A DNA stretch of 64,000 bases from Halobacillus sp. Marseille-P3879. GTDB taxonomy: Bacteria > Bacillota > Bacilli > Bacillales > Halobacillaceae. The translations under genes were made by a program, and so were the position numbers. Below the pieces are notes generated by a model. That model saw nothing but the letters and a program-made list of their open reading frames with translations, made no database searches and had not been told where the DNA came from. Location: contig NZ_OESS01000001.1 of the NCBI RefSeq assembly GCF_900240285.1, forward strand, positions 1,054,001 through 1,118,000. The letters are read 5' to 3'. Positions 1 to 64,000 of the stretch are shown here, piece after piece (position 1 is the stretch's first letter; the number at the start of each line of letters is the position of its first letter).

Positions 1-129
1 GTGAAGGGGAATATAACCATTTACATTGTTGGAAATGGTCGTTTCATAACAGGCTGCTGGTAATTCAACAGTGCGGTGGTTTTTAAGTTCTTTTAATCTC
101 CGATCAAGCTGAAAATCTCTTATCTGCAA
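1..129 (-). CDS. AraC-family regulator, N-terminal fragment (YdeC-like)
   Basis: An open frame runs from a TTG at 129 leftwards off the window edge (43 codons). A GAGGTGG ribosome binding site lies just upstream on the minus strand (134-140). The peptide ends in the pattern NVNGYIPLH, which resembles the start of the cupin sensor domain of AraC-type regulators, where it usually continues as HWHEE. The divergent neighbour is an EamA exporter, the arrangement seen for ydeC/ydeD in Bacillus subtilis. It probably controls that exporter. Only the start is visible, so the family call is an inference from a short match. Confidence 0.5.
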   Translation of the reverse strand, partial: MQIRDFQLDRRLKELKNHRTVELPAACYETTISNNVNGYIPLH

Positions 130-142
130 ATGACCACCTCAA

Positions 143-217
143 TATCGTTATATTTTTATATTCGATTTAACTATTAAACTCGCTGATATTCATATATTAT
201 AACACTATCGTTATATT
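143..217. promoter_or_regulatory. divergent promoter region with a 12-bp direct repeat
   Basis: The 12-mer TATCGTTATATT occurs exactly at 143-154 and again at 206-217, between the divergent AraC-like gene and the EamA gene. AraC-family proteins often bind direct repeats, so this is a candidate operator pair. The role is inferred from position only. Confidence 0.35.
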
Positions 218-233
218 GTTGAGGTGTTTTGCA

Positions 234-1154
234 ATGATCAAAAGGCATACTAGAAATAAAGGACTGCTTCTCGTGATCACCGGAGCTATCTTTTGGGGTG
301 TAGGGGGAACGGTTTCTCAAAAACTATTTCAGGATTACTCTATTAACGTTAATTGGCTGGTCACCGTTCGGTTGATCTTAGCGGGTGCTTTACTGTTGAC
401 TGTTCAGTGCTTTAGGAAAGATTACATTCACATTACTACTATTTGGAGAAACAAAAAGGCAGCTGGTCAGATGATTATTTTTGGATTGTTTGGGATGCTG
501 GCGGTTCAATATACTTATATGGCTTCCATTCATCATGGGAATGCTGCAGTGGCTACTCTTTTACAATATCTGGCCCCGGTTATGATTATTGTTTACTTAC
601 TTCTCCGCAAACAGACGATTTTCACTAAACAGGATACAATAACGGTTACCCTTGCTTTACTTGGTACTTTTTTATTACTTACGAACGGATCCGTTGCAGA
701 ATTATCGGTTCCCGTTATCTCGATTTTTTGGGGGATATTATCAGGCGCTGCTTTAGCTTTTTATACCCTATATGCGATTCCTTTACTTAAAGAATTCGAT
801 TCCCTTGTTGTTGTGGGGTGGGCCATGGTTATCGGAGGAACGGCATTAAGTTTTATCCACCCTCCCTGGCATGTGGACTTTTCAAACTTCACAGCGGAAA
901 TTTATCTATATTTAATATTTGTCGTCGTTTTTGGCACAATGTTGGCGTTTTGGTTTTACATTGAAAGTCTCCAATACCTCAAACCTAAAGAAACAAGTTT
1001 AATTGGTAACTTAGAACCTCTATCTGCTGTGTTAACTATGGTGATCTGGTTAAATGAGCCGTTTGGACATTATCAATGGCTGGGCATGGCTTGTATTATG
1101 GGTATGACTCTATTACTAGCCTTAAATAAGAAAGCTGCGTATGAAAACAAGTAG
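234..1154 (+). CDS. EamA/DMT-family metabolite exporter (YdeD-like)
   Basis: This 306-residue protein of about ten hydrophobic segments is a drug/metabolite transporter of the EamA family. It has the two-fold repeated architecture, with the early glycine-rich segment [13 protein letters not shown] and the late [10 protein letters not shown] segment typical of the second repeat. The frame is open from a TTG at 216, but ATG 234 follows a GAGGTG site (221-226) at normal spacing and is preferred. It probably exports a small amino acid or metabolite; the substrate cannot be read from the sequence. It lies divergently from an AraC-type regulator that may control it. Confidence 0.85.
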
Positions 1155-1320
1155 AGATAAAACACATCCATAGTTGCTGGTACTGATGGTAACCATAAGG
1201 ATCTTTGTAACTTCTATAAGAAATTAGTAGAGATGCAGGAAAACAGGTATATTTTTTAGGTGCTCCGCCTAAAATGAAACTATGAATCCTATTTATATAA
1301 CGAATAGAGGGAGAGATTCG

Positions 1321-1530
1321 ATGAAGACTGCGGAGTATACATTAGCCGATACAGGATTACACTTGAGTAAACAAGAGATTCAGCAGCTGACATATGAAGA
1401 GGAATACTGGTTTCTCAACGAAAAATTTGTTCAGGCTATGAAAAATGTAGAGGCTTATTATCTGTCTCAATCGAAAGACACCGATGATCTCTATCGTCCT
1501 TATATAACCTCTAAATCTACCTTAGTTTAA
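1321..1530 (+). CDS. small protein of unknown function
   Basis: A 69-residue acidic protein starts at ATG 1321 behind GAGGGAGAG (1307-1315); an upstream in-frame ATG at 1282 lacks a ribosome binding site. The sequence is rich in Glu, Tyr and Gln, has no membrane segment or cysteine pair, and looks helical (SKQEIQQLTYEEEYWFLNE). It is followed by a good intrinsic terminator, which supports a real monocistronic gene. No family was recognised. Confidence 0.6.
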   Translation: MKTAEYTLADTGLHLSKQEIQQLTYEEEYWFLNEKFVQAMKNVEAYYLSQSKDTDDLYRPYITSKSTLV

Positions 1531-1539
1531 AACGTACTT

Positions 1540-1575
1540 CCTCCGAAACAGCTTTTTGGATCGGAGGCTTTTTTG
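1540..1575 (+). terminator. intrinsic terminator after small ORF
   Basis: The stem CCTCCGA (1540-1546) pairs with TCGGAGG (1561-1567) and is followed by a T-run. Confidence 0.85.
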
Positions 1576-1686
1576 TGAGAAAAACAGGCTGTGACGTTAA
1601 ATCATTCCTCATAATGTAGAAACAGTCTTCCTTTTCTATCATGTTATAATGAAGTCACTATATAAGGCCTTCAATGAGGTGGACAA

Positions 1687-2406
1687 ATGAATTTAAAAGA
1701 CAGAGCCCATAAATATGAGTACAAGCTGAATGACACTGACGATCAAATTATCGACTATATATTAGCGAATCAATCGACAGTCATTGAAACGTCGATTCAA
1801 TCACTCGCCAAATCTTTATACACTGTACCTAACACGATTACCCGTCTCTCAAAGAAACTCGGGTATGATGGCTTTTCTCAGTTGAAAAACAGCCTAAAGG
1901 AAGAGCAGGCTGTACAAGAGGAGAATGCCGCTCAGTTTAATATTCGAAAGACAGTAGATCTTTTAGATGATGAAATGCTCACTAAAATTGCAAAGAAAGT
2001 GAAGCAGTCTGGCCACGTATACCTCTTTGGAGTGGGTGATACGGCACCATTTTGTGAAATAATGTCGACCCATTTTAAAATCGGAGGGATGACATCGGAG
2101 TTTTTTCTTCACCGTCATGATGCGGTGTACGCGATTAATCATGCGAATAAACAGGATATGTTGTTCTTAATCAGCATGTCAGGAGAAACGGAGCAGATCA
2201 TCGAAATCGCGGAGCTCGCTAAGGAAAAGGGGATTTCAATCGTTTCTCTCACTCACTTTTCCAGCAATTCATTAGAAAAAATGGCGGATTATCGATTCTT
2301 TTTTTATTCTCCTAAACGGATGATGGAGAACTACAACATTTCCGATAAGACACCGGTCATGCTTGCTCTGCAGCATTTTTCGAATATTTTCTGGGAAACC
2401 ACTTGA
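1687..2406 (+). CDS. RpiR/MurR-family transcriptional regulator
   Basis: This 239-residue protein has an N-terminal helix-turn-helix of the RpiR type (about residues 1-75, with IQSLAKSLYTVPNTITRLSKKLG as the recognition region) and a C-terminal SIS sugar-phosphate binding domain (about 95-225, with the segment LFLISMSGETEQIIEIAELA). Such regulators sense phosphosugars. The ATG follows GAGGTGG. It sits directly upstream of a PTS permease and an alpha-mannosidase on the same strand, so it most likely controls them according to the phosphorylated disaccharide delivered by the PTS. The E. coli mng regulator is GntR-type, so this would be a different control solution. Confidence 0.9.
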   Translation: MNLKDRAHKYEYKLNDTDDQIIDYILANQSTVIETSIQSLAKSLYTVPNTITRLSKKLGYDGFSQLKNSLKEEQAVQEENAAQFNIRKTVDLLDDEMLTKIAKKVKQSGHVYLFGVGDTAPFCEIMSTHFKIGGMTSEFFLHRHDAVYAINHANKQDMLFLISMSGETEQIIEIAELAKEKGISIVSLTHFSSNSLEKMADYRFFFYSPKRMMENYNISDKTPVMLALQHFSNIFWETT

Positions 2407-2442
2407 TGTGTATAAATACACATTTCAGGTGGTTTATTTTTA
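2396..2442 (+). terminator. intrinsic terminator after rpiR-type gene
   Basis: AAACCACTTG (from 2396) and an inner ATGTGTAT/ATACACAT stem pair with CAGGTGGTTT (2426-2435), followed by ATTTTT. The hairpin overlaps the stop codon of the regulator. Confidence 0.75.
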
Positions 2443-2467
2443 TAAGCTCGTGTACTTTTCATAATAA

Positions 2468-2482
2468 AAGAAAGCGTTTACT
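2468..2482 (+). promoter_or_regulatory. cre-like catabolite repression site
   Basis: AAGAAAGCGTTTACT matches the Bacillus cre consensus WTGNAANCGNWNNCW with one mismatch, upstream of the PTS gene. CcpA control of this sugar operon is expected but inferred. Confidence 0.55.
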
Positions 2483-2538
2483 TGTATTGTGTTACATTGG
2501 TTGCAAATGAAAGGAACATTGGAGGGGAGGAAAAGAAA

Positions 2539-4488
2539 GTGAAATTACAAAGCTTAACTTCAACGAATTTAATCAGCACTGAACAGGCTTTTTCAACAAA
2601 AGAAGAAGCCATTCGATATTTAGTGGATCAATTGGATCAGCAAGGTATGCTTCGTTCAGCAGATGAATTTTACCAATCGGTGATGGAACGCGAAGCGATG
2701 TCAGCTACTGGAATGGAAGGCGGCCTTGCAATTCCGCATGGCAAGTCATCAGCTGTTAAGCAGGCTGCTTTCGCGGCTGCCACATTGAAGACGCCGATTG
2801 AGGACTGGGAAAGCGTCGATGAGAATAACAAAGTGGAGCTTGTCATGCTGCTTGCGATTCCAGAGGATGAAGCGGGATCCACGCACTTGAATTTATTAGC
2901 TGAATTAATGACGCGTATGGCCGACCCTGCTTATAAAGATAAACTGATGGCCGCGAAAACGAGTGAACAGTTTTACGAGGCGCTCGACCACGAGGAAGCT
3001 TCAGAAGCGTCAGTCGAGAAGGCAGATAAACTGCTTCTAGCCGTCACCGCGTGTCCAGCAGGCATAGCCCATACGTACATGGCAGCGGAAGCGTTAGTCC
3101 GCGCCGGGAAAGAACTTAATGCGGAGGTCAAGGTAGAGAAGCAAGGTTCTAACGGGATTGAAGACCGCCACTCGAAAAAAGATATCAAGAGGGCAGATGC
3201 AGTCATCTTTGCAGCAGACGTTGCCGTAAAAGATCAGGACAGATTCTCCGGACTGCCGAGGGTTACGACGTCGGTTGCTGCTCCTTTAAAAAACGCAAAA
3301 GGCATTATCGAGGATGCGATTAAGAAATCGAGAGATCCCCAGTCCCGTGAAGAAACTGAGGATCTTCCAGAAGAAGAGGAGCAAGAGGAGAAATCTTTCA
3401 AATCCGAAATTAAAGATTCGATTATGACAGGAATCTCATATATCATCCCTGTTATTGTTGCCGGGGGAATGACGCTCGCGTTTACGGTTTTAATTTCGCA
3501 GGCATTCGGCTTGCAGGAGCTGTATGAACAGGAAGGGTCATGGCTCTGGCTGTTCCGCCAGTTAGGCGGCGAAATGCTCGGAACGCTGATGATTCCGATT
3601 TTGTCTGCGTACATGGCGTATTCCATTGGTGATAAACCGGCCCTCGGACCAGGGTTTGCAGCCGGAATTGCTGCTAACTTGATTGAAAGCGGCTTCTTAG
3701 GCGGGATGCTTGGTGGTTTCCTCGCTGGTTATATTATTAAATTTTTAAAGAAACACGTTCAAACATCAGGCACGTTCGCTGGATTCGTCAGCTTCTGGCT
3801 GTATCCAGTCGCAGGGACGCTTTCGGTCGGCGCGATCATGCTGTTCGTCATCGGAGAACCGTTAGCCTTTTTAAACAATGGATTGATCAACTGGCTCGAA
3901 GGTTTGTCCGGCGGAAATGCAATTTTACTCGGCGCGATTATTGGTGCGATGGTTTCCTTTGACCTTGGAGGTCCCGTCAACAAAGCCGCCTACACGTTCT
4001 GTATCGGGGCGATGGCGAGCGGCAACATTATGCCTTACGCTGCGTTCGCTTCTGTGAAAATGGTATCTGCATTTGCCGTAACAGGTGCAACGATTGTAGC
4101 GAGAAATTTATATACGAAGCCAGAACAGGAAGTAGGTAAACAAACGTGGCTGCTTGGTTTAGCCGGCATTACTGAAGGCGCTATTCCGTTTATGATCAAT
4201 GATCCGCTGCGTGTCATTCCATCCTTGATCGCTGGATCTGCTGTGACCGGGGGGATCGTCGCTTACTTTGGTATCGGATTAAACGTACCGGGTGCAGGTA
4301 TTTTCTCCCTGGCGCTGGTAAAAGGACAGCCGATTTTCTTAGCTGCCAGCATATGGCTCGGCTCAGCACTGATAGGGGCCTTTATTTCCATGGTACTGCT
4401 CATTGTTTCTAGAAAAAACAAACTGAAGAGACAGAAAACAGATATCGAAACTGAAGAACAAACACAAATGAAAACAGCTGTGAATTAA
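2539..4488 (+). CDS. mngA: PTS fructose-family IIABC permease, probably mannosylglycerate-specific
   Basis: The protein imports and phosphorylates a sugar using PEP-derived phosphate. From N to C it has IIA (about 1-150; phosphorylated His67 in GLAIPHGKSS), IIB (about 165-260; Cys172 in TACPAGIAHT) and a membrane IIC domain (from about 290; starts KDSIMTGISYIIP). GTG 2539 is chosen because GGAGGGG lies eight bases upstream; the longer frame from 2482 has no such site. The length, 649 residues, fits the fructose/2-O-alpha-mannosylglycerate subfamily. The next gene is a GH38 alpha-mannosidase, the partner of MngA in E. coli, so mannosylglycerate is the best substrate guess. Other mannosides remain possible. 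Confidence 0.8.
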   Translation: MKLQSLTSTNLISTEQAFSTKEEAIRYLVDQLDQQGMLRSADEFYQSVMEREAMSATGMEGGLAIPHGKSSAVKQAAFAAATLKTPIEDWESVDENNKVELVMLLAIPEDEAGSTHLNLLAELMTRMADPAYKDKLMAAKTSEQFYEALDHEEASEASVEKADKLLLAVTACPAGIAHTYMAAEALVRAGKELNAEVKVEKQGSNGIEDRHSKKDIKRADAVIFAADVAVKDQDRFSGLPRVTTSVAAPLKNAKGIIEDAIKKSRDPQSREETEDLPEEEEQEEKSFKSEIKDSIMTGISYIIPVIVAGGMTLAFTVLISQAFGLQELYEQEGSWLWLFRQLGGEMLGTLMIPILSAYMAYSIGDKPALGPGFAAGIAANLIESGFLGGMLGGFLAGYIIKFLKKHVQTSGTFAGFVSFWLYPVAGTLSVGAIMLFVIGEPLAFLNNGLINWLEGLSGGNAILLGAIIGAMVSFDLGGPVNKAAYTFCIGAMASGNIMPYAAFASVKMVSAFAVTGATIVARNLYTKPEQEVGKQTWLLGLAGITEGAIPFMINDPLRVIPSLIAGSAVTGGIVAYFGIGLNVPGAGIFSLALVKGQPIFLAASIWLGSALIGAFISMVLLIVSRKNKLKRQKTDIETEEQTQMKTAVN

Positions 4489-4503
4489 AGGAAGGGATTC
4501 GAG

Positions 4504-7107
4504 ATGAAACAAGTCCACGTTGTACCCCACATGCACTGGGATCGGGAGTGGTATTTCTCTACAGAAGAATCGAGAATTTTACTCGTTAATAATATGGAAG
4601 AAATCATGGAGCGGCTCGAAAATGATCCTGACTATCCTTACTATGTACTTGATGGTCAGACTTCGATTTTAGAAGATTATTTTGCCGTAAAGCCGGAAGC
4701 GAAGGAACGGGTGAGAAATCTCGTTCAAGCCGGTAAGCTGATCATCGGGCCATGGTATACACAGACTGATGAAATGGTCGTCGGCAGTGAGTCAATTGTC
4801 CGCAATCTGCTTTACGGCATCAAAGACAGCAAGGAATTCGGACAGCCGATGATGATCGGCTATCTGCCGGATTCTTTCGGGCAATCGGCACAGATGCCTC
4901 ATATTTTAAATGGATTTGATATTAAGTATACGATTTTCTGGCGCGGCACCTCTGAGCGCCATGGCACCGACAAAACAGAATTCTACTGGCAGACAGAGGA
5001 CGGTTCTCGCGTCCTCGTCCAGCTTTTGCCGCTCGGCTACGCGATCGGAAAGTATCTGCCACAGGAAGAGGATGCGTTAAAGGAGCGTATGGAAAAGTAT
5101 TTTCCTGTTTTAGAGCGCGGCACTACGACGGATCATCTAGTGCTGCCGAATGGACATGATCAGATGCCGATTCAGAAGGATATTTTTGAGGTAATGCAAA
5201 AGCTGAAAGAGCTTTATCCGGACCGGGAGTTTTTCCTGAGTAATTATGAAAAAGTGTTTGAGGAAGTGGAGAAGCAGGACGATCTAGCTGTTCTCGAAGG
5301 TGAATTTCTAGACGGGAAATACATGCGTGTACACCGCAGCATTTACTCCACACGGATGGATATTAAAGCTGCCAACGCACGCGTAGAAAATAAACTCACC
5401 AACGTACTCGAACCACTCGCTTCAATGGCGTATGACCTTGGCTTTGAGTACCACCATGGTCTGATCGAATTAATCTGGAAGGAGATGATGAAAAATCATG
5501 CCCACGACAGCATCGGTTGCTGCTGCTCAGACAAAGTCCACCGCGAAATAGCCGGACGTTTGTTTCTGGCCGAAGAAAAAACGGATCAGCTGATCGACTT
5601 TTATAAGCGGAAAATCGTGGACGCCATTGAAACGAAGGAAGATTCGGACCGCCTGACGCTGTTTAACTTCCTCCCATATCAACGTGAGGAAGTCGTAACG
5701 ACCGAGCTGATTACAAAGTATAAAGGGTTTACGCTCGTTGATGCAGGTGGGGAAGAAGTAGATTACGATATTCTTCATGCAGAAGAGATTGATCCCGGGT
5801 TGATTGACCGTCAGATCGTTCATTACGGGAACTATGATCCTTTTATTAAATATGAAATTCAGCTGAAGGAAACACTGCCGCCTATGGGGTATACGACCTT
5901 TTTCGTCAAAGAGGCAGAAGAGAAGACAGCTGGAAGTCAAAGCGTCAACTCTGTTGAAACCGACTACTATCAGGTGGATGTGAACGAAAACGGGACTCTA
6001 AAAATCTATGATAAACAACTGGACCAGTCGTTTGATCAGGTGCTTCTGCTTGAAAATGGAGGCGATGATGGGGATGAATATGATTATTCCCCGCTAGAAG
6101 GAGAAGAACTGATTTACAGCGATAAAGTGAAAGCCAGCGTATCGATGAAGCAGAACTCCTATGCCGCTCACATTGACATCTCCTATTCCTTACGAGTTCC
6201 AGCCCATTTAGAAGCCCGGAAAGCTGGAGAGCATAACAGCAAGGTGGATGTTCACTTCAAGGTTCATATGGATCATCATAAACCATTAATTAAGGTAGAA
6301 TGCGAACTTCATAACGAAGCCAAAGACCATCGCCTCCGTGCCTGTATCCCAACAGGCTTGAGTGCAAGCTTTTCTATTGCTGATAACCAATTTGGTCACG
6401 TTAAAAGAAAAGTAGTAGATTCAGCGATGGATGTCTGGGAAGAGGAGAAGTGGAGCGAACGCCCTGATGCTATTTATCCGATGTTAAGCTACGTTGGTTT
6501 ATCCAGCGAAGACTACGGCCTTAGCGTGTTCACAAACAGCACGAGAGAATACGAGATTGTTGGGGATGAGTTTGATACGATTGCGATCACATTATTTCGA
6601 AGCGTCGGTTATTTAGGCAAAGCCGACATGCTGAGAAGACCTGGACGTCCATCAGGAATTAAAATGCCGACGCCAGACTCGCAGATGATCGGTACACTAA
6701 AACTTGAGTTCGCTTTATATCTTCACAAAGGAGACACGCTTGAAGCGAACGCAGCCAAAGCAGCAAAAGACTACCTTACACCAGTGGAAACCTATAATAA
6801 AATCCCACACAACGCGATGAAACTGAATGAGTCCAGTGTAAAAACCCCGCTGCGCTATCAGCTGGTGGAGGAGATCGAGAATTCGGAAGCTGTTTTAAGC
6901 ACGCTGAAAAAAGCAGAGCATGAAGAAGCTTTGGTCCTACGAGCATTTAACGCGAAAGAGCATGCAATCGAAGCAGGATATCGGTTGAATGATAAGGTAA
7001 GCGAAGTATGGCAGACAAACATGAATGAAGTCCGTGAACTAGAACTTGAATTAAACCGTTTTCCGATGAAGGTCAATCATTCAAAAAGTATAATAATCAA
7101 AAAATAA
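4504..7107 (+). CDS. mngB: GH38 alpha-mannosidase (MngB-like)
   Basis: This 867-residue cytoplasmic glycosidase carries the GH38 N-terminal zinc-site motif HMHWDREWYF (residues 9-18) and the segment IIGPWYTQTDEMVVGSES typical of bacterial MngB/YbgG-type enzymes; the second zinc His is probably in KNHAHDSIGCC. There is no signal peptide, so it acts on an imported, probably phosphorylated, mannoside such as mannosyl-6-phosphate-glycerate. It lies 15 bases after the PTS gene and is followed by a terminator, forming a two-gene operon with it. The assignment to GH38 is firm; the substrate rests on context. Confidence 0.85.
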   Translation: MKQVHVVPHMHWDREWYFSTEESRILLVNNMEEIMERLENDPDYPYYVLDGQTSILEDYFAVKPEAKERVRNLVQAGKLIIGPWYTQTDEMVVGSESIVRNLLYGIKDSKEFGQPMMIGYLPDSFGQSAQMPHILNGFDIKYTIFWRGTSERHGTDKTEFYWQTEDGSRVLVQLLPLGYAIGKYLPQEEDALKERMEKYFPVLERGTTTDHLVLPNGHDQMPIQKDIFEVMQKLKELYPDREFFLSNYEKVFEEVEKQDDLAVLEGEFLDGKYMRVHRSIYSTRMDIKAANARVENKLTNVLEPLASMAYDLGFEYHHGLIELIWKEMMKNHAHDSIGCCCSDKVHREIAGRLFLAEEKTDQLIDFYKRKIVDAIETKEDSDRLTLFNFLPYQREEVVTTELITKYKGFTLVDAGGEEVDYDILHAEEIDPGLIDRQIVHYGNYDPFIKYEIQLKETLPPMGYTTFFVKEAEEKTAGSQSVNSVETDYYQVDVNENGTLKIYDKQLDQSFDQVLLLENGGDDGDEYDYSPLEGEELIYSDKVKASVSMKQNSYAAHIDISYSLRVPAHLEARKAGEHNSKVDVHFKVHMDHHKPLIKVECELHNEAKDHRLRACIPTGLSASFSIADNQFGHVKRKVVDSAMDVWEEEKWSERPDAIYPMLSYVGLSSEDYGLSVFTNSTREYEIVGDEFDTIAITLFRSVGYLGKADMLRRPGRPSGIKMPTPDSQMIGTLKLEFALYLHKGDTLEANAAKAAKDYLTPVETYNKIPHNAMKLNESSVKTPLRYQLVEEIENSEAVLSTLKKAEHEEALVLRAFNAKEHAIEAGYRLNDKVSEVWQTNMNEVRELELELNRFPMKVNHSKSIIIKK

Positions 7108-7111
7108 AGGC

Positions 7112-7153
7112 AAGCATTCCAATACCCCTGCGGAATTGGAGTGCTTCTTTTTA
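7112..7153 (+). terminator. intrinsic terminator after mannosidase
   Basis: AAGCATTCCAAT (7113-7123 region) pairs with ATTGGAGTGCTT (to about 7146), followed by a T-run. Confidence 0.85.
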
Positions 7154-7222
7154 TAGGACGGAAGTTCTTATGATAAAGTAGAAGGAAGAATCTACATATG
7201 TTTATAAAAGGAGCCAATCGAT

Positions 7223-7839
7223 ATGGATAGCATTATATTTGACCTGGACGGAACCTTGTGGGATTCCGTTGATACAGTCGCAAGCTCGTGGAACCGTACC
7301 ATTGCTGGAAACAATCAAGTAGACAGAACTTTAACAAGGGAAGACCTTGAAAGTGTGATGGGACTTCAAATGGATGAAATCAGCCGAAGACTCTTTCCCG
7401 ATCTGGAAACAGCAGAACGGCAGCAACTGTTAGAGGACTGCTGCAGGATTGAAAATGACGATATTGAAAAAGAAGGAGGCGTCCTTTACGATCATGTGGA
7501 AGCGTCCTGAAGCAGCTTTCTAAAAAGTATAAGCTTTTCATTGTCAGCAATTGCCAGGACGGCTATATTGAAGCCTTCTACAAGTATCATAAGCTTGAAA
7601 AGTACTTCGATGATTACGAAAATCCGGGAAGAACCGGGCTTTCAAAAGGGGAGAACATTCAGCTGATCATCGACAGAAATAACCTCTCTGCCCCTGTTTA
7701 TGTAGGGGACACAGAAGGCGATCGGAAGGCTGCGGTATACGCAGGGATTCCATTTGTTTATGCTCAATACGGCTTCGGCCAGGTGAGTGGTTATGATGAA
7801 GTGATTGAGAGTTTTGATGAGCTTGTGAAACTTTTTTAA
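7223..7839 (+). pseudogene. HAD-superfamily phosphatase, broken by a frameshift
   Basis: The frame from ATG 7223 (behind AAAGGAG) begins with the HAD nucleophile motif IIFDLDGTLWDS and stops at 7510. The protein then continues in another frame from about 7507 to the TAA at 7837-7839, with the second HAD motif FIVSNCQDG and the acidic motif VYVGDTEGDRKAA. Together they make a normal phosphoglycolate-phosphatase-like protein of about 205 residues. The break lies at GAAGCGTCC/CTGAAG, as if one base were missing near 7506. Either the gene is inactivated or the sequence has a one-base error here. All catalytic motifs are otherwise intact, which suggests a recent event or an error. Confidence 0.8.
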
Positions 7840-7851
7840 TAATGGTTGTAA

Positions 7852-7885
7852 TAAAAGGCGAGTTTTCCCTCTCGCCTTTTATTAT
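7852..7885. terminator. bidirectional intrinsic terminator
   Basis: AAAAGGCGAG pairs with CTCGCCTTTT. A-rich and T-rich flanks let it serve both the HAD gene and the convergent ROK gene. Confidence 0.85.
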
Positions 7886-7889
7886 ATTG

Positions 7890-9098
7890 TTAACAGATAG
7901 AATGATACCTTAAAGATTCTTCACAAGTTTCTCCGGTAAAGTAGTTATATTTGACGAAGTTCAATGTATTCACATTTAAATATTTTTTGATTGCGTAAGC
8001 GGCTCCGCCAATCGCACATGCATACTCTCCAAGGTGGGAAAAGCGGATTTCTTCGTAACTGTTCATTTTAGAAATTAACTTTTTCTTAACCTCTCGAATA
8101 AATATAGGATTTTCGTTAATAATCGCACCGTTTAATACAATTCGCTGAGGGTTAAAAATATTAACAATATTATTCAAACCTATGCCTAAATAAGTTAGGT
8201 AGCGATCTAATTCATAGTTAAAGGTTGTGTCTGTTAACAGGTTTTGAATTGGACGATCTTCAGAACTGGTAAAGTGATTAGCAACTTGTTTCACTAAAGC
8301 TTGTTCAGATGCATAAAGTTCCCAGCATCCTTTATTTCCGCACGAACATTGATCACCGTCTGGATGGACAATCATATGCCCGATTTCTCCGGCAAAGCCC
8401 TTAAACCCACGGTAAATTCTATAGTTATTTATAATGCCAAGTCCAATTCCAGAATAAAGTGTGATACATAACATGTCAGGGATATTTTCAAAATATACTT
8501 GTTCCCCGTAGGCGCTTAAGTTGGCATTGTTATCTATATAAGTAGGTACATCAAGCTTGCTTTTAACCACTTGCTTGATATCTGTATCTGCCCACTTTTC
8601 TTTAGGAGTGAAGACAACTCGTCCTTCAATATCAAGGATTCCATGAAAACCAATGCAAATACCAATTAACCCTCGTGGGGTGAAGCTATCATTAAAATAC
8701 TGTATAAGAGGACGAAGGATCTCAATTACTTCATTAATGATAATTGGTGCTTCAGCCTCAGGGATTTCTAATTTTTTCTTAAAAAAAGGTTTTCCTTTAT
8801 AATCAATAAAAACAGCTCGAACAATCGTATGATCGATATCTATACCAAGGCTGTAACCGCCTTTTTCATTCATTTCAATTAAGATAGGCTTTCGGCCTGG
8901 GGTTAATAGATCACCGACTCTTGTTTCTTGAATAATTCCTGCTTCCAACATGCTGCTCACCTGTGAAGAGACTGTAGCTTTGTTTAATCCTGTCCAGCGA
9001 GCAAGTTCACTGCGGGAGAGGGATTTCTCTCGCAGGATGTGTTCGATAATTATTTTCCGATTTAAATTTTTAATATAATAAGCATCTCCAGTATTCAT
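7890..9098 (-). CDS. ROK-family transcriptional repressor (XylR/NagC-like)
   Basis: This 402-residue regulator has an N-terminal winged helix-turn-helix (about residues 15-65, SRSELARWTGLNKATVSSQ) followed by a ROK sugar-binding domain with the actin-like phosphate motif GIDIDHTIVRAVFID and the ROK zinc motif CSCGNKGCWELYASE. The frame opens at 9107, but ATG 9098 has AGGTGGAG directly before it and is preferred. It is divergent from the first TRAP transporter of the hexuronate region and probably represses it, with a sugar acid as inducer. Dyads on the far side of its promoter are candidate operators. Confidence 0.88.
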   Translation of the reverse strand: MNTGDAYYIKNLNRKIIIEHILREKSLSRSELARWTGLNKATVSSQVSSMLEAGIIQETRVGDLLTPGRKPILIEMNEKGGYSLGIDIDHTIVRAVFIDYKGKPFFKKKLEIPEAEAPIIINEVIEILRPLIQYFNDSFTPRGLIGICIGFHGILDIEGRVVFTPKEKWADTDIKQVVKSKLDVPTYIDNNANLSAYGEQVYFENIPDMLCITLYSGIGLGIINNYRIYRGFKGFAGEIGHMIVHPDGDQCSCGNKGCWELYASEQALVKQVANHFTSSEDRPIQNLLTDTTFNYELDRYLTYLGIGLNNIVNIFNPQRIVLNGAIINENPIFIREVKKKLISKMNSYEEIRFSHLGEYACAIGGAAYAIKKYLNVNTLNFVKYNYFTGETCEESLRYHSIC

Positions 9099-9141
9099 GA
9101 ACTCCACCTAACTTTGTGGTCATTTTTTGGCTTTAAGAATG

Positions 9142-9156
9142 TTTAACTTTGTTAAA
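9142..9156. promoter_or_regulatory. dyad upstream of the ROK gene
   Basis: TTTAACTTTGTTAAA is a perfect 6-bp inverted repeat with a 3-bp spacer, 44 bases upstream of the ROK start. It may be an autoregulatory operator. Confidence 0.35.
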
Positions 9157-9281
9157 GTATAAGAACAACTACGACTTCCATCATTGGACGTTGAGGTAAT
9201 CCAAATTTCTCCAAGCTTAGATTAGTAAAATAGAAGGAAAAGACGTCGATAAACAAAATAAATACAAAATAGTGTTGAAAA

Positions 9282-9296
9282 TAACAGCGCTTACAT
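9282..9296 (-). promoter_or_regulatory. cre-like site
   Basis: On the minus strand, ATGTAAGCGCTGTTA fits the cre consensus with one mismatch. It lies in the divergent regulatory region before the first TRAP operon. Confidence 0.45.
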
Positions 9297-9314
9297 ATAG
9301 TATAGTGTTATTAG

Positions 9315-9331
9315 TTTGGTTAATAAACAAA
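9315..9331. promoter_or_regulatory. xyl-type imperfect dyad, candidate ROK operator
   Basis: TTTGGTTAATAAACAAA is an imperfect dyad resembling the TTTGTTTA-type half sites bound by XylR. It could be the target of the adjacent ROK protein; the link is inferred. Confidence 0.4.
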
Positions 9332-9363
9332 TAAATTAAAATTTTCAGAAAAGGAGTGTTGGT

Positions 9364-9408
9364 ATGGAAATGATTTATTGTTGGTCCGTTTACCCTGGGT
9401 TAGTTTAA
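9364..9408 (+). other. 14-codon ORF behind a strong ribosome binding site
   Basis: ATG 9364 follows AAAAGGAGTG and encodes MEMIYCWSVYPGLV before a stop. It is either a leader peptide or the stump of a decayed gene. The 450 bases that follow hold no long frame, only the 50-codon ORF at 9456 and two dyads. Confidence 0.3.
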
Positions 9409-9455
9409 GCACACCCCTGATATGAGCGGATTTGATTTTACTTATTGTAAGGAAC

Positions 9456-9608
9456 ATGCTGGATTTAGAAAGGGCGACTATCCTCAATGTACGTAAATTA
9501 ACTATTAACCAGAATCCCGGAATATGGCAATACTATATTAATCTTACCATGCAGCTGTCGGGTAGTAGATTTATTCTCATTGCACCTGTATTCTTATTGA
9601 AAGCTTAA
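9456..9608 (+). CDS. 50-residue ORF, unrecognised, possibly a gene remnant
   Basis: An ATG with TAAGGA five bases upstream opens a 50-codon frame. It ends with a hydrophobic stretch, GSRFILIAPVFLLKA, that could be one membrane segment. Nothing similar was recognised. The surrounding region looks decayed, so it may be a remnant rather than a functional small membrane protein. Confidence 0.25.
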   Translation: MLDLERATILNVRKLTINQNPGIWQYYINLTMQLSGSRFILIAPVFLLKA

Positions 9609-9715
9609 ATGAGGAACGGAGCTTATTTGCTCACAAAATAGTAGATTAAATCTCAGGGATGGAGGTTTTTCGGTATATTCTAGTATTTTAAATCAGCACA
9701 TAGAAATATTCATAA

Positions 9716-9739
9716 ATTATGACATTTCATTGTCATAAT
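9716..9739. promoter_or_regulatory. perfect 9-bp inverted repeat, candidate operator
   Basis: ATTATGACA and TGTCATAAT are perfect inverted copies separated by six bases, about 120 bases before the TRAP binding-protein gene. There is no T-run, so a protein-binding site is more likely than a terminator. Confidence 0.45.
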
Positions 9740-9754
9740 CATTTTTCCTTAAAA

Positions 9755-9770
9755 ATAACAACGTTGTTAT
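9755..9770. promoter_or_regulatory. 16-bp perfect palindrome, candidate operator
   Basis: ATAACAACGTTGTTAT is a perfect palindrome with a central CG, 90 bases before the first dctP start. The centre and size suit a LacI- or GntR-type repressor. The cognate protein is unknown. Confidence 0.5.
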
Positions 9771-9860
9771 AAAGAGGGGATTAAAAGTAGCAGTTGGTAA
9801 AAAACATCGATTGTTAGTTTTAAAACTACACAAATAAATATTACAAAGGGTGGATTTTAA

Positions 9861-10847
9861 ATGAAAATAAAAACGTTGTCATTAATTGCGTTGACTTTAA
9901 TGTTCTTAATGCCGCTTGCCGCATGTACCGGAGATGCAGATTCAGCAGATACCGTAAAGTTGAGACTGGCAGAGAACCAGCCGGATGATTATCCTACTAC
10001 GATTGGAGATAAAGAGTTTGCTAGATTAGTAGAGGAAAAGACGGAGGGACGATACGAAATCGAAGTGTATTCTGGCGGACAGCTAGGTGATGAAGTGAGT
10101 GCAATTGAACAGGTGCAGTTAGGTTCGATCGACTTAGCCCGAGTGAATGCGACTCCGTTGACACAGTTCTCTGACTCCATGGGCGTACTTTCTATGCCGT
10201 ACCTTTTCGAAGATGAAAATACGAAATGGGAGAAACTAAATGGGGAAGTGGGACAAGAGTTACTAGCAACACTAGATGGCAGCGACCTCGTTGGGTTGGC
10301 TTTCTATGATTCAGGAGAACGTAGTTTTTATAACTCTGAACATCCGCTTGAATCACCTGAAGATATGAAAGGATTAAAGATTCGTGTTCAACAGTCTGAT
10401 TTGGCGATTGATATTGTTGAAGCTCTAGGAGCATCGGCGACCCCAATGGAATACGGCGAGGTTTACTCTTCTATTCAAACAGGTGTAATTGATGGAGCAG
10501 AAAACAATTTTCCAAGCTTTTATACATCTAACCACTATGAAGTAGCTGATTATTACACGGTTAACGGATATTCAGGCACGCCAGAGGTATTAATTGGTTC
10601 TGAAAAGCTTTGGAATGAGATGAGTGAAGAGGATCAAAAGTTATTTAGAGAAGCCGCGATTGAGTCTGTAGAAGTTCAGCGTGAAGCATGGGCGGAACTG
10701 ACTGAAGAATCGAAGGAGGCTGTTGAAGAAAATGGTAACGAGCTTATTGAAATAGATGATATTACTCCATGGAGGGAAGCTGTTCAACCGGTTTATGACA
10801 AGTATGAGGGAGAATATGGTGAATGGATCGATAAGCTTACGGAATAA
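9861..10847 (+). CDS. TRAP transporter substrate-binding lipoprotein (DctP family), first system
   Basis: This 328-residue protein begins with a lipoprotein signal peptide (MKIKTLSLIALTLMFLMPL then lipobox LAAC). It has the DctP fold signature: the central stretch MKGLKIRVQQSDLAIDIVEALGA, followed by YGEVYSSIQTGVIDGAENN, where a conserved Arg contacts the substrate carboxylate. It binds an organic or sugar acid outside the membrane for the TRAP membrane pair encoded next. RBS-like AAAGGGTGG precedes ATG 9861. The mature protein is strongly acidic, as is common in halophiles. The substrate is likely a hexuronate or aldonate, judging from the enzymes downstream. Confidence 0.9.
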   Translation: MKIKTLSLIALTLMFLMPLAACTGDADSADTVKLRLAENQPDDYPTTIGDKEFARLVEEKTEGRYEIEVYSGGQLGDEVSAIEQVQLGSIDLARVNATPLTQFSDSMGVLSMPYLFEDENTKWEKLNGEVGQELLATLDGSDLVGLAFYDSGERSFYNSEHPLESPEDMKGLKIRVQQSDLAIDIVEALGASATPMEYGEVYSSIQTGVIDGAENNFPSFYTSNHYEVADYYTVNGYSGTPEVLIGSEKLWNEMSEEDQKLFREAAIESVEVQREAWAELTEESKEAVEENGNELIEIDDITPWREAVQPVYDKYEGEYGEWIDKLTE

Positions 10848-10906
10848 CAATTTAGGATTTGGGGGTGAGTACCTCTCGCTCCCTCTTTTCCTTAGGGGGA
10901 TATCTT

Positions 10907-11404
10907 ATGAACCTATTAAAAATGCTTAAACGAAGTCTGGACCGCGTGCTGTTAGTGACTGCCTTAACTCTTCTTGCGGTGATGGTTCTGATTATTGTTG
11001 TCCAAGTTTTTTCACGCCAAATTTTCAGCTATACACCATCCTGGTCAGAAGAACTTTCTCGTGTACTCTTTGTGTGGGTGAGTTTCCTTGGAATTGCTTA
11101 TGGATTTAAGGAAAAACTTCATATTGGGGTGGGGCTGGTGGTTAATATGCTGCCTGAACAAGTTCAGAAAGGTTTTGATTATTTAGCGAAAGTTATCGTT
11201 ATTGGGTTAGGAATATTTATGATTTATTTTGGATGGCAGTTTACGATGCTGATGGGGTCTTCTACACTGCCTGGTTTAGGACTTCCATCTAGTGTTTTAT
11301 ATGCTTCGATACCTGCTACGGGAATATTCGTGACCTTATATGGTATTGAATTACTATTTAGGAAAGGAATGCACCGGAACTTTGATGGTGTAACGGAGGG
11401 GTAA
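10907..11404 (+). CDS. TRAP transporter small membrane subunit (DctQ family), first system
   Basis: The 165-residue protein has four hydrophobic segments and the DctQ signature region (PSWSEELSRVLFVWVSFLGIAYG) joining segments one and two. It pairs with DctM to form the Na+-driven permease. The frame extends up to 10859, but ATG 10907 has AGGGGGA six bases upstream and is chosen. It lies between the binding protein and DctM genes in the usual P-Q-M order. Confidence 0.88.
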   Translation: MNLLKMLKRSLDRVLLVTALTLLAVMVLIIVVQVFSRQIFSYTPSWSEELSRVLFVWVSFLGIAYGFKEKLHIGVGLVVNMLPEQVQKGFDYLAKVIVIGLGIFMIYFGWQFTMLMGSSTLPGLGLPSSVLYASIPATGIFVTLYGIELLFRKGMHRNFDGVTEG

Positions 11405-11408
11405 AAAT

Positions 11409-12689
11409 ATGGATGTCTTCATTTTAATAGGAAGTTTTGCATTATTGCTTTTGTTTAGAGTACCTATCGCGCTTTCCTTAATTGTTTCTTCTTTAATTAC
11501 AGGTTTGTACTTACAAATTGAACCTTCGGCAATTATCCAGCGTATGGTTGGCGGTTTAAATTCTTTTTCTTTACTAGCTATTCCTTTTTTTGTTCTTGCT
11601 GGGGAAATTATGAATGAAGGTGGGATCTCGCGGCGACTTATTAATTTATCTAATGTGATTATAGGGAAGATTAGAGGCGGGTTAGCAATGGTCAATGTTA
11701 TGGCCAGTACCTTTTTTGGCGGTATATCAGGCTCAGCGGTAGCCGATACCTCTTCAGTAGGATCGGTTTTAATCCCAATGATGAAGAAAAACGGTTATGA
11801 TTCAGATTATGCTGTATCAGTGACGGTAACAAGTTCGGCTCAGGGCGTTATGATTCCGCCGAGTCACAACATGATCATTTATTCTACTGCTGCGGGTGGT
11901 GTATCAGTAGGAGCCTTGTTTATGGGTGGATTGCTGCCTGGATTACTTCTTGGGATTGTGCTGATGATTTTGACTTATGTAATTGCTATGAAACGAAACT
12001 ATCCAAAAGGAGAAGCTGTGAAAAAAGAAGATATTCCCCGAATCATTTGGGAAGGTCTCCTCGGCTTATTGACAGCTGTTATCATCATTGGTGGAATTAT
12101 CACAGGGGTCTTTACAGCAACAGAATCAGCAGCAATTGGAACGCTTTACGCGTTTATAATTACATTTTTTGTATACCGTGATATTCCTCTCCAAAGAATG
12201 GGGATCATCCTTCATAGGACCTTTAAGACTTTAGCGATGGTTCTATTTTTAATCGGGGCTTCCTCAGCTTTTGGCTGGCTGCTTACTCTAACAAATGTTC
12301 CAATAACTGTATCAGATGCATTGATCGGCATATCTCCAAATAATTTCGTCACCATTCTAATGATCGTTACAATCTTGTTACTCTTAGGTATGATTATGGA
12401 TATGGCTCCTCTAATTCTGATAGCTACACCAATACTGCTCCCAGTGGCAACTAATATAGGAATGGATCCTGTCCATTTCGGTGTTTTACTTATACTCTGT
12501 CTTGCTATTGGACTAGTAACACCACCAGTAGGTACTGTACTGTTTGTAGGTTCGGCAATTGGAAAGCTATCGATTGAAAAGGTTTCGAAAGGAATGCTCC
12601 CATTTTATGCTGTGATGGTTGTCGTCTTACTTCTAGTTGCTTATATTCCAAGTCTAACCATGTATCTACCCGAGATATTTGCCGATTAA
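11409..12689 (+). CDS. TRAP transporter large permease subunit (DctM family), first system
   Basis: A 426-residue, very hydrophobic protein of about twelve membrane segments. It has the DctM landmarks GGISGSAVADTSSVGSVLIPMM and LVTPPVGTVLFVGSAIG. It is the ion-coupled translocation channel for the substrate captured by the upstream DctP. It starts four bases after dctQ, so the two are translationally linked. A modest terminator follows at 12720. Confidence 0.92.
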   Translation: MDVFILIGSFALLLLFRVPIALSLIVSSLITGLYLQIEPSAIIQRMVGGLNSFSLLAIPFFVLAGEIMNEGGISRRLINLSNVIIGKIRGGLAMVNVMASTFFGGISGSAVADTSSVGSVLIPMMKKNGYDSDYAVSVTVTSSAQGVMIPPSHNMIIYSTAAGGVSVGALFMGGLLPGLLLGIVLMILTYVIAMKRNYPKGEAVKKEDIPRIIWEGLLGLLTAVIIIGGIITGVFTATESAAIGTLYAFIITFFVYRDIPLQRMGIILHRTFKTLAMVLFLIGASSAFGWLLTLTNVPITVSDALIGISPNNFVTILMIVTILLLLGMIMDMAPLILIATPILLPVATNIGMDPVHFGVLLILCLAIGLVTPPVGTVLFVGSAIGKLSIEKVSKGMLPFYAVMVVVLLLVAYIPSLTMYLPEIFAD

Positions 12690-12719
12690 AAACTATTAGT
12701 TCAAAATGCTTTCTTACAC

Positions 12720-12750
12720 AGAGGTTCCTTGCAAAGGGGATCTCTTTTTT
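12720..12750 (+). terminator. probable intrinsic terminator after first TRAP operon
   Basis: AGAGGTTCC and GGGGATCTCT form an imperfect stem followed by TTTTTT. Confidence 0.55.
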
Positions 12751-12969
12751 AGTTCATTAAATAAGCAGAGGAATTATTAAGTTGAGACCGAAGACTTTAT
12801 AAGTAGGTTGAAAGAAACCCATTCATAATCAACATCGTCATGATTTAAGATTCTTATTGAGCTTAACTTTATTGAGTAGGTAAATTGACTGAATTATCAG
12901 ATGATTAGCAGGATATGGTGTAAATTTCAAGAAAATGTTAATATTAAATATTTTCTTGGAGGTATGATT

Positions 12970-14025
12970 GTGAAAAATAAAAGTATTAAAACAGGTGTAA
13001 CGGCTGCCCTGACACTGGCACTATTAGCCTCTCCCTCTGTCAGTCCAGTGGCCGCTGAAGGAAGTGGACCCGAAGTGAATGAAAATCAACAGGTTAAAAT
13101 TGAAAGTTTGACCAGTAACGAGGAACTCGCAAGCTTCTTAAAAAAGATCGATAAGAAATCCGAAAATATCAGTGTAGAAGTCATCGGTCAGTCGATTAAG
13201 GGAAGAGACCTTCATCTCGTAAAAGCAGGGAACAATGCGGGTAATCCGACAATTCTTATGCTCACACAGCAGCATGGAAACGAGGCGCTTGTCACTGAAT
13301 CAGCGATCCAGGTGATGAAGAAGCTGTCTGCCAATGGCAAGGAAGTTAAGGAATGGCTTAATAATGTCAACATTTTGTTTGTGCCCCGGCTAAATCCAGA
13401 TGGAGCAGCAGGTGATGTCGATTGGGATACATCTCATCTGCAGTTCGGCGGTATGCAGACAAGAAACAATGCAGCAGGCATTAACTTAAACCGCACTCAT
13501 AACTCTTTATCTCAACCGGAAACTCGTGCCCTCCATGAGAATGTATTACAACAGTACGACATCGATTACGCGATCGATTTTCATCATCAAATTGCTAATC
13601 GCGTAACTGAGGATGGTGAGTTAGTATCCGGCGCCCTGCTTTATCCAACGAGTAGTGCTACGGAGGAAGTATTAGAGAAGTCACAAAAGCTGGGAGCTAT
13701 TGTCTACAATGAAATGGAGTCAAAAGGATACGGTACGTTTGCCCGTTATGGAGAAGGTGGCAGCTTAACGTCAAACGCGCGTAACCACTTCGCGACTTAC
13801 TACAACATCCCGACTATCCTTTTTGAAAATAGAGGGATGACGGATTCCCCGAATACAACTTCAATTCTCGGGCAGAAGAGTAGTGGTTACTTAGTTAAAC
13901 AGGGTACAGATGCCATGCTGTCTTCCATTGCTGCGCTTGCTGATGGGTCAATTGAGGATGCAGATGTAAGTGTGTGGGAGACGATGCCTGATCAATACAC
14001 AGCAGATATTGATAGTGAAGAATAA
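12970..14025 (+). CDS. secreted M14-family zinc carboxypeptidase
   Basis: A 351-residue exported peptidase. A Sec signal peptide (about residues 1-29, ending SPVAAEG) precedes the catalytic domain. The zinc site is HGNE in LTQQHGNEALVTESA plus the later His in DFHHQ, and the catalytic Glu is likely in ILFENRGMTD. GTG 12970 is chosen because GGAGG lies seven bases upstream; the frame is open from 12901. The family removes C-terminal residues or cleaves cell-wall peptides; which applies here is not clear. It stands alone between the two TRAP clusters and does not obviously belong to the sugar-acid pathway. Confidence 0.85.
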   Translation: MKNKSIKTGVTAALTLALLASPSVSPVAAEGSGPEVNENQQVKIESLTSNEELASFLKKIDKKSENISVEVIGQSIKGRDLHLVKAGNNAGNPTILMLTQQHGNEALVTESAIQVMKKLSANGKEVKEWLNNVNILFVPRLNPDGAAGDVDWDTSHLQFGGMQTRNNAAGINLNRTHNSLSQPETRALHENVLQQYDIDYAIDFHHQIANRVTEDGELVSGALLYPTSSATEEVLEKSQKLGAIVYNEMESKGYGTFARYGEGGSLTSNARNHFATYYNIPTILFENRGMTDSPNTTSILGQKSSGYLVKQGTDAMLSSIAALADGSIEDADVSVWETMPDQYTADIDSEE

Positions 14026-14184
14026 TAGATCGAAAATGAGGCGTCGAGGTTTTGCTTTTTTTGAAACATTTCTACGTTAGAAAATTTCTGTGTTAGATTT
14101 CCTTACATGACAGTATGAAAGCTAAAAATATGGTGTTACTCTTTTACTATACTAAATATTCAGAAAACAGTAGGAGGGTATCAC

Positions 14185-14256
14185 TTGAAGAAAACAAAAA
14201 ATGTTAATCTGATTACATTTTCAATTCTTGCCGTTAAAATGTGGTTGGCAAAATAA
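14185..14256 (+). other. 23-codon ORF with strong ribosome binding site
   Basis: TTG 14185 follows TAGGAGGG and encodes a short, basic-then-hydrophobic peptide (MKKTKNVNLITFSILAVKMW, then LAK). It resembles a truncated signal peptide or a small membrane peptide. The following hairpin at 14302 could end the transcript. Confidence 0.35.
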
Positions 14257-14301
14257 AAGAAACTGTACGGTAATTTTTTCAGGTGGAACATTTGGAGTTG
14301 G

Positions 14302-14337
14302 AAAGAGCCCTTCTATATTAGCGGGGTTCTTTTTTTA
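14302..14337 (+). terminator. intrinsic terminator
   Basis: AGAGCCC (14304-14310) pairs with GGGGTTCT (14323-14330) and a T-run follows. Confidence 0.7.
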
Positions 14338-14464
14338 TTGGCTCTGAGCATGTGTATAAGGTAAACTTCTCTACTTTTTATTCGCCCAAAAGAATGAATT
14401 CCTTCCTGTAATCCATCTTTAATTAACAATTAATAAAATTGAAAAAATTTATAAACCGGACTTT

Positions 14465-14479
14465 TATAAGCGCTTTCAT
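14465..14479 (-). promoter_or_regulatory. cre-like site
   Basis: On the minus strand ATGAAAGCGCTTATA matches the cre consensus with one mismatch, just upstream of the triple operator of the uxu-type operon. Confidence 0.5.
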
Positions 14480-14492
14480 TGTGTTAAGATTT

Positions 14493-14548
14493 ACTAAATC
14501 GGTTTAGTGAATCGGTTTAGTAAACCGATTTAGTGGATTGTGTTTAGT
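14493..14548. promoter_or_regulatory. array of three (perhaps four) overlapping 16-bp operators
   Basis: Three related 16-mers start at 14493, 14506 and 14519, exactly 13 bp apart: ACTAAATCGGTTTAGT, AGTGAATCGGTTTAGT and AGTAAACCGATTTAGT. They share the pattern AGTRAAYCGRTTTAGT with a central CG, typical of LacI-type sites. The last two also form a perfect 10-bp inverted repeat around 14519-14521. A degenerate fourth copy may cover 14532-14548. The array precedes the dehydrogenase/TRAP/uxuA operon by about 90 bases. Confidence 0.65.
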
Positions 14549-14635
14549 AGATGGGTGAAAGTTATAAACGTCTTTTATTTTTTGAAAGCGGTTTAATTTT
14601 TATCCTTGGATTACATGTATTGAAGGGGAGCGAAT

Positions 14636-15646
14636 ATGACAGGAAAAGTAGTTAACCATGAGACACTCAAGTCTTTAGTAGTTAAGAAATTAACAGACGC
14701 AAAGGTTAGTAATGACCAGGCAGAAGTAGTAGCGGATGTTTTGGTGCATGCGGATTTACGTGGAGTTAGTTCGCATGGAGTACTGCGAACAGAACATTAT
14801 GTGAAAAGATTGAGTGAAGGAGGGATGAATGCTAATCCGAATTTTAGTGTAACAAAAAAAGGTTCTTCAGCGGTGCTTTTTGATGGTGATAATGGAATGG
14901 GCCATGTGATCACTAAAGAAGCCATGGATGAAGCGATCAAGTTATCAAAAGAAAATGGGATTGGAATAGTTGGGGTTATAAACAGCAGCCATTGTGGAGC
15001 CCTGTCTTACTTCACCCAGCAGGCTGCTGAGCAAGAAACAATTAGTATGGTTATGACTCATACGGATAGTGCAGTAGTGCCTTTTGGAGGCGCAGAGCCA
15101 TTCTTTGGTACAAACCCTATTGCCTATGGTTTCCCCGCGAAAAATCATCGTCCAATTATCTTAGATATGGCAACCAGCAATGTAGCTTTAGGGAAAATTC
15201 TGCACGCCAGAGAAACAGGCAAGGATATTCCTGATAACTGGGGAGTGGATGAGAAAGGCAATCCTGTTAACGATCCTCACTTAGTGAAAAATCTGCTGCC
15301 ATCTGGAGGTCCGAAGGGGTACGGGCTGGGGCTTGTAGTGGACGTACTGACTGGAATTTTAACCGGGGGTTCGTTTGGTCCAGGTATCTCTCCAATGTAT
15401 GGCGACTATAAATCGAATAGGGAGTTGAGCCACCTTATTGTAACGATAGACCCTGGTTTATTTATAGATAAAAATGAATTCCTAACTAATATTGATCAAA
15501 TGATTAATGAGCTGCATGATGTTAAGCCGGCAGACGGGTTTTCTTCTGTGCTGGTACCAGGTGAACCGGAACAATTGAAAGAAGTAGAGTACAAATCAGA
15601 AGGGGTTCCTATCCCGCAAAGTATATTCGATTATTTAAACTCTTAA
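14636..15646 (+). CDS. Ldh2-family NAD(P)-dependent oxidoreductase (YjmC-like)
   Basis: This 336-residue protein belongs to the malate/L-lactate/ureidoglycolate dehydrogenase family, recognisable by ADLRGVSSHGVLRTEHYVKRL with its conserved His (about residue 45), by VGVINSSHCGALSYF and by PKGYGLGLVVDVLTG. The family reduces or oxidises 2-hydroxy/2-keto acids. In Bacillus subtilis the relative YjmC sits in the hexuronate cluster beside YjmD, UxuA and YjmF, the same set as found here. It is the first gene of the operon behind the triple operator. Confidence 0.85.
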   Translation: MTGKVVNHETLKSLVVKKLTDAKVSNDQAEVVADVLVHADLRGVSSHGVLRTEHYVKRLSEGGMNANPNFSVTKKGSSAVLFDGDNGMGHVITKEAMDEAIKLSKENGIGIVGVINSSHCGALSYFTQQAAEQETISMVMTHTDSAVVPFGGAEPFFGTNPIAYGFPAKNHRPIILDMATSNVALGKILHARETGKDIPDNWGVDEKGNPVNDPHLVKNLLPSGGPKGYGLGLVVDVLTGILTGGSFGPGISPMYGDYKSNRELSHLIVTIDPGLFIDKNEFLTNIDQMINELHDVKPADGFSSVLVPGEPEQLKEVEYKSEGVPIPQSIFDYLNS

Positions 15647-15686
15647 GTTATTAAATTACATAAATCTAATGAGGAGGCAGTTTAAT

Positions 15687-16682
15687 ATGCGAAAAAAAAT
15701 AGGTTTGGCTTTATCTGCGTTAATGGTTACAGCACTGGCTGCATGCGGAGGAGATGAAGGCGCTTCAGGTTCTGGGGATACGACTACTTGGAAATTAGGG
15801 CACTTATCTAATGAAGATCACCAATGGCACAAAACGGCTGAGAAATTTGCTGAATTAGTTGATGAGAAAACGGACGGAGAACTGCAAATTGATATCTATC
15901 CTAATGAAGAGCTAGGATCCGAAACAGAAGTGTTAGATGGGATCAAAGCTGGCACGGCTGATATGACAATTACTGGAGAGACAATGGAAAACTGGGCTCC
16001 TGAAGCTGCTCTTATGGCTACACCTTATGCATTTAATAATGAAGAACATTTACAAAAAGTAGTCGAAGGTGATATTGGGTCAGATATAGAAGAAGCGATA
16101 AAAGAAGAGGTTGGAGTAACTCCGCTTTACTACCATACTAGAGCCCCTAGAAACTTAACTTCTAATGAAAAAATAGAAACACCCGACGATTTGGAAGGTT
16201 TCAAAATGAGGGTGCCAAATGTGCCTCTATTTATGGATGCATGGGAAGAGGCTGGGGCGAGACCTCAGGCAATGGATTTCAGTGAAGTATTTACTGGATT
16301 GCAGCAAGGCGTTATCGATGGACAAGAAAATCCCGTAGATCTTATTCAAAGTGCTGGGCTGTCAGAGGTACAAGACTACGTGAATGTTACAGAGCATGTG
16401 TACTCCTGGATCTACGTCGTAGTGGGAAATGATCAATTTGAAGAGCTGGATGAAGATACACAGACGGCTGTTCAAGAAGCTGCTCAGGAAGCACAGGAAT
16501 ATGGTAAGGAACTCTATGATACGGAAACTGAAGAAATAGAAGAAGAGTTAAAAGAAGAAGGCATGGAGTTTGTGGAGGTCGATCAAGAGGCATTTGCAGA
16601 AAAAATGCAGCCAGGAGTGGAAGCTGGTTTTGACGACGTGCAAATGGATTTATACAACAGAATAGTTGAAGCTGGAGAATAA
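15687..16682 (+). CDS. TRAP transporter substrate-binding lipoprotein (DctP family), second system
   Basis: The 331-residue protein has a lipoprotein signal (lipobox LAAC at about residues 17-20) and the DctP core DLEGFKMRVPNVPLFMDAWEEAGA, with VFTGLQQGVIDGQENP. ATG 15687 follows GAGGAGGC at normal spacing; the frame extends six codons upstream. The mature protein is very acidic. It differs clearly from the first DctP of this region, so the two systems may take different acids. It lies between the Ldh2-type gene and its own DctQ and DctM. Confidence 0.9.
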   Translation: MRKKIGLALSALMVTALAACGGDEGASGSGDTTTWKLGHLSNEDHQWHKTAEKFAELVDEKTDGELQIDIYPNEELGSETEVLDGIKAGTADMTITGETMENWAPEAALMATPYAFNNEEHLQKVVEGDIGSDIEEAIKEEVGVTPLYYHTRAPRNLTSNEKIETPDDLEGFKMRVPNVPLFMDAWEEAGARPQAMDFSEVFTGLQQGVIDGQENPVDLIQSAGLSEVQDYVNVTEHVYSWIYVVVGNDQFEELDEDTQTAVQEAAQEAQEYGKELYDTETEEIEEELKEEGMEFVEVDQEAFAEKMQPGVEAGFDDVQMDLYNRIVEAGE

Positions 16683-16758
16683 GATAGAAGGAAAATATGA
16701 TAAACATTCTTCCTGATTAGGAAGAGTGTTTATCTATTACCATTAAAGGATGATAAAG

Positions 16759-17238
16759 ATGAAGCTTGTTAAGTTATTAAGTAATTTATTAAAAGCGCTG
16801 ACAGTGGTGATTTTTTCAGCTTTGATATTTGTTGTTCTAATTCAAATAACAGGGCGCTATACTTCTTTTTCATTTGTTTGGACAGAAGAGGTCTCACGTT
16901 TTCTATTCATCTTCGCAATTGCTGTATCCGCCCCACTTGCAATGGAAAAGAGAGAATATGTAAGAGTTGATTTTTTACTGGAGGTTATCCCGGATCAAAT
17001 AAAAAAGTATGTTGATGCTGTGATTTACTTAATAATCGGCTGTTTTTCAGCTTTTTTAATTTACTATGCTTATGAGTTTGCATTGTTAGGACAAAACCAA
17101 TCTTCAGCAACTTTAGCGGTAGAAATGTATTATATTAATTTAAGTATGGTTATATTATTTGTGCTTCTGGCACTATATAGCTTTATTAATATTTTCGCAG
17201 TTTTGAAGAATAGTCAGGAAGAAGGTGTAAGGCAATGA
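16759..17238 (+). CDS. TRAP transporter small membrane subunit (DctQ family), second system
   Basis: A 159-residue, four-segment membrane protein with the DctQ motif FVWTEEVSRFLFIFAIAVSA. ATG 16759 has AAAGGA eight bases upstream; the ATG at 16750 overlaps that site and is less likely. Its stop overlaps the start of DctM by four bases, indicating translational coupling. Confidence 0.87.
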   Translation: MKLVKLLSNLLKALTVVIFSALIFVVLIQITGRYTSFSFVWTEEVSRFLFIFAIAVSAPLAMEKREYVRVDFLLEVIPDQIKKYVDAVIYLIIGCFSAFLIYYAYEFALLGQNQSSATLAVEMYYINLSMVILFVLLALYSFINIFAVLKNSQEEGVRQ

Positions 17239-18509
17239 TGGCCATGATCTTGTTTGTATCTTTTCTTGTTTTAATCTCACTCAGTCTGCCAATTGCCTTT
17301 AGTTTAGGGATTTCTTCACTTATCTATATTATTTTGGCTGATATTCCTTTAAACATTATCCCGCAGAAAATGTTTGGAGGAATTAATTCATTTACCCTTT
17401 TGTGTATCCCTGGTTTTATATTGGCTGGTAATTTAATGAATGCAGGAGGGATCACAGATAGAATTATTAAATTCACTAATAACCTTGTAGGCCATATTAG
17501 AGGGGGGTTAGGGTTAGCCAATGTTGGTTCATCTATGGGATTTGCAGGAATATCAGGAACTGCTCTTGCTGACACAGCAAGTATTGGCTCTGTCATGATT
17601 CCTGCCATGAAGAAAGAAGGATACGATTCTTCTTTTGCCGTTGCGGTAACCTCTTCTTCATCTACTATCGGGCCAATTATACCGCCATCATTGCCTATGA
17701 TTATTCTGGGAACACTTGCAACGGTATCCATTGGGGACCTTTTCTTAGCAGGTACGATCCCTGGTATCTTATTAGGAATTAGTTTGATGATTCTTACCTA
17801 TATAATTTCAAAAAAGAATAAATATCCAAAAGGGGAGCGGCAGCACCTTTCTGTAGTCATTAAATCCTTTTCAGGGGCCTTTTGGGCATTAATGATGACA
17901 GTAGTTATTTTATTTGGCATTTTGAGTGGTTTTTTCACCCCTACTGAGGCTTCAATTGTAGCCGTAGTTTATGCCTTAATTGTAGGGCTGCTTGTTTATC
18001 GTGACCTTAAATTAAAAATGATCCCCAAAGTATTTTTGGATTCAATGGTAAGTACAGCTGGCATCATGGTTTTGGTTGGATTTGCTAATTTATTTGGCTG
18101 GATTCTTGTAAGCGAACAAATTCCTCAGCTTGTCGCAGATAGCATCTTGTCTTTTTCTGAGAATCCAATAGTAGTCATCCTATTGTTGAACCTATTGCTT
18201 TTGTTCGTAGGAACATTTATGGAAACGATTGCTGCACTGGTTATTTTATTTCCTGTCTTACTGCCAGTTGCAACTCATATAGGTATGGACCCTGTACATT
18301 TTGGGGTAATGATGGTTTTAAATTTGATGATTGGGTTGTCTACACCCCCTGTCGGAGTCTGTTTATTTGTTGCTTCAAGTATTGGCAAGGTCTCCCTGGG
18401 CCGAGCATCATTAGCACTATTACCTTTCCTGGGAGTGAGTTTGCTGGTGCTCTTACTTGTTAGTTTTGTTCCTCAATTAACTCTGTTCTTACCAAGCTTA
18501 TTTGAATAA
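17235..18509 (+). CDS. TRAP transporter large permease subunit (DctM family), second system
   Basis: A 424-residue polytopic protein with the DctM landmarks AGISGTALADTASIGSVMIPAM and LSTPPVGVCLFVASSIG. It forms the ion-coupled channel with the upstream DctQ. The start overlaps the dctQ stop codon. The enzyme genes for the imported acid follow directly. Confidence 0.92.
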   Translation: MMAMILFVSFLVLISLSLPIAFSLGISSLIYIILADIPLNIIPQKMFGGINSFTLLCIPGFILAGNLMNAGGITDRIIKFTNNLVGHIRGGLGLANVGSSMGFAGISGTALADTASIGSVMIPAMKKEGYDSSFAVAVTSSSSTIGPIIPPSLPMIILGTLATVSIGDLFLAGTIPGILLGISLMILTYIISKKNKYPKGERQHLSVVIKSFSGAFWALMMTVVILFGILSGFFTPTEASIVAVVYALIVGLLVYRDLKLKMIPKVFLDSMVSTAGIMVLVGFANLFGWILVSEQIPQLVADSILSFSENPIVVILLLNLLLLFVGTFMETIAALVILFPVLLPVATHIGMDPVHFGVMMVLNLMIGLSTPPVGVCLFVASSIGKVSLGRASLALLPFLGVSLLVLLLVSFVPQLTLFLPSLFE

Positions 18510-18526
18510 TGGGAGGAGTCTTAAAA

Positions 18527-19546
18527 TTGAAAGCCATTCAAGTGAAGGAACCTGGAGAATTGAATGTAGTAGATCTTAATGAACCCGAATTAATGAATCC
18601 ACAAGATGTGAAAATACGCATGAAGGCTATGGGAATATGCGGTTCAGACATGCACATTTTTCATGGGGAAAACCCATTTGCCACTTATCCACGGATTATT
18701 GGACATGAAATTGCAGGTGAAGTAATGGAGATTGGTGACTCAGTTTCTACACTTTCCCTGGGTGACAAAGTAGTAATAGAACCGATGGTGTCTTGTGGAG
18801 AATGTTACGCGTGTAAGCAGGCGAGACCAAATGTATGTGAAAACGTGGAAGTATACGGCGTTCACCGCGATGGGGGAGGCAGCCAGGTAATAGTTATTCC
18901 AGCCTCTCAGGTTCATCGAGTAGATCAATCATTAGATTGGTCAGAAATTGCTTTAATAGAACCGTTTACCATAGGAGCACAATCCATTTCCCGGGGAAAC
19001 GTACAAGAAGGGGACACTGTGTTTATAATCGGAGCAGGCCCCATTGGTCTCTGTTGTTTAAAGATGGCAAAAAAAGCAGGAGCTAAAGTAGCTATATCAG
19101 ATTTTAACGAAGAAAGACTCGAATTTGCAAAAAATTGGGGAGCTGATATGGTGATTAACCCTGCCAGTGCGGATATTACCGAGAGGGTTTTAACATGGAC
19201 AGATGGAACAGGAGCCAACGTGGTGATTGATGCAGTCGGGAATCCTAAAACGGTGGAACAAGCCATTTCTCTGACATCGGTGGCTGCAAGAGTTGTTCTG
19301 TTAGGTTTTTCAAATGAATTGTCTGAGATTGCCCAAGTAGATATTACAAAAAAAGAACTGACAATCTGTGGATCAAGACTGCAGACTCATCAGTTTTCGA
19401 AGATTATTAATCTATTTAATTCCTCAGAATTTAGTGTGAGAGATTTAGTGAGTCATCAATACGAGCTTTCTCAAGCTAAAGAAGCCTTTCAGTTAATGGA
19501 GGAGGCTCCTCCGGAAGTAAGAAAAGTCATTATAAAAATGGAATAA
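18527..19546 (+). CDS. zinc-dependent medium-chain dehydrogenase (YjmD-like)
   Basis: This 339-residue enzyme is a zinc alcohol/polyol dehydrogenase of the MDR superfamily. Catalytic zinc ligands are seen in MGICGSDMHIFHG and GHEIAGEV, the structural zinc Cys set in SCGECYACKQARPNVCE, and the NAD site in VFIIGAGPIGLCCLKMAKKAGA. TTG 18527 is preferred because GGGAGGAG lies eight bases upstream; an ATG at 18509 overlaps the previous stop and has no such site. YjmD of Bacillus subtilis occupies the same cluster position. It probably oxidises a sugar acid or alditol related to the hexuronate pathway. Confidence 0.85.
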   Translation: MKAIQVKEPGELNVVDLNEPELMNPQDVKIRMKAMGICGSDMHIFHGENPFATYPRIIGHEIAGEVMEIGDSVSTLSLGDKVVIEPMVSCGECYACKQARPNVCENVEVYGVHRDGGGSQVIVIPASQVHRVDQSLDWSEIALIEPFTIGAQSISRGNVQEGDTVFIIGAGPIGLCCLKMAKKAGAKVAISDFNEERLEFAKNWGADMVINPASADITERVLTWTDGTGANVVIDAVGNPKTVEQAISLTSVAARVVLLGFSNELSEIAQVDITKKELTICGSRLQTHQFSKIINLFNSSEFSVRDLVSHQYELSQAKEAFQLMEEAPPEVRKVIIKME

Positions 19547-19577
19547 AGCAAGTAATTATGCGAGGTGAGGGTACTCT

Positions 19578-20648
19578 ATGAAAATGACGATGCGGTGGTT
19601 TGGTGAAGAAAACGATCAAATTCCACTTGAACACATAAAGCAGGTTCCCGGGGTTGAGGGAGTCGTATGGGCTCTACATGATATTCCTGCGGGCGAGGAA
19701 TGGCCGATGCACCGAATTTCCGAGGTGAAAGAGCAGGCAGAAAATCAAGGACTACATATCGATGTAGTTGAAAGTGTAAATGTACATGAAGACATTAAAC
19801 TTGGCCTTCCAACAAGAGATCAATATATTAACAATTATATTAAAACGATTGAAAAGCTAGCTAAAGCTGGTGTCAAAGTCATTTGCTATAATTTCATGCC
19901 TGTATTTGATTGGACACGTACGAATCTTTATAAAGAATTAAATGATGGTTCTACAGCACTTTTCTTTGAAAAAGAGAAGATATCAGATATTGATCCGAAT
20001 GAACTCGTCCGTACCATAGCTTTGGATTCTAACTTCACTATGCCGGGCTGGGAACCAGAACGACTAGAACAACTATCAGAACTCTTTGAAAAATACCAAC
20101 ATGTAACAGAAGAGGATCTCTGGTCGAATTTGCAGTACTTTCTGGAAAGAGTTATACCAGCAGCTAAGGAAAACGATATTAAAATGGCTATTCATCCTGA
20201 CGATCCACCCTGGTCCGTATTTGGATTGCCAAGAATTATAACGAATAAGGAAAATTTGCAAAGGTTTTTAAAACTTGTTGACGACTCCTATAACGGGTTA
20301 ACTTTATGCAGTGGATCCCTGGGGGCTAACCCTCAAAATAACATTCCGGAAATGATAAACGAGTTTTCAGATCGTATCCATTTTGCACATATAAGAAATG
20401 TTCAAACCTTCGAGAATGGGGATTTTGTTGAAACATCGCATCGAACAAATGACGGTTCTGTTGATATTTATAAAGTAGTGGAAGCTTATCATCAGAACGG
20501 ATTTAATGGATATGTAAGGCCTGATCATGGCAGACATATTTGGGGAGAAGAATGTCGGCCTGGTTACGGCCTTTACGACAGGGGACTCGGCATTATGTAT
20601 TTGTGGGGGATTTGGGATTCCCTTAAACGAAATAAAAAAAGTAGGTGA
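19578..20648 (+). CDS. uxuA: mannonate dehydratase
   Basis: This 356-residue enzyme converts D-mannonate to 2-keto-3-deoxy-D-gluconate. The N-terminus [15 protein letters not shown] and the segment [16 protein letters not shown] are characteristic of UxuA, as are the metal-binding stretches [17 protein letters not shown] and RPDHGRH. The length is normal. It follows the YjmD-like gene and overlaps the next oxidoreductase by a few bases, giving the reductase-dehydratase pair that drains fructuronate to KDG. Confidence 0.93.
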
Positions 20649-20656
20649 GCAAGTAC

Positions 20657-21505
20657 ATGGTTATAAACAATACTAACTTAAAAGGGAAAGTAGCGGTAGT
20701 CACAGGGGGAAGCGGTGTTCTCTGCAGTACGATGGCTAAAGAGTTAGGCAGACTTGGTGCAAAAGTGGCTATATTAAATCGAAGTGAAGAATCAGGAAAG
20801 AAGGTTGAGGAATCAATTACAGAAAAAGGGGGAGAAGCGTTAGCCATTCCTTGTGATGTACTTGACAAGGACAGTGTACGTAGAGCGGAAGAAATCGTAA
20901 CTTCTAAATTAGGGGTATGCGAATTGCTCATTAACGGGGCAGGAGGGAACCACCCGGACGGAACTACGGATAATGAAACACTTAAATTAGAGGACTTCGA
21001 ACAAGAAGATTTATCCACGTTTTTTGATATGACAACGGAAGGATTCCAATTCGTGTTTAACTTGAACTTAGTGGGCACATTTATACCTACGCAGGTTTTT
21101 TCAAAGAAAATGGTCAACCGAAAAGGGGCCTCTATTATTAACATGTCTTCTATGAGTGCTCCTTCTCCCATGACAAAGGTACCGGCTTATAGTGCGGCCA
21201 AAGCAGGGATAAATAATTTCACCCAGTGGTTAGCCGTTCATATGGCCGATGCAGGGATAAGAGTTAATGCCATTGCTCCTGGTTTTTTTCTTACAGACCA
21301 AAATAGAAAAATGCTGACCAATGAAGATGGAAGTTTAACAGCACGCTCCCACAAGATTATTAGTCATACTCCAATGCAGAGGTTTGGAACACCAGAAGAC
21401 TTACTCGGCACCTTAGTTTGGCTGGCTGATGAAAATATGTCTGGTTTTGTCACTGGCATTACTGTTCCTGTAGATGGTGGTTTTTTAGCTTACTCTGGAG
21501 TGTAG
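20657..21505 (+). CDS. SDR mannonate/fructuronate oxidoreductase (YjmF-like)
   Basis: A 282-residue short-chain dehydrogenase with the NAD motif [15 protein letters not shown] near the N-terminus, the NGAGG segment, the catalytic Ser of INMSSMS and YSAAK as the YxxxK motif. It resembles YjmF, the Bacillus D-fructuronate/D-mannonate reductase that takes the place of the E. coli UxuB. ATG 20657 follows AGGTGAG; an upstream GTG at 20645 overlaps the uxuA stop. It is the last gene of the operon and supplies mannonate to UxuA. Confidence 0.85.
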
Positions 21506-21654
21506 ACGAGCAGGGTTAGAACGAGATGGAAAAGAGGTACTTCTTAACAACGTAAAAAAAGAGAACGGTAAGATCTCAAGTAGATTAATAAAGTCCTATT
21601 CTCTAAAGCATCACAAGAATGATTATGTTCTTTCGCGAATAAAAAAGACTAAAC

Positions 21655-21699
21655 CCGAACTATCTCGCCCCTTTATAGATAATGGGAATGATAGTTCGG
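21655..21699. terminator. hairpin terminator between convergent operons
   Basis: CCGAACTATC (21655-21664) pairs perfectly with GATAGTTCGG (21690-21699). On the minus strand the stem is followed by a T-rich run, so it mainly ends the amylase transcript. Confidence 0.7.
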
Positions 21700-21711
21700 A
21701 TCTTTTGTGAG

Positions 21712-23187
21712 CTAAAACCCTTTATGTTTATACTTAATTAAAACAGTGGAATTTGAGGGGAGTATGACTGTTTTTTTACTAACCTTAACTCTATTATGAC
21801 TAGAAAAAATTTTCTTCCCTTTTTTCTCTACCGACAGTGCCATCGGTTGCTCTGAAATATTGTGATACATATCTAGAGAATTATTCTCATAGGAGCGTCT
21901 GTAAGCAATAATGTGGGGGTTATTTACTTGGATCTCTGTTAAATCTCCCTTTTGAAGTTCAACATGTTTATGACGAAGGCGGACAAATTCGCGGTAATGA
22001 TTTAACAAGGAATCCTTCTGTTCGTCTTGTGCTTCTACTGAAACTCCGTTATGGCCTGTGTTATATTCCGGGATTCTCCACGTAGTCTGTCCTTCCCCCT
22101 CTCCTTCATACCAGCGGAAGGGTTCACGGATGAATTCATCAGGCTTTTGGCCCGTCATACCGATTTCCTCCCCATAGTAAATAAACGGGTTCCCTGGCAG
22201 TGTCAGAAGGATGGCTGCTGCTGTCTTTGCTTTGTTGAGATTACTGGCAAATTCACTCATGCCACGATTTTGATCGTGATTGGTTAAAAAGACGGCATCG
22301 ATTTTACTCGGATTATGCGGATGGTATAATTCTTCGGTAGAAAGGGCAGTGCGGACGACACCCTGGTCGTAATTATTTTTAATGGAACGGACTATGACGT
22401 CTGCTAAACTAAAGTTAAACAGCGAATCTAAAGATTGATAATAGGGAGCCACCACTTCTGGTTGATCCCACACCTCGCCGACTAAATAAACTTCCGGGTT
22501 TATTTCTCTCATAGCTTCACGAAATTCGTTCCACCATTCGATGTTTTTTCTCGTACCCTCGTCAAAGATATGCAGAGCGGCATCTAAACGGAATCCATCT
22601 GCCCCTTGATTGAGCCAGAACCTCCCTATCTCCTTCACTTTTTCTCGCACTTCCTGGTTCTCGAAGTTAAGATCGGGCATTCCGTACCAGAACACGCCAT
22701 AATAATAACCTTCCCCGTTCGGGTTTTTGTGCCATAGCTGCTGTCCCCATGGTCCTTTTTCATTAAGATCTGTGTCCTCATCAGCCCATACGTAATAATC
22801 TCGGTATCTATTATTAAAGGAAGTACTTGCTTCTTTAAACCAGGGATGTTCTATGCTTGTATGATTAATGACTAGATCTATTATTACTGTCATATTCCTT
22901 TCGTGCGCTTCAGAGACAAGCTTATGAAAATCTTCTAAAGTTCCATAATCAGGATCGACGCTGTAATAATCAATCACATCGTATTTATGATAGCTAGGTG
23001 ATGGGCTGATCGGCATCAGCCATATGCCATCGACCTGTAAGTCTTTTTTGCTGCCGGGGTCTCCTGTATTTAAATAATCCAGCTGCGCTGTAATTCCATT
23101 CAAATCACCATGTCCATCGCCGTCTGAATCATAAAATGAGTTAACATAGATTTCATAAAACACGCCGTTTTTATTATCTCTATTCAT
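21712..23187 (-). CDS. GH13 alpha-amylase-family glycosidase, cytoplasmic
   Basis: This 491-residue protein has no signal peptide and the full GH13 set: VINHTS (region I), GFRLDAALH with the nucleophile Asp (II), LVGEVWD with the acid/base Glu (III) and LTNHDQNR (IV). It hydrolyses alpha-glucosidic bonds in imported malto-oligosaccharides or related sugars; the exact specificity cannot be decided by eye. The upstream ribosome binding site is weak (GGGGCG). It is monocistronic and convergent with the uxu-type operon. Confidence 0.85.
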
Positions 23188-23327
23188 TTATTCGCCCCGT
23201 TTCCATGTGGATAATAGATAAATGACTGCTGACAAAGGAGATTCGTGTCTACAACTTTGTTAAAATATTACCACCATTGGAAAATAGGTACAATCATTAT
23301 TTTCATGGAAGAGGCTCAACTTTTTGT

Positions 23328-24086
23328 TTACTCTATCGGTGTGAATGTAGCAGACAGCGTCAGTTCAATTACGTCTCCGTCATCTGCAGTAAATACATAC
23401 TCCTCTTCAAATAATTCGTCGTGACCGAGCAGAATATTAACTTTCATCCCATCATTTACGAAAAAGTTGCCATTTCCGCTCGCTGGAGTCACTTTATATC
23501 GCCCGGCCGGTAAATCCTTTCCTACATCAAAGAAACCGGCAGACAGTGTGACAGGATCGCCTTTTGCTTCCTCTACATTTCCTGTTACAGCTTTAAGTTC
23601 GTCTTTTTTCGCTTGTATATCTTCTTCTAATTGCTTCAGTTCTCCATTTTTTTCTTTAAGCTGACTGTCAAATTTATCAATTTCTTGTCCGGTCTCTTTT
23701 TCTTTGTCTTTAATTTGCTGCTGCAGTTCTTCTATAAGTTTTTTATTTTCTTCTTCTTTCGTTTCAATATCATCCGTTAAGGTTTTCATTTGTTCTTCGA
23801 GCGCATCTTTATCATCAATTAATGTGAGGACTTCCTTGTATTCTTCCTGGCTGTCTTTAAGGTTACCTTCAATTTCCTTTAGTTCTGTTGATTGTTCTGC
23901 ACTCTTATTTACCAGTTCCTCGTACGCAAGCTTCTCCCCATCTAGCTCGGCTGTGGCGCTGGCCAAGCCTATCCCCCAGAAGACTCCCCATGACAGGGCC
24001 AGTGCGATCGTCAGGGCTGTCCATTTCAACCATGGGTTAACTGTTTTCCACTTGCTAGGTTTCTTTTCTTCTTTTTGATCTGGCAA
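23328..24086 (-). CDS. single-pass membrane protein with coiled coil and beta-rich C-terminal domain
   Basis: Unknown function. The 252-residue protein starts at TTG 24086, six bases after AAGGAGGG; the longer frame to 24170 lacks a site. A charged N-terminus leads to one membrane helix (TALTIALALSWGVFWGIGLA), then about 110 residues of heptad-rich coiled coil, and a C-terminal domain with the segment AGFFDVGKDLPAGRYKVTP, a pattern seen in several Bacillus surface lipoproteins. It probably exposes the beta domain outside the cell. It may be involved in envelope or adhesion functions, but that is a guess. Confidence 0.7.
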   Translation of the reverse strand: MPDQKEEKKPSKWKTVNPWLKWTALTIALALSWGVFWGIGLASATAELDGEKLAYEELVNKSAEQSTELKEIEGNLKDSQEEYKEVLTLIDDKDALEEQMKTLTDDIETKEEENKKLIEELQQQIKDKEKETGQEIDKFDSQLKEKNGELKQLEEDIQAKKDELKAVTGNVEEAKGDPVTLSAGFFDVGKDLPAGRYKVTPASGNGNFFVNDGMKVNILLGHDELFEEEYVFTADDGDVIELTLSATFTPIE

Positions 24087-24233
24087 ATGAATCCCTCCTT
24101 GTAAACAGCTCGTGTTTAAAAAATATACTTGAGAGGAAGGTAAAATATTACAAGCCTTGCTGAGTATCACCTATATATTGAAAACTTTCTGTAAGAAATT
24201 TTTAATGGTCTATCAAAAAGAGGGAGGATTTTT

Positions 24234-25457
24234 ATGGAAAATAGTTTAATTCAACCCGACGATATATGGATCTTATGGGCATTTCTTGCCGGATGGGCGG
24301 CTGTAAGTATCTACCTGGAGCAGAATTATAAATGGGCTTCGAAGCTTTCTGGCGCAATTATTGCGCTGGTCGGGGCGATGATTCTGGCCAATGTCGGTAT
24401 CATTCCGCTTGAGTCGCCGGCTTATGATACGGTTTGGGAATATGGTGTTCCGCTTGCCATCCCGCTGCTGTTGTTTCAAGCGAATATTCGTAAGATTTGG
24501 AATGAAAGCGGCCGATTACTGTTACTTTTTTTCTTAAGTGCAGCTGGAACAGTCGCTGGAGCAATTATAGGATTTTTTCTATTAAAAGATATTGTGCCTG
24601 GGCTCGATCAGGTAGGTGCGATGATGACCGGGTCCTATATAGGCGGCGGGGTCAATTTTGCTGCTCTTTCTACAAAGTTTGAAGCACCGGGTGAACTCGT
24701 TTCTTCTGCGGTCGTTGCGGATAACTTGATGATGGCGCTGTATTTCTTTATTTTAATGGCGCTTCCTGCAATCAATTTTTTCACGAAAAAGTTTAAAACT
24801 CCATATATGGATGAACGTTCCAAGATAAGTTCCCAGGAACGTGGCGAAACGGAGGCTGCGTCGTATTGGGGACGAAAGGAAATGTCGCTTCAGGATATTG
24901 GGCTGGCTGTCGGTACTTCATTTGCTCTCGTAGCCGTTTCTTTTTTCATTGCCGATTGGTTTGCCGTAGTAATTCCTGCCTGGGAGGATACCCATATTAT
25001 AGCTAATGTGCTGAATGGGATTCTTGGGGACGGCTACTTAATGTTAACGACGCTGACTATGGTTGCGGTTACTATGTTCCCACGGTATTTTGAAGGAATT
25101 CGCGGGGCCCAGGAGATCGGTACATATTTAATTTATATTTTCTTTGTTGTCATCGGTGTTCCGGCTTCCATTGTGCTGATTTTTCAAAACGCCCCAATGC
25201 TGCTAGTATTCGTTTTTATTGTGGTAATGAGTAATATGCTCGTTTCCTTTGTATTAGGACGTTTATTTAAGTTCAGCCTGGAGGAAGTGATCGTTGCGTC
25301 AAATGCGAACATCGGGGGTCCGACAACGGCGGCAGCGATGGCGATTGCCAAAGGCTGGACGAAGCTGGTGGTACCGATTTTATTAGTAGGGACACTCGGG
25401 TATATTGTTGGGAACTATATTGGGACAGGGATTGGTGTATGGTTCAGCGGCTTTTAA
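24234..25457 (+). CDS. DUF819-family integral membrane protein (YjcL-like)
   Basis: A 407-residue protein with about eleven hydrophobic segments and the DUF819 landmarks SGAIIALVGAMILANVGIIP, GVPLAIPLLLFQANIRKI and SNANIGGPTTAAAMAIAKGW. The family is widespread and resembles ion/solute carriers, but has no settled substrate. ATG 24234 follows GAGGGAGG. It stands alone, divergent from the coiled-coil protein and upstream of the cobalamin riboswitch. Confidence 0.85.
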   Translation: MENSLIQPDDIWILWAFLAGWAAVSIYLEQNYKWASKLSGAIIALVGAMILANVGIIPLESPAYDTVWEYGVPLAIPLLLFQANIRKIWNESGRLLLLFFLSAAGTVAGAIIGFFLLKDIVPGLDQVGAMMTGSYIGGGVNFAALSTKFEAPGELVSSAVVADNLMMALYFFILMALPAINFFTKKFKTPYMDERSKISSQERGETEAASYWGRKEMSLQDIGLAVGTSFALVAVSFFIADWFAVVIPAWEDTHIIANVLNGILGDGYLMLTTLTMVAVTMFPRYFEGIRGAQEIGTYLIYIFFVVIGVPASIVLIFQNAPMLLVFVFIVVMSNMLVSFVLGRLFKFSLEEVIVASNANIGGPTTAAAMAIAKGWTKLVVPILLVGTLGYIVGNYIGTGIGVWFSGF

Positions 25458-25646
25458 TGCAGGGTCTTTCTGCATTCTGCGAACATTCCAGCATATGACA
25501 TTTTTCGAACTAGACGGACTTTTTATAAAATTGCCCGTGAAAATAGAAATAAGCCGCTATTCCCGACAGACTGAACTGGTGATTATTTAACTCGTGATTT
25601 TTCCCTGGACTTCCATTAAAATAGAAGAGAAATAGAATATTGTCGT

Positions 25647-25809
25647 AAAAATAGGCGTGATGGATCCCATCACTTAAAAGGGAAGCTGGTTCGATTCCAG
25701 CGCGGTCCCGCCACTGTATTTGCGAGCGACCTGCATCATTCCACTGTGTGCTTAAGCATGGGAAGGAGCAGCGAGCGATGACCATAAGCCAGGAGACCTA
25801 CCTATTTTT
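25647..25809 (+). ncRNA. cobalamin riboswitch
   Basis: The closing stem AAAAATAGG (25647-25655) pairs with CCTATTTTT (25801-25809). Between them lie the conserved segments GGGAAGCTGGTTCGATTCCA (25680-25699), the following GCGGTCCCGCCACTG block and the B12 box GCCAGGAGACCT (25788-25799). It should bind adenosylcobalamin and switch off the downstream corrinoid uptake and salvage operon. A terminator-like hairpin follows at 25886. Confidence 0.95.
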
Positions 25810-25885
25810 CTTCACCAGGAACCTACGCGGATAGGAGGTGTGATCGGGTGCGGTTTGTCATTAGCGGCCGCATAGCAGGTTATGT

Positions 25886-25919
25886 ATACACATCTAAAAT
25901 GTAGGGTGTGTATTTTTTG
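25886..25919 (+). terminator. riboswitch expression-platform terminator
   Basis: ATACACA (25886-25892) pairs with TGTGTAT (25907-25913) followed by TTTTTT, 77 bases after the aptamer and 30 bases before btuF. It is probably the regulated terminator of the riboswitch. Confidence 0.7.
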
Positions 25920-25948
25920 TGTTGAATTAATTAAAAGGGGAGAGTTTA

Positions 25949-26929
25949 ATGAAAAAATATTGGCGTTACATAGGTGCAGTTTGTTTGTCAGCAGGTCTGC
26001 TGGCTGGGTGTGCAGACGATTCAAATGAAGAAACAAATGAGGAAACTCCAGAAGAAAGCAGTGAGGAAGCATCTTCAGGAGAAACGAGCTATCCGCTGAC
26101 GGTGGAAGATGCCATGGCCAATGAAGTAGAAATCGAAGAGGATCCGGAGCGTATTATCAGCCTAATTCCAAGCAATACGGAAATTGTATATGAACTCGGT
26201 GCCGGAGATGAAGTCGTCGGAGTTACTGAGAACGATAACTACCCCGAGGAAGTGACTGAACTCGAACAAGTCGGTGGCATGGAGATTAACGTGGAAAAAG
26301 TACTCTCACTCGAGCCGGATTTAGTGCTGGCGCATGCTTCCGGTGCTCATAATTCGCAGGAAGCGCTTGATCAAATTGAGGAGGCCGGTATTCCGGTTTA
26401 CGTCGTAGAGGATGCGACCAGCTTTGATGGTGTTTACGATACGATCAATACTATTGGTGAGCTTGTGAATGAGCAGGAAAGCGCGGAAGAGATCGTAACG
26501 GGTATGCAGGAGGATGTAGACTCTATTGAAGCCAAGGCGGAAGAAATCGAAGAAACGAAAAGTGTATTCGTTGAAGTATCCCCTGAACCGGAGATCTATA
26601 CAACGGGTACAGGAACGTTTATGAATGAAATGCTTGAAATGATTCAGGCAGAAAATGCAGCGGCAGACGAAGAAGGCTGGGTACAGCTGAACGAAGAAGC
26701 CGTTATTGACATGCAGCCGGATGTAATCGTCACCACGTACGGGTACTATACCGAGGATCCCGTGGCCCAGGTGACAGGTCGTGAAGGCTGGGAAGAAGTA
26801 CCGGCCGTAGCCAATGAAGAAGTCATCGATGTCCATTCTGACCTTGTTACACGTTCCGGACCGCGACTCGTCGAAGGTCTGGAAGAGTTAGCTGAAGCAG
26901 TTTACCCTGACACGTTCAGTGATGAGTAA
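25949..26929 (+). CDS. btuF: corrinoid-binding lipoprotein of an ABC importer
   Basis: This 326-residue protein has a lipoprotein signal (lipobox LAGC at about 18-21), an acidic linker, and the helical-backbone metal-chelate/B12-binding fold: RIISLIPSNTEIVYELGAG near the start and the domain-joining helix in the middle. It captures cobalamin or cobinamide for BtuC. The riboswitch upstream and the B12 genes downstream support cobalamin over siderophore or haem. RBS AAAGGGGAG precedes the ATG. Confidence 0.9.
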   Translation: MKKYWRYIGAVCLSAGLLAGCADDSNEETNEETPEESSEEASSGETSYPLTVEDAMANEVEIEEDPERIISLIPSNTEIVYELGAGDEVVGVTENDNYPEEVTELEQVGGMEINVEKVLSLEPDLVLAHASGAHNSQEALDQIEEAGIPVYVVEDATSFDGVYDTINTIGELVNEQESAEEIVTGMQEDVDSIEAKAEEIEETKSVFVEVSPEPEIYTTGTGTFMNEMLEMIQAENAAADEEGWVQLNEEAVIDMQPDVIVTTYGYYTEDPVAQVTGREGWEEVPAVANEEVIDVHSDLVTRSGPRLVEGLEELAEAVYPDTFSDE

Positions 26930-27947
26930 ATTTTTTACCTATGCGGGATCCTTGATTGTTCTTGCGGCAGCGGTTCTGGCAGGCGTAGGAGCTGGAAGTG
27001 TTACGGTTCCGCTGCCTGAAATCGTCGGTGTTCTCATAGAAGCAGCAGCGCCTTTTTCACCAGCAGAAGGGTCCGTTAATGCAAGTATTATTGTAGATGT
27101 CAGGCTGCCTCGCGTGTTATTAGCTGGTCTCGTTGGAGCGTCGCTTGCGATATCTGGAGCGGCGTTCCAAGGCCTATTGCAAAATCCGCTCGCAGATCCA
27201 TACACATTAGGCGTGTCTTCTGGAGCTTCAGTCGGTGCTGTGCTCGTGTTGTTTCTCGGGCTTTCCTTTCCTATATTTGCGATATTCACTCTGCCGATTA
27301 TGAGTATCGTAACTGCCGTTCTGACGCTGTTGTTTGTGATTACATTTGCAAGAATGCTTGATAAAACACTATCTATAGAAACACTCATACTAACTGGGAT
27401 TGTAATGGGCTCGTTTCTCGGTTCCGTCATTTCACTAATGATTGCGCTGACCGGAGAAGAACTCAGGCAGATCGTCGGCTGGCTGCTTGGAAGTGTAGCG
27501 ATGAGAGGATGGAATTATGTTGGCCTGCTTATCCCTTTCTTTGTGATCGGATCCCTGCTGCTTCTTATTCAAGGTCAGGAACTCAATGCGATGTCACTTG
27601 GCGAAGAACGCGCAAAGCAGCTTGGTGTCCCGACCGAAAAAAGAAAAGCCATCATTTTACTTGCTGCTTCGATTTTAACGGGAGCGGCGGTAGCAGTTTC
27701 GGGCACAATTGGCTTTGTCGGATTAGTGGTCCCGCATATCTGCCGGAAATTATTCGGCGTCGATCATCGACATTTACTGCCGCTATCGTTAATTAACGGT
27801 GCTACGTTTCTTATTCTTGCTGATCTCATATCCCGAACAATAATTGCTCCCGTTGAACTTCCGATCGGAGTCATTACCTCGTTAATTGGAGCGCCAATTT
27901 TTGCTGTGATATTGTATCATCAGCGAAAAGAGCGGGCTGTCGCTTGA
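26922..27947 (+). CDS. btuC: corrinoid ABC transporter permease
   Basis: A 341-residue FecCD/BtuC-type permease with about ten membrane segments, the motif SGAAFQGLLQNPLADPYTLGVSSGA, and the C-terminal GFVGLVVPHICRKLFGVDHR that touches the ATPase. The start ATG 26922 overlaps the end of btuF by eight bases. It forms the pore for corrinoids bound by BtuF. Confidence 0.92.
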   Translation: MSKFFTYAGSLIVLAAAVLAGVGAGSVTVPLPEIVGVLIEAAAPFSPAEGSVNASIIVDVRLPRVLLAGLVGASLAISGAAFQGLLQNPLADPYTLGVSSGASVGAVLVLFLGLSFPIFAIFTLPIMSIVTAVLTLLFVITFARMLDKTLSIETLILTGIVMGSFLGSVISLMIALTGEELRQIVGWLLGSVAMRGWNYVGLLIPFFVIGSLLLLIQGQELNAMSLGEERAKQLGVPTEKRKAIILLAASILTGAAVAVSGTIGFVGLVVPHICRKLFGVDHRHLLPLSLINGATFLILADLISRTIIAPVELPIGVITSLIGAPIFAVILYHQRKERAVA

Positions 27948-27987
27948 TCAGGGCGGAAACCACGAATGAAAGGAGAGCCATATCATC

Positions 27988-29454
27988 ATGATCGATGTTA
28001 AAAACGTAAGCGGCGGATACAAAGAGGCTCCACTGATTGTCGACCAGGTTGATTTTTCCGTAAGAAAAGGGGAGTTTTTTGGAGTGGTCGGGCCGAATGG
28101 ATGCGGGAAAACGACACTGTTTAAATTGATGAGCGGCGTTCTTCCCTTATGGGGCGGATCCGTTTCAATCGATGACCGCACGATCGACCAATACGATCGA
28201 AAAAGCCTGGCAAAAAAAGTGGCAACTCTACCGCAGCTTCAACAGAGCTACTTCACATACAGCGTCCGGGAAACCGTCATGATGGGGCGTTATGCCTACC
28301 AATCCGGTTTATTTAAACACCCCTCGGCAGTAGACGAACGGATAGTGGATCTTATTTTACAGCAAATGGGCTTAAGCAAAATGAAGGATCTCCCAATCAC
28401 GCGCCTAAGTGGGGGGGAGCGGCAGCGAGTATATTTAGCGCAGGCGTTAAGTCAGGAGCCGGATGTACTTTTACTCGATGAGCCGACGAACCACCTTGAT
28501 TTTAGCTATCAGAAGCAGCTGCTTGATGAGCTTAAGAAGCTGGCGCTTACGAGCGGGCTCACCGTGTTATCGATTTTCCATGATTTAAATATCGCAAGCC
28601 TGTATTGCGACCGGTTGCTGCTGATGGAAAAAGGTCGAATGAAAAAAATGGGGACGCCTGATGCTGTTATGCAAAAAACACTGCTTGAAGAGGTTTATCA
28701 GTCAACGATTGATGTGTATGCGAATCCATCGGTTGCAAGTCCGCAAATGAATGTCATGCCGGATTACCCCTATGCTGCTGATGGTGCTCTTGGTCCTCAG
28801 TTACTTAATGTTAGTGAAGAAAAACTAGTATTTCAAACGAGTCAGCCGTTAAAAACCTTTTCTTCGGCGGTCGTTGGAGCCGGGTTTGGCTGGTATAACC
28901 ATTTCGTTAATTACCACGTCGATAAAAGCTTTGACTGTTCTCAGCCTGACGCTTTCATGAGGGAAAAGTTTAAAGAGTGGCAGCTTCCCGAGCATGAAAC
29001 ACTGGCAATGATGACGGCGGCTTACGTGACTAATTATGCCAGCCGACACATCATCGAAGACGATTTTTCCCTTTATGTCGTTGTGACCGCGGGAACGAGT
29101 AACGCAGTGGACGTCCTTCATGGTGAAAAGCACGGTTTTATCGCGGCACCCGGCACTGTCAATACATGGATTTTCGTAGAAGGCGAGCTCTCTGATCAGG
29201 CATTTATTCAAGCGGTTATTACCGCTACGGAAGCCAAGACCAAAGCTTTCGGAGAATGTGAAATCACTGACCCTGTAACAAATACAACTGCGACTGGAAC
29301 CTCGACTGACAGCCTTCTTGTTGCAAGTACACAGACAGGAACACATATTGAGTACGCCGGCCCTGTGACGAAGCTCGGAAGCCGAATTGGTCGTGCGGTT
29401 TATGAAGCGACCGCTTCAGCCATCGAGCATTCACTAAAAGGAAAGCAATTATGA
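27988..29454 (+). CDS. BtuD ATPase fused to CbiZ adenosylcobinamide amidohydrolase
   Basis: The N-terminal half (about residues 1-255) is an ABC ATPase with Walker A GPNGCGKTT, signature LSGGERQRVYLAQAL and Walker B VLLLDEPTNHLD. The C-terminal half (about 270-488) matches CbiZ: SSAVVGAGFGWYNHFVN, TAGTSNAVDVLHG and the end region STDSLLVASTQTG. CbiZ cuts the aminopropanol arm from adenosylcobinamide to give adenosylcobyric acid. Fusing import ATPase to the remodelling enzyme couples uptake with salvage. A similar fusion is known as YvrA-type in Bacillus. RBS AAAGGAGAG precedes the ATG. Confidence 0.9.
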   Translation: MIDVKNVSGGYKEAPLIVDQVDFSVRKGEFFGVVGPNGCGKTTLFKLMSGVLPLWGGSVSIDDRTIDQYDRKSLAKKVATLPQLQQSYFTYSVRETVMMGRYAYQSGLFKHPSAVDERIVDLILQQMGLSKMKDLPITRLSGGERQRVYLAQALSQEPDVLLLDEPTNHLDFSYQKQLLDELKKLALTSGLTVLSIFHDLNIASLYCDRLLLMEKGRMKKMGTPDAVMQKTLLEEVYQSTIDVYANPSVASPQMNVMPDYPYAADGALGPQLLNVSEEKLVFQTSQPLKTFSSAVVGAGFGWYNHFVNYHVDKSFDCSQPDAFMREKFKEWQLPEHETLAMMTAAYVTNYASRHIIEDDFSLYVVVTAGTSNAVDVLHGEKHGFIAAPGTVNTWIFVEGELSDQAFIQAVITATEAKTKAFGECEITDPVTNTTATGTSTDSLLVASTQTGTHIEYAGPVTKLGSRIGRAVYEATASAIEHSLKGKQL

Positions 29455-30413
29455 TCGAGCATCTCTTGTCTTTAACGTTCGCCTTGCTCCTCGATCTTTG
29501 GCTCGGGGACCCTCGCTGGCTGCCGCATCCTGTCGTCATGATTGGTAAGCTGATCGCAATGCTTGAGAACAATTGGAATCAGGGCAGGTATCGCCGCATT
29601 AAAGGCATTTTCATGCTTATCATTGTATGTCTCGTCGTCCTTTTGCTGACCTGGACTGTTGTCTGGATTGGCCATCAGCTTCATTCGAGCATCGGGATCG
29701 CTCTCGAAACCGCGCTCATATGGACGACCATCGCCCACAAAGGGCTAAAACAAGCAGCTATTGAAGTCTATAGCCCTCTTTTAAAAAAAGACTTGGTAAA
29801 AGCACGAGAGCAGTTATCCCTAATCGTCGGGCGGGACACGGCGCAGCTAGGGGAAGGCGAGATTACCAGGGGGGCCGTAGAGACGGTAGCGGAGAACACC
29901 AGCGACGGCATTACGGTACCATTGTTCTTCGCATTGATCGGCGGGGCTCCGCTTGCGATGTTGTACCGGGCGGTAAACACGTGTGATTCGATGGTCGGAT
30001 ACCGGCACACCCAATACAAGGACTTTGGCTGGGCTTCAGCGCGCTTTGATGATGTATTGAATTGGATTCCTGCCAGGCTGACTGCTTTACTGCTGCTATT
30101 AATTGAACATTCGCCATTTCACCGAAAAGGAAAGGCACTACGTTTGCTCAAAGAACAGGCAAATCGCCACCCGAGTCCAAACAGTGGCTGGGGCGAGGCA
30201 GCTTTTGCCTTATTACTTGGAGTGCAGCTTGGCGGGAAAAACTATTATTTTGGCGAAGCTTCCTATCGACCGACGATTGGTTTTGCAAGGGTAGAATTAC
30301 AAGCCTACCATATCGCGCAATCGACGAACCTGATGTCGAGAGCGGTGTTGTATTTCCTCATTTTTCTATGGATCGGAGGGGTTGTCATTGAGATGGCCAG
30401 CTCATGGTGCTAA
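29451..30413 (+). CDS. cbiB: adenosylcobinamide-phosphate synthase
   Basis: The 320-residue membrane protein joins cobyric acid to (R)-1-amino-2-propanol phosphate. It shows the CbiB/CobD landmarks LGDPRWLPHPVVMIG, GAVETVAENTSDGITVPLFFAL and the segment NTCDSMVGYR. It starts within the stop codon of the preceding gene. It reuses the cobyric acid released by the CbiZ domain. Confidence 0.93.
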   Translation: MIEHLLSLTFALLLDLWLGDPRWLPHPVVMIGKLIAMLENNWNQGRYRRIKGIFMLIIVCLVVLLLTWTVVWIGHQLHSSIGIALETALIWTTIAHKGLKQAAIEVYSPLLKKDLVKAREQLSLIVGRDTAQLGEGEITRGAVETVAENTSDGITVPLFFALIGGAPLAMLYRAVNTCDSMVGYRHTQYKDFGWASARFDDVLNWIPARLTALLLLLIEHSPFHRKGKALRLLKEQANRHPSPNSGWGEAAFALLLGVQLGGKNYYFGEASYRPTIGFARVELQAYHIAQSTNLMSRAVLYFLIFLWIGGVVIEMASSWC

Positions 30414-31443
30414 TCCACATTATTTAACAGAAGCCAGAAATCTGCGGCCTGTGGCGTATGATTTTAGCGTTAATGTTAATCCGCTTGGTCCGCCGAGGTG
30501 GCTGAAGGAAGAGTGGAATGATTATTTTTCTCTCGTTACCCAGTACCCGGATCCTGCCAATAAACAGCTGATTGAAATACTGGCTGAAGTGGAAGGCGTC
30601 GATAGTCGGCATCTCCTTGTCGGCAACGGGGCCTCTGAATTACTTCAATTGATCGGCCGGCATTTCGCCGGGCAGAAGATAGTCATAGTGGAACCGACGT
30701 TTTCCGAATATCGCATGATCGGGCATACATTCGGATGTGAAATAGAGTCCGCGTTTTTAACAGAAGAGGAAGACTGGGAACTGCCGGTGAAGCGAATTGT
30801 AGAAAAGGCAGAAGAAGCTGATCTCGTCGTCATTTGTAACCCGAACAATCCGACTGGTGTACATTATGAGGTGAACGACCTTTTACTTCTGCTTCAGGAA
30901 ATTGAAGCCTATCTGTTAGTGGACGAGGCGTTCTATGATTTTGTTGAGGAGGAGCCTACGCTGCTGAGTTATGTAGAAAAGTACTCCAATCTGCTCGTAT
31001 TACGATCGCTGACGAAAATGTATGCGATACCGGGGATCCGGGTCGGGTATCTGACTGCAGGAAGGGAAATAATTGAGAGCATCGCTCCATTTCAACCGAC
31101 ATGGAGTGTGAATGGAGTGGCTCAGGTTGTAGCGGAACGATGTGTACGAGATGAGCGTTTTCGCTTCAAAACACGGCAGTTTGTTCAGTCGGAGCGTAAA
31201 CGTATTTTTCCAAAGATAAACGATCTAGGTTTTTCCATTACGAATACGAGCGTCAACTACTACTTGCTCGGCGGCTGTTCAAAGCTAGGAGAAACATTGC
31301 TGCCCTATCTGCTGGAAAATGGGATTGCCGCCCGCCATACATATAACTTTCCTCGTATAAACGGGGACTCCCTCCGTCTGTGTATAAACACGAAGGAAGC
31401 AAATGATGTGTTGGTTGAAAAGCTTGCGGGGTGGAGGGCATGA
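30388..31443 (+). CDS. cobD: threonine-phosphate decarboxylase (CobD/CobC-type PLP enzyme)
   Basis: This 351-residue class I/II-fold PLP protein makes aminopropanol phosphate from threonine phosphate for CbiB. Landmarks are the start RWPAHGANPHYL, the phosphate-binding region GNGASELLQLIG, CNPNNPTG, and the PLP lysine in LRSLTKMYAIPGIRVGYL. TTG 30388 is chosen because GGAGGGG lies at proper distance and the protein then begins as family members do; TTG 30382 is too close. It overlaps cbiB by 26 bases. Confidence 0.9.
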   Translation: MRWPAHGANPHYLTEARNLRPVAYDFSVNVNPLGPPRWLKEEWNDYFSLVTQYPDPANKQLIEILAEVEGVDSRHLLVGNGASELLQLIGRHFAGQKIVIVEPTFSEYRMIGHTFGCEIESAFLTEEEDWELPVKRIVEKAEEADLVVICNPNNPTGVHYEVNDLLLLLQEIEAYLLVDEAFYDFVEEEPTLLSYVEKYSNLLVLRSLTKMYAIPGIRVGYLTAGREIIESIAPFQPTWSVNGVAQVVAERCVRDERFRFKTRQFVQSERKRIFPKINDLGFSITNTSVNYYLLGGCSKLGETLLPYLLENGIAARHTYNFPRINGDSLRLCINTKEANDVLVEKLAGWRA

Positions 31444-31973
31444 TTATCTTTATTTGCGGCGGAGTGAGAAGCGGAAAAACAAGCTATGCTGAACAGCTGG
31501 TGTGCAAGAGCCCACTCGAAGATCTTCATTATATAGCGACAGGTGTGGTGACGGATGAAGAAATGAAAGCACGTATTTATCACCACCGTCAGGATCGAAA
31601 AAATAGTACCCGCAAGTGGACGACATGGGAGCAGCCGACGGATATTATGAAACTGACGTTCAGTGGCACGGACGCTGTTTTACTCGACTGCATCACTACA
31701 TGGGTGACGAATGAAATGATGAAACAAGTCGGGTGGAATAAAGAGGAACTGACCGCTAATCTGGTTAAGCAGCTTGAGGAACTGATTCATAAGCCGGGCG
31801 ACATTGTCGTCGTTTCCAATGAAGTGAGTCGTGATGTGCCTTCAACTTTCTCGCTTGTAAAAGATTATGCCTACGTACTTGGAAAGGTCAATCAATGGCT
31901 CGTGGACCAATCTGACGGAGCAGTGGAAATGGTATTTGGCGAGCCGATAATCCATAAGGAGGTGTACCAATGA
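31440..31973 (+). CDS. cobU: adenosylcobinamide kinase/guanylyltransferase
   Basis: The 177-residue protein has the CobU P-loop GGVRSGKTSYAEQL at the N-terminus, the His-containing segment IYHHRQDR where GMP is attached, and VVSNEVSRDVPS. It phosphorylates adenosylcobinamide and transfers GMP to it. ATG 31440 follows GGTGGAGGG and overlaps the cobD stop. Confidence 0.92.
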   Translation: MIIFICGGVRSGKTSYAEQLVCKSPLEDLHYIATGVVTDEEMKARIYHHRQDRKNSTRKWTTWEQPTDIMKLTFSGTDAVLLDCITTWVTNEMMKQVGWNKEELTANLVKQLEELIHKPGDIVVVSNEVSRDVPSTFSLVKDYAYVLGKVNQWLVDQSDGAVEMVFGEPIIHKEVYQ

Positions 31974-33442
31974 AGGGGATCATGATTCAGGGAACCGCTT
32001 CGAACGTCGGAAAAAGCTGGATTGCCACCGGATTATGCCGATGGTTTGCCCGCGAAGGCGTTCGAGTGGCCCCGTTTAAATCCCAGAACATGTCCAATAA
32101 CGCTTATGTAACGATACAAGGTGAAGAAATTGGGCGGGCTCAAGGTATTCAGGCGGAAGCGGCAGGAGTGGAAGCGACTGTTGAAATGAATCCAATCTTA
32201 TTAAAACCAACAAGTGACCAGCGCTCAGAGGTTATACTGCGCGGAGTCAGCCAAACCGTCTGGTCAGGCTCAGAGTATCGTAAAAAAGGCTATGAAAAAG
32301 GAAAGCAGGCAATCAGAAAATCAGCTGAAAGACTTAAGGAAGATTACGATATGCTTGTAGTTGAAGGAGCAGGAAGCCCGGTCGAAATCAATTTAAATGA
32401 CCGCGAGCTCGTCAACATGTCGATCGCTGATATGCTTGATATGCCCGTGATTTTAGTTGCCGATATTGATCGCGGCGGTGTATTCGCAAGCATCGTCGGT
32501 ACACTAGAGCTGCTTGAACCTCACCACCGCAGGCGTGTTCAGGGCCTGATCATTAATAAGTTCCGTGGGGAGCGCACTCTGTTTGAAGACGGGGTGAAAT
32601 GGCTCGAAGCACGAACCGGCATTCCTGTTATTGGTGTTCTTCCTTACTTGAATAACCACGGCATTGAAGGGGAAGACTCGCTGACCGTCGAAAATGTACG
32701 TTCTTCACGCGAACGAGCTCTGGATATTGCCGTAGTGCACTGGCCGTATCTAGCCAATGAATCGGACATTCAGCCCCTCGCATATGAGCCAGACGTATCG
32801 ATTCGCTACGTAAGTTCATTCTACAGTCTCGGACACCCGGATGCGCTGATTTTACCGGGGACACGGAGTACGATCGAGGACTATACAGCATTCGAACAGC
32901 TTGGATTAAAAGACGCCGTTCAAAAATACGCGGAACAGGGTGGCACGATTGTAGGCATTTGCGGAGGCTATCAAGTTTTATGTGAAACAATGTATGAGGA
33001 CTCAGAAGATGAAGAGGGCATAGGCGGGATTGGTGTATTCCCATTAACAACGACCTTTTTTGCAGAAAAACATACGATGCGAGTTAAGGGGCAGACGCAT
33101 GAGGCTAGCGGATTTAAAGTATCGTCGATGAACGGTTATGAGATTCATTTAGGACAGACAAAAGGGGAAAGGACGACTCCATTTCTTGATCTATTAAATG
33201 GCCTAGAAGGCATCAGTTTAGAAAATGGACGCTTGATCGGTACTTATTTACACGACTGCTTTCACAACGACGAGTGGCGTACGGAATGGCTCAACCGTTT
33301 AAGAGACCAAGCTGGTTTACCTGAACGGCCAGTAACTCGAATAGCCGAACGTCAGGAACGCTACGACCGGCTGGCCGATCATTTAGAGCGACATCTCGAT
33401 ATACATTCTTTAAAGAGAATTGCAGAAGGAGCCGTCTCATGA
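31970..33442 (+). CDS. cobQ: cobyric acid synthase
   Basis: A 490-residue glutamine amidotransferase of the CobQ/CbiP family. The N-terminal ATP-binding domain starts MKGIMIQGTASNVGKSW, with FKSQNMSNNA and VEGAGSPVEINL following. The C-terminal GATase has the nucleophile Cys in GICGGYQVL. It normally amidates four side chains of adenosylcobyrinic acid diamide. No earlier corrin-ring genes are present in this window, so its use here depends on partially amidated precursors or genes elsewhere. AAGGAGGTG precedes the start. Confidence 0.93.
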   Translation: MKGIMIQGTASNVGKSWIATGLCRWFAREGVRVAPFKSQNMSNNAYVTIQGEEIGRAQGIQAEAAGVEATVEMNPILLKPTSDQRSEVILRGVSQTVWSGSEYRKKGYEKGKQAIRKSAERLKEDYDMLVVEGAGSPVEINLNDRELVNMSIADMLDMPVILVADIDRGGVFASIVGTLELLEPHHRRRVQGLIINKFRGERTLFEDGVKWLEARTGIPVIGVLPYLNNHGIEGEDSLTVENVRSSRERALDIAVVHWPYLANESDIQPLAYEPDVSIRYVSSFYSLGHPDALILPGTRSTIEDYTAFEQLGLKDAVQKYAEQGGTIVGICGGYQVLCETMYEDSEDEEGIGGIGVFPLTTTFFAEKHTMRVKGQTHEASGFKVSSMNGYEIHLGQTKGERTTPFLDLLNGLEGISLENGRLIGTYLHDCFHNDEWRTEWLNRLRDQAGLPERPVTRIAERQERYDRLADHLERHLDIHSLKRIAEGAVS

Positions 33443-34203
33443 AAAATTTTGCCCTCGGTGGAATGTTCGCACTGCAATTTTTCTCTGTGATCCCTATACA
33501 CCAGCAAATTGAACCATCCCCTTCCCGTGTCCGGGCAGCTTTAGTCTGGCTGCCGATGATAGGGGTTGGATTCGGCGCGGTCAACCTCGTTTTGTTTGAT
33601 CTTTTAGAACCGGTTGTCAGTCTGTTCAGCCTTGTGATGATCGCAATTATCGTTCCAATAGTACTGAGCGGAGGTCTGCATATGGACGGACTAATGGACA
33701 CAGGAGATGCTTATTTCTCTTATCAGGAACCGGAGAAACGGTTGAACGTGATGAAGGATCCACGAACAGGTGCGTTTGGTGTGCTCACCATACTCACCGT
33801 GCTTGCACTCCGGTTCGTGTTTATGTACGAAGCGCTGCGTGCGGAGACGGCGGCATTTTGGTTTTTGCTTGGTATTCCTGCATTGGCACGTGTAGGGATG
33901 GTTGGGCTGCTCGGACATGCTCCTTCTGCAAAAAAGAATGGTTTAAGCGCTTTTTTTCAAAAATCGTATCTGCCTAGTGTGACATGGTGGCTTGTCGGGA
34001 TCAGTTTCTTCATTATTCTAGGGATTTCTTTTGTCACACATATTTTTACAGCCACTGCCGTTGGTCTGGCCGTCTTTGCTGTAATATGGTTGATGAAGGA
34101 GTGGTCTATAAAGGCATTCGGAGGAATTACCGGCGACGTTTGTGGCGCTTCGCTTGAAGGGATGGTGACACTGTTATGGTTGATCGTATGGATCTTTATT
34201 TAA
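33439..34203 (+). CDS. cobS: cobalamin-5'-phosphate synthase
   Basis: The 254-residue membrane protein joins GDP-cobinamide with alpha-ribazole (phosphate). It has six or so hydrophobic segments and the family motif GGLHMDGLMDTGDAYFSYQEPEK, followed by VMKDPRTGAFG. It overlaps cobQ by four bases (ATGA) behind AAGGAG. Confidence 0.93.
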   Translation: MKNFALGGMFALQFFSVIPIHQQIEPSPSRVRAALVWLPMIGVGFGAVNLVLFDLLEPVVSLFSLVMIAIIVPIVLSGGLHMDGLMDTGDAYFSYQEPEKRLNVMKDPRTGAFGVLTILTVLALRFVFMYEALRAETAAFWFLLGIPALARVGMVGLLGHAPSAKKNGLSAFFQKSYLPSVTWWLVGISFFIILGISFVTHIFTATAVGLAVFAVIWLMKEWSIKAFGGITGDVCGASLEGMVTLLWLIVWIFI

Positions 34204-34763
34204 TTCGTCATGGAGAAACCGCATCAAATTATGAGAAACGTTACATAGGCTGGCGGAATGAACCGTTGTCGGAGCAAGGAAGAAAGCAGGTACGCCTTTT
34301 AAGTCAAATGCTTCCTGGCTTCGAGACTGTTTTTACAAGTGATTTACTACGATGCACGGAGACGGCTGAAGCATTGGCTGGGACGTGGCAGATTAATAAA
34401 GCATTACGTGAATACGACTTTGGCGATTTTGATGGAAAAAGCTACGAGGAATTAAAAGAAGAGGAACAGTATCGCAGCTGGATTGATGACTTAGAAAATG
34501 TCACCCCGCCCGGGGGAGAAACTTTTTTTCATTTTAAAAAAAGAGTATTAGATTTTATGGAAGAGCTGTTAGCAGATCACGGTTCAAAGGTTGCTGTAGT
34601 TACGCACGGTGGTGTCATCCGTACGATAATGCAGTACTTCTCCAGACAGACAAATTCCATGTGGGAATGGAGTATCAATCCTGGAGAAGCCTATCATCTA
34701 CAGCTGATCAAGGAGGGGGACGAGTGGATTTTGTTACAGGAGGAGCGCATAACGGCAAATTAG
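34176..34763 (+). CDS. cobC: histidine-phosphatase-family alpha-ribazole phosphatase
   Basis: This 195-residue protein has the phosphoglycerate-mutase-like phosphohistidine motif LYLIRHGETASNY and the partner His in VVTHGGVIRTIM. In this setting it should dephosphorylate alpha-ribazole phosphate or cobalamin phosphate. The start at 34176 overlaps the end of cobS by 28 bases; an in-frame ATG at 34188 is an alternative and neither has an ideal ribosome binding site. Confidence 0.85.
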   Translation: MVDRMDLYLIRHGETASNYEKRYIGWRNEPLSEQGRKQVRLLSQMLPGFETVFTSDLLRCTETAEALAGTWQINKALREYDFGDFDGKSYEELKEEEQYRSWIDDLENVTPPGGETFFHFKKRVLDFMEELLADHGSKVAVVTHGGVIRTIMQYFSRQTNSMWEWSINPGEAYHLQLIKEGDEWILLQEERITAN

Positions 34764-35104
34764 CCTGGGCGCTTACCCATTACGGCAGTGAAGCGAAGGT
34801 ATTGCGGAAAGGAAACAGCCTGGAGAACCTCGGAAATCTCGTCATTGTGGATCAAGTGGAACAAATTATTGGAAGCCCTGAGTTGGATGCTGACCAATTT
34901 TTTCGTGAGTTATGGCAATGGGAGCAATCCAGCCCCGTGTACCAACTTGTCCTCATCGGAACCGACATTACTGGAGGGGTTGTTCCGGCAGAAAGGGAAA
35001 TGCGCGAATGGCGTGATAAGATAGGATTCTACTATCAGCAATTTACAAAAGAAGCCGAGTCTGTTTATCGAATCTGGTACGGTATTGCGCAGCAACTAAA
35101 ATAG
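34724..35104 (+). CDS. short CobU-like P-loop protein
   Basis: The GTG at 34724 stands behind AAGGAGGGGG. The 126-residue product begins FVTGGAHNGKLAWAL, a P-loop related to that of CobU but without the guanylylated His region, and it is shorter than CobU (177 residues here). It overlaps cobC by 40 bases. It may bind GTP or ATP in cobinamide processing, or be a degenerate CobU paralogue. The function is not known; a related short protein appears in other Bacillus B12 clusters as far as I recall. Confidence 0.7.
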   Translation: MDFVTGGAHNGKLAWALTHYGSEAKVLRKGNSLENLGNLVIVDQVEQIIGSPELDADQFFRELWQWEQSSPVYQLVLIGTDITGGVVPAEREMREWRDKIGFYYQQFTKEAESVYRIWYGIAQQLK

Positions 35105-35118
35105 GAGGTTTGTTTAAT

Positions 35119-35700
35119 ATGAGACTGTATACGAGAACGGGAGATAAAGGACAGACAAGTGTGATCGGAGGCCGCGTCGAGAAGGATGATGTGCGTGTTG
35201 AAGCATATGGAACGGTGGATGAAGTGAACAGCTTCGTTGGAAAGGCCCGGACCGAGCTTGAAGGGGAGCCGTTCAACGAGGTTCAGAAAGAACTCGAACG
35301 CATTCAGCATGAACTGTTTGACTGTGGCAGCGACCTCGCCAATAAAAAATCCAATAGGCCTTTTAAGTTACAACAGGAAAGCATCGACTGGCTGGAAGAG
35401 CGCATGGATGAATATATACAAAATTCCCCGGAACTTGAGCGCTTCATTTTACCAGGAGGATCGTCCGCCTCAGCGACGCTCCATATCGCACGAACTATTA
35501 CACGGCGTGCCGAGCGACTCGTCGTCACCCTTCAGAAGCAGGAAACGATCCACCCTGTCTGCCTCATGTATTTGAATAGGTTGTCTGACTACTTCTTCGG
35601 ACTAGCTCGCTACGTCAATGTCCTTAATAAAACGAAAGACGTGGAGTATGTGAGAAGCGCTAAAGTCTTTCGTTCCGGAAAGCGGAAGGAGAACGAATAA
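35119..35700 (+). CDS. PduO-type ATP:cob(I)alamin adenosyltransferase
   Basis: A 193-residue adenosyltransferase with the N-terminal ATP-binding motif LYTRTGDKGQTSVIGG and the C-terminal ITRRAERLVVTL region of the PduO family. It adds the 5'-deoxyadenosyl group to corrinoids so that CobU, CbiB and CobS receive adenosylated substrates. ATG 35119 follows AGGAGG; the frame opens three codons earlier. Confidence 0.93.
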   Translation: MRLYTRTGDKGQTSVIGGRVEKDDVRVEAYGTVDEVNSFVGKARTELEGEPFNEVQKELERIQHELFDCGSDLANKKSNRPFKLQQESIDWLEERMDEYIQNSPELERFILPGGSSASATLHIARTITRRAERLVVTLQKQETIHPVCLMYLNRLSDYFFGLARYVNVLNKTKDVEYVRSAKVFRSGKRKENE

Positions 35701-36408
35701 GTGGGCCTGCCATTGTTTGTAGAAGAGGCAGACGGCCGTGAGCTTATCATTGCTTCTGATAATACAGGCGCAATCGGCATGAAGCGAGACGACGAGGTAC
35801 AAGTGCCATATTCAGTCGTAGCGGCAGCCCTGTTTCGCGTGGCGGTCATGGATGCATTAGCTGTCGGTGCCTCTCCTTTTGCTGTAAATGTTTTTAATTT
35901 TGCAGGAGAAGAAGCGTGGTGCGAGATAGAAAACAAGGTGAAGGAATTGAGTGCGGACCTTGGCTTAAGTCTGTCAATTACCGGAAGCACTGAATCTAAC
36001 TTTTCTATGAATCAATCCGCTATTGGACTATCGGTGATCGGCTGGGTGAAAACGGGGGAGAAAAAGATAGGCTGTTCTCCGGAAGGCTGTAGCATCGCCT
36101 TAATCGGTGAACCTCTTGTAGGAGAAGAAGTTATACAACGTTCGGAAAAAGCAGCTCCGCTGGGATTATTCGTCGAAATGCGGCAACAGGAATGGGTGCA
36201 TGAACTGGTTCCTGTAGGATCTAAAGGTATCGAATCCGCACTAAGAGAACTGGAACAGCGGAATGGATGGGAATCCTGCGAAAGGACCCTCCCCTTTGAT
36301 CCAAGAAAATCAGGAGGCCCATCCACAAGCTTTCTAATAAGCTACGACTTAAACCATGACCTCGACCTCCTAAAGCTCGCTCACAGATTTGTAACCATCA
36401 TTAAATAA
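35701..36408 (+). CDS. AIR-synthase/ThiL-like kinase, candidate alpha-ribazole kinase
   Basis: The 235-residue protein has features of the PurM/ThiL ATP-binding fold: the early SDNTGAIG segment, the AVMDALAVGASPFAVNVFNF stretch, and GEPLVGEEV. GTG 35701 directly follows the previous stop with AAGGAG at nine bases. As last gene of a B12 salvage operon without CobT in view, it is a good candidate for CblS, the alpha-ribazole kinase that lets cells use scavenged alpha-ribazole. The fold call is moderately sure; the CblS role is inference from context and memory of that family. Confidence 0.6.
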   Translation: MGLPLFVEEADGRELIIASDNTGAIGMKRDDEVQVPYSVVAAALFRVAVMDALAVGASPFAVNVFNFAGEEAWCEIENKVKELSADLGLSLSITGSTESNFSMNQSAIGLSVIGWVKTGEKKIGCSPEGCSIALIGEPLVGEEVIQRSEKAAPLGLFVEMRQQEWVHELVPVGSKGIESALRELEQRNGWESCERTLPFDPRKSGGPSTSFLISYDLNHDLDLLKLAHRFVTIIK

Positions 36409-36414
36409 TATTAC

Positions 36415-36484
36415 ATGTACCGGGTACATAGAAAGTGAAAGAGTGTACCCGGTACACCAAAGCTGATACAGTGTACCTGGTACC
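36415..36484. repeat. three copies of the GTACC-N-GGTAC palindrome
   Basis: Cores are GTACCGGGTAC at 36417-36427, GTACCCGGTAC at 36445-36455 and GTACCTGGTAC at 36473-36483. They are spaced exactly 28 bp apart and usually extended by TG/CA flanks. They fill the gap between the B12 operon and the M20 gene. Confidence 0.85.
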
Positions 36485-36500
36485 AAAAGGAGGATGAAAA

Positions 36501-37619
36501 TTGGATTTTGAGCAGCGGGTGCGTGAAACTTTTCATTTTTTGCATAACCAGGCAGAAGTCAGCTGGGAAGAACATAAAACGACTCGGTATATTGCATCAT
36601 TGTTACGTGAAAGTGGGTGTAAGGTAACTACATTTAACGACTGCACAGGAGTTATTGGAGAGTATGGTAACTTTGACGGGACCCTTCCTGTAATTGGTGT
36701 TCGTGCAGATATGGACGCGCTGTGGCAGGAGGTAAATGGTACGTTTCAGGCTAACCATTCATGTGGACACGATGCCCATATGGCGATGGTCTTGGGGCTT
36801 TTATGGAAGCTCGAGGAAAACCCGGACTTGAAACATCAAGTAGCTGTTAAGTTTATATTTCAACCTGCTGAAGAGACATGTACTGGGGCCCTGAAAATGG
36901 TTGAGAAACAGGTGGTAGACAATGTTGATTATCTATATGGCATTCACCTGAGGCCGGCGCAGGAAATCTCTCTAGGCACCGCTTCTCCAGCAATTATTCA
37001 TGGGGCTGTAAAAATGTACAATGCGGAAATCAAAGGGTCCGATGCACACGGGGCCAGACCACATTTGAATCATAATGCTATTGAAATCGGCGCTCAGATC
37101 GTAAATATGCTCAGCAATATTCACTTAGATCCCAATGTCCCACATTCAGCAAAAATGACCAATTTTCATGCAGGCGGCAGAAGTACTAATATTATTCCGG
37201 GAAACGCCACCTTTTCACTAGATTTAAGAGCCCAAAACAATGAGGCGATGCAAGAATTGGAACAGCAAGCCCAAAGTATTTTTCGCGTTTTGGAACAATT
37301 ATATGATATTGAGATTAATGTAACCAATATAGACGGGGCTGCAGCAGCAAAAACGAATGACGAGGCGATCGGTATTATGAATAAAGCGATCAACGAAGCG
37401 TTGGGTGAAGGTTTTTCACACTCCCCGCTTGTAACCCCGGGAGGCGATGATTTTCACTACTACACAATCGAAAGACCGGCTATAAAAGCCACAATGCTTG
37501 GCCTTGGCTGCGATTTAAAACCAGGTCTCCACCACCCGAATATGACTTTTGATGAATCCGCCCTAATGAAGGGAGTAGAAATCCTTTACCAGGCAGTTCT
37601 GCAAACATATCAACAATGA
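36501..37619 (+). CDS. M20-family amidohydrolase
   Basis: A 372-residue cytoplasmic metallo-hydrolase of the aminoacylase/hippurate hydrolase group. Metal ligands are seen in HSCGHDAHMAMVLG, QPAEETCTGA and the late GLHHPNMTFD. It removes acyl groups from N-acyl amino acids or similar amides; the substrate is unknown. TTG 36501 follows AAAGGAGG, and the nearby ATG at 36492 leads to an immediate stop. It stands alone and is flanked on both sides by the palindromic repeats. Confidence 0.87.
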   Translation: MDFEQRVRETFHFLHNQAEVSWEEHKTTRYIASLLRESGCKVTTFNDCTGVIGEYGNFDGTLPVIGVRADMDALWQEVNGTFQANHSCGHDAHMAMVLGLLWKLEENPDLKHQVAVKFIFQPAEETCTGALKMVEKQVVDNVDYLYGIHLRPAQEISLGTASPAIIHGAVKMYNAEIKGSDAHGARPHLNHNAIEIGAQIVNMLSNIHLDPNVPHSAKMTNFHAGGRSTNIIPGNATFSLDLRAQNNEAMQELEQQAQSIFRVLEQLYDIEINVTNIDGAAAAKTNDEAIGIMNKAINEALGEGFSHSPLVTPGGDDFHYYTIERPAIKATMLGLGCDLKPGLHHPNMTFDESALMKGVEILYQAVLQTYQQ

Positions 37620-37657
37620 AGCACATTTTCTTTAACGGAGGTGTGCTTTATTTTATT
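37619..37657 (+). terminator. intrinsic terminator after M20 gene
   Basis: AGCACA (37620-37625) pairs with TGTGCT (37642-37647), followed by TTATTTTATT. Confidence 0.65.
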
Positions 37658-37698
37658 GTGTACCTGGTACCACACAATTTATTTGGTGTACCGGGTAC
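37656..37698. repeat. two copies of the GTACC-N-GGTAC palindrome
   Basis: GTACCTGGTAC lies at 37660-37670, with extended TTGTG/CACAA arms to 37656 and 37677, and GTACCGGGTAC at 37688-37698. The spacing is again 28 bp. Confidence 0.85.
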
Positions 37699-37847
37699 GC
37701 CTCAAATGTTGTAGAATTATGACTAATGTTACAATTAGATTTCAATTGTAAAAATATTATGTTAAAATATAGGTGATTGGAAATCGTACCTTATGCTTAT
37801 AGTTTTATGAAAGAGATAAAAATGGGATAAGGGAGGCGTGACACATA

Positions 37848-38000
37848 ATGGGGGAACAGTTGATTTTAGAGAAAGCGAGAAATCGTAGTACTGCAGTAAC
37901 GGAAGGTGAAATCTGCGAAAACTGCCACTTGCCTTTTGCTGACTCACCGCCAATGTATGCTAGAACTTGTGAAGATTGTCAAAATGATAAAATAAGCTGA
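37848..38000 (+). CDS. 50-residue putative zinc-ribbon protein
   Basis: ATG 37848 with GGGAGG eleven bases upstream opens a 50-codon frame. It has two cysteine pairs, CENC and CEDC, about 21 residues apart, a typical treble-clef or zinc-ribbon spacing. The rest is charged and without membrane segments. It resembles in style the small YhfH-like Bacillus proteins, but I cannot assign a family. A strong terminator follows. Confidence 0.6.
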   Translation: MGEQLILEKARNRSTAVTEGEICENCHLPFADSPPMYARTCEDCQNDKIS

Positions 38001-38060
38001 AATATAACTTATATTAGAATGGGACAAAAGTAGAAAATTACTACTCAATTATTAGCCATT

Positions 38061-38108
38061 AAAAAACGCGTGAAATCAAGATTTTCATATCTGATTTCAT
38101 GCGTTTTT
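38061..38108. terminator. strong bidirectional terminator
   Basis: AAAACGCGTGAAATCA pairs with TGATTTCATGCGTTTT with one mismatch, and flanks are A-rich and T-rich. Between here and 38380 I see no gene. Confidence 0.85.
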
Positions 38109-38380
38109 ACGTTAGACAGGGTTCTGTCCATGACTCTTTTTTGGTTGCTAAAATCTGCTGCACAGTTCGCGGCTATTTTTTTGATAGATGCCTTTCTTTA
38201 ATTGTATGCTCTTTTAATACAAACAAACGGATAATAATGCCTATCACCGTTGTTACCGAAAAACATGATAGATAGTGGTCCATGAACCTTCGTATTGGAG
38301 CAGGCATTAGTGGTCACTGAAGTTCTCGAGGCTATTTATGAGTCGGCAAGAACGGAACAACCCGTATATTTTTAACTGAA

Positions 38381-38415
38381 AAGGTAAATAGAGCCCTGCG
38401 CCATTTACCTTATTT
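38381..38415. terminator. hairpin at the end of the HAD gene
   Basis: AAGGTAAAT (38381-38389) pairs perfectly with ATTTACCTT (38403-38411). It covers the stop codon of the minus-strand HAD gene; a T-run is present only on the plus side. Confidence 0.5.
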
Positions 38416-39254
38416 TTTGCATTAAAAATTCATATAACCCGTTTTGCCTGTATGAAAATTTCGTTACTTCATCTACTCTCTGCTTAACAATCTCTTCTGC
38501 ATTCTGCATAGCAACAGAATATCCTGCCAGCTTCAGCATGGGTAGGTCATTCTCTCCGTCACCTATAGCCATTACGTCTCTGGCAGATATTCCGAATTCT
38601 TGAAGTAAATACTCCAGCCCTCTTGCCTTTGAAGCCTTACTATCCATAATCTCTGCGTTATGCAGAGAGGAGGAATAAACAGAAAAGCGGTGTTTTTCTT
38701 CAAAAGCCTTCAGTTTTCTCTTCCAATCTTTAATTATCCCAGGTTTCATGCTGAAAAAGTAAACCTTAACAATGGATTCATATCTACAAATGAGGGACCC
38801 AGTTGATGTGGTTCTGAACAGCCTGCTTCCTCGAATAATGTTCGTTATCCAGCAAGGTATCCGGCTGTTCTGCTTGAACGATTTGTTTCAAAAGATTTTG
38901 ATCTTCTTTTAAAGCTAGACTACTGTGATTCATCGGATGTACCTCGTAGTATATACCATAATTTCGGGCCACTTCTACCACAATGCGGACTAATTCAGGG
39001 TCCAGCGTGTATTCAAATAGTTTTCGGGCGCCTGAATATCCTCCCATTCCATTAGCCGTAACCATTCCGTCTACCTTCAGCGAGGAAGGAAGGACATCTT
39101 CGATTTCGAGCTTTGTCCGGCCGGACGCGACAAAAATTCTAATTCCACTAACCTGCTGGAGCTTAGGAAGAAGAGTAAGAAGGTCTTCCGTCACTTCATT
39201 TTCTTCATTTAATAATGTGCCGTCTAAATCAAGGGCAATAGCTTTTGGTATCAT
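38405..39254 (-). pseudogene. Cof-type HAD phosphatase, broken by a frameshift
   Basis: Reading leftwards from ATG 39254 the protein begins with the HAD motif AIALDLDGTLLNEENEV and IFVASGRTKLEIEDVL, then stops at 38784 after HINWVPHL. It continues in another frame (YESIVKVYFFSMKPG onwards) to 38405, with the terminal motif VMAIGDGENDLPMLKLAGYS. The two parts together make a normal Cof-type sugar-phosphate phosphatase of about 280 residues. A single-base change near 38785-38795 would rejoin the frames, so the gene is newly broken or the sequence has an error. Confidence 0.8.
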
Positions 39255-39382
39255 ATACCTCCTTAATGTACAGTTGCACAGTTAAAGTATACTGTGGCTG
39301 CACTCATAATACACTTGGAATTGAGCACAATGAATGTATGAATCTGATACAAAGTTTGGGTTTAAATGTGATTGTTCCAGCG

Positions 39383-39399
39383 TTGTAAGCGCTTTACAA
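39383..39399 (+). promoter_or_regulatory. cre-like palindrome
   Basis: TTGTAAGCGCTTTACAA is nearly symmetric and fits the TGWAANCGNTNWCA consensus with one mismatch, 29 bases before the PRD regulator gene. Confidence 0.55.
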
Positions 39400-39427
39400 T
39401 AAAGCTTAAGGAAGGGAGGTTCTTTCG

Positions 39428-41470
39428 TTGCTCGATCAGAAGTCTTATCAGTTTCTTGAAAAGATCATGCAGTATGATCAAATGACCAAGCCGGAAATTA
39501 TGATGGAGATGAATCTTACCAACAGGCAATTTCAATACCTGCTGGAGAAAACAAATAGTACTCTAAGTCAGTTTAACCTTCCTCCGATTCAATTGAAGAA
39601 TCAGGCTTTTATTGTAGATGAAAGCACAAAATCGTTTGTACAGAAAGAGGCAGTGCTTGGGGTTAAAGGGAAGGAACTTGTAATTGGGGAGTCTGACCGT
39701 CCCTGCATTATTTACTTGTACACTTTTATCAGGGGGGAGGAGCTTTCAAACTATCATTACCAGCTTTTATTGGGAGTGAGTAAGAATACGGCTTTAGCCG
39801 ACGTGAAAAAGGCAAAAGATGTTTGCGCAGAGTGGAATGTCCAGCTTTCTTACAATCGAGTGGAAGGTTATTGTCTTGAAGGGGATGAAATGGATAAAAG
39901 AAGGCTGGCTACTTACTGTATCGATTATTTACTCTCGCAGCCTCTTGGAAAAGAAATAATTTTGATGATTTTAAAGTCGTGGGATAAGGAAGAAGAGTTC
40001 CTCCCTATTCAGAATGTTTTGGACGAAGTCATTAATAGGTATTCTCTTAAGCTTGTGAAAAGCAGAAAAGTGGAAATGATACATCATTTAATTTTTATGA
40101 AAGCTCGCGGGAAGAGCCATTCCCTAGAATTTTCTGCTGAGGATAGAAGAATATTGGAGAAGCAGAATCTATTTGAACAAGCAGAAGAACTAACTGAAAG
40201 AATATTTCCAGGAGGCTGCGATTCTGAGAAATATTTCATTGCAATACAGCTTTTAATCTCGCAGGAAGTAGTGCAAAGCCAGGACCATTCTTCCTTAATG
40301 AAGCTGGCTGAAGAGATCATAGAAGAATTTGAAAGAAACACCTTACTTCCTATAGAGAATAAGTCCTATTTGATCCTTAGTCTGTTTAATCACCTGGTTC
40401 CTGCTTATTTTCGGGTTACGTTTGGAATCCCCTTAATTAATCCAATGACCCACCGGATCAAGGAAGAATATAAAGAGTTATTTCAGTTTGTTGAGAAGTC
40501 GCTGGAGCCTTTATCCGATTGGACAGGGAAGAAAATCAGTGAAGCGGAGATCGGGTATTTTACTCTTCATTTTGGAGGATATTTAGAGAAACACAGAGAA
40601 GTGAAGTCTGACCAAATCCGGGCAATTATTGTGTGCTCAAAGGGTGTCAGCTCTTCCATTATGCTTAGGTCACAATTAAGAGAACTGTTTCCTGCAATAG
40701 AATTTTCGAGGATGCATACAACGGAGAACATTCATAATGTATCACCTTCAAGCTATGACTTAATTTTCTCTACGGTCCAGTTAACATCATTAAAACCTGT
40801 GTTTCTTGTTAAGCCTTTATTGTCTATTGTGGAAAAAAACTCTTTAATACAAGCTGTAGCTTCTGAATTCCCTCACATACAGGAAGATAATATTACTATC
40901 GATCAGGTAATGGACATTGTCAGAAGAAACGCGGACATTAAAAATGAAAAGAAGTTATTCACTGAACTAGTGGATCTCATATATTTAAACACAGAACAAA
41001 GGTGGGAGAAGCCGATGCTTTCAGAACTATTAACAGAAGATATGATCCATTTCACCAATGAGGAGATGGAATGGAGAGGGGCAATAAATAAGGCGGCCCG
41101 TCCGCTGGTGGATACCGGCAAAATAGAAAATCGCTACGTGGAAGCCATGATCAGAAATGTTGAGGAAATTGGGACATATATTCATATTGGGAAAGGAATT
41201 GCTATTCCTCATGCGAGACCAGACGCTGGTGTAAATCAGGTAGGAATGTCCCTGCTTCGAACAAATCAGCCTGTCTTTTTACTTGACCAAAAGGAGCACC
41301 CCATTGATATGTTTATTTGTCTGGCAGCTATAGATAATGAGGCTCACCTTAAGGCATTAGCCCATTTAACGAAGCTGCTCGGAAATGATGATTCCCTGCA
41401 GGCAATGAAGAATGCTGATTCTGCTCAGCAGATTATTGACATTATAAAAGAAGGAGAGGAAGAGAAATGA
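39428..41470 (+). CDS. PRD-containing PTS-controlled activator with EIIB- and EIIA-like domains
   Basis: A 680-residue regulator of the MtlR/LicR type: N-terminal helix-turn-helix domains, two PRDs (about residues 170-380), an EIIB-like domain with Cys403 (IIVCSKGVSSSIML), and a C-terminal EIIA domain with His595 (IAIPHARPDAG). PTS phosphorylation at these sites would set its activity. It starts at TTG 39428 behind GAAGGGAGG and overlaps the IIB gene by four bases. No separate IIA gene is present nearby, so this EIIA domain may also feed phosphate to the IIB protein. Confidence 0.9.
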   Translation: MLDQKSYQFLEKIMQYDQMTKPEIMMEMNLTNRQFQYLLEKTNSTLSQFNLPPIQLKNQAFIVDESTKSFVQKEAVLGVKGKELVIGESDRPCIIYLYTFIRGEELSNYHYQLLLGVSKNTALADVKKAKDVCAEWNVQLSYNRVEGYCLEGDEMDKRRLATYCIDYLLSQPLGKEIILMILKSWDKEEEFLPIQNVLDEVINRYSLKLVKSRKVEMIHHLIFMKARGKSHSLEFSAEDRRILEKQNLFEQAEELTERIFPGGCDSEKYFIAIQLLISQEVVQSQDHSSLMKLAEEIIEEFERNTLLPIENKSYLILSLFNHLVPAYFRVTFGIPLINPMTHRIKEEYKELFQFVEKSLEPLSDWTGKKISEAEIGYFTLHFGGYLEKHREVKSDQIRAIIVCSKGVSSSIMLRSQLRELFPAIEFSRMHTTENIHNVSPSSYDLIFSTVQLTSLKPVFLVKPLLSIVEKNSLIQAVASEFPHIQEDNITIDQVMDIVRRNADIKNEKKLFTELVDLIYLNTEQRWEKPMLSELLTEDMIHFTNEEMEWRGAINKAARPLVDTGKIENRYVEAMIRNVEEIGTYIHIGKGIAIPHARPDAGVNQVGMSLLRTNQPVFLLDQKEHPIDMFICLAAIDNEAHLKALAHLTKLLGNDDSLQAMKNADSAQQIIDIIKEGEEEK

Positions 41471-41748
41471 AGATTTTAGCAGTGTGTGGTTCAGGGTTAG
41501 GAACAAGTTTTATGGTGGAGATGAACATTAACCAGGCTTTCGAGGAGCTGGGAGTGACAGACGTTGAAGTATCACATTCTGATTTGAGTTCTGCCGCACC
41601 TGGTGATGCCGATGTCTACTTTTTAGCTAAGGATATTGCGGAAAGCGGAGAGCATCTTGGGGAGATCGTAGTACTTGATAACATCATTGATATGGATGAG
41701 TTAAGAGAAAAAGTCAGAAAGCTGGCTGAAGATAAAAATCTCATTTAA
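41467..41748 (+). CDS. ulaB: PTS ascorbate-type IIB component
   Basis: This 93-residue protein is the IIB subunit of an ascorbate (UlaB/SgaB) class PTS. Cys7 in ILAVCGSGLGTSFMV is the phosphorylated residue. It overlaps the regulator gene and is followed by the UlaA-type membrane subunit. The transported pentitol-like or ascorbate-like substrate is not certain. Confidence 0.87.
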   Translation: MKILAVCGSGLGTSFMVEMNINQAFEELGVTDVEVSHSDLSSAAPGDADVYFLAKDIAESGEHLGEIVVLDNIIDMDELREKVRKLAEDKNLI

Positions 41749-41784
41749 TGTAATCGATTGATTTAAGAAGGGGAGGAAAGAACG

Positions 41785-43131
41785 ATGAACAGCATTCTTA
41801 CGACCTTAATAGATATTTTAAGTGAACCTGCCATATTAGTAGCTCTTATTGCTTTGATTGGACTTGTGGCTCAAAGGAAAAATCTATCGGATACGATGAA
41901 AGGAACAACTAAAACCTTTGTCGGCTTTTTAGTGATAGCCGCTGGGGCAGGAATTTTAGAAACTTCATTAGAACCTTTTGGCTCTATGTTCCAGGAAGCT
42001 TTTAATGTTTCTGGAGTAGTTCCTAATAATGAAGCTATCGTAGCACTGGCATTAAATGAGTATGGTTCCAATACGGCACTGATTATGTTTTTTGGAATGA
42101 TTGTTAATATTTTAATTGCTAGATTTACAAGGTTTAAATACATTTTCCTTACCGGTCATCATACTTTGTATATGGCCTGTATGCTTGCCGTAATTATGGC
42201 TGTGGCCGGCTTTGACTCAGCTGCTCTGATTGCTGCAGGTTCAGTTGCTCTAGGTATCATTATGACTTTATCCCCTGCAATCCTGCAGCCATTCATGCGC
42301 GAGCTTACAGGTAACGATAAAGTCGCCTTGGGACATTTTAGTGCTGTAGGCTATGCATTAAGTGCTCTTGTAGGTAAAGCGGTTAAAGGGAAAAATTCTA
42401 CATCTACTGAAAAAATAGACTTTCCAAAAGGTCTAGGGTTTTTAAGGGATAGTACTGTAAGTATCGCTCTAACAATGGTAGTTATGTATATGATCGTGGC
42501 GCTGGCGGCAGGACCTGTTTATATCGAAGCTGAACTTAGCGACGACACTAATTTTCTCGTCTTCTCACTCGTGCAGGCTGGTAACTTTGCTGCCGGTGTG
42601 TTCATCATTCTTGCTGGTGTCCGCCTTGTATTAGCTGAAATTGTACCTGCATTTAAAGGGATTTCCACAAAACTGGTGCCAAATGCGAAACCGGCGTTGG
42701 ATGTGCCGATTGTGTTCACCTATGCGCCTAACGCTGTATTAATTGGTTTCTTTTCCAGTTTTGTAGGTGGATTATTCAGTATGGCGGTAATGGCCATTGC
42801 AGGCGGTACTATTATACTGCCGGGAGTGGTTCCTCACTTTTTTACAGGTGCTGCTGCTGGTGTGTTTGGTAATGCTACGGGCGGTATCAAGGGAGCTGTT
42901 TCAGGCTCATTCGTCAATGGAATAATTATTTCGTTTCTACCGGTTTTTTTACTGCCGGTCTTAGGAGATCTAGGTTTTGCCAATACCACATTCTCAGATG
43001 CTGACTTTGGTGTTGGGGGCATTTTCTTCGGTTCACTTGCTAATTATGGAGGCCCGATAGCGATTGTTATAAGTTTGGTTGTCATCCTGGCACTTATGGC
43101 CATTCCTTTTAAAGGAAGGAAAAGCGCTTAA
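41785..43131 (+). CDS. ulaA: PTS ascorbate-type IIC permease (UlaA/SgaT family)
   Basis: A 448-residue polytopic protein with about eleven membrane segments and the UlaA landmarks GTTKTFVGFLVIAAGAGIL, LTGHHTLYMACMLAV and the GGAA-rich C-terminal region (VPHFFTGAAAGVFGNATGG). It forms the sugar channel and works with the UlaB subunit. RBS AAGGGGAGG. The next gene is transketolase, pointing to a pentose-phosphate type product. Confidence 0.9.
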   Translation: MNSILTTLIDILSEPAILVALIALIGLVAQRKNLSDTMKGTTKTFVGFLVIAAGAGILETSLEPFGSMFQEAFNVSGVVPNNEAIVALALNEYGSNTALIMFFGMIVNILIARFTRFKYIFLTGHHTLYMACMLAVIMAVAGFDSAALIAAGSVALGIIMTLSPAILQPFMRELTGNDKVALGHFSAVGYALSALVGKAVKGKNSTSTEKIDFPKGLGFLRDSTVSIALTMVVMYMIVALAAGPVYIEAELSDDTNFLVFSLVQAGNFAAGVFIILAGVRLVLAEIVPAFKGISTKLVPNAKPALDVPIVFTYAPNAVLIGFFSSFVGGLFSMAVMAIAGGTIILPGVVPHFFTGAAAGVFGNATGGIKGAVSGSFVNGIIISFLPVFLLPVLGDLGFANTTFSDADFGVGGIFFGSLANYGGPIAIVISLVVILALMAIPFKGRKSA

Positions 43132-43139
43132 TTAAAATT

Positions 43140-43168
43140 AAAAGGGAGGGTTGTCTCTCCCTTTTATT
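43140..43168 (+). terminator. intrinsic terminator between IIC and transketolase genes
   Basis: AAAAGGGAG (43140-43148) pairs with CTCCCTTTT (43157-43165), followed by ATTATT. Weak T-run, so it may be leaky and set a lower transketolase level. Confidence 0.65.
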
Positions 43169-43188
43169 ATTAAATAGAGGGGGATTAT

Positions 43189-45195
43189 ATGTCTATATCT
43201 GCACAAGATTTGTCAGAGTTATCCATTAATACTATTCGGATGTTGAACATTGATAGTGTTGAAAAGGCGAAGCATGGTCATCCGGGTATGCCGATGGGCG
43301 CTGCTCCAATGGCCTACGCCTTATGGAAAAACGTAATGAATGTAAATCCGGAAAACCCAAAGTGGTTCAATAGAGATCGTTTTATTCTATCTGCGGGACA
43401 TGGATCGACCTTATTGTATAGTCTGCTTCATTTGGCGGGATATGACTTAACTATCAAAGATTTAAAGGAATTCAGGAGGTATGGAAGTAAGACACCGGGG
43501 CATCCGGAATATGGAGTAACACCAGGTGTAGAGGTAACGACGGGGCCTTTAGGACAGGGAATTCCCTCTAGTGTAGGGATGGCTGTTGCGGAGAGACATA
43601 TGGCAGAGAAATACAATCGAGATAACTTTCCTGTAATTGATCATTATACTTATACGATTTGTGGAGATGGAGATCTAATGGAGGGCGTTTCTTATGAAGC
43701 AGCTTCCCTGGCTGGTCATTTGGGGCTGGGCAGGTTAATTGTTTTGTACGATTCAAATGATGTCAGTCTGGATGGAGAACTGGGTCTATCATTCTCTGAA
43801 GATATTAAGAGCAGGTTCACCTCTTGTAACTGGCAGTATATAAATGTCGGAGATGGAAATGATGTAGAAGCAATAGAAGCAGCATTAAGAGAAGCAAAGA
43901 CTGATGAAGAGCGTCCCACATTAATTGAGATTAAAACTATAATAGGCTACGGTGCTCCAAGCATTCAAGGAACTAGTGATGCCCACAGTGACCCGCTTGG
44001 AGTTGAAGAAATTAAAAGAGCGAAACAGTCGTATAATTGGAGTTTTGAAGAGGATTTCTTTGTACCTGAAGAAGTATATGAGGACTTCAATACTATCAAG
44101 GAAAACGGAAGGAAGAAAGAAAAGGCTTGGGAGCAGTTATTTAAGGAATATAAACAAGCTCATCCTGAAACAGCTAAAGAACTTGAAAGAGTAATAAATG
44201 GAGAACTTCCGAAAGATTGGACTGGTTCGCTTCCCCAGTACAACGAAGGGGATACGTTAGCTACAAGGGTGGCGTCGAGTGAAGTATTAAACACTTTATC
44301 AAAGTCTATCACTGAATTAATTGGAGGATCAGCAGATCTAGATTCGTCTACGAAAACAAGGCTGAAAGCTGAGCATGATTTTTCAAGAAACGACTATAGC
44401 GGACGGAATATAAGGTTTGGAGTGAGAGAATTCGCTATGGGGGCAATCGCAAGCGGGATGGCTCTCCATCATTTAAGGCCTTTCGTCAGTTCATTTTTTG
44501 TTTTTTCTGATTACCTTCGACCTGCTATTCGACTAGCCTCACTTATGGGGCTTCCGGTCACTTATGTTTTTACTCATGACAGTGTGGCTGTGGGCCAGGA
44601 TGGGCCTACTCATGAGCCGGTCGAACAACTCGCTTCATTTAGAGCCATGCCGAATCTTTCCGTAATCAGGCCGGCAGATGGCAACGAGACGAGAGAAGCA
44701 TGGAAAATAGCTATGGAACAGAGAGACCGCCCTACTATGATTGTATTAGGAAGGCAGGGACTTCCTACTCTTAAGGGTACAGAAACCTATGCTTCTCAAG
44801 GTTTAAAAAGAGGAGCGTATATTCTCTCTGACCCTGTGGAAAAGCCGGTCGGTATTCTCATTGCTTCAGGATCTGAAGTGCAATTGGCTGAAAAAGCTCA
44901 GGGAGCCCTGTCCTTAGAAGGTATTCATGTCCGTGTTGTCAGTATGCCTTCTTGGGATTTGTTTGAGAAACAGTCAACGGAATATCAAAAGAAAGTTTTA
45001 CCCGATTATTTGCATGCACGACTGACAATAGAGATGGGGTCCAAGCTTGGCTGGTGCGAGTATGCTGGGCCTAAAGGTGCTGTGATGAGTATTGATACTT
45101 TTGGAGCTTCCGGTCCTGGAGATGAAGTGATTAAAAAGTTTGGATTTACAGTGGAACAGGTAATAGAACATTTTAAGGAATTGATCGATCTATAA
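43189..45195 (+). CDS. tkt: transketolase
   Basis: A 668-residue full-length transketolase with KAKHGHPGMPMGAAPMAYAL at the N-terminus, the thiamine diphosphate motif GDGDLMEGVSYEA, and the transketolase signature region FTHDSVAVGQDGPTHEP. It moves two-carbon units in the pentose phosphate pathway. It follows an ascorbate-type PTS and probably handles the pentose phosphate formed from the imported sugar. Whether this is the only transketolase of the cell cannot be known here. It has its own RBS (GAGGGG). Confidence 0.93.
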   Translation: MSISAQDLSELSINTIRMLNIDSVEKAKHGHPGMPMGAAPMAYALWKNVMNVNPENPKWFNRDRFILSAGHGSTLLYSLLHLAGYDLTIKDLKEFRRYGSKTPGHPEYGVTPGVEVTTGPLGQGIPSSVGMAVAERHMAEKYNRDNFPVIDHYTYTICGDGDLMEGVSYEAASLAGHLGLGRLIVLYDSNDVSLDGELGLSFSEDIKSRFTSCNWQYINVGDGNDVEAIEAALREAKTDEERPTLIEIKTIIGYGAPSIQGTSDAHSDPLGVEEIKRAKQSYNWSFEEDFFVPEEVYEDFNTIKENGRKKEKAWEQLFKEYKQAHPETAKELERVINGELPKDWTGSLPQYNEGDTLATRVASSEVLNTLSKSITELIGGSADLDSSTKTRLKAEHDFSRNDYSGRNIRFGVREFAMGAIASGMALHHLRPFVSSFFVFSDYLRPAIRLASLMGLPVTYVFTHDSVAVGQDGPTHEPVEQLASFRAMPNLSVIRPADGNETREAWKIAMEQRDRPTMIVLGRQGLPTLKGTETYASQGLKRGAYILSDPVEKPVGILIASGSEVQLAEKAQGALSLEGIHVRVVSMPSWDLFEKQSTEYQKKVLPDYLHARLTIEMGSKLGWCEYAGPKGAVMSIDTFGASGPGDEVIKKFGFTVEQVIEHFKELIDL

Positions 45196-45227
45196 GGCAG
45201 CCTAAATAAGCTGCCTTATTTTTTTAT
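45194..45227 (+). terminator. intrinsic terminator after transketolase
   Basis: AAGGCAGC (45194-45201) pairs with GCTGCCTT (45210-45217), followed by ATTTTTTT. Confidence 0.9.
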
Positions 45228-45468
45228 ACGATGGTCGGTATTTATATTTTTACATTTTTGAAACAATATCAATATGCTGTAAAATCTATTAACACGCAAA
45301 CTATTACAAGCACATATTGTTTATGGAGGGAAATGTCTTATGCGTCATAGGTAGTAGATAATGTGTAAGAGTATGGTAATTTTTATCCAACTTTCCCTTA
45401 TTCTGTGTTAAACTCTCTGATTCTATGATATTTTGTTCGCAACGACTAGAAGGGAGGGAGAGGTTCCT

Positions 45469-46014
45469 TTGAAGAAAAAGCTCAGTCTATTTATTATGAT
45501 AACCACGTTAATCATGGCTTTAGTACCAGGATTGGAAGGGGCGCAGGCTGCTGAACGACAGTCATTAAGTGAACAAGAGCAACAAGAAGCAGTAAATCTT
45601 GAGAATGAACTTCGTGAAAATGGAATTACAGAACTTCATATTGTAACTGGGCTGGACGAACAGTTATCACAGGTCCCGTCTTATGATAAACAAATGGCTG
45701 ACCAACCCTACAGCGAAACATCGAAATCCGCTTCGAATGCAGGGGCTCAAATGATTATTAATCTGCAAAACACCGGCCAAAATGCATGGGACACCTCAAT
45801 AAAAGACTATGTAGAGAAGCTGCCAGTATCAGCAGGGGCGAAGAGTACTTTAGAAAAATATCTAGGTTACTCGTTTGTGATGGATACCTTAAACATCGTC
45901 ACTCACTCTCAAGGAGATGTTACTGAAGTACTCACTATACAAATGCAAAATTCAGGAGTGCCGAACTGGTTGGCAGGAGTAACTGCTAGAACGTTAGTAT
46001 ATTTACTCCTTTAA
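45469..46014 (+). CDS. secreted protein of unknown function
   Basis: A 181-residue protein with a clear Sec signal peptide (MKKKLSLFIMITTLIMALVP then GLEGAQAAE). TTG 45469 follows GGGAGGGAGAGG; the frame opens upstream at 45433 without a site. The mature part is polar with some Gln-rich stretches, no cysteines and no recognisable domain. It is monocistronic. Confidence 0.65.
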   Translation: MKKKLSLFIMITTLIMALVPGLEGAQAAERQSLSEQEQQEAVNLENELRENGITELHIVTGLDEQLSQVPSYDKQMADQPYSETSKSASNAGAQMIINLQNTGQNAWDTSIKDYVEKLPVSAGAKSTLEKYLGYSFVMDTLNIVTHSQGDVTEVLTIQMQNSGVPNWLAGVTARTLVYLLL

Positions 46015-46238
46015 ATGGAAGGAAAGAAAAAGATAATAGAAATCGTTTAAAGTTTTGCGGGCTTAATTATCATGCCGCTTGGTTATAGGATTAGCTCGTT
46101 TTTAATTGGATGTCCGTCTTAACAAAAGCTTAGTGACTGGAACTGCGGGAGTCGTGTTCCTTGGCAGATTCCTGGGTTATGGAAAGTACAACACTTGTAA
46201 ATCCTTGACTACCTGAAAACATAAAGCCCCCCTCACGA

Positions 46239-46274
46239 GCCTGCAGCCCACCATTACTGCAGGCCCTTTATTTG
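46239..46274 (+). terminator. intrinsic terminator
   Basis: GCCTGCAG (46239-46246) pairs with CTGCAGGC (46257-46264), followed by CCTTTATTT. The preceding 46015-46238 holds no visible gene. Confidence 0.7.
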
Positions 46275-46284
46275 TTTGAAACCA

Positions 46285-46346
46285 CCTTTTTTTCTTTTTT
46301 ATCTGTGTACCGGGTACACAGTTGCTTAACAGCTGTACCTTACCAC
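46285..46346. repeat. GTACC-N-GGTAC repeat with polypyrimidine tract (inverted orientation)
   Basis: GTACCGGGTAC lies at 46307-46317, preceded by a CTTTTTTTTCTTTTTT tract, the reverse complement of the purine tract found beside the copies near 53.2 and 60.2 kb. A degenerate half copy follows near 46334. Confidence 0.75.
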
Positions 46347-46467
46347 ACAATTATCTGCCACAAAAATGCTTTAATTCTGTAATGGAAATGTAAGAGTGAG
46401 GGGCCTAAAAAAAGGTAATAGGGGGAATAGGAGAGTACTACAATAATAGTGAATTGGGGTGAACTGG

Positions 46468-47400
46468 ATGAAGGGAATTATTCTTGCTGGAGGAAGCGGT
46501 ACAAGGCTGTCTCCAAATACAATTAGTGTTAATAAACATCTGCTTGCTGTCTACGATAAGCCGATGATTTATTACCCTTTGTCTGTATTAATGCTCGCTG
46601 GAATTGAAGAGATATTAATTATCAGCACATCTGAAGACGTAAATAGGTTTGAAAGCTTATTAGGTAATGGTGAATCTCTTGGCATTTCAATCACCTATCA
46701 ACCTCAGGAAGATCCAAATGGCATTCCTGAAGCATTAATCATTGGGGAAGAATTCATAGGCAGGGATGATGTCACTCTGATTCTTGGCGACAATATTTTT
46801 TACGGTCAGGGTTTTACCACCCTTCTGCGCAACGCAATACAAAAGCATGAGCATGCTACAATTTTCGGCTACCGTGTTAAAGATCCCGAGCGGTTCGGCG
46901 TTGTTGAATTTGATAAAAGCAAAAAAGTCGTTTCACTAGAAGAAAAGCCTGATGACCCTAAATCAGATTTTGCGGTAACTGGCTTATATATCTATGATCA
47001 CGATGCTGTAACCATTGCGAAGCACCTTTATCCGTCAGAGCGGGACGAGTTAGAGATAACCGATTTAAATAAAGTTTATTTAGACAGAAAACAACTCGAT
47101 GTTCAGCTGCTCGGTCGTGGGTTTGCCTGGATGGATGCAGGGACGCACGATTCGTTATTTGAAGCATCTGAATTTGTGAAGAACATTCAGCAAAGGCAGG
47201 GATTTAAGCTGGCCTGCATTGAGGAAATTTCCTATTATATGGGTCATATCAACCAACAGGAATTATTTCAAATTGGAAAGTTTATGGAAAAAACGGACTA
47301 TGGCCAATACTTGCTGGATATCGCCAACCGCAAGCATATCGAACAATATTGGGAGGAGTTCGAGAGCCATCCGATGTTAGGAGTGACAGAGCATGAATAA
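46468..47400 (+). CDS. rfbA: glucose-1-phosphate thymidylyltransferase
   Basis: The 310-residue enzyme makes dTDP-glucose. It opens with MKGIILAGGSGTRLSPNT and has the segments YPLSVLMLAGI, ILGDNIFYGQGF and GRGFAWMDAGTHDSL typical of RfbA/RmlA. ATG 46468 follows GGGGTG. It is the first gene of a seven-gene operon for a surface sugar. Confidence 0.92.
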   Translation: MKGIILAGGSGTRLSPNTISVNKHLLAVYDKPMIYYPLSVLMLAGIEEILIISTSEDVNRFESLLGNGESLGISITYQPQEDPNGIPEALIIGEEFIGRDDVTLILGDNIFYGQGFTTLLRNAIQKHEHATIFGYRVKDPERFGVVEFDKSKKVVSLEEKPDDPKSDFAVTGLYIYDHDAVTIAKHLYPSERDELEITDLNKVYLDRKQLDVQLLGRGFAWMDAGTHDSLFEASEFVKNIQQRQGFKLACIEEISYYMGHINQQELFQIGKFMEKTDYGQYLLDIANRKHIEQYWEEFESHPMLGVTEHE

Positions 47401-48421
47401 GGAGAAGTCATGTATTCTCGTAACGGGCGGGGCTGGTTTTATAGGGTCAAATTTTATTAGATATTATTTAACCAAGTATCCGCATGCACAGATTCTTAAC
47501 GTGGACAAGTTGACTTATGCCGGTTCAACTGCGAATTTGGATGGCAGTGAAGCGAATGAGAACTATCACTTTATTCAAGGGGATATTACAGATGAAGAAG
47601 TCGTGGAGCAGTTGTTTAGTGACTATAGTATTGACGGGATAATTCATTTTGCGGCCGAGTCCCATGTTGACCGGTCAATTGAAGATGCAAGCTCATTTAT
47701 CGATACCAATGTAAAGGGAACGATGATTCTACTGCAGGCAGCCAAGCGTGCATGGGAAGAGAACGGAAAGCTGCGAACTGCTCGATTTCATCAGATTTCT
47801 ACAGATGAAGTGTATGGTTCATTAGACCATAATGATAAGTTCAATGAACAAACACCTTACAATCCACGGAATCCTTACAGTGCCTCGAAAGCCGGGGCTA
47901 ATTTTCTTGTGAAAAGCTTTGGGTCTACATATGGAATGAATATTGTGATCTCAAGCAGTTCTAACAACTATGGCCCGAGGCAGCATGTGGAAAAATTGAT
48001 TCCAAAAATTATCTCAAATGCGCTGAATCACCAACAGATCCCCATATACGGAGATGGGAGAAATGTGAGGGACTGGTTGTTTGTGGAGGATCACTGCCGG
48101 GCGCTCGATCTCATATATCACCATGGAGAAGCTATGGAAAGTTACAATGTCGGGGGTGGGAATGAGATGACAAACATCGATTTAGCTGCCCGCATATGTG
48201 AAATTCTGGATGAAAGATATCCGGTTCAAAAGGGGAATTTAACTAGTTTTAAAGAATTAATCACGTATACAGAAGACCGTCCTGGGCACGACCGGAGATA
48301 TGCAGTGGACGATACGAAATTAAGAGAAACGCTGGGCTGGCAGCCGATCGTCGATATGGAAAAGGGTTTACAACAAACTGTGGAATGGTATGGAAACCAA
48401 TGGATCGTTCTCAACCATTAA
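47393..48421 (+). CDS. rfbB: dTDP-glucose 4,6-dehydratase
   Basis: A 342-residue extended SDR with the NAD motif VTGGAGFIGSNFIRYYL, FAAESHVDRSI, TDEVYGSL and catalytic YSASKAG. It forms dTDP-4-keto-6-deoxyglucose. It overlaps rfbA by eight bases. No RfbC or RfbD follows, so the product goes to the aminotransferase rather than to rhamnose. Confidence 0.93.
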   Translation: MNKEKSCILVTGGAGFIGSNFIRYYLTKYPHAQILNVDKLTYAGSTANLDGSEANENYHFIQGDITDEEVVEQLFSDYSIDGIIHFAAESHVDRSIEDASSFIDTNVKGTMILLQAAKRAWEENGKLRTARFHQISTDEVYGSLDHNDKFNEQTPYNPRNPYSASKAGANFLVKSFGSTYGMNIVISSSSNNYGPRQHVEKLIPKIISNALNHQQIPIYGDGRNVRDWLFVEDHCRALDLIYHHGEAMESYNVGGGNEMTNIDLAARICEILDERYPVQKGNLTSFKELITYTEDRPGHDRRYAVDDTKLRETLGWQPIVDMEKGLQQTVEWYGNQWIVLNH

Positions 48422-49347
48422 TCTCAGTCGTTGTACCTGTTTATGGCTGCCGGGCTTGCTTGCGTGAGTTATACGAACGACTACGGAAGACGATCACAGG
48501 TATTCCTGCGAATTATGAAATCCTGTTAATTAATGATGCCAGTCCTGATCACGCCTGGGAAACAATCGTAGAGCTGTGTGAGGAAGATGAGTGTGTAAGA
48601 GGCATTGACCTGGCGCGGAACTTCGGCCAGCATTATGCGATTACTGCTGGGTTGGACCATGCGTCGGGGGACTGGATCGTGGTTATGGACTGCGATCTGC
48701 AGGACCGGCCGGAGGAAATCGCCACTCTCTTTCAAAAAGCCCAGGAAGGCTATGAAGTGGTCTTCGGAAAACGTGTTCACCGTCAGGATAAACTGAAAAA
48801 ACGGCTTTTTTCAAAATTATTCTACCGCACGTATGATTATTTTACCGGGCGTGTCTCAGATCATACGGTGGCTAATTTTAGCATTGCAGATAAAAAAGTC
48901 ATTGAAGGATTCAGACAGATGAAGGAACAGAATCGTCTCTATCCCCTGTTTCTTCAATGGATGGGGTTTAAGACAGCGAGCATAGCCGTAGAGCACAACG
49001 GAAGAAGCGACGGTGCCTCTTCTTACAATTTGAAAAAGCTTGTGACCCTGGCGACCGATACGATCATAGCGCAATCTAACAAACCGTTACGGTTATCCAT
49101 TCAATTCGGCTTTTTCATCTCGCTTGGCTCGTTCATTTACGGGCTGTATTTATTTCTCCGTTACTTTTTTATGGATTACCATGTACAAGGCTGGACAAGC
49201 GTAATGGTAAGCATGTACTTTATTGCCGGACTGATGTTCTTTAACTTTGGTATTCTAGGTTTATATATAGGGAAGGTTTTTGATGAAGCAAAAGGAAGAC
49301 CGCTCTATTTGATTCGTGAACAAATCAATGAGAAGGAACGTAGGTGA
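48400..49347 (+). CDS. family 2 glycosyltransferase, polyprenyl-phosphate type (GtrB/CsbB-like)
   Basis: A 315-residue GT2 enzyme with the cytosolic catalytic domain (VVVPVYGCRACL, DASPDHAWE, the metal motif DCDLQDRPEEIA) and two C-terminal membrane segments. This architecture loads a sugar onto undecaprenyl phosphate. ATG 48400 is chosen over the 48385 opening; it overlaps rfbB by 22 bases. Its likely donor is the dTDP sugar made by the surrounding genes. In Bacillus the CsbB-type enzymes work with a flippase and a membrane transferase, as found here. Confidence 0.87.
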   Translation: MDRSQPLISVVVPVYGCRACLRELYERLRKTITGIPANYEILLINDASPDHAWETIVELCEEDECVRGIDLARNFGQHYAITAGLDHASGDWIVVMDCDLQDRPEEIATLFQKAQEGYEVVFGKRVHRQDKLKKRLFSKLFYRTYDYFTGRVSDHTVANFSIADKKVIEGFRQMKEQNRLYPLFLQWMGFKTASIAVEHNGRSDGASSYNLKKLVTLATDTIIAQSNKPLRLSIQFGFFISLGSFIYGLYLFLRYFFMDYHVQGWTSVMVSMYFIAGLMFFNFGILGLYIGKVFDEAKGRPLYLIREQINEKERR

Positions 49348-49352
49348 ACCGG

Positions 49353-50042
49353 ATGACAGCAGATTATTTGCGGCCGACCCCATGGGATGTAAGGAATTTT
49401 AATATCGAAACGTTTGAAGTAATGAGCAATGAAGAAGAGGCTCTGAAGCAGACAGACGAACGTGAAGGGCACTTCACTATCAAAGTTGATCCGTTTGAAA
49501 ATGCCAGATCTTTGTTAGAGCATGGATTTTATTATGTTGATACATTAATAGAGCCTGTTTGTCAGAAGGAGAAACTTCAGTTATTTACACGTGAAGGAGC
49601 AACAATTTCAACCGAATATAATCGGGAAAGTATACTTGCGGTCGCGGAAGAGACGTTTGAGCATGGAAGATTTCACCGTGACTTTAATATTCCGAATGAG
49701 CAGGCCGATCGAAGGTACGTGAACTGGGTAAGTGATTTAATTGATAAGAGGCAGATCTATGCTCTGAAATATAAGGAAGAAATTGCAGGCTTTTACGGAT
49801 TTGAACAAGAGAATGTGCTTCTGCTCGGGATGAGCAAACATTATCGAAATCAAGGTCTGGCAAAGGCTTTCACCAGCAAAGGATGCGCAAGACAAATTGA
49901 GGAGAATGGATTGGCCGAGCTTCGTACTTCGATTTCAGCTGCCAATGCCGCTTCGTTAAATTTGTTTTACTCGTTAGGTTTTCGTTTAACGACAGCAAAA
50001 GATGTCTATCACAAATTAAATCGTATACAATCAGGCAGGTGA
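49353..50042 (+). CDS. GNAT N-acetyltransferase, probably dTDP-amino-sugar acetylase (WecD-like)
   Basis: This 229-residue protein has a GNAT core with the acetyl-CoA motif SKHYRNQGLAKAF and the ending LFYSLGFRL. The N-terminal part LRPTPWDVRNFNIETF resembles WecD/RffC, which acetylates dTDP-4-amino-4,6-dideoxygalactose. ATG 49353 follows GTAGGTG. Together with the WecE-like aminotransferase in the same operon, the product would be dTDP-Fuc4NAc. Confidence 0.78.
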   Translation: MTADYLRPTPWDVRNFNIETFEVMSNEEEALKQTDEREGHFTIKVDPFENARSLLEHGFYYVDTLIEPVCQKEKLQLFTREGATISTEYNRESILAVAEETFEHGRFHRDFNIPNEQADRRYVNWVSDLIDKRQIYALKYKEEIAGFYGFEQENVLLLGMSKHYRNQGLAKAFTSKGCARQIEENGLAELRTSISAANAASLNLFYSLGFRLTTAKDVYHKLNRIQSGR

Positions 50043-50045
50043 CTT

Positions 50046-50402
50046 ATGGGATATGCATATATATTCGGGACTATTTTCTTTACGGTTTACGGCCAGCTGA
50101 TCTTAAAATGGAAGATTGATCAATACGGCGGTCTGCCGGAGCTGTGGAAGGATAAGGTTCTCTTTCTATTGCAGCTGCTGTTCAATCCATTTATCTTATC
50201 AGGATTTTTATCCGCATTCATTGCCTCCTTATTTTGGATGGCGGCGATGACGAAGTTTGACATCAGCTACGCTTATCCGTTTATGAGCCTCTCTTTTGTC
50301 TTAGTTTTCTTGTTATCGGTCTTATTGTTTGGGGAGCCGATTTCGATGAAAAAATTCATGGGGGTCTCTTTAATTGTTATAGGAATTATCGTAATGAGGT
50401 GA
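50046..50402 (+). CDS. small four-segment membrane protein (EamA/SMR type), candidate flippase
   Basis: The 118-residue protein has four hydrophobic segments and ends in the EamA-type VLLFGEPISMKKFMGVSLIV. Small proteins of this type (ArnE/ArnF-like) flip undecaprenyl-phosphate sugars. It lies between the acetyltransferase and aminotransferase genes, so flipping the lipid-linked amino sugar is the likely job. Confidence 0.75.
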   Translation: MGYAYIFGTIFFTVYGQLILKWKIDQYGGLPELWKDKVLFLLQLLFNPFILSGFLSAFIASLFWMAAMTKFDISYAYPFMSLSFVLVFLLSVLLFGEPISMKKFMGVSLIVIGIIVMR

Positions 50403-50406
50403 TCAC

Positions 50407-51528
50407 ATGATTCCATTTAACCGCCCCTGTGTGGTTGGAGGAGAAGAAGCTTTAATGAAGGAAGCAATCACAAATGAAAAGCTGTCAGGAAACGGTCCTT
50501 TCAGCCAAAAGTGCACCGAGTGGCTTGAAGACAAGCTGAGCTGCGGCAGAGCTTTTATGACACCTTCTTGTACAGCCGCCCTCGAAATGGCAGCGATCTT
50601 AACAGATGCTGGCCCGGAGAATGAAGTGATTATGCCCTCCTACACGTTTGTTTCCACTGCCAACGCATTTGCCTTACGAGGTGCGGCTATCCGCTTTGTT
50701 GATATTGATGAAAAAACGCTCAACATCGACCCGGAGCAAATCAAACAGGCTGTAACCGAGCGAACAAAAGCAATAGTAGTTGTTCACTACGCTGGTGTCG
50801 CTTGCGAGATGGACGACATTATGCAGATCGCAGAGGAACATGACTTGTGGGTTATTGAAGATGCGGCTCAGGCGTTAACAAGCACATACAAAGGGAAGCC
50901 TGTAGGTTCGCTCGGCCACTTAGCAGCATTTAGTTTTCATGAAACGAAAAATTATACGTGCGGTGAAGGAGGAGCCTTGATCGTTAATCATAGTCCTTTC
51001 ATCGACCGGGCAGAAATGATTCAAGAAAAAGGCACCAACCGTGCTCAATTTGCTCGCGGAATGGTCGATAAATATTCATGGCGCGATATCGGATCATCCT
51101 ACGTACTCAGTGAACTGAACACAGCTTACCTTTACAATCAACTTAAATACATCGATCATATTAATGAAGATCGCAAAAAAACGTGGGACTTTTATCAAGT
51201 TGAATTACAAGGAATACCCGTTGTTGAGAAACCGCACATCCCTGAAGAAGCAGAACACAATGCACATATGTTCTACCTGAAATGCCGTAACGGGGGCGAA
51301 CGTGCAGACCTTATACAATATTTAAAAGAAAGCGGAATAGCGGCAGCACCTCATTATGTCCCTTTACACTCGTCGTATGCAGGCGGGACATATGGCCTAT
51401 TCGTAGGTGAAGATCGAGTTACGACAAAAGACAGTGAGCGTCTAGTAAGACTGCCGTTATATTATGGAATGACAGAAGAGGATGTCCGTCATGTCGTTAA
51501 GCATATTCAATTATTTTATCAAGTATAA
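50407..51528 (+). CDS. wecE: DegT/DnrJ/EryC1-family aminotransferase (WecE/RffA-like)
   Basis: A 373-residue PLP enzyme with the start IPFNRPCVVGGEE, SCTAALEMAA, the VVHYAGVACEMDDI segment and the PLP lysine in AFSFHETKNYTCGEGGAL, typical of dTDP-4-amino-4,6-dideoxygalactose transaminase. It aminates dTDP-4-keto-6-deoxyglucose. It lies four bases after the flippase gene and overlaps the next by 38 bases. Confidence 0.88.
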   Translation: MIPFNRPCVVGGEEALMKEAITNEKLSGNGPFSQKCTEWLEDKLSCGRAFMTPSCTAALEMAAILTDAGPENEVIMPSYTFVSTANAFALRGAAIRFVDIDEKTLNIDPEQIKQAVTERTKAIVVVHYAGVACEMDDIMQIAEEHDLWVIEDAAQALTSTYKGKPVGSLGHLAAFSFHETKNYTCGEGGALIVNHSPFIDRAEMIQEKGTNRAQFARGMVDKYSWRDIGSSYVLSELNTAYLYNQLKYIDHINEDRKKTWDFYQVELQGIPVVEKPHIPEEAEHNAHMFYLKCRNGGERADLIQYLKESGIAAAPHYVPLHSSYAGGTYGLFVGEDRVTTKDSERLVRLPLYYGMTEEDVRHVVKHIQLFYQV

Positions 51529-53188
51529 ATGGATTTTATTAAGTTGTTTCATTTTAACGATGTATCTTCTTCCTTACTTTACCCTCGGAGGAGATACACA
51601 CATCCGGGTGCACGATAACTTAGATTCTAATATAGTGTGGTACAAACTGCTTGCAGAAAGTGGTCATTTTTTTGCAGGGCCTGGAGCGACTCTTCCGAAT
51701 GTCATTAATGGTCTTCCAAGAAGTGCCCTGCCTTCAGCGTTTGATGCGGTGGCATGGCTGTATGTATGGTTAGAACCTTTCACAGCTTATACAATTAGTC
51801 AGACGATCATGCGTTTTGCAGCGTTTTTTGGGATGTATTTATTGTTGACCCGTTTTGTTATTCCAGACTGGAAAAAGGGCTGGCTGACTGCAGGCTGTTC
51901 TTTAGCTTTTGCGATGCTGCCTTTCTGGCCTTCAGGCGTATTAACGATCGCCGGCTTGCCTTTAGCCTTTTATTTATTTTTACAGATACGCCAGCAGGGT
52001 AAAGAGACTCCGTGGTACATATGGATGACTCTATTCGTCGTCCCGTTTCTATCTAATTTTATTCTATCGTTTATCTTCTTTCTTGGAATAATGGGGGTTT
52101 TCTGGCTTGTTGAATGGATAGGGAAAAAGCATTTTAACCTGCCGTTTTTTATTGCCATAAGCGGGATGACCCTCATTTATTTATTGAAAAACTATATGCT
52201 CCTTTATACGATGTTTATCGATTCTTCCTTTACTTCTCACAGGGAGGAAAATGAGCTGGGTCACAAGGATCTGACGGGAGCGCTCGATCTTTTTGTTGAC
52301 AATTTTCTTAATGGTCATACCCATGACTTGGCTGTGCACAATTCAATTGTGCTGTCTGTAATTATTGCTGCGGTGTTTATCGCAATCTTCCGCGGTGATT
52401 ATCCAACCCGTTTGGTGCTGCTCTTTGCTGCCACTCCTGTTCTTTCTTTATGGTATGCGTTTTGGTATTGGGAAGGCTGGAGGCCGCTAAAAGACAGCAT
52501 TGATTTGCTGAACACCTTTAACTTTGCCCGTATTCACTTTTTCGATCCAATGATTTGGTATCTCTGTTTTGCACTGGCATTAGTCATAATCGTAAAGCGA
52601 GTAAAAGGTGGAGTGCTGCTCGCTTTCCTTCTACTGTCCGCTCAGTGCTGGAATGTTTTTCAATTGAATGAGGAAAGTAAATACAGCGAAATCAACACTC
52701 CAACTTTTAATGAGTTTTATTCGGTAGACTTATTTGAAGAGATTAAGAATTACATCGGTGAGGACCCTTCTTCTTATCGTATAATTAGTGTGGCGATGCA
52801 CCCGACGATCGCGCAGTATAATGGGTTTTATACGTTGGACACATACAATAATACGTATCCTCTGGAATACAAACACAAATTCCGTGAAATCATTGCTGGC
52901 GAATTGGAGAAGAGTCCGGTTTTACGAAATTATTATGACACGTGGGGCGGCAGAGCTTATGTGTATTCAAGTGAGCTCGGAAAGGAATATTTGTTCAGCA
53001 AAAGGAGTGACAAGACTATCGAAGAACTCTCCATAAATACCGAAGCTTTAAGCGAACTCGGTGGCAAGTACGTAATCTCAGCCCTCCCAATAGAAAACCA
53101 CAAAGACATCGGACTACACCACCAACAAACATTCCAAAACGACCACTCCCCATGGAAGATACACCTGTACCAGGTACAGAACAGTTAA
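51491..53188 (+). CDS. polytopic membrane protein, probable GT-C glycosyltransferase (YfhO-like)
   Basis: A 565-residue protein with about twelve membrane segments and a long extracytoplasmic C-terminal part. Near its start HIRVHDNLDSNIVWYKLL carries acidic residues placed as in GT-C enzymes. It resembles DUF6044/YfhO-type proteins that transfer lipid-linked sugars to teichoic acids. ATG 51491 follows AGAGG. The last residues (LYQVQNS) are encoded by a copy of the palindromic repeat, so the original C-terminus may have been altered. Confidence 0.72.
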   Translation: MSLSIFNYFIKYKWILLSCFILTMYLLPYFTLGGDTHIRVHDNLDSNIVWYKLLAESGHFFAGPGATLPNVINGLPRSALPSAFDAVAWLYVWLEPFTAYTISQTIMRFAAFFGMYLLLTRFVIPDWKKGWLTAGCSLAFAMLPFWPSGVLTIAGLPLAFYLFLQIRQQGKETPWYIWMTLFVVPFLSNFILSFIFFLGIMGVFWLVEWIGKKHFNLPFFIAISGMTLIYLLKNYMLLYTMFIDSSFTSHREENELGHKDLTGALDLFVDNFLNGHTHDLAVHNSIVLSVIIAAVFIAIFRGDYPTRLVLLFAATPVLSLWYAFWYWEGWRPLKDSIDLLNTFNFARIHFFDPMIWYLCFALALVIIVKRVKGGVLLAFLLLSAQCWNVFQLNEESKYSEINTPTFNEFYSVDLFEEIKNYIGEDPSSYRIISVAMHPTIAQYNGFYTLDTYNNTYPLEYKHKFREIIAGELEKSPVLRNYYDTWGGRAYVYSSELGKEYLFSKRSDKTIEELSINTEALSELGGKYVISALPIENHKDIGLHHQQTFQNDHSPWKIHLYQVQNS

Positions 53189-53299
53189 CTTTATGTACCG
53201 GGTACACAGAGAAAAAAGAAAAAAAGAATTGTGTACCGGGTACAGAGTTGGTTTTTTTCTGTACCGGGTACACAGTGGTAAAGTTGTGGTACCATGTAC
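53167..53299. repeat. cluster of five GTACC-N-GGTAC palindromes with purine tract
   Basis: Cores are at 53167-53177 (centre A), 53195-53205 (G), 53233-53243 (G), 53261-53271 (G) and a degenerate GTACCATGTAC at 53289-53299. Steps are 28, 38, 28 and 28 bp. The 38-bp step contains the tract GAGAAAAAAGAAAAAAAG (53209-53226). The first copy overlaps the end of the upstream gene. Confidence 0.88.
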
Positions 53300-53475
53300 A
53301 CTGCTCATAATGTCTAATGGGTGGTGTTGTTTTTTTTACGTTGTGTCCAATTTAATAGTAGAGGATGTCATCTTGTGTCTAATGAAATAATAGGAGATTA
53401 ATTGTACAATTAATTTAGAAAGTTCTGATAATATATAATTTATATTTAAGAAATTAGTGTAAAGGAGATGACAAC

Positions 53476-53754
53476 GTGCCCCCTAAAGAAGATTATCGTT
53501 TTAAAATTGCTAATCGAGAAGCTTTGATTGGGGTCGGGTTAGCAGTAATTAATTTTGTTTGGTGGTTTGGTTTTGCTTATGGTCTCGGCAGCAGGCCTCC
53601 TGAAGATTACAGCTACATACTCGGGCTCCCTTCGTGGTTTTTTTACAGTTGTATTGGCGGGTTTATCTTAATTGCTGCTCTTGTGACATTTGTTGTCAAA
53701 GTCTTTTTTGTAGAAGTGCCGCTGGATTATGAACAGGATGGTGATCGCTCATGA
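53476..53754 (+). CDS. YhdT-family small membrane subunit
   Basis: A 92-residue protein with two hydrophobic segments, similar to YhdT, the small protein often encoded before PanF. It starts at GTG 53476 behind AAAGGAG and overlaps the symporter gene by four bases. It probably assists or stabilises the pantothenate symporter. It opens a six-gene operon that ends at 59728. Confidence 0.82.
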   Translation: MPPKEDYRFKIANREALIGVGLAVINFVWWFGFAYGLGSRPPEDYSYILGLPSWFFYSCIGGFILIAALVTFVVKVFFVEVPLDYEQDGDRS

Positions 53755-55220
53755 ATATGGCTGTCATCATACCTTTAATTACTTTTTTAGTCCTTATTTT
53801 TGCCGTAGGATTTATAGCGAGTCGTTCATTGACGAAGTCTGAGAGCAATTTTATGCAGGATTATTTTCTCGGCGGTCGTCAACTGGGTGGATTTATTCTA
53901 GCCATGACGATGATTGCTACATATGGAAGTGCCAGTAGTTTCATTGGGGGACCGGGGGTTGCTTACAATGAAGGCTTTGGGTGGGTTCTCCTTGCCATGT
54001 CCCAAGTCGCTTCCGGCTATTTTGTGCTCATGATTCTAGGGAAAAAATTCGCAATAATGGCGAGAAGATATAACGCTGTGACACTGACGGATTACTTAAA
54101 AGGCCGTTATCAGAGCAAGTGGGTGGTATTAATTGCTGCATTTAGTATTATTATTTTCTTATTTTCAGCGATGGCCGCTCAGTGGGTAGGCGGGGCTCGT
54201 TTAATTGAATCATTGACAGGGCTCACTTACACATCTGCTCTTTTCATTTTTGCTTTATCTGTTCTTATTTATGTTGTTATTGGTGGGTTTAAGGCTGTTG
54301 CTTTGACCGATATGATCCAGGGTGTCGTCATGGTTGGAGGCACGCTGATTTTATTGGTCGCTACGATTATAGCGGGCGGCGGGATAACGAATATTATGGC
54401 TGATTTGACTGCTGAAAATCCCTCACTAATCACACCGTTTGGAGCGGAGGAAAGCCTTACACCATCCTATGTATCATCTTTTTGGATTTTAGTAGGGGTT
54501 GCCGTGATAGGTTTACCTCAAGTAACTGTTCGTGCCATGTCTTATAAAAGTTCGCGCGCCATGCACCGCGCCCTCATTATCGGCACGTTTGTCGTAGGTT
54601 TTATTATGTTAAACATGCATTTAATCGGGGTGTTTGCACGCCCGATCTTACCTGGAATTGAAGTAGGAGACAGGGTTATGCCACTGATTGCTCTAGAAGT
54701 GCTGCCGCCGTGGGTGGCCGGAATTGTGCTGGCTGCTCCGATGGCCGCGATTATGTCGACGGTTGATTCCCTGCTGCTTCTCGTCAGTTCTTCTGTCGTG
54801 AAGGATATTTACGTCAATTACGTAAAACCCGATGCCTCATATAAAAGGATTAAGAGGATGAGCTTTGGGGTGACTGCGATCCTAGGAGTTCTCGTTTTTC
54901 TCATGGCTCTTAATCCACCTGACTTATTAATATGGCTCAATTTGTTTGCTTTTGGCGGCTTAGAGGCAACTTTCATTTGGCCTATAGTCCTGGGGCTTTA
55001 TTGGAAGAGAGGGAACAAATACGGAGCTCTTTCTTCAATGATAGTAGGTATAGGCACATACATTATCATCGATGTGTTTTACACGTCTCTATTTGGCTTG
55101 CACAGTGTTGTTTTTCCGGTAATTCTATCCTTTATTGCTTACGTAACGATTAGTCTGGCAACGAAAAATCTAGCGTTAAATGATTATAGTGAACAGCAAA
55201 AGCTGGAAGGGAGTATGTAA
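53751..55220 (+). CDS. panF: sodium/pantothenate symporter (PanF family)
   Basis: A 489-residue sodium:solute symporter with about thirteen membrane segments. Landmarks are NFMQDYFLGGRQLGGFILAM, MIATYGSASSFIGGPG and AAPMAAIMSTVDSLLLLVSS, as in PanF. It is expected to take up pantothenate with Na+. The linked YhdT-like gene supports this substrate over other SSS solutes. Genes for an amidase and oxidoreductases follow at once, suggesting that the vitamin is imported as a carbon and nitrogen source. Confidence 0.88.
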   Translation: MNMAVIIPLITFLVLIFAVGFIASRSLTKSESNFMQDYFLGGRQLGGFILAMTMIATYGSASSFIGGPGVAYNEGFGWVLLAMSQVASGYFVLMILGKKFAIMARRYNAVTLTDYLKGRYQSKWVVLIAAFSIIIFLFSAMAAQWVGGARLIESLTGLTYTSALFIFALSVLIYVVIGGFKAVALTDMIQGVVMVGGTLILLVATIIAGGGITNIMADLTAENPSLITPFGAEESLTPSYVSSFWILVGVAVIGLPQVTVRAMSYKSSRAMHRALIIGTFVVGFIMLNMHLIGVFARPILPGIEVGDRVMPLIALEVLPPWVAGIVLAAPMAAIMSTVDSLLLLVSSSVVKDIYVNYVKPDASYKRIKRMSFGVTAILGVLVFLMALNPPDLLIWLNLFAFGGLEATFIWPIVLGLYWKRGNKYGALSSMIVGIGTYIIIDVFYTSLFGLHSVVFPVILSFIAYVTISLATKNLALNDYSEQQKLEGSM

Positions 55221-56447
55221 ATGGAAACGAAGATAAACGCACAACAAGTAAGAGATCGTGAGGCTGTTATTTCATTGACACAGAAGCTTGTAAGGATCCC
55301 GAGCGTCTACCGGCCGGGGGTGGAAGATGGTAACGAAGAGAAAGCTGCTCATTATGTTGCTGATTATTTAAAAGCCATGGGCATTGAAGTATTTATAGAA
55401 GAAGTTGAACCTGGACGCCCGAACGTAATTGGCATCATCGACTCAGGAAAGCCCGGTAAAACGCTGCTGCTTGAAGGTCATACGGATGTCGTAACTGAAG
55501 GGGATCACAATTCGTGGAAGTATGAGCCATTTGGTGCCGAAATTGTTGGTGACAGAATGTATGGCAGGGGCACCAATGACACGAAAGGAAACTTAGCCTG
55601 TATGATCACCGCTGCCAGCTCGATCTTACAAGATAAGGAACCTTTTAACGGCAAAATCATTTTATGTATACCGTGTGATGAAGAAGGTATGATGATAGGC
55701 ATTAAGCATTTTATCAAAAATGGCTGGGCTGAAGACGTCGATGGAGCAATCATTTGCGAGCCCGAAGAAAATCAGGTATGTATCAGCCAACGAGGAGCAA
55801 TGAGGCTTGAACTCATTACTTATGGGAAAATGGCTCACGGGGCAATATCGTGGAGCGGCATCAATCCCAATTTGCGAATGGCCAAAGTTATAGTGGAATT
55901 GGAAAAACTTGAACGAAAAGAGCAAGAACGTTTAGGAAAACATCCAACGTTAGGCTGGCCGAGCATTACCCCGACAATCCTTAAATCACCGGTAAAAGGG
56001 GAGGCGCAAATCAATGTGATTCCTGACCAGTGTATGACAACACTCGATATTCGTACCGTACCCGGGCAGGATCACGAGGAACTCAAACAAGAAATCAGAA
56101 ATATTTTTTCTAGACTATCAGAGGAGGACGCTGATTTTAAAGCTGATTTTACAGTGATTGAAAACCGTCCATGGACAGAAACGGACCGGGAAGAAGCGAT
56201 CGTGAAGTCTGTAGCGCAGGCAGTTAAACAAGTCACTAAAGAAGATCCGATTTATAATGGTGTCCCGGGAGCTACCGATGGCACGTTTCTTCATATTGCA
56301 GGTATTCCTATCGTTACGATCGGCGCTGGGGACCGAGATATCCCTCACCAAATCAATGAATATGTAGATGTCAATGAATTGGCGGTTACCACACAAATCT
56401 ATCGACAGGCCTGCTTACATTTTTTAAATGATAAGGGTGAGAAGTAA
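55221..56447 (+). CDS. M20 deacylase (ArgE/DapE family), candidate pantothenase
   Basis: A 408-residue metallo-amidohydrolase with metal ligands in LLEGHTDVV, GRGTNDTKGNLACM, PCDEEGMMIG and CEPEEN, and the late IPIVTIGAGD region. The family cleaves amide bonds next to a carboxylate. Pantothenate (pantoyl-beta-alanine) has exactly such a bond, and the preceding gene is a pantothenate symporter, so hydrolysis to pantoate and beta-alanine is the best guess. The start follows GGAAGGGAG and abuts the panF stop. The family call is firm; the pantothenase role is inference. Confidence 0.85.
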   Translation: METKINAQQVRDREAVISLTQKLVRIPSVYRPGVEDGNEEKAAHYVADYLKAMGIEVFIEEVEPGRPNVIGIIDSGKPGKTLLLEGHTDVVTEGDHNSWKYEPFGAEIVGDRMYGRGTNDTKGNLACMITAASSILQDKEPFNGKIILCIPCDEEGMMIGIKHFIKNGWAEDVDGAIICEPEENQVCISQRGAMRLELITYGKMAHGAISWSGINPNLRMAKVIVELEKLERKEQERLGKHPTLGWPSITPTILKSPVKGEAQINVIPDQCMTTLDIRTVPGQDHEELKQEIRNIFSRLSEEDADFKADFTVIENRPWTETDREEAIVKSVAQAVKQVTKEDPIYNGVPGATDGTFLHIAGIPIVTIGAGDRDIPHQINEYVDVNELAVTTQIYRQACLHFLNDKGEK

Positions 56448-57520
56448 TGCATAGAATAGCGGTCATCCCTGGAGATGGAATTGGTCTTGAAGTTGTCCGG
56501 GAAGCCCTTGCCACCTTAGAGCTGTTTGTTAATAATGATACCGATTTAACCATGGAATGGGACGTTTTTGACTGGGGATCTGAGTATTATTTGGAACACG
56601 GCAAAATGATGCCGGAAAACAGCCTGGAAGTGTTGAAGTCATTTGACGCGATTTTGTTCGGCGCGATAGGAGATGCAAGAGTACCTGACGATGTTACTAT
56701 TTGGGAACTCATAATGCCGATACGCAAAGAATTCCAGCAATACATCAATTACCGGCCTGCAAAGCACCTTAAAGGGATTCAATCCCCGATCCAAAATAAT
56801 AAAGATATTGATTTCGTCATTATCCGTGAAAATGCAGAAGGTGAATATTCCAACATGGGTGGTCACCTATACAAAAATACTAAACAAGAAGTAGCGGTTC
56901 AAAATACAGTGATGACAAGAGAAGGCTGCGAAAAAGTCGCCCGCTATGCGTTTAATTATGCCCGGGAAAATAACTACAAATTGGTCACGAGTGCGACAAA
57001 ATCAAATGCGATTGTTCATACGATGAAGCTGTGGGACCATTGTTTAATGAACGTTTCAGAGAGTTATCCGGATGTGGCTTTTCATTCAGTTTACATCGAT
57101 GCGCTTGCGGCTTCCATGGTTCAGCATCCGGAAAAATTCGGTGTCGTGGTTGCATCCAATTTGTTTGGAGACATTTTATCGGACTTAGGTTCCGCTGTTG
57201 TTGGGGGTCTCGGTGTTTCTCCTTCAGCAAACATAAATCCTGAGGGGGCTTATCCTTCCATGTTTGAGCCGGTTCATGGATCCGCACCGGATATCGCAGG
57301 AAAAGGGATTGCCAATCCGATTGCACAAATTTGGTCACTGGCTCTATTATTTGACCATTTAGGGTACTCGAAGCAAGCAGGACTTATCCTTTCGTCAATT
57401 GAAAGTACGGTTCGCGATCAAGTGGTAACACCAGATCTTGGCGGAAACAACTCTACTGAAGAAGTGGGAAATGCCATTAGGGGACGAGTTGCAGCTGCTC
57501 TTCAAGGAGGCAAAATATGA
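56447..57520 (+). CDS. isopropylmalate/tartrate-dehydrogenase-family enzyme, candidate dimethylmalate dehydrogenase
   Basis: A 357-residue NAD-dependent beta-decarboxylating dehydrogenase. It opens IAVIPGDGIGLEVVREAL and has the family signature region NLFGDILSDLGSAVVGGLGV and VHGSAPDIAGKGIANPIAQI. It is closer in feel to TtuC/YeaU D-malate and tartrate enzymes than to LeuB. In this operon it would oxidise and decarboxylate 3,3-dimethyl-D-malate to 2-oxoisovalerate. Start and stop overlap its neighbours, showing tight coupling. Confidence 0.85.
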   Translation: MHRIAVIPGDGIGLEVVREALATLELFVNNDTDLTMEWDVFDWGSEYYLEHGKMMPENSLEVLKSFDAILFGAIGDARVPDDVTIWELIMPIRKEFQQYINYRPAKHLKGIQSPIQNNKDIDFVIIRENAEGEYSNMGGHLYKNTKQEVAVQNTVMTREGCEKVARYAFNYARENNYKLVTSATKSNAIVHTMKLWDHCLMNVSESYPDVAFHSVYIDALAASMVQHPEKFGVVVASNLFGDILSDLGSAVVGGLGVSPSANINPEGAYPSMFEPVHGSAPDIAGKGIANPIAQIWSLALLFDHLGYSKQAGLILSSIESTVRDQVVTPDLGGNNSTEEVGNAIRGRVAAALQGGKI

Positions 57521-58263
57521 GCGTAAAAAACAAAACAATCATTGTAACAGGAGCTAATGGAGGAATGGGGCTTGCAGTTGTTAACCAACTCCTCGATGAA
57601 GGGGCGCAAATTATTGGTTGTGATTTAAATAGAGATCAGTTGGACAATATTCAGAATGATCGACTCATCGTCTATGAAGGCAGCTTACTGGATGAAAGTT
57701 TTGTACGTAAGGTGTTTAAAGAAACTAGTGATCATTTTGGCACCATTGACGGGCTTGTAAACACAGTCGGCATTGCACAGCAGGCCGCCCCCATTGAGCA
57801 AGTATCGTTAGAATCATGGGACAATCTTATCAATATCAATATGAAGCTGATATTTTTAACATGCAGGGAAGCAGCTGTCTATATGAAAGCAAGACAAAAA
57901 GGTTCAATCGTCAACGTCGCATCTATTTCTGCTGTGCGCCCGCGTCCCGGACTTCAGGCTTACGTAGCTTCTAAAGGAGGGGCTGAAAGCTTTTCGAGAG
58001 CGCTAGCCATCGAATTAGCTGAGCATCAGGTGAGAGTGAATACAGTTCACCCTGGCCCGTGTGATACAAGCATGCTTGAGAAGTTTGCTTCTGAAGGAGC
58101 GGATATGCAGGAAGTGAAGGATGATATATTTAAGAAAAGCATACCGCTGGGAAAACTTCTTACCCCGCAAAACGTTGCATCGTCGATAGTTTTTCTTTTA
58201 TCAGATCAGGCTGAGATGGTTACAGGAGCAACGATAAATGTAGATGGCGGAAGAGGGATTTAA
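57517..58263 (+). CDS. short-chain dehydrogenase, candidate pantoate 4-dehydrogenase
   Basis: A 248-residue classical SDR with TGANGGMGLAVV at the NAD site, NTVG, catalytic Ser in NVASISAVRP and YVASKGG as YxxxK, then HPGPCDT. It oxidises an alcohol with NAD(P). In the proposed route it would turn the primary alcohol of pantoate into an aldehyde. AAGGAGG precedes the ATG, which overlaps the previous stop. Confidence 0.85.
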   Translation: MSVKNKTIIVTGANGGMGLAVVNQLLDEGAQIIGCDLNRDQLDNIQNDRLIVYEGSLLDESFVRKVFKETSDHFGTIDGLVNTVGIAQQAAPIEQVSLESWDNLININMKLIFLTCREAAVYMKARQKGSIVNVASISAVRPRPGLQAYVASKGGAESFSRALAIELAEHQVRVNTVHPGPCDTSMLEKFASEGADMQEVKDDIFKKSIPLGKLLTPQNVASSIVFLLSDQAEMVTGATINVDGGRGI

Positions 58264-58285
58264 CTATAGAGGAGGCGACGATGGT

Positions 58286-59728
58286 ATGGACAAACTTTAT
58301 ATGTATATTAACGGAGAATGGCAGGAAAGTGCGTCTGGTGAGCGGATGGAATACTTTAATCCAGCGGACCAAATGACACTAGGAACGATCCCAAGGGGAA
58401 ATAAAGTTGATGTGGATCATGCCGTTTCAGCCGCTAAGACGACATTTGAAGGCAGCGTTTGGAAGGAATTCAAACCACATGAACGCGGCAGTATATTGTT
58501 CGAAGTCGCACGCAGAATTAGAGAAAATAAAAATGAATTGGCCCGCCTTGAAACAATTGATGTAGGGAAGCCGTTGGCTCAATCAATTGCTGATGTCGAA
58601 GCAGCGGCCCGCTATTTTGAGTTTTATGGAGGGGCAGCTGACAAATTAATGGGTGAAACAATTCCCATTGAAGATGGAATGATCGATTTTACCGTAAGAG
58701 AACCGATTGGCATCACCGCACATATTATCCCCTGGAATTACCCGATCCAAATTACATCAAGAAGTACAGCCGCAGCAATTGCCACCGGAAATACAGTTGT
58801 CGTTAAAGCAGCAGAACAAACGCCGTTAACCACAATGAAAATCGCTGAATACTTTCACGATACGGATTTACCTGAAGGTGTTTTTAATGTGGTAACTGGT
58901 CTGGGTAATGAGGCTGGAGCCCGGCTGTCGAACCACCCCGACGTTAATCATATTACATTTACCGGCTCCGTTCCTACAGGCATTAAAATAATGAAAGCAG
59001 CTGCGGATCATGTAATACCTGTTACTCTTGAATTAGGCGGCAAATCACCTAATATCGTCTTTGCAGATTGTGATGAAGAAGAAACCTTGAATGGAGTCAT
59101 AAGATCAATTATCCAAAATGCGGGACAAACGTGTTCAGCCGGATCAAGACTTTTAATAGAGGGTGCATATAAAGATGAATTTCTTCTCTTATTAAAAGAC
59201 AGGCTTGAAGCGTTGACTATAGGACCAGGAGAAGAAGAACATAACATCGGTCCTATCTTGTCTAAAGAACAATATGAAAAAGTCATTTCTTATGTTCATC
59301 AAGGAAGAAAAGAAGGAGAGATCGTGACCGGAGGAAATAGAGTGCACATTGAAGGGTATGAAGAAGGATTTTATATACAACCTACCGTGATTGATAAGTT
59401 AACCCATGATAGTGAAGTTGCACAGGAAGAAATTTTCGGCCCAGTGTTAACAGTGTTCTCCTTTGATACAGAAAAAGAAGCTGTTCAGTTAGCCAATGGT
59501 ACGAACTATGGTCTTGTAACAGGAATCTGGACTTCTCATTTAGGGAAAGCCCATCGACTTGCAGACCAAATACGCGCAGGGCAGGTTTTTGTCAATAACT
59601 ACGGTGCTGGAGGCGGAATTCAAATGCCATTTGGCGGATACAAACGAAGCGGATTCGGCAGAGAAAAAGGATTTGAGGCACTGAAAAACTATACCCAACT
59701 TAAAAATGTAGCTATTAAGTATAGATAA
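58286..59728 (+). CDS. aldehyde dehydrogenase, candidate dehydropantoate dehydrogenase
   Basis: This 480-residue ALDH has the catalytic Cys in NAGQTCSAGSR and Glu in TLELGGKSPNIVF, with the usual NAD-binding IIPWNYPIQI. It is related to betaine- and gamma-aminobutyraldehyde dehydrogenases. ATG 58286 follows GAGGAGG; the frame opens at 58244, inside the previous gene. In the proposed pathway it oxidises aldopantoate to 3,3-dimethylmalate. It is the last gene before a repeat cluster. Confidence 0.88.
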   Translation: MDKLYMYINGEWQESASGERMEYFNPADQMTLGTIPRGNKVDVDHAVSAAKTTFEGSVWKEFKPHERGSILFEVARRIRENKNELARLETIDVGKPLAQSIADVEAAARYFEFYGGAADKLMGETIPIEDGMIDFTVREPIGITAHIIPWNYPIQITSRSTAAAIATGNTVVVKAAEQTPLTTMKIAEYFHDTDLPEGVFNVVTGLGNEAGARLSNHPDVNHITFTGSVPTGIKIMKAAADHVIPVTLELGGKSPNIVFADCDEEETLNGVIRSIIQNAGQTCSAGSRLLIEGAYKDEFLLLLKDRLEALTIGPGEEEHNIGPILSKEQYEKVISYVHQGRKEGEIVTGGNRVHIEGYEEGFYIQPTVIDKLTHDSEVAQEEIFGPVLTVFSFDTEKEAVQLANGTNYGLVTGIWTSHLGKAHRLADQIRAGQVFVNNYGAGGGIQMPFGGYKRSGFGREKGFEALKNYTQLKNVAIKYR

Positions 59729-59742
59729 AAGGGGATTAATGT

Positions 59743-59819
59743 GTACCCGGTACTCAGAGAAAAAAGAAAAAAAGTTTTTGGTACCAGGTACATGTCCATT
59801 CATTTTCTGTACCTGGTAC
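59743..59819. repeat. three GTACC-N-GGTAC palindromes with purine tract
   Basis: Cores are at 59743-59753 (centre C), 59781-59791 (A) and 59809-59819 (T), with the same 38 and 28 bp steps as in the 53.2 kb cluster. The tract GAGAAAAAAGAAAAAAAG lies at 59757-59774. Confidence 0.88.
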
Positions 59820-59828
59820 AATATATCA

Positions 59829-60062
59829 TTAAAAAGTTGGCAGGTTATCTAGGTTATCTAGGTTATTTTCAGGATCTCCATCTGCATTCCCGCGAATCAC
59901 AGGTCGTCCATTCCTCGCTTTACCCACATTAGCTCCTTGAATGGTTCCATTCTCAACAGCAGCAATTGCTTCCTCATAACTCAATTCTTTCCCACTTGAT
60001 GTCTGAAAGCTGACAATATCACCATCATCGTTTTTACGAACACGCGCAAAGAATTCTGCCAT
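59829..60062 (-). CDS. DUF3892-family small protein
   Basis: A 77-residue protein beginning MAEFFARVRKNDDGDIVSFQ, with the segment LSYEEAIAAVENGTIQGANVG and a GRPVIRGNADG stretch typical of DUF3892. The function of the family is unknown. GAAGGAGGG precedes the ATG. The C-terminus ends in a short tandem repeat, NLDNLDNLPTF. It is the only minus-strand gene in the last 24 kb and is flanked by repeat clusters on both sides. Confidence 0.8.
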   Translation of the reverse strand: MAEFFARVRKNDDGDIVSFQTSSGKELSYEEAIAAVENGTIQGANVGKARNGRPVIRGNADGDPENNLDNLDNLPTF

Positions 60063-60128
60063 AAATGTCCCTCCTTCTATATATAAATAGTATGTTGAAG
60101 AAAAAGGAATCTGATACAGTTATTTTTT

Positions 60129-60233
60129 GTACCGGGTACACAAAATGATAGGGTCTGTACCTGGTACCGAGAGAAAAAAGAAAAAAAGAAATGTGTACCG
60201 GGTACACGGTAAGCGACTTTCTGTACCCGGTAC
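60129..60233. repeat. four GTACC-N-GGTAC palindromes with purine tract
   Basis: Cores are at 60129-60139 (centre G), 60157-60167 (T), 60195-60205 (G) and 60223-60233 (C), at steps of 28, 38 and 28 bp. The purine tract lies at 60171-60188, again inside the 38-bp step. Confidence 0.88.
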
Positions 60234-60243
60234 CTGTAATATT

Positions 60244-60395
60244 TACTGAATTTTACTAATTAAATTTAATGACAATCTTACTATCCTTAGTCAAATGTGT
60301 ATATAGCGACGTTTATTTTTCTGAAAAATTTAAAAATTTTATTGAAAGCGTTATCTTTGTTTGCTAATATTATCAATATAGTACTGAATTTTACT
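60244..60395. promoter_or_regulatory. promoter region of the LacI gene with 14-bp direct repeat
   Basis: TACTGAATTTTACT occurs exactly at 60244-60257 and 60382-60395. A similar ATTTTACTAAC lies near 61660, before the binding-protein gene. These may be operators of the LacI regulator. Confidence 0.4.
60342..60356 (+). promoter_or_regulatory. cre site
   Basis: TTGAAAGCGTTATCT matches the cre consensus WTGNAANCGNWNNCW at every defined position, 73 bases before the LacI-type gene. CcpA control is likely. Confidence 0.7.
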
Positions 60396-60429
60396 GAAAT
60401 TTTATTGAAAATAAGTGAGGGGAAACAAG

Positions 60430-61470
60430 ATGACCACGATCAAAGAAATTGCTTCGAAATCGAATTTTTCCAACACTACGGTCTCGAGGGTTTTAAATAA
60501 CGATAATACGTTGTCGGTTGCTATGGAAACCCGGCAGAGAATACTGGAAGTTGCAAAAGAATTAGGTTACAAGACTCTTCAAGAACGAAAAAAAGAAAAT
60601 AAGACTCCTACCCGTGTAGAGTCTGCAAAAATTGGTATCTTGCTTTGTCATACCGTAGAAGAAGAGCTCAATGACGCATATTTCCTTTCTATTCGACAGG
60701 GAATCGAAAAAGAATGCCGAGAAAGGGGTATTACTGCTACAGAATTGGTTCGTTTTACTAGTTTGGGTTCAGAACAAATCAGCAAAGATATCAGCCATCT
60801 AATTATAGTCGGCAGAATTAACACTCAAATTCTCGATCACATTACTGAAGACCAGGATCAGCTTGAGAATATTGTCTATATTAATCATACCGTTGATTCG
60901 GACAAGTATGATTCAATAGTTATTGACTTTGATAAAGCAACCCGGCGTGCATTGGATCATTTACTGGACTGTGGATACAAGCGAATCGGCTTTATAGGCG
61001 GTCAAGAGAGAGAGCATTTTTACGATTCTAAGATAGACTTCGAAGATGATAGACAAGTCTCGTTTAAAAAGTTTATGGAAGAAAAAAGTTTATTTGATCC
61101 GGACGTTTTTTATACAGGAGAATTCACGATGGCTAACGGTTACGAACTTATGAAAAAAGCAATTTCTAAAGGTAACCTTCCTGAAGCGTTTTTTGCAGCT
61201 AGTGATGCCATGGCCATCGGAGCAATGAGGGCGTTGCAGGAGAATCAATACAATGTTCCTAAAGATGTGTCGATTATTGGTTTTAACGACATTGAATTGG
61301 CACAATTCGCGAGTCCCCCTCTGACTACAGTTAAAGTTCAAACAGAAGAGATGGGGAGGTTGGGGGTAAAGCTGATGATTGATCGTTTAGAAGGGAGAGA
61401 GATTCCGGTTAAAGTAACAGTGCCAACTGAGTTAGTCATTAGAGAAAGCTGTACAGCTAAGATGGGATAA
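60430..61470 (+). CDS. LacI/GalR-family transcriptional regulator
   Basis: A 346-residue repressor with the N-terminal helix-turn-helix TTIKEIASKSNFSNTTVSRV and hinge, and a periplasmic-binding-like sensor domain (RALDHLLDCGYKRIGFIGG, FAASDAMAIGAMRAL, GFNDIELAQFASPPLTTV). It should control the sugar ABC operon that follows. ATG 60430 follows GAGGGG; the frame opens at 60415. It resembles GalR/MsmR-type regulators of galactosides or related sugars. Confidence 0.9.
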   Translation: MTTIKEIASKSNFSNTTVSRVLNNDNTLSVAMETRQRILEVAKELGYKTLQERKKENKTPTRVESAKIGILLCHTVEEELNDAYFLSIRQGIEKECRERGITATELVRFTSLGSEQISKDISHLIIVGRINTQILDHITEDQDQLENIVYINHTVDSDKYDSIVIDFDKATRRALDHLLDCGYKRIGFIGGQEREHFYDSKIDFEDDRQVSFKKFMEEKSLFDPDVFYTGEFTMANGYELMKKAISKGNLPEAFFAASDAMAIGAMRALQENQYNVPKDVSIIGFNDIELAQFASPPLTTVKVQTEEMGRLGVKLMIDRLEGREIPVKVTVPTELVIRESCTAKMG

Positions 61471-61538
61471 GGGATAGAACCTTAAAGGAGGTGGTGGATG
61501 TAAGGGACTGGGTAAAAAGTAAGAGGATAGAAAGCTGT

Positions 61539-61631
61539 ACACCTGCCCTCTCGGGTAAGGGAAAGCAGGTGTAAGGACAAACCCATTAAGGGCTCGTTAA
61601 CCCATGAGTTTATTCGGCAAAATAAACTCAT
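61539..61631 (+). other. two hairpins between the lacI gene and the ABC operon
   Basis: ACACCTGC (61539-61546) pairs with GCAGGTGT (61565-61572), and ATGAGTTTATT (61604-61614) pairs perfectly with AATAAACTCAT (61621-61631). Neither has a T-run. They may shape the leader RNA or stabilise the mRNA end. Confidence 0.4.
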
Positions 61632-61749
61632 TCAGCAAGTTGATTATATCGAAACAGCATTTTACTAACAAATGATTTGATTAATGAATTAATACTTTAG
61701 TCCTTAATGAAGCGCAAATAGAAGTATCATTAAAGGAGGAAATACTAGT

Positions 61750-63003
61750 ATGAGAAGTTGGTATAGTTTCGTTTTGTTAGCATTAATCGGTATGATTTCG
61801 GTCGGTTGTTCAGATAGTGGTGCTTCAGGAAGCGGAGATCAGACAACGTTGAGCTTTTATTCCACTGCTACGACTGAAGAAGATAAAAAAGTTATTAAAG
61901 AAGCCATTGCAGGATTTGAAGAAGAAAACCCGGATATTGACATAGAAGAAAACCTTCCAGGCGATGGGTATGAAGATATGCTGCGAGTTAAGATGGCTGC
62001 GAATGATATGCCTGATTTATTTGATACGCACGGATGGGCTAAGCAGCGGTATTCTGAATATGTAGCAGACTTAAGTGATATGGAGTGGGTAGAGAATTTA
62101 GATCCAGCCCTTGAAACGATTTTGAAGGATGAAGAAGGCAAAGTCTATGCTTATCCTTTAAATCAGGCCAAAGATGGGATCACCTATAATGCGAACTTAC
62201 TAGAAGAGTACGGGATTGAGCCTCCGACTACTTTTGATGAATTTATGGAAGCGCTTTATGAAGTGAAGGAAAAAAGTGATGGTGAAGTTACCCCGCTTTG
62301 GTTCCACGGATCGGATAAGTCGGCATTTGGGCAGTATTTTGATCAATTTGCCACTCCACTGCTCGTAACAGATGAAGAAAACAACTACGAAGAGGAATTG
62401 CTTAATGGTTCCTTTGACTGGGCAAATTACACCTTCCTGCCAGAAAAATTAAAGGAAATGCATGATGAAGGTTTACTTAACGAAGACGTACTTACTGCAC
62501 AGATTCAGCAGCAGGAACAGTTAATGGCACAAGGAAAAATTGCCTTTAACTTTGGCGGTGGATCCATCGGCCCTGCGGTTGAGGAACTTAACCCTGAAGT
62601 CCAGGTCGGCGTAATCCCGATGCCTGCGGTGCACGACGGGGATGACCCCAGCTGGATAGGCGGGGAGCGTCATACGGTCGCTGCATGGAAGGATACTGAG
62701 AATATGGAGGAAGCGAAGAAATTTATTGAGTATTTAGCTCAACCAGAAGTAGCTGAAAAGATTGCAGAAGGCACTTCACTTCCAGCTGGACTCGCGAACG
62801 TTGATGCTGATAACTATTATTCTGAATACTACGATGCGTTTGAAGGCGTAGAGGTACAACCTTATTTTGATCGTGTTTATCTTCCTAGTGGAATGTGGGA
62901 CGTCATGGGTGCGACAGGACAAGAACTCTTATCTGAGTCTATGACGCCAGAAGAGGTTTCCGAGAAAATGGGAGAAGAATACACGAGGCTGAGAGAAGAG
63001 TAG
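61750..63003 (+). CDS. sugar ABC transporter substrate-binding lipoprotein
   Basis: A 417-residue family 1 binding protein with a lipoprotein signal (lipobox VGCS at about residues 18-21) and the typical regions LSFYSTATTEEDKKVIKEAI, DMPDLFDTHGWAKQRY and GKIAFNFGGGSIG. It captures a sugar or oligosaccharide outside the cell. The mature protein is strongly acidic. AAAGGAGG precedes the ATG. The sugar is not known; the LacI regulator upstream is probably specific to it. Confidence 0.9.
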   Translation: MRSWYSFVLLALIGMISVGCSDSGASGSGDQTTLSFYSTATTEEDKKVIKEAIAGFEEENPDIDIEENLPGDGYEDMLRVKMAANDMPDLFDTHGWAKQRYSEYVADLSDMEWVENLDPALETILKDEEGKVYAYPLNQAKDGITYNANLLEEYGIEPPTTFDEFMEALYEVKEKSDGEVTPLWFHGSDKSAFGQYFDQFATPLLVTDEENNYEEELLNGSFDWANYTFLPEKLKEMHDEGLLNEDVLTAQIQQQEQLMAQGKIAFNFGGGSIGPAVEELNPEVQVGVIPMPAVHDGDDPSWIGGERHTVAAWKDTENMEEAKKFIEYLAQPEVAEKIAEGTSLPAGLANVDADNYYSEYYDAFEGVEVQPYFDRVYLPSGMWDVMGATGQELLSESMTPEEVSEKMGEEYTRLREE

Positions 63004-63017
63004 TCTCCTGAACTATG

Positions 63018-63048
63018 AAAGGGCAGTTCTTTTATCTCTACTGCCCTT
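63018..63048 (+). promoter_or_regulatory. intercistronic hairpin after binding-protein gene
   Basis: AAGGGCAGT (63019-63027) pairs perfectly with ACTGCCCTT (63040-63048). A hairpin here may protect the binding-protein mRNA and reduce readthrough, giving more binding protein than permease. There is no clear T-run. Confidence 0.55.
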
Positions 63049-63084
63049 ACTACTTTAGCTTAACGATTAGGAGTTGTTACAAAA

Positions 63085-64000
63085 ATGAGCGAATACGTCA
63101 GGGAGTCGCATCAATCCGTTGTTCAGAAAAAAGTAAAATCGAATGTACACAAACCTAAGAAGCAGAAGTCGCTGTGGTGGATGTACCTCCCCGCATTACT
63201 TGTTGTCAGTCTGTTTATTATCTATCCCTTTTTAAACGGGATCCGTGTATCTTTTACCGATTGGAACGGTTTTTCACAGACGAGAAATTACATTGGTTTT
63301 GAACAGTATACTAGAATGCTGCGTGACCCGGACACATGGCTTGTCGTCAAAAACACTCTGCTTTACGGAATTGGGAGTACTATTTTTCAAAATGTAATTG
63401 GCTTATTGTACGCGCTGCTGCTCAATAAGAGCATCCGCTTCAAATCTTTTACAAGAACAATCATTTATCTGCCTGTTATTATTAGTCCGTTAGTGATGGG
63501 GTATATTTGGTACTTCTTCTTTGCTTATCAAGGCGGGGCATTAAACGATGCTTTCACGTTGTTTGGGCTCAGCCCTGTAAATGCCCTGGGCAATCCGGAT
63601 TTAAATCCATGGATCATAGTGTTTGTTAATACTTATCAATTCGTAGGAATTGCGATGATTATTTATCTGGCAGGGTTACAAAGTATTTCTAAAGATTTCT
63701 ATGAAGCTGCCCAAATCGATGGAGCTTCGATTTTCCAACAGTTTAAAAAGATTACCCTTCCTTTATTAATGCCGGCGATTACAATCAACATGGTGTTAAA
63801 CGTCATCGGCGGTCTTAAACTGTTTGATGTCATTATTGCTCTTACCGGCGGCGGTCCGGGCAACGCGTCTCAGTCTATGTCGACGTTTATGTATGACCTT
63901 TATTTCAGCAGGCAGGATGCAGGGTATGCAGCTACACAAGGGGTGTTGATGGCACTTATTATCCTTGTGATCAGCTTACTCGCTCTCTTCTATTTCAAAC
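63085..64000 (+). CDS. sugar ABC transporter permease (MalF/UgpA type), partial at window end
   Basis: ATG 63085 follows TAGGAG and the frame runs to the window edge without a stop (305 codons seen). After a basic N-terminus come about six membrane segments and the ATPase-contact EAA loop [20 protein letters not shown]. It is the first permease of the sugar importer whose binding protein lies upstream; the second permease should follow outside the window. Confidence 0.9.

Follow-up and report, generated by a model that had tools for sequence, protein, structure and literature searches.

A conserved operon with PanF, an M20 hydrolase and three dehydrogenase-class enzymes as a candidate route for pantothenate breakdown in Halobacillus and other Bacillota

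Results

The present study analyzes six tightly packed, intact open reading frames, all in the same direction, at 53476-59728 (+) of the window, by which is meant the whole 64,000-nucleotide stretch of Halobacillus DNA analyzed (Table 1). The original prediction described six overlapping or abutting genes, and all were found present, intact and co-directional at these coordinates. The YhdT and PanF genes overlap by four bases, PanF and M20 abut, and the M20/IPMDH and IPMDH/SDR junctions overlap by one and four bases, respectively. The longest ALDH frame shares 20 bases with the SDR gene, and because the homologous ALDH of one related locus (L036) begins 19 bases past the SDR end, its start is likely the ATG at 58286. 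Promoter-like sites were not above background across 53150-60450 (20 found versus a shuffled mean of 16.1, sd 4.3).

Table 1. Features of the operon, with positions in the window
Feature	Position	Strand	Basis or remark
AAGGAG ribosome-binding site	53462..53467	+	Read from sequence, before GTG start of YhdT gene
YhdT/DUF997 small membrane protein, PanF partner	53476..53754	+	GTG start; Pfam DUF997
PanF sodium/pantothenate symporter	53751..55220	+	TIGR02119
M20 metallo-amidohydrolase, proposed pantothenase	55221..56447	+	TIGR01910, conserved residues, genomic context
IPMDH/tartrate-dehydrogenase-family enzyme, proposed 3,3-dimethylmalate dehydrogenase (decarboxylating)	56447..57520	+	Pfam Iso_dh, WELIMPIR
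SDR, proposed pantoate 4-dehydrogenase	57517..58263	+	Pfam adh_short_C2
ALDH, proposed 4-dehydropantoate dehydrogenase	58244..59728 (longest ORF)	+	Pfam Aldedh

The family identities first proposed for these products hold in NCBIfam and Pfam profile scores. PanF is well over the curated cut-off of TIGR02119 (726.6 versus 328.05 bits), and YhdT is over that of Pfam DUF997 (109.1 versus 26.3) and under that of the YhdT equivalog NF007918 (39.9 versus 107). The M20 protein belongs, like ArgE and DapE deacylases, to subfamily TIGR01910 (270.7 versus 217.6) but differs from them in falling under the specific equivalogs, since it was under all other curated cut-offs, including those of DapE, ArgE and YgeY, among the 25 of 57 families listed. 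At its residues H87, D89, D120, E154, E155, E180 and H376, conservation is 98% or higher across 94 orthologue rows, some of them identical; here, as for IPMDH, SDR and ALDH, these are residues that we take to be catalytic or metal-binding. The SDR scored 190.8 bits with Pfam adh_short_C2, was over the cut-off of the broad NCBIfam subfamily NF005559 “glucose 1-dehydrogenase” (222.6 versus 215) and has the S/Y/K motifs, and the ALDH scored 546.2 bits with Pfam Aldedh, has the Cys/Glu motifs and was under all curated cut-offs among the 25 of 43 families listed.

The IPMDH-family enzyme (Pfam Iso_dh, 307.9 bits) was over the cut-off of the NCBIfam tartrate dehydrogenase family TIGR02089 (488.2 versus 470.4) and under that of NF006048 (478.1 versus 501). 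Its likeness to tartrate/D-malate dehydrogenases, among them E. coli DmlA and PDB 3flk, includes 3flk as best PDB match and retention of the equivalents of E. coli LeuB R99, R109, R138, Y145, K195, D227, D251 and D255. The substrate loop differs: the window enzyme has WELIMPIR and its relatives follow W[EDQ][LFM][IL][ML]PIR, whereas 3flk and DmlA have WGSLLKFR, and the WGxLxxxR form of that loop is absent from the window enzyme. Operon-type enzymes are also one residue shorter just before the motif than most paralogues read. Within the same genome a LeuB-like protein (L116) and two paralogues (L117, L118) are distinct from the operon enzyme, and two IPMDH paralogues have the loops WGLRLAIC and NGLLLKIR. 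Tartrate or D-malate catabolism, suggested by TIGR02089, was considered for the cluster and rejected, in that the loop differs from those of DmlA, 3flk and the own-genome paralogues and PanF, PanT, PanB and PanE would be left unexplained.

Among 101 related genomes, 19 carry an M20 orthologue and 42 an IPMDH match at 1e-80. The best IPMDH match was read in 30 of the latter, 20 with the loop motif and 10 without, and the remaining 12 (best matches 47–55% identity) were left out of the motif count; the 20 include all 19 genomes with M20. In the IPMDH tree the motif-bearing rows fall on one side of a branch with support 71, which may be taken as weak evidence only for a single origin, because support is no higher than this and the motif columns were left in the alignment.

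Loci around the M20 orthologue came from the best 80 of 113 relatives in a scan of named genomes, with neighbors counted at chosen identity thresholds (45% for PanF, 60% for EcfS and Dpp); several loci stop at contig ends, and absences among them are upper bounds. YhdT-PanF, M20, IPMDH, SDR and ALDH occur together in 24 of the best 80 of 113 loci, so that conservation of the gene set with panF elsewhere, lack of which had been set beforehand as refuting the prediction, was borne out. Leaving the importer aside, 44 of these 80 have IPMDH, SDR and an ALDH on the strand of M20 and no more than 9 kb away. This observed recurrence around orthologous M20 genes in dozens of genomes excludes chance grouping. 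No IPMDH lay within 9 kb in 31 of the same 80 loci, 28 of which are not PanB/PanE loci. Twenty-five of these 28 genomes, all Bacilli, were scanned for a distant IPMDH (L047, L109 and L113 were left out). In 19 a motif-bearing enzyme is encoded elsewhere, and in 18 of these the stretch around it also holds an ALDH or SDR. No strict motif-bearing IPMDH was found in the other six of the 25 (L053, L057, L072, L087, L097 and L103), although L053 has a contig-end fragment of 65% identity that was left out of the motif reading. Some features count against a pantothenate reading. Both the SDR (about 35–79% identity across clusters) and the ALDH, represented by two subfamilies termed ALDH and ALDH2, vary more than M20, and the ECF and Dpp versions of the cluster come with a P1-family (S58) peptidase, its role unexplained, in 37 of the best 80 of 113 loci.

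An exchange of importers was observed beside M20. Among the best 80 of 113 loci, YhdT-PanF is present in 36, an ECF S component in 26 and a Dpp-type binding protein in 12; PanF and the ECF S component never occur together (0/80), and YhdT is present in all 36 PanF-bearing loci. The pair is identical in order and families to yhdT-panF of E. coli, which differs in lying between accBC and prmA without degradative genes. Sixty of 101 related genomes, many of them without M20, have PanF matches at 1e-80, which counts against a catabolic reading: PanF by itself is common and has no diagnostic value for catabolism. The operon PanF may also serve ordinary vitamin uptake, because it is the sole PanF match at 1e-80 in its own genome. 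The ECF-PanT systems of Lactobacillus are vitamin importers, in contrast to the variant clusters, in which the A, A', T and S components are all inside the catabolic operon. The likeness lies in the S component found next to M20 in place of PanF; its profile, compared with the PDB at E up to 1, matched 4rfs and 6zg3 alone, and both are PanT pantothenate S components according to passages of PMC7755397. PanT proteins are thus the nearest solved relatives for the variant clusters, not for the window, and the S component of these clusters may be called PanT-like, with pantothenate binding inferred from that relationship. Passages of PMC11487621 give the name PanU to the S component of B. subtilis. 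In one genome the dehydrogenase trio occurs without M20 and with a TRAP importer, perhaps for free pantoate.

PanB and PanE interconvert 2-ketoisovalerate, ketopantoate and pantoate. Every one of the five clostridial genomes in which M20 was found has both next to it, so that M20 is linked to pantothenate- or pantoate-specific genes in these as in the PanF and PanT-like loci. No IPMDH match at 1e-80 was found in these five genomes, and in two of the five the locus also includes genes for a ketoacid:ferredoxin oxidoreductase and a formate-type channel; the gene set suggests an alternative fermentative route. Viral contigs scanned with the clostridial M20 gave no matches.

Genes of beta-alanine type lie close to several clusters (L042, L049, L052, L078, L086 and L214), and aminotransferase and semialdehyde dehydrogenase genes of this type stand next to some clusters. 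The Halobacillus genome itself has panB-panC and, unlinked to the operon, an aminotransferase homologue (59%) and three semialdehyde dehydrogenase homologues (59–60%). Genes for PucR, GntR, IclR-type or sigma-54 activators, which are common for catabolic operons, stand beside many clusters.

Discussion

Bacterial pantothenate degradation as described by Snell and co-workers proceeds through EC 3.5.1.22, 1.1.1.106, 1.2.1.33 and 1.1.1.84. The operon brings together genes for each of these four reaction classes and adds an importer, as the original prediction had it. The classic enzymes came from pseudomonads whereas the genes proposed here are in Bacilli, and the P. fluorescens pantothenase reportedly works via an acyl-enzyme, unlike the M20 metallo-hydrolase of the operon. 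The biochemistry was worked out in the 1960s; Goodhue and Snell 1966 and Nurmikko 1966 are cited in PMC9426600 and PMC10393543. No sequences for the classic pathway enzymes were found. A P. fluorescens pantothenase is mentioned in passages of PMC10393543, a 2023 paper according to which the pantothenase protein is still unknown, and a 2007 survey (PMC1940265) counts EC 1.1.1.84 and 1.2.1.33 among validated orphan activities. Among the literature matches listed (titles and starts of abstracts, with subscription journals and patents outside), none named genes for pantothenase, pantoate 4-dehydrogenase, dehydropantoate dehydrogenase or dimethylmalate dehydrogenase, nor did the available passages of PMC10393543, PMC11487621 and PMC9426600.

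The reading that we favor, with a probability of roughly 0.83, is that the operon serves to import pantothenate and break it down as a nutrient, all substrates and step assignments being inferred. Pantothenate would be taken up together with sodium by PanF with YhdT, and its amide bond would be cut by the M20 enzyme to D-pantoate and beta-alanine; this enzyme is a proposed pantothenase, its activity inferred from family, residues and genomic context. The SDR would then act on the C4 alcohol group of pantoate, oxidizing it to the aldehyde, an assignment that rests on class and context, and the ALDH would carry the aldehyde to 3,3-dimethylmalate. The IPMDH-family enzyme is proposed as the 3,3-dimethylmalate dehydrogenase, which by oxidative decarboxylation would give 2-ketoisovalerate for valine and branched-chain metabolism, and the matching of SDR, ALDH and IPMDH to single steps is likewise inferred. 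Beta-alanine would probably be removed by the class III aminotransferase and CoA-acylating semialdehyde dehydrogenase encoded elsewhere in the genome. Pantothenate breakdown as predicted thus draws support from conservation with panF, the PanT-like replacement importer and PanB/PanE beside M20.

An alternative explanation could be that M20 cuts pantothenate mainly to salvage beta-alanine or pantoate in balancing CoA precursors, with the SDR, ALDH and IPMDH clearing excess pantoate. Cleavage of pantothenate with re-use of beta-alanine has been reported for prototrophic bacteria, the enzyme being unknown, in the passages available of PMC10393543, but salvage would not account for a dehydrogenase trio that destroys the pantoate skeleton, for clusters with their own importer and in some cases beta-alanine-type catabolic genes, or for the adjacent activator genes, and we consider it unlikely. 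The substrate could also be some other N-acyl amino acid or peptide-like compound, with a PanF that has drifted and an IPMDH that is a D-malate or tartrate dehydrogenase. The TIGR02089 score, the Dpp-type peptide transporter in place of PanF in a minority of loci and the ease with which SSS transporters switch substrate are all compatible with this. Against it, PanF, the PanT-like S component and PanB/PanE beside M20 are three unrelated lines that meet on pantothenate or pantoate, and the IPMDH loop is unlike those of DmlA and the paralogues read, so that such a substrate appears very unlikely. That M20 is an N-carbamoyl-beta-alanine hydrolase of pyrimidine catabolism, the remaining cluster being unrelated, is barely credible: a 42% identical M20 on a Deinococcus plasmid does precede preA and hydA, all on one strand, a PreA-like gene end lies upstream of the L112 cluster and a HydA-type match was seen in clostridial locus L166, but among the best 80 of 113 loci a PreA-type match occurs in L112 only and a HydA-type match in none, and PanF, the PanT-like ECF system, PanB, PanE, SDR, ALDH and IPMDH would be left unexplained. 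This activity, suggested by the Deinococcus neighborhood, is rejected for the M20 clade of the operon and remains possible for the 40% identical relatives. More distant M20 proteins (about 40%) adjoin pyrimidine or other beta-alanine-type genes, which counts against pantothenate, and the wider family may for this reason cleave other N-acyl-beta-alanines.

Returning to pantothenate breakdown, it is probable, with appreciable room for doubt, that Bacillota share one pantothenase, M20, feeding two routes, an oxidative one through SDR, ALDH and IPMDH in aerobic Bacilli and one through PanE and PanB run backwards in Clostridia. In the latter, PanE and PanB in reverse would yield 2-ketoisovalerate and methylene-tetrahydrofolate. 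In the fullest cluster, that of Sinanaerobacter (L112), a ferredoxin oxidoreductase may take up 2-ketoisovalerate, and FolD-, FchA- and Fhs-like enzymes may turn the one-carbon unit into formate, which would leave by the formate/nitrite-family channel, both branches being energy-yielding. If true, this would be fermentation of vitamin B5 with a dedicated importer.

If the favored reading is right, the operon supplies candidate genes for pantothenase and three further steps whose enzymes have been known since the 1960s without sequence. M20 would be a candidate marker by which to recognize consumers of vitamin B5 in genomes and communities, where a lone PanF would read as vitamin scavenging. 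The clostridial variant also suggests that a PanB or PanE annotation does not always stand for synthesis of the vitamin. Genome-based prediction of vitamin exchange would be affected on both counts.

The operon and its relatives

The original prediction of six overlapping or abutting genes, encoding in order a YhdT/DUF997 subunit, PanF, an M20 amidohydrolase, an isopropylmalate dehydrogenase (IPMDH)-family enzyme, a short-chain dehydrogenase (SDR) and an aldehyde dehydrogenase (ALDH), was borne out. Junctions abut or overlap by 1–4 bases, the exception being a 20-base overlap between the SDR and the longest ALDH reading frame. PanF scored 726.6 (family cut-off 328.05); the M20 protein is an ArgE/DapE subfamily member that fell in no specific equivalog among the matches listed. 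The IPMDH-family enzyme was narrowly above a first tartrate-dehydrogenase cut-off (488.2 vs 470.4) and below a second (478.1 vs 501). The SDR scored 222.6 against the cut-off of 215 for a broad subfamily that bears the name glucose 1-dehydrogenase; the ALDH exceeded no cut-off among the matches listed. Catalytic residues are kept in the operon enzymes.

Coordinates of the features discussed
Feature	Sequence	Position	Strand
Six-gene operon	window	53476-59728	+
Likely ALDH start, predicted from comparison with locus L036	window	58286
Repeat clusters flanking the operon	window	53167-53271, 59743-59819, 60129-60233
Other repeat sites	window	36417-36483, 37660-37698, 46307
TRAP transporter and FAD-linked oxidase adjoining IPMDH-SDR-ALDH, without M20	L212 (genome G022)	4919-12419
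PanF split into two overlapping reading frames	L110 (Halobacillus dabanensis)	6509-7982
Sigma-54-type activator (Sigma54_activat, HTH_8)	L089	2284-3582
P1-family (Peptidase S58) protein	L089	6966-7925

The palindrome GTACCNGGTAC was counted 17 times across the window, where shuffles predict 0.01, with clusters on both operon flanks; a 106-nt unit is present in three copies of 64–100% identity. The repeat may represent a dispersed repetitive element.

When genomes were scanned at one per species, 113 M20 relatives were found, of which the best 80 named loci were retained, and all fractions of 80 below refer to these; the closest named relatives among them were from Halobacillus andaensis (89%) and Halobacillus sp. 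A5 (86%), which makes the host a Halobacillus-like bacterium. In a separate sample, M20 was matched at 1e-100 in 45 of 398 genomes of the class. Neighbours were annotated against reference proteins and counted if on the same strand within 9 kb. The search for the same gene set elsewhere, proposed with the original prediction, recovered the full PanF set in 24/80 loci, out of 44/80 with IPMDH, SDR and an ALDH jointly. PanF by itself is no evidence of breakdown: of 101 relatives, 60 gave PanF matches at 1e-80, and many of these lack M20.

Several loci showed peculiarities of their own. The split PanF of H. dabanensis recurs in genome G040, and in both is a frameshift or assembly error. On a contig labelled Pseudomonas sp. 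ISL-84 (L047), the M20 gene groups within Cytobacillus with gene neighbours identical in kind, so that genome is probably mislabelled or contaminated. A second gene group, with an SSS symporter, an Amidohydro_3 protein and, in several cases, an M20 carbamoylase-like gene and what we take to be a C45-like protein, adjoins the cluster in L044, L050, L061-L064, L068, L069, L072 and L108.

Importers and substrate

YhdT and PanF occurred together in 36/80 loci, never one alone, a PanT-like ECF S component (Pfam ECF_trnsprt) in 26/80 and a Dpp-type binding protein in 12/80, with 6/80 having none of PanF, ECF S or Dpp-type protein; by this count, no locus of the 80 had both PanF and an ECF S component. 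In genomes G050 and G095 a single operon comprises, in order, ECF A, A', T and S, a P1 peptidase, M20, IPMDH, SDR and ALDH. With an E limit of 1, a profile of 12 of the S components retrieved just two chains from the entire PDB, 4rfs chain S (3.8e-12) and 6zg3 chain C (2e-6), both PanT pantothenate S components (PMC7755397). Two unrelated importers, each predicted to carry pantothenate, swap beside one hydrolase, which is strong evidence for pantothenate as the substrate there, no substrate having been proved.

The P1-family protein was seen in 37/80 loci. It accompanies 24/26 ECF versions, 12/12 Dpp versions and the clostridial locus L114, with none seen beside PanF among the annotated neighbours of M20 loci, and perhaps acts on pantetheine-derived or beta-alanyl compounds. 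The sigma-54-type activator and its relatives adjoin many ECF-type or IPMDH clusters, which suggests sigma-54 control of these.

Proposed steps from pantoate onward

The IPMDH enzymes of the clusters share the substrate loop W[EDQ][LFM][IL][ML]PIR, found in 61 of 77 distinct rows; the 16 without it were LeuB and DmlA of E. coli, the window genome's three paralogues (L116-L118), the best matches of ten relatives lacking an M20 orthologue (L202-L211), and L054, whose match lies ~6.6 kb from its M20. An M20 orthologue was present in 19 of 101 related genomes (E < 1e-190; next best genome 2.6e-58), and a motif-bearing IPMDH in 20 of the 30 of these genomes whose best match was read, including all 19. 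In the twentieth, G022, no M20 orthologue was found and the IPMDH-SDR-ALDH trio accompanies a TRAP transporter (DctP, DctQ, DctM), which is what action of the trio on free pantoate would predict; its locus is a candidate for pantoate uptake and degradation. Where no IPMDH lay near M20, a motif-bearing copy occurred elsewhere in 19 of 25 Bacilli genomes tested (not in the other 6); in 18 of the 19, the stretch retrieved around it also held an ALDH or an SDR. The order of steps is assigned from enzyme class only.

A different arrangement occurs in five clostridial genomes with M20 proteins 56–60% identical to that of the window: L111 (labelled Firmicutes), L112 (Sinanaerobacter chloroacetimidivorans), L114 (labelled Eubacteriales), G627 and G641, the last two from 391 genomes of the class of L112, in which M20 was found in 3, including L112's own. 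None of the five had an IPMDH-family match at 1e-80, and PanB and PanE neighbour M20 in all five, PanB above its cut-off in 5/5 and PanE above that of TIGR00745 in 3/5, the other two being recognized by likeness to L112 (52–54%). The L112 locus reads Fhs-like, FchA-like, FolD-like, formate/nitrite-family channel (246.7 vs cut-off 232.3), IclR-type regulator, PanB, PanE, M20, P-loop protein, VorB/A/C-type ketoacid:ferredoxin oxidoreductase (VorB 498.9 vs 399), YhdT and PanF; FchA, FolD and the beta subunit were below curated cut-offs among the matches listed, and the Fhs-like label is a putative one given from the sequence. L111 shares the stretch from channel to oxidoreductase and L114 carries the Fhs-like gene. 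PanE and PanB in reverse would convert pantoate to 2-ketoisovalerate and methylene-tetrahydrofolate, the direction being inferred. Alternatively, the linked PanB could be purely biosynthetic; this is unlikely in three of the five genomes, G641, G480 and G482, because they hold extra copies (3, 2 and 2 in all) and is not excluded in the other two, G481 and G627, with one each.

For the beta-alanine that would be released, a class III aminotransferase lies near M20 in 10/80 loci and a CoA-acylating semialdehyde dehydrogenase in 6/80 (L042, 604.1 vs 448.5); both adjoin the L214 operon (one of the two ECF operons, L213 and L214) divergently. Homologues of both are encoded in the window genome at sites not linked to the operon. 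It also carries a panB-panC pair, and from this alone the host probably makes its own pantothenate.

Pantothenate breakdown is old biochemistry, credited to Goodhue and Snell in 1966. As late as 2023 the protein behind pantothenase activity was called "currently unknown" (PMC10393543), and a 2007 list has EC 1.1.1.84 and 1.2.1.33 as validated orphan activities (PMC1940265). No gene assignment for the pathway enzymes appeared in full-text literature among the matches listed. On this literature, the chemistry is known and the genes and PanE/PanB variant appear new.

In a quick M20 tree with long branches flagged, the five clostridial rows grouped together with support (SH-aLRT 97), next to 88 rows of the Bacilli clade (96); the Bacilli-class row G120 fell immediately outside both, and relatives carried on plasmids of Thermus, Deinococcus and Nonomuraea lay farther out. 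On Deinococcus aetherius plasmid pDAETH-2 (L160/L178), a 42% identical M20 lies near preA and hydA and is a candidate M20-type N-carbamoyl-beta-alanine hydrolase of pyrimidine catabolism. Because distant relatives accompany pyrimidine genes, the wider family may consist of N-acyl-beta-alanine hydrolases, still without a proved substrate, of which the clade of the window may be the pantothenate-specific one.
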